From the IMG/VR virus record IMGVR_UViG_3300045733_000100, positions 1 to 35,872 of that record: 35,872 bases of DNA; one strand, 5' to 3'. Positions 1-35,872 of this stretch are shown in pieces (position 1 is the stretch's first letter; every line of letters begins with the position of its first letter). Origin of the DNA: a virus. Below the pieces are notes generated by a model that had not been told where the DNA came from, made no database searches, and worked only from the letters and a program-made list of their open reading frames with translations. The position numbers and the translations under genes are program-made.

Positions 1-771
1 GTGCATAGTGATATAGGATTTCTTAGTACAGAAACTAATGCTCTTAAACTTATCAATGAATATAAAGAGTTAAATAAACATAATTTAACTATATCATTAA
101 ATAACAAAGGGTTTGTTAAAGTGCTTTCAGAAGCCGAGGGATATCATTTTACTTATCTACCAAATGTTATTACACTTCCAAAAGAACCTAGTACTGAAAA
201 GAGGAATAGTGATCATATAGATATAGGGTGTTTTGGTGCTACTAGGCTATTGAAGAACCAAGTATTCCAAGCTATATGTTCTATTAAAGCAGCAAATCAG
301 TTGGGTAAGACATTAAGATTTCATATAACACCTAATCTAAATCAGGATATAGATCCTATACTTACTAATTTAATTCAATTATTTAAAGGTAGCAAACATG
401 AATTAGTAATACATGATTGGTTATCTAATTTAAATTTTCAAGAGCTGATTAAACATATGGATTTAGGAGTACAAATATCTTATACAGAAAGCTTTAATAT
501 AGTATCTGCTGATTTTATTAATAGTAATAGGGTTATAATTGGTAGTGATGCTATTTTATGGTTACCTAAGAATATGAAAACTTCTACTACAGATTATGAA
601 GCTGCTACAGATAAAATTATATATGCTTATAGGAAAAGGAATAATAGAATATTTAAAGCAAATGCTAAATTAGCTTTATTTAAATATAATTTCTTTGCTA
701 AACTAGAATGGAAATCATTCTTACACAAACTTAATCATGGCCATACACATAAAGAAGAAAAACGTCGGTAA
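1..771 (+). CDS. Glycosyltransferase-like protein, 3' part (5' end outside window)
   Basis: The reading frame is open from the first base, so the GTG there is only the window edge and the true start lies upstream. The visible 256 residues resemble the C-terminal nucleotide-sugar-binding half of a GT-B (GT4-like) glycosyltransferase. They show an FGATRLLKN segment near residue 78, typical of the start of the second Rossmann domain, and an ESFNIVSADF segment near residue 163 that matches the E-x7-E region in shape. Such enzymes transfer a sugar from a nucleotide donor; in a phage the target could be a virion protein, phage DNA or host surface sugar, and nothing here decides which. The last 35 bases overlap the start of the HNH gene in another frame. 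The frame ends in TAA. The fold call is moderately sure and the substrate is unknown. Confidence 0.6.
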   Translation: MHSDIGFLSTETNALKLINEYKELNKHNLTISLNNKGFVKVLSEAEGYHFTYLPNVITLPKEPSTEKRNSDHIDIGCFGATRLLKNQVFQAICSIKAANQLGKTLRFHITPNLNQDIDPILTNLIQLFKGSKHELVIHDWLSNLNFQELIKHMDLGVQISYTESFNIVSADFINSNRVIIGSDAILWLPKNMKTSTTDYEAATDKIIYAYRKRNNRIFKANAKLALFKYNFFAKLEWKSFLHKLNHGHTHKEEKRR

Positions 772-1324
772 GTTACCTACTTTTGACAATTGTGGAAATT
801 TAAAATGTAGTACTTGTAAAGAGTATAAACCTATAGAAGAGTTTTTTAATTGTTCTGCTAGACCACATAGACATGGTAAAGATAGTGATTGTAAGAAATG
901 CCAAAGTATAAGAAAAGCTAAATATTGGAAATTAAAGGAAGAATTTAATCTTGAACTTCATTTAAGAAGCCTTTTAAATTATTGTAGACAGAGAATATTA
1001 GGACATACAAAAAGAGGTAGATATTTAGGTATGTCTTTTGATTTAACTTTAGAAAATTTACTATTACTGTATTATAAACAAAAAGGATTATGTGCTATTT
1101 CTGAAATAGAAATGACTTTTATACAAGGTGGTGGTAAAAAAGATATTAATATATCGATTGATAGAATTGATAGTTCTAAAGGATATACTATGGATAATAT
1201 ACAACTAGTGTGTTCTCATGTTAATATGATGAAAAGTAATTTAAGTTATGAAAGATTAGTATTTTTTTGTGAAAATATAATAAATAAATATAATAATGAG
1301 TATTCATATCAAGAAAGCAAATAG
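737..1324 (+). CDS. HNH endonuclease with a cargo-protein-like N terminus
   Basis: This 195-residue protein has a zinc-binding pair of knuckles (C24, C27, C52, C55) and an HNH core near residues 119-170, with SIDRID, a following NIQLVC segment, then H161 and N163. It probably cuts double-stranded DNA and most likely acts as a free-standing homing-type endonuclease. Its first 12 residues match the first 12 of the next gene at 9 positions, and those residues do not look like part of an HNH protein. The gene overlaps the glycosyltransferase gene by 35 bases and the next gene by 29, so it sits exactly at an old gene junction. This is consistent with invasion at the start of the downstream virion gene. 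It ends in TAG, followed in frame by GGG TAA. Confidence 0.82.
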   Translation: MAIHIKKKNVGKLPTFDNCGNLKCSTCKEYKPIEEFFNCSARPHRHGKDSDCKKCQSIRKAKYWKLKEEFNLELHLRSLLNYCRQRILGHTKRGRYLGMSFDLTLENLLLLYYKQKGLCAISEIEMTFIQGGGKKDINISIDRIDSSKGYTMDNIQLVCSHVNMMKSNLSYERLVFFCENIINKYNNEYSYQESK

Positions 1325-2576
1325 GGGTAAATTCACAGCTTACAAGAAACGCACAGGTAAGACTACTGCAGAGGCTTTGCATTCTAATGACCCACATGTT
1401 AGGCAAATGGCTAACTTTGCACGTAATGCAAAGAAGTGGAAACATCCATATGGTGGTGAAGTAGGAGATCAACAGTTATATCCTAAAGATCGTGCTATTA
1501 ATAATGTTACACACCCTGTAGAAGAAGGCATAATGCCATGGAAAAATGATCCTAATTATGGTATGATAGATATACAAGATAATAGAACAATGGATGCAGT
1601 TACAGGTAAACCATTACCAGATACAGCACGATTTCATACAAAGGTTAGTAGAGATTATGTTAGTAATGTAGTTAAATCTGCCAAATCGCATGGTATAGAT
1701 CCTACGACAGCTCTTGGCATTAATATGCAGGAAACAAGATTTGATCCAGAATATAGTGACAATCCATTTAATATACTATTTAAAAATCCTGATGAACTTG
1801 CAAAATATCAAGGCAACCCATTAGATTATACTATGAACATGATGGGTGATAAGAATAAGCTTGCTAAGAGTATGGGTAAAACATCTGATGCAGATGTTAT
1901 TCAGGCATGGAATGGTTATGGTAAAGTGGGTGGTCCAGGCAGTTCTGCAAGAAAGATGTATGGTGTTGATACTACTAATGAACCTCTAGATATGTCAAAG
2001 AACTCTGTATATGGTAAAAGAGTTGTTAATCTTAGAGATAGTGTTCTAAGGAAGAATCCTGAGATAATGAAACTTGTAAATAAAAAGTATGGTATAGGTG
2101 GTGCATTACAAGGTATTGGTGCAGTTGGTTCTGCTATACCTACTCCATGGACTCAAATAGGTGGTGCTGCATTATCTATGGTTGGTGGTATTATTGGCAA
2201 TCAAGAGCAAGAAAATGAGCAAGCTAAACAAGCAAGGTTTCAACAGCATCAACAAGCTATATCAGATGCAGGTATAGGTCAAGAAGGGATAATAAATAAT
2301 TATATGCCTACATTCCCTAATGGTGGTATTACACCGTCAGGTGTACCATTAGAAGTAGAACGAGGTGAAGTAATGAGGAATCCTAATGATGGTTCTTTAG
2401 CTAAAGTTAGTGATAGTGCTCCTACACACGCTGAAGGTGGTGTAGATACTACGGCTGAACCTGGTACTCAAATATACGGTAAACTTAAAGTTAAGTCAGG
2501 TAGATTCCAAGGTTTAACTTATAAAGAAGCTGCAGACAAGATAAAGAAACAATTAGCTCGATTAGATAAAGATTAA
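1296..2576 (+). CDS. Virion protein with lytic-transglycosylase-like domain
   Basis: The 426-residue protein starts with a basic tag (MSIHIKKANRGK). Residues about 110-245 look like a soluble lytic transglycosylase domain. MQETRFDP places the candidate catalytic glutamate at E146, and an AWNGYGKVG segment follows, as in the family. Such domains cut peptidoglycan glycan strands and help phage DNA cross the cell wall. Residues about 266-303 are rich in Gly, Ala and Ile and could insert into a membrane. The C-terminal part (PTHAEGGV, then GTQIYGKLKVK) resembles a tail region I associate with Bacteroidota phage virion proteins; that is from memory. The position directly upstream of the cargo proteins fits an injected virion protein. 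The start lies inside the end of the HNH gene. The lytic call is likely but rests on motifs only. Confidence 0.6.
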   Translation: MSIHIKKANRGKFTAYKKRTGKTTAEALHSNDPHVRQMANFARNAKKWKHPYGGEVGDQQLYPKDRAINNVTHPVEEGIMPWKNDPNYGMIDIQDNRTMDAVTGKPLPDTARFHTKVSRDYVSNVVKSAKSHGIDPTTALGINMQETRFDPEYSDNPFNILFKNPDELAKYQGNPLDYTMNMMGDKNKLAKSMGKTSDADVIQAWNGYGKVGGPGSSARKMYGVDTTNEPLDMSKNSVYGKRVVNLRDSVLRKNPEIMKLVNKKYGIGGALQGIGAVGSAIPTPWTQIGGAALSMVGGIIGNQEQENEQAKQARFQQHQQAISDAGIGQEGIINNYMPTFPNGGITPSGVPLEVERGEVMRNPNDGSLAKVSDSAPTHAEGGVDTTAEPGTQIYGKLKVKSGRFQGLTYKEAADKIKKQLARLDKD

Positions 2577-2580
2577 GACA

Positions 2581-3501
2581 ATGGCTAGTATAATAGATAG
2601 AAATACAAAGAATTTAATGTCTGCTAAGTTACAGAAAGAACTTGCAGCTTTATTTGCAGAACAAGAGTCAAGTAAAAGGCCTAGGTATAATATGAGGCCA
2701 TTGAAAGCAGGTGAAGGTGATACTGTACCACCAGAAGATTATAGGGCTAGACAAGGTAATCCTTTAGTTGGCATAGACTATTTATATGGTGCAGACAATA
2801 CTGGTGGTGCACCTTGGAATTTTATGAATATGAATATACCTGCTGGTAAAACAAGTAGTGCTCCAGGGGTTGGTCAACCTTTTAATGCACAAGGATTTGG
2901 TAATAATTTAATGTCTATAGCTCCAGTTATATCTAATTTAATAGGTGGTATGGGTAAATCACAGCAATTAAATTCTAGAGACTATTATAATCCTAGACGT
3001 AATGAAGTAGCAAGTTTAATGCGTAATAGAAGAACTAATGTACAACCTCAGTTAGATGCTGTATTAAATTCAGAGAGAACTGGTCAGTATAATCTTAGAA
3101 ATTCTGCAGGTTCCAGAGGTGAATTAATGGGTAATATTACAGCATTACAAAACAATGCAATGCGTAATAGATCTGCTATATATGCTAATAAACAGAATGC
3201 AGACTTAGGTTATCAAGGTCAAGAAGCAGAAATGCTTAATAGTTTAGGTGCTGGGGAACAGCAAGCTAATTGGAATACTATGGATTATAATAATCAGAAC
3301 ATAGCTAATAAAAGGAATATATTTCGTGCAGGTTTATCTCAGTTATCTCAGTATAGTCAGAATAAAGAATTGATGAAAAATCAACAACAAAGAGATTCTC
3401 AATTAGGTGGAGTTTATAAAGATATGTTTGGATCTATTATGCCGTTTATGAAGAATATGCAAGGTATTTTTGATTCACTAAATATACAACAAAATGGCTA
3501 G
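2581..3501 (+). CDS. Gln/Asn-rich virion cargo-type protein
   Basis: This 306-residue protein has no enzymatic motif. Its C-terminal two thirds are strongly helical and rich in Asn, Gln, Arg and Met, with many QN-type pairs. This fits an internal, unfolded-then-ejected virion protein. It begins 4 bases after the lytic-domain gene, and its last 8 bases overlap the start of the next gene, so the three are probably translated together. In crAss-like phages, genes of this size and composition between the tail region and the vRNAP genes encode cargo proteins found in the virion; I infer the same role here from position and composition. It ends TAG TAA TAA. No membrane segment or signal peptide was seen. 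Confidence 0.55.
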   Translation: MASIIDRNTKNLMSAKLQKELAALFAEQESSKRPRYNMRPLKAGEGDTVPPEDYRARQGNPLVGIDYLYGADNTGGAPWNFMNMNIPAGKTSSAPGVGQPFNAQGFGNNLMSIAPVISNLIGGMGKSQQLNSRDYYNPRRNEVASLMRNRRTNVQPQLDAVLNSERTGQYNLRNSAGSRGELMGNITALQNNAMRNRSAIYANKQNADLGYQGQEAEMLNSLGAGEQQANWNTMDYNNQNIANKRNIFRAGLSQLSQYSQNKELMKNQQQRDSQLGGVYKDMFGSIMPFMKNMQGIFDSLNIQQNG

Positions 3502-5680
3502 TAATAAATATGATCAAGCAGCCCAGGCACAATTTATAAATACTTATGTGCCAATTCCATTTGAACAAATGATGCAGGCTGGGCAAGCAAAGCAGAATAG
3601 GTATGATAAAGCATCTATGGCTGTAGACTCTGCTATAGGGGCTGCAGAACAGATAGAGGCAATCCCATTTTCTGATGATGAACGTAGGGCAAAGGAATAT
3701 ATTGCTAATATGAGAGCTGTTAGGGATGAGTTTGTAACTAAAGATTTGTCAGACCCTTTTGTACAAAGGGAGATGAGTAATAAATTACGTACTGCAGTAA
3801 ATACAGAAGATATTAAACATATACAACAATCACATCAAGGGTATGTAGCTTATAATAAAGAATTATCTGATAATGAATCAAAAGGCATACCTACGCCAGA
3901 CTTTAAAAAACAAAAGTTTGAAGGTTATGATTCACGCAAAGGTGTATTTACTGGTAATGCATCTACTTATAAAGATCCTCAAAAAGAATTAGATGATTTC
4001 TTTAAACCTTTAGAAGTTACTAATAAAGGTTCTTTTAGGGAAAAAATTAATGGTAAAGAGACTGGTTACATATCTAACTTATTAAGTATAGATGCTAATG
4101 ATATAGAAACTTATACCAAAGCTAATTTAAAGACTTTAATAAATGGCCCTGCAATGAGGGATGTAATAGCAGAAGCTGAATCTAAGGGAGACACCAGATC
4201 TAAGGAAGAAATATCATTAGAATATGTTAGAGCTAATTCTCAGAATAGAGTTAAATCTGCTCCAGGTACTTATAGACAAGATTTAGAATATAAAAATAGT
4301 GGTAATAAATCTGATGGAATGAATAATAATTTTTCTACTCATATTCCTTATGGTATAGATGAAGAAGAGGCTGATCCATTAAGTAAAAGAAAAGTAACTA
4401 AGGAGGTAAAGAAATTAGAGGAACAATTAGCACAAAACCCTAATGACACACGTCTTAAAAACAATATTGGTCAAATACATGCAGTTCAAGAAGAAGCAGC
4501 TAATACTCCTCAAGGAGATGAGAGAATATCTGTTAATCAAAAAATAGAACATTTACAAAAAGATATAAGCGCAGAAACATTAAATAAAACAGTATTAGCG
4601 TTAACTAAAAATGGTATGTCTACAGAAGAAGCTATTGGTTACATACAATCTAATTTAAGTGATAGTAAAAATCCTGATGAACAAAATGTTACACCATATT
4701 TAAAGGCAAGATTTGAAAATCTAGCTGATGCTATTATAAAGTTTGGAGGTAAAATGCAAACTCGTAAAGATTATATTAAAAGTATTGCTTTTTCTAATGA
4801 CTTTAAAAAAGATACAGATTTAAAAAATTCTTTAATAAACTATTATGATACTTTAGGAGAAGGTGATAAATCTAATGAACAAATATTATTAGATTATAAA
4901 AAAGCTAGTAACAATATAGAAAATCAAATTAAGGAACAAGAACATATAAAAACTCAAATACAAACAGATGCTTTTAATAAATTAAGACCAAGTCAAACTA
5001 CTTATACTGAATTAAATGGTATGTTCAAATTTAATCAAGGAGCTATCAGAGGTAGTTATGTAAATAATGATGGTTCAGAAAGAGTATATGAAAGCAAGAT
5101 AGGAAGAGATGTTGGTAATTTCATATATAATATGAAAGATCACCAGTCTCAATTTTATGATATGAAAGGTGAAAAATTATCTCAGAAAAAACAGAATAAT
5201 CTATTTCCTATATTACGGCAAGAAGGTGGATTTATGATAACTGGAATAGATGATGAACCTACAGCAAATACAGGAGCTTTAGTTACTGTTCATTTATTAA
5301 ATAAAGATTCTAAACCAACTGGTGAAAAATTTAAAGTAGAATTACCAATGCAAAGAACAGAGGATCTAATAAATATTACAAATGAATTAGATGCCAGAGG
5401 TCAAAATGAAACAGCATTTTCATTAATGCATTTAGGAGATATAAGGAACCTAGTAGAGTCAGTAGATTTATTTGGAGGAGGATCTATACCATTAAGTAAG
5501 TTTGGTATTTCTAATGCTAAAGAAACAGATAATATTTCATTTAAAAGATCAGGTACTGGGTTAATACCAATAATAACTAAAGGTGATCAAGTAGTAGAAA
5601 TTACAAAATATGGACCTGTATCTAAAAATAATTTACCTAATGTTATAAGTGAATATTTGCAAAGATTAGTATCACAATAA
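3494..5680 (+). CDS. Large virion cargo-type structural protein
   Basis: The 728-residue protein opens with a conserved-looking segment (FINTYVPIPFEQMMQAG, then KQNRYDKA). I recognise this as typical of a structural protein found just upstream of the vRNAP genes in crAss-like phages. The rest is mainly charged and helical, with coiled-coil-like stretches around residues 300-350 and 460-500, and a more beta-rich C-terminal third. There are no enzyme motifs, signal peptide or clear membrane helix. It overlaps the preceding gene by 8 bases and is followed by a 25-base gap before the giant gene. A role as an ejected internal protein or as a scaffold for packaging the polymerase is inferred from context only. 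Confidence 0.6.
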   Translation: MASNKYDQAAQAQFINTYVPIPFEQMMQAGQAKQNRYDKASMAVDSAIGAAEQIEAIPFSDDERRAKEYIANMRAVRDEFVTKDLSDPFVQREMSNKLRTAVNTEDIKHIQQSHQGYVAYNKELSDNESKGIPTPDFKKQKFEGYDSRKGVFTGNASTYKDPQKELDDFFKPLEVTNKGSFREKINGKETGYISNLLSIDANDIETYTKANLKTLINGPAMRDVIAEAESKGDTRSKEEISLEYVRANSQNRVKSAPGTYRQDLEYKNSGNKSDGMNNNFSTHIPYGIDEEEADPLSKRKVTKEVKKLEEQLAQNPNDTRLKNNIGQIHAVQEEAANTPQGDERISVNQKIEHLQKDISAETLNKTVLALTKNGMSTEEAIGYIQSNLSDSKNPDEQNVTPYLKARFENLADAIIKFGGKMQTRKDYIKSIAFSNDFKKDTDLKNSLINYYDTLGEGDKSNEQILLDYKKASNNIENQIKEQEHIKTQIQTDAFNKLRPSQTTYTELNGMFKFNQGAIRGSYVNNDGSERVYESKIGRDVGNFIYNMKDHQSQFYDMKGEKLSQKKQNNLFPILRQEGGFMITGIDDEPTANTGALVTVHLLNKDSKPTGEKFKVELPMQRTEDLINITNELDARGQNETAFSLMHLGDIRNLVESVDLFGGGSIPLSKFGISNAKETDNISFKRSGTGLIPIITKGDQVVEITKYGPVSKNNLPNVISEYLQRLVSQ

Positions 5681-5705
5681 AAAACATTAAATAAATAATA
5701 ATGTA

Positions 5706-8700
5706 ATGAGCAATGATGTTAATGTCAGTCCTCAAGGAGAAATATTAAATAGCACTCCCTTAGGTACTGCACCAGTTGATCCAATAACAGGATTAGAGGA
5801 AGGTGCAAAAAAATTTAAAATAGATGCTAGTAAATTAGAAAGTGCGAGAGCATTGGACAAAGGTGAACTTATAGGCAAAGTATATAATGAAGATGTACTT
5901 GTCCCTAAGTCAGTATATCGAATTTTAGGTGATGATTATCACCCTCAATTTGATCCTGAGTACAATGCTCAACTTTTAGCTAGAGAGCAGTCTAAAGGTG
6001 GTAAATTTTTATCAGCATTAAATCAGGCTGTTGTAGGTAGTGCTATTGGTGGTAGCATATCTGGTTTTGGTTATATGCTAGATTTACCTATGATAGCCGA
6101 TCTAATAGAAGGTACTGAACAAGAGTTTGGTAATGCTTTCACTAGGTTTGGTGAAAAGGCACAAACTTGGACAGAAGTAGCTACTCCTATATATACAGAT
6201 CCAAAAGCATCTAAATTTAATCCTAGTAGTTTTGAATGGTGGATGAAGAACTTACCATCTGTTGCATCTACTGTTGGTTTGGTAATGCCATCAATGGCTG
6301 GCATGTCTGCGCTCAAAGGTATAGCTAGTTTAGTTGGTGCTACTGAAAAGTTAGGTGAATTAGGTAAATTTAGCAAATTATTTACAACTTCCTTAGGTCA
6401 GGCTATAATGTCTAGACATATGGAGAATTTGATGGAAGCTAGAGGAGTTTATGATCAAGGCCTTGGAGATGCTAAAAATGCATTATATAAAAAATATGCT
6501 AGTCAGATTGATAAAGAAATAAATTCATTACCTATATTTACCCCAGTAGATCCAGAAAAAGGTCCACAACCAGGGCAGTATACTAAAGAACAGCGTGAAG
6601 GTGATCTTAATAGAATAAAGAATAAATGGGAAGATAAGATTAGTCAAGAAGCTACTAAAGTAGCAGCTATTGGGGCATCTAATACTTATAATAAACAATG
6701 GGCAATGTTAATACAGGATGTACCTGCATATATGTTACTTAATAGGTTTATGAATAAGGGTGTAACATCAATAGCAAAAGGTGCAGAAGAGAATAGCGTA
6801 CAAGTTGCTAAACATTTAGGTTTAGATACTCCAGCATGGTATGCTAAGAATGCTTATAAGCAAGCTGCAAATGCTGCTGGTGAAAGTGCTGAAGAATTTA
6901 TCCAATTCCTTAATGAACAGCAGTCTTCTGACATGATTAAAAACTTAGCAGATCCAGATAAAAAAACTTCTTTAGCAGATCAAGTATCTAAGAATTGGGA
7001 TAATGGTGATCTTTGGACTAATACATTTTGGGGTGCAGCAGGTGCTGGTGTTATGCAAGCTACAATGGCTGGTATTAGCTCTAAAGCTATGTCTAATTCA
7101 GGAAAAGCTAGGGTTAAACAATTAACAGAGTTATCTCCATTGATAAATAAACTTCATGCTGATTATGTTACAGCAGAAGATGATGGTGATGAGATAGGTA
7201 TGGAAGCTGCTAAGAAAGGGTTCCTTGCTGTTGCTGGTATCAAATCAAAACAGATGGATAATACAGAGCATTTACTTAATATGATAGATGCTTTAGCAAA
7301 TGATGACCAAAATGTATTAACAAATTATGAAATAGATCCTGATACTAGGAAATTTTTTAAAGGTAAGAATGAAATTGCACAGGAGTTAAAAGATGATATA
7401 GGGAACTTATCGAAACGGTATGATGATGCAATAGCAGAAGGTAAGGTTAAAGGTTTATCTGATAAACAAAATGTTTCTGTATCTGCTTCTTTAGCTCATT
7501 CTAATTTTATGTTAGAATTTCTTAATAAGAAATCAGCAGAACAACAGGCTAAATTACAATCTATAGAAGTAGAAGGGTATAGTAAAGCTAATCCTGCTGG
7601 TGAAATACTATCAGATGTTGGCAGACAATCATTTACAGTTGCTTATCAGAAAAGGGACTTGTCAAGAAGATTAGCAGCTACAGAAAAACAATTAGCTAAA
7701 CCTGATATTACTAAGGAAGATAAGGTTAAATATGAAAAACAAAAAGCTAGATTAGAAGGTAAGATTGAATTAGCAAATGAAGTAATTACAGAATTAGGCA
7801 AAGATAATACCTTAACAAAAAAACAAAGAGCTTTAGATGCTAAATTACATGGTGATTTAACTAAAGATGAACCTAATGGTATTATACCTATTGCTGAAGT
7901 TCTTAATTTTATTGATACTCAAAAAAGGGCTAACTCATATGATGAATCAGTAAATTATTTCAAAGATCAGCTTGATGATGCTAGGACCATACAAGATAAT
8001 ATGGTTAAATATAATAAGAAACAAGCTGCTAAACCTATCATACCTACAGAACCAGTTAAACCTCCTATAGAAGAAACAGATGACTTAGATGTAGGTGATC
8101 TTGCAAAGTATATAGGTGTTGACGGTAAGGAAGATAGGGGTATTGTTACGGATGTAGTATATGCTTTACAAGATAGTGAAGGTAAGGAAGTAGAACCTAG
8201 TGCAGAAAATGTAGATAATATTATTACTATACAGCCTGTAGATGAAAATAATAATAAGGTTGGTGACCTAGTGCATGTATCTGGTGCTACTGTTGTTAAA
8301 GAAGCACCTGAAGTACAAGCACAACCTGAAGAGGGTATTGCAGAAGAAGATATAACTGATGTAGAAGATGTTCTTCCTCCAGAAGGTCCTGGGCCAGGAG
8401 ATACTATGAAGGATCAGAATAGACGTAAAACTAATGATGTTAATAAAGGTTTAATAGAGTTTTTATCTTATACAGAATATGAAGAAAAGACTCCAGAGAA
8501 TCAAGGCAAACTTCATAAGCTTAATATACGAAATAAAGCATTAGATGAGTTTCTATCTAATCCAGATAATCAACAATACTTATCAAAAGGTATTGCAAAA
8601 TATTCCTTAGATCTTAAGAATGCTTTCTTTCAAGCTAGATTAGATAAAGCCAGAAAAGAAAAACGTATACCTGCTTATTTGTTAGATGCTTTAGATGAAC

Positions 8701-11700
8701 ATATTAACAAAGGTAAAAAACTCAAAGAAGAAGACATAACCAAATTACTTACATATGCAGATTTTGCTGGAGAAGTAGCGATATCTGCAGAACTATCTAT
8801 TAATGGTAAAACATTTAAAGGTGGTTTATTTGTACATACTTTATCTAAGACTACAGCTAGATTGAAAGATCAACCTACTTTAAAGATATATGCAGAAATG
8901 CGTAAGTCATTAGTAGGTCATTTACTTAGAGGAGATAAAGTATATACTACAGGATTAAGTACTAATAGAGGTAATCCCAATAATATAGATAAAACTAATA
9001 GTCCTGCTGCTAGAAAAGGTGATGTACTTAAAACATTTGGTTTCAAGAGTTATAAGGATATAGAGTTATTTATACTTAAATCATCTACTAAATCTGCTAA
9101 AGCAAAGACATATGAGAATCCTACATTACATAGGGATAATGAATCTATAGAGAATATTCAATTTGATTTTTCATCAACAGGTTCTGTATTTGTTAAGACG
9201 AATAAAACTCTTAATGGCCAACCTTTTGCTGTTAAATTAAATAAATCCTTCATATCAGAGGATCATGCTTTTATTATATTTAATGCATTTAGCACATTAG
9301 CAAAGACTGAATTACTTGATGATCGTAAATACAACGATGGTAAATATAGTGGTAAAATTAAACCACCTCAGAAAAGAGGTAAGATAGGACAATATAGTGT
9401 ACCAATAGATCCTCATGCTAAAGATCAAAAAGAAACGGCTGCGTGGAATATATCAGCTGGTGAATTATTAGAGTTATTAGTAGTACATGGTGAAGAATGG
9501 ACTGATCCAAACCATGTTAGATATAAGTATGTCAATGCTCGTAATTCTATGTCAAAAGAGCATAAAGATGCACTTGAAAATAAAAGACTATTCCTACAGA
9601 GAGGTTATAATGCAGATGGTGTTGTAGATGGTATATATCTATGCTATGGGAAAACTATACCTAAAAATGTAAATACTAGTGTTAAAGGTACTCTAAAAGA
9701 AGTAACTTATAATAGAGTAAATCTAACTTCTCCAAGAACTAAAGGGGCTGATGCAGATGCTTATATGAATGATATAAGCAAATTTTCTGATTGGATACAG
9801 AATAATAAGACATATGCTGTACACTTAGAATTTCCAGGTAAGGAACATGGATTAGCATTAAAACTTAATGGTGGTTTTTTACAAGGTAAAAACTTTAGAA
9901 TTGGTAAGAAAGGATTTGTTGCATACCCTACTGATTTGCCTAATAAAAAATATTCATATGCTATTAATAGTGAAATAGTTAGGAATCCTGGTGAATCGTA
10001 CGTAGAGTTCTTATTAAAAAATGGTTTAGTAACTACAGATATAGAAGAAAAGAATGGTAGTCTATTTAGTACTCCATTCATGCATTTAGGTACTAATCAA
10101 AATGCTAAGCAAGATTTTGGTTTTAAAATAGATGGTACTCCTTATACAGAAGCGCCTGTTACTCCTACATTAGAAAAAGTAGAAGAGATAAAAACAGAAC
10201 CAGAAAAGAAAGCTACTAAAAGTAAACGTGAAAGGACTAAGGAGGAAATTAGCAAAGATGCTGTTACTGAATCTTATGATGATGATATGAGTGTACGTCA
10301 GATAATGGATGACGATAACTTCATTAAACTTAGAGAAAGACCACCTAATACTAAAATATATGATGTACAAGACTTAGAGAAGGAATTAGGTTGGATACGT
10401 AAGACTTTAAATATAGCACCTGATGAAATAAAAATAGAACGTGATTTAGCTAAGATGTTAATTGGTGGTAAGGAAGCTTGGGCTATATTCAGTAGTGCTG
10501 GTCTTACCATATATGAAGCTGCTGAGAAAGGTAGTATATATCATGAAGCATTTCATAAGGTTAACTTAGCATATCATACTAGAGAAGAACGTGAAGCTAT
10601 ATATAGAGCTGCTAGACAACTATATAGTATGCCTAAAGAGTCATTTACTGATAATCAAGTTGAAGAAAAAATAGCAGAAGAGTTTAGAGAGTTTGTTATA
10701 TCAAAGCAGACAGCTCCACAGCCTAAGGGTATTAAAAGGATATTTGAGAATATATATAACTTTATAAGAGCTTTGTTTTATAGAGCTGGTTCTAGATTAG
10801 TACAGTCTGATATAGATAGATTGTTTAATCAGATCTACTCTGGTAAATATCGTTTTGCTAAAGTATTAACAGAGAATAAAAAGATAGAACCTAGACTAAG
10901 ATCTATCCTAGGTGAAAACTTTGATACTATATCTACATACAAAGATATAACTACATTTACTAAATATTTAGCTAAGAAATTGATGAGTTCTAATAATGTA
11001 ACTAATCTTAATGATGTTAGAAATATAACATATCAGGCTTTAATTGATAATTTAAATAAGACTATTAATAGACTTGAAAAACGTATTAGTAAACCAGATA
11101 TATCTGATTCAGAAAAAAATGATGGTATTAAACTTATATCTATTATTAAAGATGCGTTAGGTGAAAAAGATGAAAATGATTTTTATCCTAAGTTTACAGT
11201 ATGGGTTAAATATATAGATAGATTTTTAGGTAATAGTGGAATAATTCATGGCAGGTCTCATGAACATCAAGATGGTATATGGGATGAAGAAGTTAGATAT
11301 TCAGATTTAACAGAAGATGAAAAAAGGGATAATGAAAATTGGAATACACCTGATTACTTTAAACCTTCAAAAGATACCGCATTAGCTAGTGTTAAATTTG
11401 TCATAGATACATTACATGAATCAGATGAAGTAAGCAATACTATAGCAATGATTCCATTTGCTGATGGTAATAAGGTATGGTATAAACTATTAAATGATAT
11501 CATACAGTATGATGATGTAGTAGATATGGTAAATAAGATAAGATCGTTAGGAGAAGAAAATAATTTTTATCCATACATAGAACTTGCAGATATACTTGAT
11601 AATGCTAGTGAATCATTCAGAACTCAATTCCAAAGTTCTTTTGAAATGTACAAACATAAACATCTTGTTGTACAATTTAGAACTACTAGAGAAGGTGATG

Positions 11701-14700
11701 TTAATATGACATTTGATAGTAGTGGTCATGCTGAATTAGCTAGGAATACAGTTCTTAGGTGGAATGAAGTGATGCAGAATGATAGAAATATTGTACAATT
11801 AGAATCAACTAAAAAAGAAGGATCAACAGTTAGGGAAAAGATTGTTAATCAAGGTTTCTTTGATACTTTATCAGAAGATTATGAAACAGATGTAGTGGAT
11901 TGGTATAAAGATAAAACAAACAATGGTGTTACCGAATTATCAGAAAAAGATCTTACTAGTCTATTTAATAAAGTTTCAAAAACACTCAGTAAAATACATG
12001 TAGATATTAATGTAGATGTATTACGTCATTTTGCTTATAATATAAACAGAAATAGAAATTTACAGAATAATTTATATGTGTTTATTAATGATATACATGA
12101 ATTATTAGGACCAGAAATTATTATAGACAATGATGATAAGATAACTAATTACATTAAAAATGAGACTCTAAGATCTTTAGGGGAAGCATATGCTAATGTA
12201 AATTCTCATGAAGAATCTGATATGACTGTAGGTCCAGAAGGTAATATGATATGGAAGTATGCTAAACTTAATCATGCTACAGATCTCCTTAGAAAGATAA
12301 AACGTAGTGAGAAATGGGCTGCTGATAAATTACCTCTTATAGGTAATGGTCATTCTAGAATTCTTAAATCATTTGTAGCTTTAAATGATACACCAGAAGA
12401 GATTGCTAGAGCTAAAGAAGCAAGGGATAGGTTTGGTTTATTCACCATGGCTAATTTTAAAAGACAAGGTAGAAGAGATAAATCTAGTAGAGATTACTTA
12501 CATTTAAATGTATATGAAGATTATTTATTCAAAGCTTATGCTATATTAAATAATGCAGCTTTACCACTTCCTGTTATGGCAAACAGACGCACTTATTTTA
12601 TGATGGAAGGAGTTAAATTAGTTGGTATAGAAGATAATGGTAATGTAATAGATAGTTCTAATGATGATGGTAGTGTAGTATTTACTGATGAAGTTATAAA
12701 CATGTTTTATGATTATTACTTAGATGAAAAAGAAAGAGTAGATGCTGCAATACAAGTTCGTAAAGATTATGAAGAACAAGTTAAATTACACAAAGGGGAT
12801 GAAGTAAAGCTTAGGGAATTAAAGAATGGTTTAATTAGAAATTATCATTATGCTGGTGGTAAATTTAACTTAAAATTAGGTAATGCATATAATTTTATAC
12901 ATTTCAAAGGTTTTGAAAAATTAAAAACTCCTGAACAAGTTAGAGCTAAAATACAAGAACTTCTTAATGATAGACTAAAAGGTGAAGTAGATTTTGTAAC
13001 TAATGAAGGTATTATACAGAGAACTGTTGATTCAGATACTGGTAAAGTAAACCTACATACTAAGTTACTTAGTGATGCTATTATTGCAAATCATAAAGAT
13101 ATAGATCAACCAGATAATTTTGGTATGTTATCAGTATTAGCTAAAATAATGGTTAATACACAAATGGGTATAATTGAATCTGAAAAGTTATTCCTCGGTG
13201 ATCCTGCTCAATTTAAACGTAATGACCCTTCTGACGTATCTAATTACGATACATTTGCTGAATTATATAAAAGATGGTCTGGTGTAGGTGCTACTGGTAC
13301 TAGGTTAAGGGTTAATTATCCTGGTAGGAGTACAACTTATAATGTAGCTACTTTAAATACACAGAAATTTGAATCTATATTTCGTGAACCTATGATTGAA
13401 AAGCATACAGAATTGTATGAAAGTATGTTATTGAATAAGTTAACAGAGGAAGAAAAGAAAGATGAAAATAAGGTAAAAGAGGTTAAAAAATTAGCAAAAG
13501 AATTAGCAACTAGTAGGTTATCAAAATATGAAAACGTTGATCCTACAGATGGTACAGCTTTGATATCTCCAGAGATGTTTAAAGAAGTAACTGATAGGAT
13601 GGGTATATGGGATAAACGTAAAGATGAAGCTTATAATCTATTAAATTCAGATAAAGACTTAAGTGCTGCAGATATTATTAAAGCTAGTAATATAGTATTT
13701 AATCCACTTAAAACTGTATATATGGGTAACCACAATTTTAATAATGTAGATTTACTTATATATAATAAGATGGCTATGTTCACTCTATTTAGACAACATG
13801 TAAAAGGTACCCATTTAGAGAAGGTGTTAGATAGAATGGAATTAAAAGGGGAGTATGCAGATAAGACATTAGAAAAAATACATGTATACAACTTTGATTC
13901 TGCTGTTAAAACTGGTGGTTTGAATGGTATGAATTTATTTTCTAATCCTCAAACTAGAAGTTCCTTAAATGACTTAGGCCAATCATTTGTAATGCAACAG
14001 AATTTTGATAATCTTAAGCATCAACAAGTAGTAGAGGTACATAATGCTACTGAACAAAATTTTGGTACAGCAGGTTTTAAAGTTGCTACAGCTGATATTT
14101 CAAAAACTGAAGATTATGGTGAACATGGTACAGGTGAACAATTATTAAATGATTTACATAGTCTTAGATCTACTTTAAGTAACTTTGGTTTACATAATGT
14201 AGATGCTAAATTCGGTATATCAAACGGTAAGATATCTAACAAAGTGTTTATAGATATGTTACGTAGAGATGCTGAATCTGCTAACAAAGCTTTTGACTTT
14301 GTAAATGCTTTAGTAGTAGATGATAAAGGTGAGAAGTATTTGGAAATAGATTCATTCAATGATAGGAAATGGATATACTCTAGAATAAAGAGTATAGTTG
14401 ATGACATGACTGTTAAATTAAGTACTCCAGGTAACCAGTTGGTACAGATGACTAATTATGGTATGAACAAAGCTGATTATAATGGAGATTTAAAATTCAT
14501 AAGATCAAAGGTTGGTGAACATACTGTAGATGCTATGGAATGTAAAGTATCTATAAGATTATTTAAAAAATTCTTTCCTAGAGGTCATGAAATTACATTA
14601 GTAGAAGCTCAAGAACTTATTAATATTAATCCAGAATTATTTGGTTATCGTGTTCCTACACAAGGTCAAAACTCTTTAGCAAGACTTAAAGTAGTAGGTT

Positions 14701-17700
14701 TATTACCAGCTCAGGTTGGAGACATAATACAGTTACCTCTGGAATTTACAGCTTTAACTGGTTCTGACTTTGATATAGATAAATTATTTGTTGCTATGCA
14801 TAATTATGAACATTATACTAGTGATAATGGTGAGGTTAGATTAAAGAAAACTGCTTTTTTAACTGGTAATACAAAAGAAGAACAAAGAGATAGGTATGAT
14901 AATAAGATATTAGAATTATTTGAAATATATAAATATTCTTTAGAATCTTTTAGAGATGTTTTAGTAGAAGATGATAATGGTAAGAAAGTACCGATAGTTA
15001 GTAAATATTTTAATTCTAATAGAGAAGAACTCAGTGATATAGCAAAGGAATATAGGGAAAATAAAAAAGAATATGAAAATGAAGAGTATAATTTATTAAT
15101 GAAGGTTATATCATTAGAAAATAAAATAGCAGAAACTAATAAAGAATCATACAAGAAATCATTGGAATATGATTTAACAGACGCAAAGATAAAGTTAGAA
15201 GAAATTAAATCTAAATTAACTAATACACCTTATGAAATAGAACTTAGAAAAATGATGAATTTATCAGATATGGCTTCTTTACAAGAACACTTAATATTAT
15301 CTGATAAACTACCTGAATTTGAAGACTTTATCAAATTACCAATAGAAGAGCAAAATTCAAATAGAGCTGTACAGAATCAGTTGTTAGATAAGTTATTAGT
15401 AATACTATCAGATGAAAAACATTTTATCAACATGACTACCCCATTAGGTATTATGAATGATAAACTTGAAAATAAAGCTGATTTTTATGATGATATATAC
15501 AAACCTAATGAAAAGTCTAATGTACCAGCATTATTTACAACTACTCCATCTTTTCAAGCTGCAATGAAATTAAAATTTGCATCTTCTACATTTGGTATAG
15601 CTCCATATGCATTAAATAATAATCATCATTCATTAACTCAAATGGCTAATGTAGTTATGAAATCTAATATAGATTTAGGCTTTAATGAAAAAGGTAAAAT
15701 AGATCTATCTAGAGTCATGGATGAAGATAGAATGTATATTACATGGTGGATGTCTGCACTTATAGATGCTCACGTAGATGGTGTTAACAAACCTTACATT
15801 ACATCATTAAATGTTAATGAATCTACTCATGATATATTGAATTTTCTTATTAGATCTGGTTTAGGGGAAATTAGTTTTGATTTTATCAATCAGCCTATAA
15901 TTAGGGCTTATAGTGATTCTTTCTTCAAAACTAATAAAAGTTTTGGCAAAGGGGCAAATAGAATATCAACAATTGATCAATCTGATCCTATTGCATATAC
16001 ATTAGGTTTTTATAATGAACTTATAGGTCCAGATGGTTTAGCTTTAATGACAAATGATGAATTGGTTAATACTACTTTTGCAAAAGATAGTTTGATACCA
16101 TTGCCTGAACTTTTAAATGTCGATCAATTAAAAGCAGATGCCAAAGAGTCTATGCAATCTACTCAAAGTAAAGAATATTATATAAGACAATTATCTATAT
16201 TATATCATTTAGGTGCAAGGGATGGTATTAAAAATGATTCAAAGTTACTTAATAATTTTGTATTAGCTTCTAGAGTAGATACTGGTAAATATGGTGCTAA
16301 TCCAGTAGAGATTATCCATTTCTTAAATCAGATTAAGAATGTAATGCAAACTGGAAGATTTGAAAATATTGACAAAATATTAACTTTTGATCCAGAATAT
16401 ACATATAAAAAAGGTGATACATTCTTACCAACTTTAATTAAGAATAGCATGTTTAAGATATATGATATTCTTAAGAATGAAAGTATATATGCTACTGTTG
16501 GTTTTAATAACATGATAGATAATTTAGCAGATAGTACTTCTGGTGGTACTTACAATAGGTTATCAACTATTAATATTCTTATGGAAGAACTTATGACTCA
16601 TTTCATAGGTAAATTCTTAGCAGATCCAATCAATGGTATGGGTATGAAATTTGATAACTTGGTAAACTTAATGTTTGAAAGACAAGGTTCTATATATAAT
16701 AAAATATCAAATTTAAAAAATAATAAACATGAATTATCAGATCAAGTTAAGGATAATCCTTTAATGGAAAATTTAATTATAGATTACTCTGATGATATAA
16801 TAAAAGATAAAGATGGTGAAGGTATTCCATATACTTATATAAAAGCTCCATATTGGTCAAGAAGAGATGATATGTTAAGAGATGAATCAGTAGATGGTTA
16901 CAAAGATTTATTAGCTAGTCCACATCCATACTTACAATCATTAGGTATAGCTTTATATGCATATTCATTCTATACTTCAGGGTTTAGACAAAGAATGTAT
17001 TCTTATACATCATCTATTCCATTGAGTATGAGTAGGGAATTTAAATATCAAAATAAAACACTACATTTTAATGAGCATATGAAGAAAATATTAGCTACTT
17101 TAAATTCTAAAGAGGGTTATTTAGAATTGCTAACAAAAGCCAAACGTGAGATATTTACTAACATGTGGGCAACTGAAGGTTTTGCACAAGAAATGACGTG
17201 GGATGATACAATCATGACTGCATTTCATAATCAAGATGCAGAAAATTTAGGTGTAAAAATAGAACTTGGTAGAAAAGAATTAGCTAAACTTCATTTAGGT
17301 ATTAATGCTGATAGGGAAAATATATACAAGCCATATATACTTATATATCAATCAGAAACTAATTCTACATTATACGAATATGCTGGTTATGATAAAATAA
17401 CTAATGCTTTATATTATGTATCTGTAAGTAAAAAAGGTTTTGGTTCTAATGGTCATGGTACTAAAGGGTTATTCTTTAATGAATATGGTATTGAAAATAT
17501 TAAAGGTGATGAAAGATCTGTACTAATAAATAATAATCCTACCACTAAAAGATATACTATAGAAGAGAAAGTTAGTATAATGAAAGAAGATATGATAGGT
17601 GACGAATTAGTTAATTTTATACCTGTACCATTAGAAAAACAATTAGTTAAAGAAAAAGGCGTAGGTTTAGCAGAAAACTTCTATACAGAAGATGATGCAG

Positions 17701-18503
17701 CTGAACTTAGAGAATTAGGTATAGAACAAGGAAATAAAGATAAACAATTGGAACAAAGACAAAAATTAAATCGTAAAGCATATAGTTTACGTGATTATGA
17801 TGACGAAACTGCACCAAATAAAATTAATGAAGATTTAAAAGCATCAACTAATAATAAGTCTACATATGAAGCACCTATATATATTGATGTAGATGGTTCT
17901 GCTAGAGGTAAGAATGGCTTAGGTATTGGAGCATATGCAGAATTTGGTGAAGATAAATATTTCCTACGTGCTACAGATGCAGATCTAAGAGCTTATTTAA
18001 CTAAGGAGTTAGGTAAACGTGGATATGAACCAGTAAAAGATTTTAATAACATTAATGCAGAATTAATGGCATTATTAACAACATTAAATGCATTTAGGGA
18101 TACATCTGAGCATTTGTATATATCACAAGATTACGAAACATTATTATATTTTATTAAGAATGCAGTTAATCCTAATGAAGTTAATACAACTACATTAGAT
18201 TATATACAGTTTACACCTAATCGTAATAAACCAGATATGGTATTCTTAATTGAAGCTATACAAAATCGTATCAATGAGATTGAAGGTAATGGTGGTTCTG
18301 TACGTCTTAAATATGTACCTAGTAAATCTACTAAGGGTAATAAGATGGCAGATCAATTAGCTAAAGGGGACCACCCAACTATATTTAATACTAGGAATGA
18401 TTTCAGGTCAGGGGAATGGGGCAAGCCTACACTTAATATAGCTAGTACTTCAAAAGAAGATGCTAAAGAGGCAGATAAAAACAACAATAAAGATTGTAAA
18501 TAA
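5706..18503 (+). CDS. Giant virion RNA polymerase fusion protein (cargo region, zincin, RNAP, RNase H)
   Basis: This is one uninterrupted 4265-residue frame. Residues about 1-560 are cargo-like, with Gly/Ala-rich hydrophobic segments near 98-130, 183-212 and 438-460. Pro/Glu-rich linkers follow near 777-795 and 865-899, with an unrecognised domain at about 905-1480. A zincin metallopeptidase domain spans about 1525-1715, with HEAFH at 1613-1617. The RNA polymerase region spans roughly 1720-3950. Its active site is DFDID at 3021-3025, preceded by RVPTQGQNS and GDIIQLPLEF, which match the order around the metal-binding loop of a double-psi beta-barrel RNAP. An RNase HI-like domain occupies about 4055-4236, with D4061/D4063, E4119, D4142 and D4216. 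By family knowledge, the single-chain vRNAP of crAss-like phages travels in the virion and transcribes early genes. The stop overlaps the next start (TAATG), suggesting coupled translation. The polymerase call is strong; the domain borders are estimates. Confidence 0.88.
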   Translation: MSNDVNVSPQGEILNSTPLGTAPVDPITGLEEGAKKFKIDASKLESARALDKGELIGKVYNEDVLVPKSVYRILGDDYHPQFDPEYNAQLLAREQSKGGKFLSALNQAVVGSAIGGSISGFGYMLDLPMIADLIEGTEQEFGNAFTRFGEKAQTWTEVATPIYTDPKASKFNPSSFEWWMKNLPSVASTVGLVMPSMAGMSALKGIASLVGATEKLGELGKFSKLFTTSLGQAIMSRHMENLMEARGVYDQGLGDAKNALYKKYASQIDKEINSLPIFTPVDPEKGPQPGQYTKEQREGDLNRIKNKWEDKISQEATKVAAIGASNTYNKQWAMLIQDVPAYMLLNRFMNKGVTSIAKGAEENSVQVAKHLGLDTPAWYAKNAYKQAANAAGESAEEFIQFLNEQQSSDMIKNLADPDKKTSLADQVSKNWDNGDLWTNTFWGAAGAGVMQATMAGISSKAMSNSGKARVKQLTELSPLINKLHADYVTAEDDGDEIGMEAAKKGFLAVAGIKSKQMDNTEHLLNMIDALANDDQNVLTNYEIDPDTRKFFKGKNEIAQELKDDIGNLSKRYDDAIAEGKVKGLSDKQNVSVSASLAHSNFMLEFLNKKSAEQQAKLQSIEVEGYSKANPAGEILSDVGRQSFTVAYQKRDLSRRLAATEKQLAKPDITKEDKVKYEKQKARLEGKIELANEVITELGKDNTLTKKQRALDAKLHGDLTKDEPNGIIPIAEVLNFIDTQKRANSYDESVNYFKDQLDDARTIQDNMVKYNKKQAAKPIIPTEPVKPPIEETDDLDVGDLAKYIGVDGKEDRGIVTDVVYALQDSEGKEVEPSAENVDNIITIQPVDENNNKVGDLVHVSGATVVKEAPEVQAQPEEGIAEEDITDVEDVLPPEGPGPGDTMKDQNRRKTNDVNKGLIEFLSYTEYEEKTPENQGKLHKLNIRNKALDEFLSNPDNQQYLSKGIAKYSLDLKNAFFQARLDKARKEKRIPAYLLDALDEHINKGKKLKEEDITKLLTYADFAGEVAISAELSINGKTFKGGLFVHTLSKTTARLKDQPTLKIYAEMRKSLVGHLLRGDKVYTTGLSTNRGNPNNIDKTNSPAARKGDVLKTFGFKSYKDIELFILKSSTKSAKAKTYENPTLHRDNESIENIQFDFSSTGSVFVKTNKTLNGQPFAVKLNKSFISEDHAFIIFNAFSTLAKTELLDDRKYNDGKYSGKIKPPQKRGKIGQYSVPIDPHAKDQKETAAWNISAGELLELLVVHGEEWTDPNHVRYKYVNARNSMSKEHKDALENKRLFLQRGYNADGVVDGIYLCYGKTIPKNVNTSVKGTLKEVTYNRVNLTSPRTKGADADAYMNDISKFSDWIQNNKTYAVHLEFPGKEHGLALKLNGGFLQGKNFRIGKKGFVAYPTDLPNKKYSYAINSEIVRNPGESYVEFLLKNGLVTTDIEEKNGSLFSTPFMHLGTNQNAKQDFGFKIDGTPYTEAPVTPTLEKVEEIKTEPEKKATKSKRERTKEEISKDAVTESYDDDMSVRQIMDDDNFIKLRERPPNTKIYDVQDLEKELGWIRKTLNIAPDEIKIERDLAKMLIGGKEAWAIFSSAGLTIYEAAEKGSIYHEAFHKVNLAYHTREEREAIYRAARQLYSMPKESFTDNQVEEKIAEEFREFVISKQTAPQPKGIKRIFENIYNFIRALFYRAGSRLVQSDIDRLFNQIYSGKYRFAKVLTENKKIEPRLRSILGENFDTISTYKDITTFTKYLAKKLMSSNNVTNLNDVRNITYQALIDNLNKTINRLEKRISKPDISDSEKNDGIKLISIIKDALGEKDENDFYPKFTVWVKYIDRFLGNSGIIHGRSHEHQDGIWDEEVRYSDLTEDEKRDNENWNTPDYFKPSKDTALASVKFVIDTLHESDEVSNTIAMIPFADGNKVWYKLLNDIIQYDDVVDMVNKIRSLGEENNFYPYIELADILDNASESFRTQFQSSFEMYKHKHLVVQFRTTREGDVNMTFDSSGHAELARNTVLRWNEVMQNDRNIVQLESTKKEGSTVREKIVNQGFFDTLSEDYETDVVDWYKDKTNNGVTELSEKDLTSLFNKVSKTLSKIHVDINVDVLRHFAYNINRNRNLQNNLYVFINDIHELLGPEIIIDNDDKITNYIKNETLRSLGEAYANVNSHEESDMTVGPEGNMIWKYAKLNHATDLLRKIKRSEKWAADKLPLIGNGHSRILKSFVALNDTPEEIARAKEARDRFGLFTMANFKRQGRRDKSSRDYLHLNVYEDYLFKAYAILNNAALPLPVMANRRTYFMMEGVKLVGIEDNGNVIDSSNDDGSVVFTDEVINMFYDYYLDEKERVDAAIQVRKDYEEQVKLHKGDEVKLRELKNGLIRNYHYAGGKFNLKLGNAYNFIHFKGFEKLKTPEQVRAKIQELLNDRLKGEVDFVTNEGIIQRTVDSDTGKVNLHTKLLSDAIIANHKDIDQPDNFGMLSVLAKIMVNTQMGIIESEKLFLGDPAQFKRNDPSDVSNYDTFAELYKRWSGVGATGTRLRVNYPGRSTTYNVATLNTQKFESIFREPMIEKHTELYESMLLNKLTEEEKKDENKVKEVKKLAKELATSRLSKYENVDPTDGTALISPEMFKEVTDRMGIWDKRKDEAYNLLNSDKDLSAADIIKASNIVFNPLKTVYMGNHNFNNVDLLIYNKMAMFTLFRQHVKGTHLEKVLDRMELKGEYADKTLEKIHVYNFDSAVKTGGLNGMNLFSNPQTRSSLNDLGQSFVMQQNFDNLKHQQVVEVHNATEQNFGTAGFKVATADISKTEDYGEHGTGEQLLNDLHSLRSTLSNFGLHNVDAKFGISNGKISNKVFIDMLRRDAESANKAFDFVNALVVDDKGEKYLEIDSFNDRKWIYSRIKSIVDDMTVKLSTPGNQLVQMTNYGMNKADYNGDLKFIRSKVGEHTVDAMECKVSIRLFKKFFPRGHEITLVEAQELININPELFGYRVPTQGQNSLARLKVVGLLPAQVGDIIQLPLEFTALTGSDFDIDKLFVAMHNYEHYTSDNGEVRLKKTAFLTGNTKEEQRDRYDNKILELFEIYKYSLESFRDVLVEDDNGKKVPIVSKYFNSNREELSDIAKEYRENKKEYENEEYNLLMKVISLENKIAETNKESYKKSLEYDLTDAKIKLEEIKSKLTNTPYEIELRKMMNLSDMASLQEHLILSDKLPEFEDFIKLPIEEQNSNRAVQNQLLDKLLVILSDEKHFINMTTPLGIMNDKLENKADFYDDIYKPNEKSNVPALFTTTPSFQAAMKLKFASSTFGIAPYALNNNHHSLTQMANVVMKSNIDLGFNEKGKIDLSRVMDEDRMYITWWMSALIDAHVDGVNKPYITSLNVNESTHDILNFLIRSGLGEISFDFINQPIIRAYSDSFFKTNKSFGKGANRISTIDQSDPIAYTLGFYNELIGPDGLALMTNDELVNTTFAKDSLIPLPELLNVDQLKADAKESMQSTQSKEYYIRQLSILYHLGARDGIKNDSKLLNNFVLASRVDTGKYGANPVEIIHFLNQIKNVMQTGRFENIDKILTFDPEYTYKKGDTFLPTLIKNSMFKIYDILKNESIYATVGFNNMIDNLADSTSGGTYNRLSTINILMEELMTHFIGKFLADPINGMGMKFDNLVNLMFERQGSIYNKISNLKNNKHELSDQVKDNPLMENLIIDYSDDIIKDKDGEGIPYTYIKAPYWSRRDDMLRDESVDGYKDLLASPHPYLQSLGIALYAYSFYTSGFRQRMYSYTSSIPLSMSREFKYQNKTLHFNEHMKKILATLNSKEGYLELLTKAKREIFTNMWATEGFAQEMTWDDTIMTAFHNQDAENLGVKIELGRKELAKLHLGINADRENIYKPYILIYQSETNSTLYEYAGYDKITNALYYVSVSKKGFGSNGHGTKGLFFNEYGIENIKGDERSVLINNNPTTKRYTIEEKVSIMKEDMIGDELVNFIPVPLEKQLVKEKGVGLAENFYTEDDAAELRELGIEQGNKDKQLEQRQKLNRKAYSLRDYDDETAPNKINEDLKASTNNKSTYEAPIYIDVDGSARGKNGLGIGAYAEFGEDKYFLRATDADLRAYLTKELGKRGYEPVKDFNNINAELMALLTTLNAFRDTSEHLYISQDYETLLYFIKNAVNPNEVNTTTLDYIQFTPNRNKPDMVFLIEAIQNRINEIEGNGGSVRLKYVPSKSTKGNKMADQLAKGDHPTIFNTRNDFRSGEWGKPTLNIASTSKEDAKEADKNNNKDCK

Positions 18504-21500
18504 TGGCAGCAATATTTTGTCCTCGTCGTGGTGACGAACAGTATAGGGAATTAGTGAATGTATTAGGTTCACCTGAAATGGCTCATCTTGTATGGAATAG
18601 GAATGGTGGATATGCATTAGACTTTAATCCTAGTGGTTATAAATCTACCTTATTTGATCAATTATTAGAGGCTACTGATAATAATAGATTTGAATCATTG
18701 CGTCTTAAATCTCAATACTATTTAGAGAATAATCCTAATGGTAAGTGGTATGAAGATTTTAAAGAAGAACCTAATTTACCATATAATGTAACTAATAGAG
18801 AAGTAAATATTGGAGATAATCAAAAGAAGTATTATGATTTATTAAATAGACTATCTGCTAGATTTGGTTATGCGTGGGATTTTGCTAGACCTGGTGAAAT
18901 ACCAGAATGGGCTACTGCTACTATAAGATTAAAAGGTGTTCCAAATCCAGTAATAGTAGTTAAAAGAGATGGTATGGATTTTGAAGATATAATCCATGAA
19001 TTTGGTCATATATTTATTGAGCATATTAAAAGAGACAATCCTAAATTATATGATAATTTACAAAATGAATTTGCAAAATTATCTAACAAAGAACAAGAAT
19101 ATTATATAACTGAAATGGTAAAGGCATATCCAGGTTATACTCCTACAGCAATTATGTCTGAACTAATGACTCATATATTAACATTATATGCTAATAAAAC
19201 TATAGATGAAAATACAGGATTATATAAAGCTTTAACAGATATATGGGAATATATTAAGAAATTTATAGCAGATACTCTTGGCATAACTAATATTGAAAAG
19301 ATAACTCCAAATATTACATTTGAACAACTATCAGATATAATGTTGGATCCTAATATAAAACTTGGTTTAGGAGATATAATGGGTTCTGGAGAATTTTATC
19401 ATGGTTATTCTGGTGAATATGGCTATGGTCTACCTTATCGTAAAGCTATAAAAAAACTTTCAAGAAATCTTGAAGAAGAAAAAGAACCTACTCCTAAAGA
19501 TATAGTACAAAAATTTAAAAATATTAGTAAAGATATACATGAAGAAACTGATCCAAAAGTAGTAGAAGAATTACGTAAGCAAGGTAAAGGTCACTATTAT
19601 TATATGAAAGATGGTTCCAAAGAACATCTTAATGGTGTTAGTAGGCAGATGGGTAAATTTGGGTATGGGTATTTTGGTAAAAGTGATAGTATATATTCTC
19701 AAGTAGGTAAAAGTGTACATGGTAATATAGAAGCAATACAAAATGGTATAATAGATAGTTTAGGTACTGTAGAAGGTGTTACACTTACTAAAGATGCTAA
19801 AGATGAACTTAAAGCTATATTTAAAGAACTTAAAGGTAATTATACAGCATTAACTGAAGTATTAATACCAGATATAGAACAAGGTTTAGTTGGTAAAATT
19901 GACTTAGTATTAATATCAGAGGATGGTAAAGTATTATTATATGATTTTAAAACTAAACTTAGGAAATATGTTAAAGATGAAGATGGTGAAAGTAAATTAA
20001 AATATAGTGGTTTTTTATATTGGAATAAAGCAAGTGCTAAAGGTTTCAATGATAAAGATAAAGCTCATTTACAATTATCCATTTATGCCCATATGGTAGA
20101 AAAGGTATTAGGTTTAGATGTAAATGGTATAGCAGTTGTTAAATTAGAAGCACATAGTCATAATGATGGTAAAACTATTAATTCTATACAATTGTATACA
20201 GAAAATGAAGTAGAAAAAGAAGAATATTACTATGATAAAAAAGGTGATGTAAAATATCATCATTCTACTCAGAGTGTATATTATGGAGATTCCTCTACAT
20301 TACATAGTAAAAGTATGGAAGGTTTAGAAAGAGAACGTAATGATGTACAAGAAGAATTATTTCAAAAATTAGTTACACCAGAATCTAAAGGTGGTAAATT
20401 ATTACAAGATTTAAAAACAGATTTAGCTAAACGAGTTGAATTTGCTAGAAAAAGATATGATCCTCAAAAACGAGAAGAACTTGAAAACTTAGTCGATCTA
20501 TTACAGGAAGAAGAATCAGTTACTAATGCTTTATATGAAATAATTATATATGCTCATAATGAAGTATTTGATATAGTAGATGAAGTAAATAAATATTTAA
20601 AAGAAGGTATACCATTTACTCCAGGTTTATTATATAGATGGAAAGATGCTGTACAAGGTTTTAAAAATCTAAGTGCTATTAAACAAGAATTATATGCTAA
20701 TCCAGAATTAGTACCTAAAAAGACACACTTAAGAGCATTGAATGATACGTTAGATCAAATAGAACATTTAGAAACATTATATAAAACAGAAGGGAGAGTT
20801 TTAATTGCTAAATGGTTGACTCCTTATTACAATGGTATTAAAGTTCAATTTGAAGATGTATATAAAGCAGAATATCGTAAACTAAAATATAGAGAAGTTA
20901 AAAAAGGTAAGAAAACATTAGATCAATTTGAATTAGAATATGGTTCTATTAATGATTATGTTAATAATCTAGTAGATTCTAAGAAAGTAGAAAATGATAC
21001 CTTTAATTTACTATATAAAGAACTTGAAATAGCAGGTAGGGATATTGGTGAAATAACTAGATGGATTGACAATATGTTAGATACATCAGATCCAGTATCT
21101 GCAGCTTTAGTTCATGCATTTATAGCAACAGAAGAGAAAGGTAGACTTGAAGCTATAGATAAAAGAGAAGATATGGCTGATATATTAGAAAGTCTACAAT
21201 TGGTTCATAAAAAGAGTTTAAATACTTCAGAAGAATCATTTTATTCATTTTTATTAGAACATAATGAAAAAGGAGAACCTACTCAATATATATTAAGACC
21301 TTATAAAAGTCAATTTTTTATAGATGTTCAGGAAGAAAGAAAAAAATATAGTAAAGAGGATTTTGCAAAAGAAGCTATAAATACTGCTGTATCACAATTT
21401 AAATCACAATTTAGTACATTTAATGATGAAGAATTTAGGGAAGCTTTATATACTCAAGTTGGTGAATTATTAACATCTAATCAGATATCTGTAGAAGAAT

Positions 21501-23608
21501 ATAATTCTATAATACAATTACTTGATATCACAGAAAAATTCTATATATCAGATGTTAATAGAATAGAAGGTGTAACAGATAAAACTAAAAACATGCTTCA
21601 GTATTGGTTTAATAAAAATAAACCATTATTCTATGACTATGATATAAAATATATAAATAAGGAGTGGTTAAATTTTATGGATATATTAGGTATAGATAAG
21701 AAATTATCTATGTATAGACAGATTCAAGAAGTTAGGAAATCTAATAGTCCTTATGCTAAATTTTATACAGCAATAGAAGATGTATCTAGAGAAGCTAATC
21801 AAATGATACCATATGGTTATCGTATATATGATAGACTTCCAGGTGTAGCTAAACTTAATAGTGAAAGACTTAAAGGTGGTCAAAGTCCATTGTCTATTGC
21901 CAAATCCACATTTAAAACTGATTTATTTGTTAAACCAGAAGATATAGAAAGAGGTAATTCAGAATGGCAATCACAGGATGGTAGAGTTAAATATTTTATA
22001 CCCATAAATTTTACATCTAAAATAGATGCAATAGATCAATCATATGACATAGCAGGTATATACTTTAAATTTTGGGAATCTGCTAATGATTTCAGAAATA
22101 AACGAGAAATATTACCAGAATTGGAAATGACACGTTTCTTTGTTAACCAACGTAAAGCATATAATATAAATACTTTTGGCAAGATATTGAGTAAAACTAC
22201 AGGTGGTGATCCAGATAAAAAGGCACCAACTATAAAAGATAATACTATTATAGCAGATATGTTTAATGATTGGTTTGAAATGGCATTATATGGTAAAACA
22301 TCTAAGGATCTTAAGAATCCTATTAAAATCAATGATAATCTTGCTTTTGATCCAATGAAATTTGTAGATGCATTAAATAGATATACATCTTTAAATCTAT
22401 TATCTATGAACCTTGTTCAAGGATTTGCTAACGTAACAATGGGTGAAGTAATGCAATCTATAGAAGCAATAGCAAATGAGTATGTTGACCCTAAAACGTA
22501 TTCTAAGGCCCTTTTAAGGTACGATAAGTTTTTACCAGGGGTAATAGCCGATGTAGGCAGAAATGCCCCACAATCGCTTGGAAGCCTTATCTACGAGGAA
22601 TTCAATGTTTTAGATGAAGATGTTACAGATACTGTATTCTCTAGAAATTCAAAGATGGGTAAGTTTTATGCAAAGACATCTACTTTTGCAATGCAACAAA
22701 TGGGTGAGCATTGGTTACAGAATAGATTTTTACTAGCTATGCTACTTAAAAAGGAAATGATAGATCTTAATGGTAAAAATATAGGTAGTGTACTTGATCA
22801 ATATGTTAAAGTAGGTAATAAATTACAACTTAAACAAAAAGCAGAATTATCTAATGAAGATTATCAATTGTTTTTAAAGAAGAATAATTGGACAGAAAAA
22901 GAACAATTAGAGTATAAAATAAAAATACGTGGTGTATTATCACGTATGCATGGTGAATATTCTGATTTAGGTAGAGTTGCTTTACAAAGGATTGCATTAG
23001 GTCGTATGGCCTACATGTTTCGTAAATTTGTTGTGCCAGGTTGGCGTAGACGTTGGGGTAGACCTCAATATATAGAAAGACTTGGTCAATATACAGAAGG
23101 TAATTATATTACATTCCTTAAATTCTTTAGAAACTACTATAAAGAAATAGGTACATTACAATTTGCAGTAATGGGTGAGAATTGGGCTGGTTTATCAGAT
23201 CATGAGAAAGCAAATATACGTAGAACTATATCTGAAGCTGCATTCTTATTAGCAGCAATTATAGTTGCAGGTTTTGCATTTAAAATGAAAGGTGATGATC
23301 CAGAAGATGAATGGCTATGGTCATTCTTAGCATATCAAGGTTATAGACTAAAAACAGAAATGTTATTCTTCTCTAGTCCAGGCAACGCTATGCAGATATT
23401 AAGATCACCTATGGCATCTATGTCTGTTATGCAAAATATAGGTGATTTAAGTACTCAATTGTTACATCCAACAGAAATATATGAACGTGGTCCAATGAAA
23501 GGTCAGTTAAAATTAAAGAAGGATATAATTAACTTTATACCAATGTATAAGCAATTTTATCGAGCACGAGATATTGAACAGCAAATTAGCTGGTTTAATA
23601 GAAAGTAA
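18503..23608 (+). CDS. Giant virion-associated zincin / RecB-type nuclease protein
   Basis: This 1701-residue protein is encoded directly after the vRNAP gene with a 1-base TAATG overlap. Near the N terminus it has a zincin motif, HEFGH at 165-169, with a candidate third ligand in the SELMTH segment about 50 residues on. A PD-(D/E)XK nuclease of the RecB/Cas4 type follows: G-x-x-x-H near 410, D467 in GKIDLV, D481-F-K483, then a QLSIY segment. The long middle is helical. The C-terminal 350 residues include a basic stretch (FRKFVVPGWRRRWGR) and a hydrophobic helix at about 1579-1594 that could cross a membrane. Similar zincin-nuclease proteins accompany the vRNAP in crAss-like phages, so it is probably packaged and ejected. 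Its targets are unknown. Codon use is abnormal at 22495-22615. Confidence 0.8.
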   Translation: MAAIFCPRRGDEQYRELVNVLGSPEMAHLVWNRNGGYALDFNPSGYKSTLFDQLLEATDNNRFESLRLKSQYYLENNPNGKWYEDFKEEPNLPYNVTNREVNIGDNQKKYYDLLNRLSARFGYAWDFARPGEIPEWATATIRLKGVPNPVIVVKRDGMDFEDIIHEFGHIFIEHIKRDNPKLYDNLQNEFAKLSNKEQEYYITEMVKAYPGYTPTAIMSELMTHILTLYANKTIDENTGLYKALTDIWEYIKKFIADTLGITNIEKITPNITFEQLSDIMLDPNIKLGLGDIMGSGEFYHGYSGEYGYGLPYRKAIKKLSRNLEEEKEPTPKDIVQKFKNISKDIHEETDPKVVEELRKQGKGHYYYMKDGSKEHLNGVSRQMGKFGYGYFGKSDSIYSQVGKSVHGNIEAIQNGIIDSLGTVEGVTLTKDAKDELKAIFKELKGNYTALTEVLIPDIEQGLVGKIDLVLISEDGKVLLYDFKTKLRKYVKDEDGESKLKYSGFLYWNKASAKGFNDKDKAHLQLSIYAHMVEKVLGLDVNGIAVVKLEAHSHNDGKTINSIQLYTENEVEKEEYYYDKKGDVKYHHSTQSVYYGDSSTLHSKSMEGLERERNDVQEELFQKLVTPESKGGKLLQDLKTDLAKRVEFARKRYDPQKREELENLVDLLQEEESVTNALYEIIIYAHNEVFDIVDEVNKYLKEGIPFTPGLLYRWKDAVQGFKNLSAIKQELYANPELVPKKTHLRALNDTLDQIEHLETLYKTEGRVLIAKWLTPYYNGIKVQFEDVYKAEYRKLKYREVKKGKKTLDQFELEYGSINDYVNNLVDSKKVENDTFNLLYKELEIAGRDIGEITRWIDNMLDTSDPVSAALVHAFIATEEKGRLEAIDKREDMADILESLQLVHKKSLNTSEESFYSFLLEHNEKGEPTQYILRPYKSQFFIDVQEERKKYSKEDFAKEAINTAVSQFKSQFSTFNDEEFREALYTQVGELLTSNQISVEEYNSIIQLLDITEKFYISDVNRIEGVTDKTKNMLQYWFNKNKPLFYDYDIKYINKEWLNFMDILGIDKKLSMYRQIQEVRKSNSPYAKFYTAIEDVSREANQMIPYGYRIYDRLPGVAKLNSERLKGGQSPLSIAKSTFKTDLFVKPEDIERGNSEWQSQDGRVKYFIPINFTSKIDAIDQSYDIAGIYFKFWESANDFRNKREILPELEMTRFFVNQRKAYNINTFGKILSKTTGGDPDKKAPTIKDNTIIADMFNDWFEMALYGKTSKDLKNPIKINDNLAFDPMKFVDALNRYTSLNLLSMNLVQGFANVTMGEVMQSIEAIANEYVDPKTYSKALLRYDKFLPGVIADVGRNAPQSLGSLIYEEFNVLDEDVTDTVFSRNSKMGKFYAKTSTFAMQQMGEHWLQNRFLLAMLLKKEMIDLNGKNIGSVLDQYVKVGNKLQLKQKAELSNEDYQLFLKKNNWTEKEQLEYKIKIRGVLSRMHGEYSDLGRVALQRIALGRMAYMFRKFVVPGWRRRWGRPQYIERLGQYTEGNYITFLKFFRNYYKEIGTLQFAVMGENWAGLSDHEKANIRRTISEAAFLLAAIIVAGFAFKMKGDDPEDEWLWSFLAYQGYRLKTEMLFFSSPGNAMQILRSPMASMSVMQNIGDLSTQLLHPTEIYERGPMKGQLKLKKDIINFIPMYKQFYRARDIEQQISWFNRK

Positions 23609-23613
23609 AAAGT

Positions 23614-23634
23614 AAAGGGGCAGTTAGCCCCTTT
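23614..23634. terminator. Bidirectional terminator between convergent blocks
   Basis: An 8-bp perfect stem (AAAGGGGC pairing with GCCCCTTT) closes a 5-base loop, AGTTA. On the + strand it is followed by TTCTTT and on the - strand by TTTACTTTTT, so it can stop transcription from both sides. It lies 5 bases after the stop of the 1701-residue gene and 10 bases before the AAA+ stop codon. Confidence 0.88.
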
Positions 23635-23644
23635 TTCTTTATTA

Positions 23645-24667
23645 CTAGTTACTCATTATTTGACTGAGTACCATAGCTTTCATCATATTGTCCATAGCAG
23701 ATTTGCTTTCTTCACGCATTTCTTCTATTTCTTCTTCTCTTTCTACTTCTACCTTTGACTTTTTACCACGATTATCATTAGGTGTGGCAAATCCAATTAC
23801 CTTTTTTGCTGCTTTCTTTTTGTCTTTAGATTTACGTATACCATCTAATAATTCTGGTGCTGTTTTACCAGTATTAAGTTCATATATCTTATTACGTAAT
23901 AATACGGTAATAAAATCGATAGATGGTTTAATACCATATTCTATAAATTCTAATGCAATTTCATCTGCATTAATAGTTTCTTTATATTTTTCAGGTATAA
24001 CAGATACGATCATAGCCTTAATAACTTCAGCATCTTCTGTATCAAAATTATAAACTCTTTCAATACGACCAATACGATTAATAATGGTTTCAGGTAATTT
24101 TTTAGTTGAGTTTACAGTAGCAATGATAAATACATTATGTCTACTATTTGTTCCATCTAAGAAACTAAGCATATCTAATTCATTATCATTAGATTTTTCA
24201 TACTCATCAATAAGTATACCTATCCAACGATCAGGATCTTCAAGTCTTATAGTATCAATAAGTTCATGCATTGATACACGAGGTTCTCCTTTAGACATAA
24301 TACATACCGCATTCTTTTTCTGAACAAGTTCTTCCATTAATTGTCCTGCTAAATATGTCTTACCAGTACCAGGTCCACCATTGAATATTAAAGCTAATTT
24401 ACTCATTAACCCTAATTCTTTTCTAGCTTCATCAGCACCTTCATTTAAGAAGAATTCTACATGTTCTCTTGCTTCAGTAAATACACCAGTATTTATAGAA
24501 ACACCTTTTTTATATCTATCGTTTTTTTCTACATATATCTTTATACCATTCCAATTTGCAACGGTTTTTAAAGTATACATAGCACTTTCCAATTTACTTG
24601 TTACGTCCTTTGTCGATTGAGGGATAATTTCATAATTACCTTCTCCAGATTCTTGTTTTACAAACAT
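23645..24667 (-). CDS. AAA+ ATPase
   Basis: The 340-residue protein carries a complete AAA+ module: Walker A GGPGTGKT at 97-104, Walker B ILIDEYE near 151-157, sensor 1 asparagine in ATVNST near 186, and an arginine-finger-like NRIGR at 198-202. The N-terminal 70 residues are a separate small domain. The C-terminal 70 residues are a Lys/Glu-rich tail, probably extended or coiled. Such ATPases form ring-shaped motors that remodel proteins or DNA complexes; the target here is unknown. A close relative is commonly present near the replication genes of crAss-like phages. It appears to be a single-gene unit: a terminator precedes its leader, a terminator follows its stop, and a TTAAC-N6-TTAACA motif lies 19 nt before its ATG. 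It ends TAG TAA TAA. Confidence 0.85.
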   Translation of the reverse strand: MFVKQESGEGNYEIIPQSTKDVTSKLESAMYTLKTVANWNGIKIYVEKNDRYKKGVSINTGVFTEAREHVEFFLNEGADEARKELGLMSKLALIFNGGPGTGKTYLAGQLMEELVQKKNAVCIMSKGEPRVSMHELIDTIRLEDPDRWIGILIDEYEKSNDNELDMLSFLDGTNSRHNVFIIATVNSTKKLPETIINRIGRIERVYNFDTEDAEVIKAMIVSVIPEKYKETINADEIALEFIEYGIKPSIDFITVLLRNKIYELNTGKTAPELLDGIRKSKDKKKAAKKVIGFATPNDNRGKKSKVEVEREEEIEEMREESKSAMDNMMKAMVLSQIMSN

Positions 24668-24686
24668 ATGATATGTGATTTTATAT

Positions 24687-24703
24687 TGTTAATATTCAGT
24701 TAA
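24687..24703 (-). promoter_or_regulatory. Direct-repeat motif TTAAC-N6-TTAACA before the AAA+ gene
   Basis: On the - strand this reads TTAAC TGAATA TTAACA, two TTAAC units 11 bp apart. It lies exactly 19 nt before the ATG of the AAA+ gene and just after a terminator. The same motif at the same distance precedes the coiled-coil gene. Its placement suggests a promoter or operator. It does not look like the usual Bacteroidota promoter (TTTG and TAnnTTTG). Confidence 0.5.
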
Positions 24704-24714
24704 TTATATAAATG

Positions 24715-24736
24715 AAAAAGGGGGTATAAAACCCCC
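24715..24736 (-). terminator. Rho-independent terminator after the GIY-YIG gene
   Basis: On the - strand, GGGGG and CCCCC pair around a 7-base loop and are followed directly by TTTTT. It sits 33 bases past the stop of the GIY-YIG gene and separates it from the AAA+ unit. Confidence 0.8.
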
Positions 24737-24769
24737 GATCTCATTAATAAACAATATTTAAATATAGAA

Positions 24770-25084
24770 TTATTTCTCTACACTAGTAAGTTTTTCAATA
24801 GTTTCGATTGCTTCTGCTATAGTACATTCATACCATTCAAAACCATTATTATGTATATTAGTTTTAAAGTAATTTTCTATTTCTGCAACATCTTGAACTT
24901 TTCCTACATACTTATTATAGATAAGTTCATATTCTCTAAAAGGACATCCAGTTTGATAACTAGTTAATCTATTTTTCAAATCTGTAGTTCTACCTAATTT
25001 TATCCATCCATCAAATTTAGGATGAATAATTATATAGATAAAATATTGTCTTCTAGAGATATATCCCTTTGTATAATCTTTCAT
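24770..25084 (-). CDS. Small GIY-YIG / T5orf172-type nuclease
   Basis: The 104-residue protein fits the compact GIY-YIG branch often called T5orf172 or Mug113. It has YFIYIII at 14-20 (the GIY-like strand), WIKLGRTTDLKNRL at 27-40 (the YIG-like strand with the catalytic arginine region), and a candidate metal-binding glutamate in AEIENYF near 67-70. Proteins of this type nick or cut DNA and are often mobile genes in phages. There is no extra DNA-binding domain, so this may be the catalytic core alone. The gene is isolated, with a gap upstream and a terminator downstream, which fits a recent insertion between the coiled-coil and AAA+ genes. A house-keeping role in phage DNA processing is also possible. 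Confidence 0.68.
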   Translation of the reverse strand: MKDYTKGYISRRQYFIYIIIHPKFDGWIKLGRTTDLKNRLTSYQTGCPFREYELIYNKYVGKVQDVAEIENYFKTNIHNNGFEWYECTIAEAIETIEKLTSVEK

Positions 25085-25214
25085 ATAACTATTTTTTAGT
25101 AATACGAAATAGGATATAAAAATGTTACAAAATTTTAAATATCGTCGCTAAGGCCATTTAGAAGCGATTTAAGACACTATCTCCTTTGGCTAAGGGTTAG
25201 TATCAAAAATAGAT
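25085..25214 (-). other. Intergenic gap with possible degenerate coding remnant
   Basis: This 130-bp gap separates the coiled-coil gene from the GIY-YIG gene. On the - strand it contains a weak hairpin (TCGCT pairing with AGCGA, 13-base loop) followed by AT-rich sequence, which may be a weak terminator. Two short overlapping frames read like protein (LAKGDSVLNRF and KSLLNGLSDDI, then stop) but have no start codon and lie in different frames. No clear promoter was found. It could be the remains of a small gene or an unstructured leader. Confidence 0.3.
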
Positions 25215-26177
25215 TTAATTCATGTAGGCATAAGGAGAATACATATCAGAAGAAACTGTACCATATGTGTAGGTATAGTTAGTATTAGGTTTATTCCTTA
25301 ATACTCTTTCATGTTCTTCCTTAGCTTTTCTCCTACGAGTTTCTGCTATGGTTTCACTACGATAGTCTTCCTTATGTATATTTCTATACTCAACCTTATT
25401 GGCTAATTCCTTAGCTTCCTGAAGTTCCTTAATAGCCTGTTTCTTTGCTGATGTATCAACAAATGTACTTATAAGTCTATAGAACCAATTGCCTGTTCTA
25501 ACAGGTTCTTCTATTTCCTTAGTAAGTCGTTCAATAGTAGTTTTAAGAGTCATAAGATCATCTTCACGCTGAGTTTCAAGTTCATCATCAAGCTTATTCT
25601 TCTTAACCTTTACTATCTCATCTTTCAATTCTTTAATCTCATCATCATATGCTTCCACAACTTTAAGATATTTCTTACGAGTTTTTTCTTCCCATTCTGT
25701 ATTGTCAACACTAATAGACTTATTAACACGTTCGATTTTCTTCTTCAGTTCATCTGCTTGTATTTCAAGATCTAATTGTGTATTTTCAGCTTCGGATAAA
25801 GACTTCTTTAATTTAGCCTCTATCTCACTTCTCATAGCAGATTCCTCTGCTTTAAAGTTAGAATAGGTTGTAGTAACTTTATCTTTTCCACAATGACCAC
25901 AATTATTTTTGTAATCAGTATAGTCAGATTTACCACAATGAGGGCATTTTGTACGACCATTTGAATCTGCAATGGCATACGTTTTTACTATTACTTTTTC
26001 AGACTTCTTTGATTCATCTTCAATTCTTTTGATCTCCGCTTCTTTTGATCTTATTAATTCATCTTTGGAACCTAAAGCAATGTTTAAATTTGCTATCTTT
26101 TCCATCAATGTAGTGACGTGATCTGTTGCTCTTTTAAGATCAGCGTCCTTTTGTACGAGGAGATCTAATTCTTTCAT
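25215..26177 (-). CDS. Coiled-coil protein with central zinc ribbon
   Basis: I do not recognise this 320-residue protein as a named family. Residues 1-62 form a predicted coiled coil. A compact zinc ribbon follows with four cysteines (C78, C81, C93, C96; CPHCG and CGHCG). Residues about 105-260 form a long charged coiled coil, and the last 50 residues are basic, then Tyr-rich. The flow of Lys/Glu heptads suggests an elongated dimer or a folded-back hairpin. There is no ATPase or nuclease motif. It could be a DNA- or RNA-binding scaffold. The start is supported by the TTAAC-N6-TTAACA motif 19 nt before the ATG. It lies between a terminator upstream and the GIY-YIG gene downstream. Confidence 0.75.
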   Translation of the reverse strand: MKELDLLVQKDADLKRATDHVTTLMEKIANLNIALGSKDELIRSKEAEIKRIEDESKKSEKVIVKTYAIADSNGRTKCPHCGKSDYTDYKNNCGHCGKDKVTTTYSNFKAEESAMRSEIEAKLKKSLSEAENTQLDLEIQADELKKKIERVNKSISVDNTEWEEKTRKKYLKVVEAYDDEIKELKDEIVKVKKNKLDDELETQREDDLMTLKTTIERLTKEIEEPVRTGNWFYRLISTFVDTSAKKQAIKELQEAKELANKVEYRNIHKEDYRSETIAETRRRKAKEEHERVLRNKPNTNYTYTYGTVSSDMYSPYAYMN

Positions 26178-26196
26178 TTACAATTGTTTTTGTTGT

Positions 26197-26213
26197 TGTT
26201 AATAATTTGTTAA
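26197..26213 (-). promoter_or_regulatory. Direct-repeat motif TTAAC-N6-TTAACA before the coiled-coil gene
   Basis: On the - strand this reads TTAAC AAATTA TTAACA and ends 19 nt before the ATG, the same arrangement as at the AAA+ gene. The sequence between motif and start differs in the two places, so spacing as well as sequence appears to be kept. It overlaps the stop codon of the short frame at 26199-26310. Confidence 0.5.
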
Positions 26214-26310
26214 CTTTAATTGATTGATGATGGCATTATTAACCAAGTCATCTAACGTGGTTCCGAAAGGAACTTGTCTAACCTTTAATTCGCTAAAATT
26301 GTAACATCAT
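26199..26310 (-). other. Possible 36-residue small gene interrupted by a +1 frameshift
   Basis: On the - strand, ATG ATG TTA CAA TTT is followed by TAG. Skipping one T of the TTTT run gives a further 32 codons that read like real protein (SELKVRQVPFGTTLDDLV, then NNAIINQLKLTNY and TAA). The longer frame has no usable start codon of its own. It may be a small gene broken by one inserted T, a sequencing or assembly error, or a recoding site resembling the release-factor-2 frameshift (sense codon, T, stop). It lies just after a strong terminator and before the coiled-coil gene. A 5-bp inverted repeat (GTTCC and GGAAC) lies within it. Function unknown. Confidence 0.35.
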
Positions 26311-26344
26311 TCTATTACTAAAAGGCTATATTGTGAATTATAGT

Positions 26345-26372
26345 AAAAAGGGTGAAGCTTAAAGCTCCACCC
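26345..26372 (-). terminator. Rho-independent terminator containing the stop codon of the upstream gene
   Basis: On the - strand a 9-bp stem (GGGTGGAGC with GCTTCACCC, one G-U pair) closes the 5-base loop TTTAA and is followed by TTTTTA. The TAA stop of the 173-residue gene lies at the loop and the first side of the stem, so the gene's last codons form part of the hairpin. Confidence 0.88.
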
Positions 26373-26880
26373 CTATACCATAAATTAATTCTCTCATTGT
26401 TGGTTTATTGTGATATCCTCGAACTGATTGCAATTCGTACATATTTCGCATTTGAGCATTATGACTCATTGCTAACTCTAAAACATCATATAATACACCA
26501 TACAAAGGACTATTTGTTGATTCTTTCCAAAAGTGTAATAACTTTTGTTTGTATTGTTCAGATAATTGGCTATAGTCCCCGCTAATTACTGAATATAAAT
26601 CATCTTGATACTCACGAGGTATTTCAAATATAAATAGATATTTATTATTGACTTCATCGTATATCTTTCTTAAAGATAGATCTAATCTGCAGTTTTTAGG
26701 TTCTGCAGAATATGTAGATACGAGTATTATATGATCATCAAATTCTGGTTTATCGAAAATAGATATACAAGTTTTGTAAAAAGTTTTTGAAATGTCTTCA
26801 TATGTGGCATCTTTTTTCATTACCATTGGTAGGATAAACTTTGAAGTGGTATCTCTTCCTATGTAATTAATTATGTCCAT
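26359..26880 (-). CDS. Hypothetical protein, last gene of an operon
   Basis: I do not recognise this 173-residue protein. It has a mixed alpha/beta pattern in the first 90 residues (IILVSTYS, then YLFIFEIP) and a helical second half (SEQYKQKLLHFW, then LYDVLELAMSH). There are no cysteine clusters, nucleotide-binding loops or membrane segments. It follows the RecB/RecE-like exonuclease gene with a 1-base gap and ends at a strong terminator, so it is probably co-expressed with the recombination genes. A helper role in recombination or replication is possible but rests only on position. Confidence 0.7.
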   Translation of the reverse strand: MDIINYIGRDTTSKFILPMVMKKDATYEDISKTFYKTCISIFDKPEFDDHIILVSTYSAEPKNCRLDLSLRKIYDEVNNKYLFIFEIPREYQDDLYSVISGDYSQLSEQYKQKLLHFWKESTNSPLYGVLYDVLELAMSHNAQMRNMYELQSVRGYHNKPTMRELIYGIGVEL

Positions 26881-26881
26881 A

Positions 26882-27829
26882 TTATATATTTATTATTCCA
26901 GCACCTTCATAATAATCTTTAGTATATTCCCATTGATTGTTATCAAAATGCCATTTTAACTGTTCTGTTAATGTTTCTATTTCATTAAATCCTTTATTTA
27001 AAGTTTCTGATGATATATTATAAACTTTAATTTCTGTTGGTTCTTTAGTATTAATTGCTATTACATAACAGTTAATAGTATAACCTTGATAGGGCATATT
27101 AAATGTATTCTGTACAGCCCCATAATAAAAAGCTAATTGTCTATAATATTTATAATCAAAGAATTTCTTTTCAAATTGGTCATAATCAGCAGAAGTTTTT
27201 AAATCTACTATAGTTATTGTATGATTTTCTTCATTAATAATAACTCTATCTAACATAGATTTACATTCTACTCCATTATGAGTCCATTCAATAGGATATT
27301 CATTATAAACATGTATGTTTGGATTGTAATGAACTGTGAATAGTTTATTTGCTACTTTATGCTCAAACAATTTACTACGTATTTCATATAGTTTAGTCTT
27401 TACACTTGTAGGTAAAACTACTTTTATTGTTGAAACTTTTATGGATTTTATATATTTTTTATACTCATCTGCTAAAGCTTTTGCTTTTTCTAGTACTTTT
27501 TCATCACTTTCTTTAGTAGTATAACACTCTTTATAGGCCCTAAGGAGTATTTCATCCTTAGAACCTGATTTAAAGCGTGCTACTTTGCTACAGAAGTCCT
27601 TTTGTTGAGGACTTTTTGGTGCTTCAAAGTCTAAAAACACATATTCTTTATCAAAATTCTCTGGTTCGAGTATAAAACTATGAACATATTTGCCTTTTTT
27701 GTATATAAAAGCATTTTCTTCATCAATTTCTTTATCTAATCTCATTTTAAAATATAAAGGAGACTGTTCAAACCATGATAAAGAGGTACTACTTACTTTT
27801 TTAATATTATAATAATCTTTTTCTTGCAT
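26882..27829 (-). CDS. RecB/RecE-like PD-(D/E)XK exonuclease
   Basis: The 315-residue protein shows the motif order of RecB-like and phage exonuclease VIII-type nucleases. H50 lies in KKGKYVHSFIL, and a glutamate is present near 177-181 in NEYPIEW. D194 follows in MLDRV, then VDLKT at 208-212 with D209 and K211, and Q231-x3-Y235. These are the residues that bind metal and the phosphodiester in this superfamily. The likely role is to resect double-stranded DNA ends to give single strands for the Sak4-like ATPase and SSB encoded upstream. Its ATG shares one base with the TAA of the 53-residue gene, so translation is probably coupled. The class is fairly sure; exonuclease polarity cannot be read from sequence. 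Confidence 0.78.
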   Translation of the reverse strand: MQEKDYYNIKKVSSTSLSWFEQSPLYFKMRLDKEIDEENAFIYKKGKYVHSFILEPENFDKEYVFLDFEAPKSPQQKDFCSKVARFKSGSKDEILLRAYKECYTTKESDEKVLEKAKALADEYKKYIKSIKVSTIKVVLPTSVKTKLYEIRSKLFEHKVANKLFTVHYNPNIHVYNEYPIEWTHNGVECKSMLDRVIINEENHTITIVDLKTSADYDQFEKKFFDYKYYRQLAFYYGAVQNTFNMPYQGYTINCYVIAINTKEPTEIKVYNISSETLNKGFNEIETLTEQLKWHFDNNQWEYTKDYYEGAGIINI

Positions 27830-27990
27830 TACAAGATAATTCTTTTAATAGTTTCTCTTGGAATATAATGAAGATCATTGTTTTGGCTAAGTAATACAAA
27901 ACAATTCATAGATTCGTTATAATCAAACGATTCTACATTAAAGAAATTTAACTCATCATCTATTGTTTCGAAATATATATGTTTAAGCAT
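27829..27990 (-). CDS. Small 53-residue protein nested between nuclease genes
   Basis: This short gene starts with ATG at 27990 on the - strand and encodes 53 residues (MLKHIYFETIDDELNFFNVE at the start, ETIKRIIL at the end). It overlaps the stop of the PD-(D/E)XK nuclease gene by 8 bases and shares TAATG with the exonuclease gene, exactly filling the space between them. The tight overlaps at both ends, lack of stops and ordinary amino-acid make-up support a real gene. The pattern is beta strands followed by a short C-terminal helix. It resembles the small beta-rich proteins common in phages. No function can be assigned. Confidence 0.72.
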   Translation of the reverse strand: MLKHIYFETIDDELNFFNVESFDYNESMNCFVLLSQNNDLHYIPRETIKRIIL

Positions 27991-28459
27991 TGTATTTGGT
28001 TTTAATTATGTTTATTACTTGGTCTATATGTTTTAGATTCCTAGGCATATAAATATCGGCTTGTATGTCTTTATCTACTAAGGATTTTTTAAATAACTTC
28101 CACCTAAGTGGAAATGCGTCATTTGGATTGCCTTTTGTTTCGATAATAAACATTCTGCCGGTATCTAGATATGTACCTACAAAATCTGGAGTATACGTGA
28201 TACCCTTAACATTTGACCTTATCTGTTCGAATTGTTTGTAATTCTTTCGTTTTACTAATTCATAGCAGTCATTCGTAAATATAAATGAATCTAATAAATT
28301 AAATCTTACAGAATCATAACTAAAAGTTATTGGTAATACTAATGCAAGTTGTTGTAATTGTTTGTAACAGTATAATTCTAATTTACTTTTAAAGATTATA
28401 CCTTCATATTCAAGAATGGTTGCATTTCGAACTTTCCTATTAGGAACTTGTGTTCTCAT
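27983..28459 (-). CDS. PD-(D/E)XK nuclease, resolvase-like
   Basis: The 158-residue protein has a small PD-(D/E)XK fold: E28 in the first helix (FKSKLELYCYKQL), PDF at 91-93 and IETK at 106-109. Basic residues follow in LRWKLFKKSL. The arrangement fits single-domain phage nucleases such as T7 endonuclease I-type resolvases or the DUF1064 group. Likely roles are cutting branched DNA during replication and recombination. Its 5' end overlaps the primase gene by 20 bases and its 3' end overlaps the 53-residue gene by 8, placing it firmly in the replication operon. The nuclease call is good; the junction-resolving role is inference. Confidence 0.75.
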   Translation of the reverse strand: MRTQVPNRKVRNATILEYEGIIFKSKLELYCYKQLQQLALVLPITFSYDSVRFNLLDSFIFTNDCYELVKRKNYKQFEQIRSNVKGITYTPDFVGTYLDTGRMFIIETKGNPNDAFPLRWKLFKKSLVDKDIQADIYMPRNLKHIDQVINIIKTKYNA

Positions 28460-29435
28460 TTAACAACTCTTTTATCATTATCAAAGTTGATTCTTTATCA
28501 AACTCTTTGATAAAATCACTTACGTCCTTTATTGAATATAAGTCTAAATAATGTTTAGGTATAAATATATCCTTGATTGAATATTTTTCTGATAGTTTTT
28601 TTGCACCCTTTATACCACCTTCATCATAATCAAATAGAATTACTATTTTTTTAAATCGTAATTTTAAGTGATCCATAATTACTTTTGGTATACTTGAAGT
28701 TTCACTTTGTGGTGCAATTGCATTATAACCAAGTTCATGTAAGACCATAACATCTTTAAGTGATTTTGTTATTATTAGTAAATCACCTATATCTGATAAT
28801 TGTTCTATTCCTTGTATATCATAGGATGTACAATTGTTTCTCCACTTATCAGTTCGTTTTGAATATGGTCTATATATCTTATATTTATCATAGATATTGT
28901 ATGCGAACATTGGTTCTTTTTCTGTATAAAAGAAATTACCTTGAATTTCATTTACCCAAAAAGTTGATATTGGAAATACTTTGTATAACTTAAGTGTATC
29001 TTTTGTTATATGATATTGGTTCCAGAATTGGGAATCTTTATCAGTAAAGTTTTTCCGTTTTATTTCTATATTATTTCCTATACGATCATCTGGTAATACT
29101 AAATCTGTTTTCTTTTTTGAAGGAACAGATTTTTTAATGACTATGTCTTTCCATATTTTTCGTAAGGCCTCATTATAATTAAGGTTTTCCATTTTTTGTA
29201 GCATTGTAACTACATTACCGGAATCTCCAGTTGCAAAATCCTTATATTTTAAGACACCTTTTTTATCTCTATACAGAGACCAGGATGGATGTTTATCTTC
29301 TCGTATAGGAGAACATATAGGTTTGTTAATTTTAATTTCCTTACCTAGATAATAACAATAAATAAAATAGTCATCAACAAGATTAAATATCTTGTCAAAA
29401 GTAATGTTATCTTCTATTTCTCTAGTACTATACAT
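28440..29435 (-). CDS. DnaG-like primase with TOPRIM domain
   Basis: The 331-residue protein has an N-terminal domain shaped like a CHC2 primase zinc domain (CSPIREDKHPSWSL at 41-54, then DFATGDSGNVV at 66-76). Most zinc-binding residues are missing: only C41 remains. Residues about 215-310 form a TOPRIM domain with FDYDEGG at 268-274 (D269, D271). The usual catalytic glutamate position reads ITKSLKDVM, with K224 where Glu is expected. Primases make short RNA primers for DNA synthesis, and this one lies beside SSB and near the helicase and polymerase genes. Its changed residues mean that activity should not be assumed. A divergent active primase family is the simplest reading. Confidence 0.75.
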   Translation of the reverse strand: MYSTREIEDNITFDKIFNLVDDYFIYCYYLGKEIKINKPICSPIREDKHPSWSLYRDKKGVLKYKDFATGDSGNVVTMLQKMENLNYNEALRKIWKDIVIKKSVPSKKKTDLVLPDDRIGNNIEIKRKNFTDKDSQFWNQYHITKDTLKLYKVFPISTFWVNEIQGNFFYTEKEPMFAYNIYDKYKIYRPYSKRTDKWRNNCTSYDIQGIEQLSDIGDLLIITKSLKDVMVLHELGYNAIAPQSETSSIPKVIMDHLKLRFKKIVILFDYDEGGIKGAKKLSEKYSIKDIFIPKHYLDLYSIKDVSDFIKEFDKESTLIMIKELLNENTSS

Positions 29436-29444
29436 TGTATAATA

Positions 29445-30068
29445 TTAGAATGGTAAGTCATCTTCAGTGTTGGTGACCGTAATAGTGGTACTATCACCTT
29501 CTGGTACTAATACATTATCTATTACTAAATCCTTATAAGGATTTGGTCTTTCTTCTTTTTTATCTGGTGCATCTTTAACCATCTTATCTATAGATGAGAT
29601 TTCCAGCCTACTCTTTTCCTTTGGTATGTCCATACTTTCTATGAACGGTACATATTTTGGTAATGAGGTAAAATTCTTAGGAGAATAAATGACTTTTATT
29701 CTCATTTTCTTCTTTTCAAATTTACCTGTGAGAATTCTTATTATTTCTTTGCAATATTCTTCAAATGTATTCTTCTCAATATCAAATACTTCTTCTGTAA
29801 CATATTTAGTTGCAATATGTTTGAATCGTATTGTCTGATTAAGTTTCTTATCTTCTAAGACATTACCATCCTTATCTTTAGGCTCATATTCAGTATGAGT
29901 TAACTTCTTCCCATCTTTTTCAAATGTGAATACTATGAAAGGATTATTATTAGGACTAATTTTATACTCAATAGAGACCAGTTCTACGTTTTCATGAATA
30001 CCTGGTTCTATAAAATTTAAGGTTCTTCCCTCTGAATTAATTGTTTTGTTTACTTTATATGTTGACAT
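29445..30068 (-). CDS. Single-stranded DNA-binding protein with acidic tail
   Basis: The 207-residue protein is beta-rich in its first 120 residues, as expected for an OB-type fold (ENVELVSIEYKI, then PFIVFTFEKDGKK). It ends in a Thr-rich linker and the acidic tip EDDLPF. That tip closely resembles the DDDIPF tail of bacterial SSB, which recruits partner proteins. The role would be to coat single-stranded DNA during replication and recombination. It lies between the Sak4-like ATPase and primase genes, with short gaps of 18 and 9 bases. An AGGAG ribosome-binding site lies 9 nt before the start, which is unusual for this genome. Confidence 0.72.
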   Translation of the reverse strand: MSTYKVNKTINSEGRTLNFIEPGIHENVELVSIEYKISPNNNPFIVFTFEKDGKKLTHTEYEPKDKDGNVLEDKKLNQTIRFKHIATKYVTEEVFDIEKNTFEEYCKEIIRILTGKFEKKKMRIKVIYSPKNFTSLPKYVPFIESMDIPKEKSRLEISSIDKMVKDAPDKKEERPNPYKDLVIDNVLVPEGDSTTITVTNTEDDLPF

Positions 30069-30077
30069 ATTATTATA

Positions 30078-30082
30078 CTCCT
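30078..30082 (-). promoter_or_regulatory. Shine-Dalgarno-like site before the SSB gene
   Basis: AGGAG on the - strand lies 9 nt before the ATG of the SSB gene. Most other starts in the window have A-rich leaders without such a site, as is common in Bacteroidota and their phages. This may mark a gene needing high translation. Confidence 0.5.
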
Positions 30083-30086
30083 ATTT

Positions 30087-30737
30087 TTAATTATTTAATA
30101 TTTTGTTTACTTTTATAATGAATGCATTATAGTCATTTTCCATTTTATCCTGATCTTCTGAATCAAGAAACATGGGTGGTGTTTTAGCTGATGATTTCCC
30201 ATCGGAGTTTAACGTAATGTAATAACTACGTTTTTTATCTTCGACTTTCATATCAGCATAATGGACAATAGTAAAGTCTTTTTCAATAAAACCTTTCCAT
30301 TCTTTTCCCTTGACCATAATTCGTTTCTCTACTGCACCTTCATCTGTTTCAACCCATTCATAATGAGCTGTAACTATTATATGCTTACGCACATTTTTTA
30401 TAAGGTAGAGAAATTTGCCTATTTCTTCATTATAATAATTCCAAATATCGAAACCACGTTTTGTATCTCTGGCTGTTTTCAATACACTGTCAATATACGC
30501 TGAAAATGAATCAACGATAATGACTTTTATAGAACTATCTTTTGCATATTCGATAATTTTTTGATAACATTCTTGCCAATTGTTCGGAGTACTATAGTTT
30601 TTAAACGTATTGAGAAAGGGTAATGGTTTGTTCTCCATATTTACGTACCCTGTAGTATCAGGATCCATATTTCTGAAGGCCATAGTCTTCCCTCTTCCAG
30701 ACATACCAACTAATGCAAATTGATATGCTGTTATCAT
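30087..30737 (-). CDS. Sak4-like RecA-fold ATPase (single-strand annealing)
   Basis: The 216-residue protein has a Walker A motif GMSGRGKT at 11-18, a Walker B-like strand IKVIIVDSF near 69-77, and a following IIVTAHYEW strand that fits the RecA-type core. It is short and single-domain, like the phage Sak4 / AAA_24 family of recombination ATPases. Such proteins help anneal or exchange single strands with an SSB partner. The SSB gene lies directly downstream and an exonuclease gene is in the same operon, which supports this call. The start is 20 bases past a terminator hairpin. Confidence in the ATPase fold is high and in the Sak4 role moderate. Confidence 0.72.
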   Translation of the reverse strand: MITAYQFALVGMSGRGKTMAFRNMDPDTTGYVNMENKPLPFLNTFKNYSTPNNWQECYQKIIEYAKDSSIKVIIVDSFSAYIDSVLKTARDTKRGFDIWNYYNEEIGKFLYLIKNVRKHIIVTAHYEWVETDEGAVEKRIMVKGKEWKGFIEKDFTIVHYADMKVEDKKRSYYITLNSDGKSSAKTPPMFLDSEDQDKMENDYNAFIIKVNKILNN

Positions 30738-30753
30738 TTATCTAATGTTTAAT

Positions 30754-30796
30754 AAAAAGGTTGTGGTATACTATTTTATAAATACACCACAACCTT
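30754..30796 (-). terminator. Rho-independent terminator between the 238-residue gene and the Sak4 gene
   Basis: On the - strand an 11-bp perfect stem (AAGGTTGTGGT with ACCACAACCTT) closes an 18-base AT-rich loop and is followed by TTTTT. It lies 14 bases past the stop of the 238-residue gene. No separate promoter for the Sak4 gene fits in the 20 bases that remain, so partial read-through may be used. Confidence 0.82.
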
Positions 30797-30810
30797 AGTG
30801 TTATTTATAA

Positions 30811-31527
30811 TTAGTCAATAAGATATTTACGACCGAATCTATCTTTTTCAATAAAGAATTTGTGTCTGTCGACATAAATAAATTCTTCACCTTTGAAGTT
30901 AGTATAAATATCATACTGGTTATAGCCTACTTTTACCCAGTTGTCAAATATAGTTACCTTCTGTTCCTTTATAGTGGGACTGATGATAGCTAAATTAACG
31001 GTATAATTACTGGATTTCTTAAAACGATCTGGTGTTAATACAACATCAAATGTTCTAACTTTTGGTGCTTTTTTAGTCTTAGCAACACAGATATATTCCT
31101 CTTCTGTTTCTTTAGAATTATCTAAAACGTATGTTCTCAACTTCTTAATGATCTTATTAAAATCATCAATAATATCGTAAGTTTCAAACTCACGTCCATC
31201 GAGATGATCAAGAATCTTTGCATTCTTTACAACTCTGAAATCATAATTGACACCACGTTTAGATTCTCCAAAAACGATCAAATTTCCTACTTCAATATGT
31301 TTAAGACTATGATCTCTAAGAGCCTTAGAAATCTCTTTTAAATTAGGATATTTATTCATTTCTTTCATAAGTCTTTTTGTATAAAGACCAAGTACATCGC
31401 TATTAGAAACAACAAAAGCATTACGTTTTGCCATTTCTCTTTCACGTCTTCTTCTTGAGTTTGAAGAAGCGGGAATAATTTGTTTTACTGCAGTTGCTAT
31501 GTTTGATAAACTTAAATAATTTTTCAT
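30811..31527 (-). CDS. Hypothetical protein of the replication module
   Basis: I do not recognise this 238-residue protein. The N-terminal 35 residues are very basic (NSRRRREREMAKR), which may bind nucleic acid. The remainder alternates beta strands and short helices, with a beta-rich end (KVGYNQYDIYTNFKGEEFIY). There are no cysteine clusters, P-loop or membrane helix. It follows the helicase gene with a 19-base gap and ends at a terminator, so it probably belongs to the helicase operon. The leader just before its ATG shares a 12-base sequence with the leader of the AAA+ gene. Confidence 0.7.
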   Translation of the reverse strand: MKNYLSLSNIATAVKQIIPASSNSRRRREREMAKRNAFVVSNSDVLGLYTKRLMKEMNKYPNLKEISKALRDHSLKHIEVGNLIVFGESKRGVNYDFRVVKNAKILDHLDGREFETYDIIDDFNKIIKKLRTYVLDNSKETEEEYICVAKTKKAPKVRTFDVVLTPDRFKKSSNYTVNLAIISPTIKEQKVTIFDNWVKVGYNQYDIYTNFKGEEFIYVDRHKFFIEKDRFGRKYLID

Positions 31528-31546
31528 ATGTGATTTTTTTTGCCTT

Positions 31547-32506
31547 CTAAATTAATTCCTTAGGTAGTTCTTCTATCGAATTATACTTAAGGTTGTTTAA
31601 GAATGTTAGTATTTTCGGTTCTCCTTCCCTTACTTTTAGGAAATGCATGAATACCCTATTTTCACAGGTTTTTTCGCTTGGTCCGTATTCACTGATTCCT
31701 AACAGCTCAGGTCTATGTAATACCACTACATAATCAGATGCTTGAAATACACTATCTCCACCAAATATATCTTTACGCATAGGATAATGCATATTCTTAT
31801 TTGATATTCTATCACTATTCTCAATATCTCTGTTCATTTGACTAATCTGTAAGATAGTTGTTCGTCCTACTTTCTTAGCTTGCATAAACACCTTTTGTAA
31901 CTCATATAATATCTCTCGTTCTTTATCACCAGAGGAACCCCTAGTAAGTAAAGTATGATCGAGTATTACTAATAACCATTTGTTTAAGGCAATTGTTTCT
32001 TGAAAATATGAAATCGATTCGGATATTTCTTTAACTGTACCAGGACTATCTATATAATAAATAGGATACTGGCTAATCTTATCTGCATGTTTTTTGATAC
32101 TATTATACTCTTCATCACTTAACCTTGTAGCTTCATCGTCTGTGTTTCCACTATACAACTCTGAAGTTGTTTTACTCATTTTGTATGACAATTTGCGCCC
32201 CACTTGACGAGAACTTAACATTTCGAAATTAAATGATAGAACAATAAAACTTTCTCCAGGATTACAATCAAATAAGTCTGTTTCCAAACTATTTACAAAT
32301 GATGATTTTCCTGAACCAGATATACCTGCAAAGGTATAAATAGTATTTGGTTCTATACCCCCCATACATTGTTTATTAAACTTACTCCAGCGAGTCTTAA
32401 GTGACTTGAAGGCTCCATGACGTCTGCCATCAATATACTCTAGTATATCTCTAGTGGGCTCTTTAATATGTTGATATTGTAGCATTTTACTCAAAGTTTT
32501 GACCAT
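31547..32506 (-). CDS. DnaB-type replicative helicase (ATPase domain only)
   Basis: The 319-residue protein matches the RecA-like ATPase domain of DnaB helicases. Walker A is GISGSGKS at 61-68. The FNFEM segment at 92-96 resembles the family's SLEM. Walker B ILDH lies at 181-184, and ISQMNRD at 221-227 is the DnaB-type QLNR segment. The N-terminal DnaB domain is absent; only about 45 residues precede the ATPase core. The protein should form a ring that unwinds DNA at the fork. The gene overlaps the upstream winged-helix candidate by 20 bases, suggesting coupled expression. It ends in TAG without a nearby backup stop. GC content appears higher here than in the polymerase gene. Confidence 0.85.
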   Translation of the reverse strand: MVKTLSKMLQYQHIKEPTRDILEYIDGRRHGAFKSLKTRWSKFNKQCMGGIEPNTIYTFAGISGSGKSSFVNSLETDLFDCNPGESFIVLSFNFEMLSSRQVGRKLSYKMSKTTSELYSGNTDDEATRLSDEEYNSIKKHADKISQYPIYYIDSPGTVKEISESISYFQETIALNKWLLVILDHTLLTRGSSGDKEREILYELQKVFMQAKKVGRTTILQISQMNRDIENSDRISNKNMHYPMRKDIFGGDSVFQASDYVVVLHRPELLGISEYGPSEKTCENRVFMHFLKVREGEPKILTFLNNLKYNSIEELPKELI

Positions 32507-33074
32507 AACCTATTTTCAATTCATCCCGAGTAGATCCCTGATTACCTGAATCAGTTTCTGCATAGACTTTCCACGCTTCGGATGATAGCCACATAGGCAT
32601 ACGTTTCATAAAAGCAAGCTGACCTCTACGAGAGCGATCATCTACTTCTAATTTTAAACCTTTCATAATTAATTGATGTCGTGAGACATCACCTCCTACA
32701 ACATTGTTGTATAGTAACTTGCTTCGCTTGTGATCTACTCTTAAATAATCGTAATTTCCATCAGGCCTCAGTACACGGACTGGAAAGGCATTATAGAATT
32801 CTTCAAATGAATCAACATCGGATTGAAAAAGTCTGGCGAATTTATTGGAAATTCTTATGGTATTTATGATTGCATCTGAGTTAGGCGGATTCTCTAAAAA
32901 TTCAGATTCATGAAGATAAGTTAAATCTTCCATTAATCTATTTAATTGCCCTGAAGCTATTAAATATCTCTCTAAAAGCTTTAACTCTTTTTCATAAGCA
33001 AGTTTAAGTATTACATATTGGTGAACTGATATTCTACATTCTGTCAAATATTTAATATCTACTTCTATTATCAT
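32487..33074 (-). CDS. Possible winged-helix replication factor or helicase partner
   Basis: The 195-residue protein is not clearly assignable. Residues about 8-62 have the helix pattern of a winged helix-turn-helix (SVHQYVILKLAYEKELKLLE, then LNRLMEDLTYLHESEFLEN). The C-terminal half is basic and polar. In phage replication modules, a winged-helix protein just upstream of a DnaB-type helicase is often an origin-binding protein or helicase loader. That role is an inference here, based on fold pattern and a 20-base overlap with the helicase gene. Local GC is as high as about 45-47% at 32521-32640 by hand count, well above the neighbouring polymerase gene. Confidence 0.55.
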   Translation of the reverse strand: MIIEVDIKYLTECRISVHQYVILKLAYEKELKLLERYLIASGQLNRLMEDLTYLHESEFLENPPNSDAIINTIRISNKFARLFQSDVDSFEEFYNAFPVRVLRPDGNYDYLRVDHKRSKLLYNNVVGGDVSRHQLIMKGLKLEVDDRSRRGQLAFMKRMPMWLSSEAWKVYAETDSGNQGSTRDELKIGYGQNFE

Positions 33075-33135
33075 GTTATTTATATTTCATGATAAAGGTA
33101 AAATATTGTTCGGTAAAGAATTATAAAATTTGTTA

Positions 33136-33501
33136 TTATTTTATTACCCTTCTTATTATTACTTTGTTTGTTTTTGATCCTGGTTTTGCACCAGTAATTA
33201 TATACTTAAATAGAATATCTTTATGAGAATTTAATCTCTGTAATCTTTCTTTAGATACTTCCATTTTAAATATATCTCTTAAAAAATCAGTTTTAGATTC
33301 AATTTCTATATGCTTATATAAAGGATATATATCATCTATTAAATCTAAAGCTAATCTTAGTTCTTTATTATTTGGATTCTTATTTGGTTTAAATTCTTTA
33401 GCATCAAATATATTAAAGAAATTTTCATCCTCTATAAGAGTCATGTTGTTGAACTTATAGTTATTAACAACATCAAAGAATTCTCCAAATGGTCCTTCCA
33501 T
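33136..33501 (-). CDS. Hypothetical protein next to the DNA polymerase
   Basis: This 121-residue protein has no recognised family. It is acidic and aromatic in the first half (FFDVVNNYKF, then ENFFNIFD), helical in the middle (ELRLALDLIDDIYPLYKHIE), and ends in a basic strand-like stretch (KTNKVIIRRVIK). It follows the polymerase gene after a single base, so the two are almost surely co-transcribed. A 61-bp AT-rich gap follows before the next gene, with no clear terminator. It could be a polymerase accessory factor, but only its position suggests this. Confidence 0.68.
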   Translation of the reverse strand: MEGPFGEFFDVVNNYKFNNMTLIEDENFFNIFDAKEFKPNKNPNNKELRLALDLIDDIYPLYKHIEIESKTDFLRDIFKMEVSKERLQRLNSHKDILFKYIITGAKPGSKTNKVIIRRVIK

Positions 33502-33502
33502 A

Positions 33503-35365
33503 TTAGAATAAGGTTAATTGTGGATTGATAATAAGATCAATTATTTTTTGAGTATGATTAATATAATAATTATAGTCTATATTGTACTTAGAAAAGTCAT
33601 CATAATGAATATAATTATTAAATATAGTCACTCTTTTATTTACTTCATAATTACTTGTTTTGTCTTCTCCCTCACAAGTTTTTAATAACACACCTCCATC
33701 TTTAGATACATAATATCTAACAGATCTCTGTAAATCTTCTTTTTGGTATTTTCCATTCTTCATAGTATGGAATACATTTGTGAATTTATCGTCTATCCTT
33801 TTGGCAATGCAGAAATCGTGTATATCAGTTGAATTATTAATTGTTTGTATTATTGGTATGTTGTTGACAAAAAAGTCGTATAAAGCTTTTGATACTATTG
33901 GTTTATCCCAACCCTTACTTAATGGATCAGTACTATTATTAAAGAATTTTGGCCATGTTTTATTAAATATGCCTTTTTCTTTTATATCATCTTCTTTAAT
34001 AGCTAAATAATTATTAACATCCCTGCGGACATATTTTTTATATTTAACATATTCAAGTTCATAATGATGTTGTTTCTCCCATTCTTTACATATACTGTAA
34101 TATAAATCAACTTTATCTTTAGGTACTATAGTAGTTATACCATCTGTATTAGCTGATATAATTTTAAAACCATTTAATACTAATTTTTCAATTAGCATTA
34201 ATATATATAATTGACCATTTACAGTTACTTGTAGATTTACAAGTGCATCAAATAAGAATGAATACTTATTCCTTGTTTTACCTATTGCTACATTCATTAT
34301 AAGTTTTAAACCTTCTGACTTAGTTTTATTTTTTAATGCTTTTTCTATTAACCTATCATCTCGTATCTTCCTAAATTGCTTTAAGAATTTAGTACCTAAA
34401 TGTTCAGGGGATAGATCATTATTAAGTAGTGTAGCTGGATACATACTACCTATATCAGCATCTATAATATAATTATCTTTTGTTTCTTCAAATAAACCTG
34501 GTTCATCTACAGTATGTAGACCACCTAAACCAAGCTTATATATTATATTATCAAAAGTAATTTTCTTAGAAAAGAATGGCTGATCTTTATAATATGTATG
34601 ATTTTTAATAAGTTCTAGTAATCCAATAAATTCTGGTGTATCAAAGTATATATCTTTAAATACTACCCAATCAAATTTAATGAATTTTCTTTCTGTTCGT
34701 AAGTTTTTAAAGTCTTGTATTTTTATACCAGTTGACTCTGAATAAAATTTCTCTAATAGTCTATCGGCTATACCTGTATCTGATTCATTATATAAATCAA
34801 TTTCATATATCTCTGATAACTCATGCCTAAATTTGATTGCATTTTTTAGATGATAATATAACTGTTCTGTTATTAATACATCATTTAAATTATAATCTAA
34901 TATTGTAGGCACTTGTTCTTTAGTAATCCATGCTTCATATGGTAGTGGTAGATCTTGTAATTTTGACCACTTAAGATTAACACCTAATAATTTAAGGGAT
35001 TTCTTATATCTCCCTATTTTCATTAGATCTATTTGTCTAAATGGTAAATTATATTTATAATCTATTATTTTATCACGTATTATTATACCTGATAAATTCC
35101 ATACATTTCTTGTTATCTCACTAGATGGAGACATGCAAGTTTCAAATGAATTTTTGTAAAGATAGTTAAGTAATTGATTATCAAACTTTTCGGAGTTATA
35201 GCCTATAAACCATGATGAGGAATTAGATTGAATAAACTTCAATAACTCCTCACCTTGGTTAACATCTTCAAATATGATAAATTGTTTAATTTCTTGTGAT
35301 TTTGGATTTTTAAATGTGACACAGAAAAAATTTATAAATGTTTCTATATCATATATCCATATCAT
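33503..35365 (-). CDS. Family B DNA polymerase with 3'-5' exonuclease
   Basis: The 620-residue protein contains the exonuclease motifs DIE at 6-8, YNSEKFD at 56-62 and Y158-x3-D162. The polymerase motifs follow in order: A, DIGSMYP at 304-310 with catalytic D304; B, K354-x3-N358 to G362; C, NTDG at 406-409 with D408. Motif C normally reads DTD, and its first Asp is Asn here. The length is short for family B but fits phage members. It should replicate the phage genome with proofreading. Some crAss-like groups use a family A enzyme and others family B, so this places the phage in a family B group. Codon use is very AT-rich. It lies between two hypothetical genes with gaps of 1-2 bases. Confidence 0.88.
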   Translation of the reverse strand: MIWIYDIETFINFFCVTFKNPKSQEIKQFIIFEDVNQGEELLKFIQSNSSSWFIGYNSEKFDNQLLNYLYKNSFETCMSPSSEITRNVWNLSGIIIRDKIIDYKYNLPFRQIDLMKIGRYKKSLKLLGVNLKWSKLQDLPLPYEAWITKEQVPTILDYNLNDVLITEQLYYHLKNAIKFRHELSEIYEIDLYNESDTGIADRLLEKFYSESTGIKIQDFKNLRTERKFIKFDWVVFKDIYFDTPEFIGLLELIKNHTYYKDQPFFSKKITFDNIIYKLGLGGLHTVDEPGLFEETKDNYIIDADIGSMYPATLLNNDLSPEHLGTKFLKQFRKIRDDRLIEKALKNKTKSEGLKLIMNVAIGKTRNKYSFLFDALVNLQVTVNGQLYILMLIEKLVLNGFKIISANTDGITTIVPKDKVDLYYSICKEWEKQHHYELEYVKYKKYVRRDVNNYLAIKEDDIKEKGIFNKTWPKFFNNSTDPLSKGWDKPIVSKALYDFFVNNIPIIQTINNSTDIHDFCIAKRIDDKFTNVFHTMKNGKYQKEDLQRSVRYYVSKDGGVLLKTCEGEDKTSNYEVNKRVTIFNNYIHYDDFSKYNIDYNYYINHTQKIIDLIINPQLTLF

Positions 35366-35367
35366 AT

Positions 35368-35850
35368 TTATTCAGTCTTTTGTTCTTCTTGATGTTTTTT
35401 TAATGCTTCAATATTCTTTTTAACTATATATCTTCTGTCGCTTATTACAGAAGGATATTGTTTGGTTATTATGGTCCTATATGTAGTACGTGAACGCTGT
35501 TTAATTGTTACAGTTATCATTCGTTTTCCTTTGTAAATTTTCTTGAAAGCTGGACTTCCGTCCAAACGTAAAATAGTAACTTCCGTAGGTTGTTTTTTAC
35601 TACTAAATATCTTTGGTATATAGTCATAATCAAATACTTGTTGTTTAATTTCAAACTTATCAGTCTTTATTATAGATTTATTAAGATCTATAGTTTTTAA
35701 ATACTTATTAAGTCTTTTATTAGGTTTAGTAATCAATTCTCCTGTAGATTTATTAATCCTATAAACCATTGGATTAACATTAACATTTAATTTATATACC
35801 TTCCATTTATATTCAGGTTCAATAATAATTGTCTGATGTTTAGTATACAT
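35368..35850 (-). CDS. Hypothetical basic protein; start uncertain
   Basis: I do not recognise this 160-residue protein. It is strongly basic (many Lys, Arg and Ile) with a mainly beta pattern and a helical Lys/Glu-rich end (VKKNIEALKKHQEEQKTE). A nucleic-acid-binding role is plausible from charge alone. It ends 2 bases before the polymerase start, so it belongs to the same operon. Upstream of the ATG used here, the frame stays open for 7 more codons to the window edge, so the true start may be further upstream and the gene may be cut by the window. Confidence 0.65.
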   Translation of the reverse strand: MYTKHQTIIIEPEYKWKVYKLNVNVNPMVYRINKSTGELITKPNKRLNKYLKTIDLNKSIIKTDKFEIKQQVFDYDYIPKIFSSKKQPTEVTILRLDGSPAFKKIYKGKRMITVTIKQRSRTTYRTIITKQYPSVISDRRYIVKKNIEALKKHQEEQKTE

Positions 35851-35872
35851 ATCAAACTGTCTAGGTGGTCTT

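Follow-up and report, generated by a model that had tools for sequence, protein, structure and literature searches.

The AAA+ ATPase and coiled-coil protein genes on the minus strand of a crAss-like virus record are both preceded by the repeat TTAAC-N6-TTAACA, at the same distance from their start codons. Does this repeat act as a unit, as an early promoter or a paired operator, or does only part of it carry a signal? The question was addressed in the whole stretch of DNA analysed, a 35,872-base virus record referred to here as the window, and in related viral contigs.

Table 1. Positions in the window of the two sites, their parts and neighbouring features.
Feature	Position	Strand	Remark
Virion RNA polymerase-like protein, giant (4265 aa)	5706..18503	+	phmmer to 6vr4, E 2.5e-41; DFDID motif
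AAA+ ATPase gene	23645..24667	-	Pfam AAA, E 4e-10; phrog_2376, E 6e-19; downstream of box 1
Site 1, exact match TTAACTGAATATTAACA	24703..24687	-	19 nt before ATG 24667 (AAA+ gene)
TATTAAC box of AAA+ gene leader (box 1)	24688..24694	-	starts 27 nt before ATG 24667
Upstream TTAAC of site 1	24699..24703	-	conserved in no relative
GGGGG/CCCCC hairpin	24720..24736	-	part of AAA leader
GIY-YIG (T5orf172) gene	24746-25151	-	insertion of ~400 bp
Variant of second motif	25100-25128	-	44 nt before GIY-YIG ATG
Conserved noncoding element AGTGTCTTAAATCGCTTCTAAATGGC	25153-25178	-	upstream of AAA gene; also in several relatives
Coiled-coil gene	25215..26177	-	homologues 34-40% identical, same place in relatives; downstream of box 2
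Site 2, exact match TTAACAAATTATTAACA	26213..26197	-	19 nt before ATG 26177 (coiled-coil gene)
TATTAAC box of coiled-coil leader (box 2)	26198..26204	-	starts 27 nt before ATG 26177; overlaps stop codon of decayed small ORF
Upstream TTAAC of site 2	26209..26213	-	derives from codons close to the 3' end of the small ORF (DNA alignment to G001)
Decayed remnant of 74-82 codon gene	26178..26340	-	local alignment to G001

The virus and its polymerase gene

By its polymerase and DnaB matches the virus is assigned to the crAss-like phages; its DnaB shares 63% identity with the DnaB of the uncultured phage cr118_1 (Crassvirales, Suoliviridae). A search of phage records found no near DNA match to the window, and an Rfam search over positions 23600-35872 gave no match. 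The 4265-aa protein carries its DFDID motif at residue 3021. Its phmmer match, 6vr4, is annotated as DNA-dependent RNA polymerase and is the structure that we take to be phi14:2 gp66. By this match and motif, the genome encodes a virion polymerase homologue.

Occurrence of the paired motif

Exact-match searches of the whole window agreed with the sequence-only reading in finding two copies of TTAAC-N6-TTAACA, each 19 nt before an ATG, and no third. For this pattern, which was chosen after it had been seen, 0.08 copies were expected, and two or more copies arose in 1 of 100 shuffles. At equal distance from the ATG, 14 of 17 bases are common to both leaders. Shuffling the seven intergenic leaders of the window reproduced a likeness of this degree in 16 of 300 trials, and shuffling the leaders of all window genes did so in 51 of 300. 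Because of this recurrence and the post-hoc choice of the pattern, the pair taken alone is weak evidence. The window showed no enrichment of the half-site TTAACA (57 vs 50.3). TTAACA alone was also considered as an enriched word upstream of genes and was rejected (12 vs 8.2).

Homologues of the AAA protein (63-66% identity) were found in five viral contigs, which represent about three distinct phages and have conserved gene order. A pattern scan of viral contigs for the coiled-coil protein found no relatives, and its homologues were located by synteny instead. The pair was present anywhere in the contigs of these syntenic relatives in 0/5 cases, and no exact copy was found in G006, an overlapping contig of the window's own virus (100% identity over 6347 bases). 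A few exact copies occur elsewhere, in G009, G014 and cr4_1. In the leader sets tested, the G009 and G014 copies followed no pattern of placement before genes. In cr4_1 (NC_055893), two exact copies lie in opposite orientation, 33 bp apart, at 78720-78769.

What relatives keep is the extended 3' half, TATTAAC. Of the leaders of AAA homologues, that of G002 has it starting at -27 and that of G010 at -21, both without the upstream TTAAC, and the AAA leaders of other relatives hold diverged forms of the box. G006 contains a third TATTAAC leader of the same virus, before gene 16569; it shares 16 of 17 bases with the AAA leader at equal distance (0/300 shuffles) and has no 5' half.

At site 2, DNA alignment to the nearest relative, G001, showed a counterpart that reads TTAACAAATT-AATTATTAAC, with a spacer of 9 and not 6. 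Before the coiled-coil ATG of G001, TATTAAC lies at -27, as in the window, inside an intact small ORF. In G001, G002 and G005 this small gene of 74-82 codons is intact and lies immediately before the coiled-coil gene. Positions 26340-26178 of the window aligned to the G001 gene with a score of 95 versus 35.9 +/- 5.6 for shuffles (z 10.5); z was 3.1 for G002 and 0.1 for G005, both of which are too diverged for clear alignment. By this alignment, the 5' TTAAC of site 2 derives from codons of the decayed gene. Among the leaders compared, a spacer of 6 occurs in the window only. The proposed two-part structure with a fixed 6-base spacer was rejected as a functional unit, given its absence from the five relatives and the other spacing in G001. 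We take both the spacer length of 6 and the TTAAC before it to be accidental, and the pair to be mostly a coincidence.

TATTAAC as a positional signal

Gene starts were those of a simple ORF caller that accepted ATG alone, and the replication arm was defined as the strand carrying DnaB, not by expression. Leaders with a gap of at least 18 nt were counted, the 7-mer starting at -33 to -17 before the ATG. In the near relatives TATTAAC occurred 9 times versus 1.1 expected (7 versus 0.9 when the window virus was omitted). In three gut genomes (grp2) it was the top 7-mer (9 versus 0.9; reached in 0/200 shuffles), a signal that comes partly from homologous genes. For a held-out test, 7-mer and position range were fixed before three annotated, unused genomes (cr118_1, cr4_1 and cr273_1) were searched. 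TATTAAC was again the top 7-mer of the replication-arm leaders, with 7/80 versus 0.42 expected, and was found in 1/154 leaders of the other strand.

Over all sets (16 crAss-like contigs), the box was present in 21/328 replication-arm leaders and 2/398 leaders of the other strand (p = 4e-6), i.e. before early or replication genes and hardly ever before late ones, with arms assigned by the DnaB strand. The 139 permutations of its letters gave a mean of 1.9 and a best count of 9 in the replication-arm leaders, versus 21 for TATTAAC itself; no other 7-mer of the same composition was as over-represented at these positions, and the reverse complement occurred 3 times. At replication-arm genes of crAss-like phages, TATTAAC some 27 bases ahead of the start codon is a genuine signal. 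One of the other-strand copies (G013, homologue in G014) seems in our reading to belong to the coding end of the gene before it.

The 33 replication-arm occurrences are spread over 25 protein families and share the consensus TATTAACNAAAA; no second conserved box was found upstream of them. They start 18-28 nt before the ATG, so that the exact 19-nt rule of the earlier reading gives way to a looser placement in which only TATTAAC is kept. The motif search over genome and relatives suggested by that reading thus turned up a positional signal in the extended 3' half and no pattern for the pair. As the exact box is present in only ~6% of the leaders on the replication arm, it cannot be the sole start signal. 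At loci L062, L069, L071, L080 and L106 of gut crAss-like phages the box directly follows apparent tRNA 3' ends; the gene behind it encodes a protein of 619-674 aa, probably a DNA polymerase.

No enrichment of TATTAAC was seen in phi14:2 leaders, but hits in phi14:2 and crAss001 were too few to carry weight. The DnaB query found no match in these two phages, and their arms could therefore not be assigned by it.

Hairpins, the GIY-YIG gene and a second motif

The earlier claim that each motif follows a terminator ending the preceding unit was partly right. The hairpin at site 1 belongs to the AAA leader itself and is present there even where relatives have no GIY-YIG gene. Another hairpin, the one preceding site 2, is some 130 bp distant from it, and the decayed gene lies in between. 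The GIY-YIG gene, which is absent from all syntenic relatives and is probably a mobile homing-type gene, was inserted between the AAA hairpin and the conserved element. Some copies of the conserved element are hairpin-like, and in L003 a second, partly inverted copy is present; when the element was tested as an RNA structure, no consensus fold was found in a weak alignment.

With the insertion comes a variant form of a second motif, GTAAC-N16-CGTATAA, of which the window holds no other form. Its bipartite form TTGTAAC-YTTTT-N-TACGTATAA has constant spacing and precedes small genes of G005, G008, G009 and G002, mostly near the divergent early region of near relatives (loci L119-L128, L006-L011 and L012). 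High-scoring sites numbered 26, a count that includes those used to build the matrix, versus 1-3 in Markov sequences. No enrichment of this motif was seen in gut relatives, phi14:2 or crAss001. It is a candidate early promoter of the near-relative clade. Like TATTAAC it may be a phage promoter at short distance from the ATG; unlike TATTAAC it has two conserved boxes at constant spacing.

Comparison with the host promoter

The Bacteroidota housekeeping (sigma-A) promoter is TTG-N17-21-TAnnTTTG, with TTG near -33 and TAnnTTTG near -7. An AT-rich, -10-like region near the start is common to it and the window sites, but neither site matches it, in line with the sequence-only reading; TAnnTTTG is absent from both leaders. 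The full promoter had 0 matches among grp1 replication-arm leaders. In phi14:2, with arms assigned by hand, a Bacteroidota-type promoter was present in 5/13 opposite-strand (late) leaders versus 0/23 replication-arm leaders.

Discussion

The single TATTAAC box, in its extended form, is most likely the core of a phage promoter that gives replication-arm genes a short leader; we set the probability of this reading at about 0.55. It is favoured because the arm bias fits a promoter of the early or replication class and not a general translation signal. RNA polymerase would melt or read the AT-rich box, and transcription would begin a few bases downstream, leaving leaders of roughly 10-20 nt. The likeliest reader, though a speculative one, would be the virion RNA polymerase, for which the giant window protein is the candidate. 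Of the earlier proposal of an early promoter read by this enzyme, a phage-specific promoter-like element before both ATGs and an encoded polymerase homologue remain, and the two-part form does not.

In a tentative extension, which we regard as possible but doubtful, the giant virion polymerase would recognise TATTAAC as a single-box promoter throughout the Suoliviridae-type crAss-like phages. Two known systems come closest. According to the review PMC10136315, the virion polymerase of phi14:2 (gp66; Drobysheva et al. 2021, as cited there) makes early transcripts, regulatory and replicative, in a rifampicin-resistant manner. The window shares with this system a polymerase homologue and a box before the same gene class; it differs in that phi14:2 leaders show no such enrichment, and box specificity must differ between families if the promoter reading is right. 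For Thermus phage P23-45, AT-rich promoters of pre-early genes have been proposed for a virion-packaged two-barrel polymerase (PMC10770324). An AT-rich motif upstream of genes and a polymerase of the same broad class are common to both cases, but the P23-45 promoters are tied to mapped starts and ChIP-seq, and the likeness to TATTAAC drawn here is one of AT-richness.

Several observations speak against a promoter: (i) within what look like operons, some copies immediately follow a stop codon or the end of a tRNA; (ii) the G001 box is within coding sequence; (iii) phi14:2, in which the box is unenriched, is the sole crAss-like phage with a tested virion polymerase. The first of these would fit a signal in the transcript leader, with a role in initiating translation or processing RNA in Bacteroidota hosts poor in Shine-Dalgarno sequences, as would the fixed location near the ATG, the A-rich stretch that follows the box and the lack of a -35-like partner. 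Such a signal would be needed equally by late genes, yet the late arm is nearly devoid of the box; a distance of 18-28 nt is far for ribosome contact and varies by 10 nt. We consider this explanation, the chief competitor, somewhat unlikely, and the promoter reading accounts better for the arm bias.

A lineage-specific bipartite early promoter formed by the full repeat, as first proposed for this virus, is very improbable. Its two exact copies at identical ATG distance are set against its absence from the syntenic relatives and from G006, the missing 5' half in the third leader of that contig, and the codon origin and different spacing of the 5' half at site 2. About as improbable is an accident that includes TATTAAC itself: the leaders are AT-rich and a 17-nt likeness is by itself not rare, but held-out replication, permutation ranking and arm bias all argue otherwise. 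Least credible is a repressor operator with half-sites 11 bp apart, which the 11-bp repeat (about one DNA turn) and the opposed copies in cr4_1 might suggest but against which stand the unconserved spacing, the unenriched half-site and the retention of TATTAAC alone in relatives.

If the giant virion polymerase does read TATTAAC as its promoter, the box would be a first sequence handle on how this family of enzymes chooses promoters in uncultured phages of the gut and the environment. Short, and defined in position and gene class, it can be addressed directly by start-site mapping and in vitro transcription.
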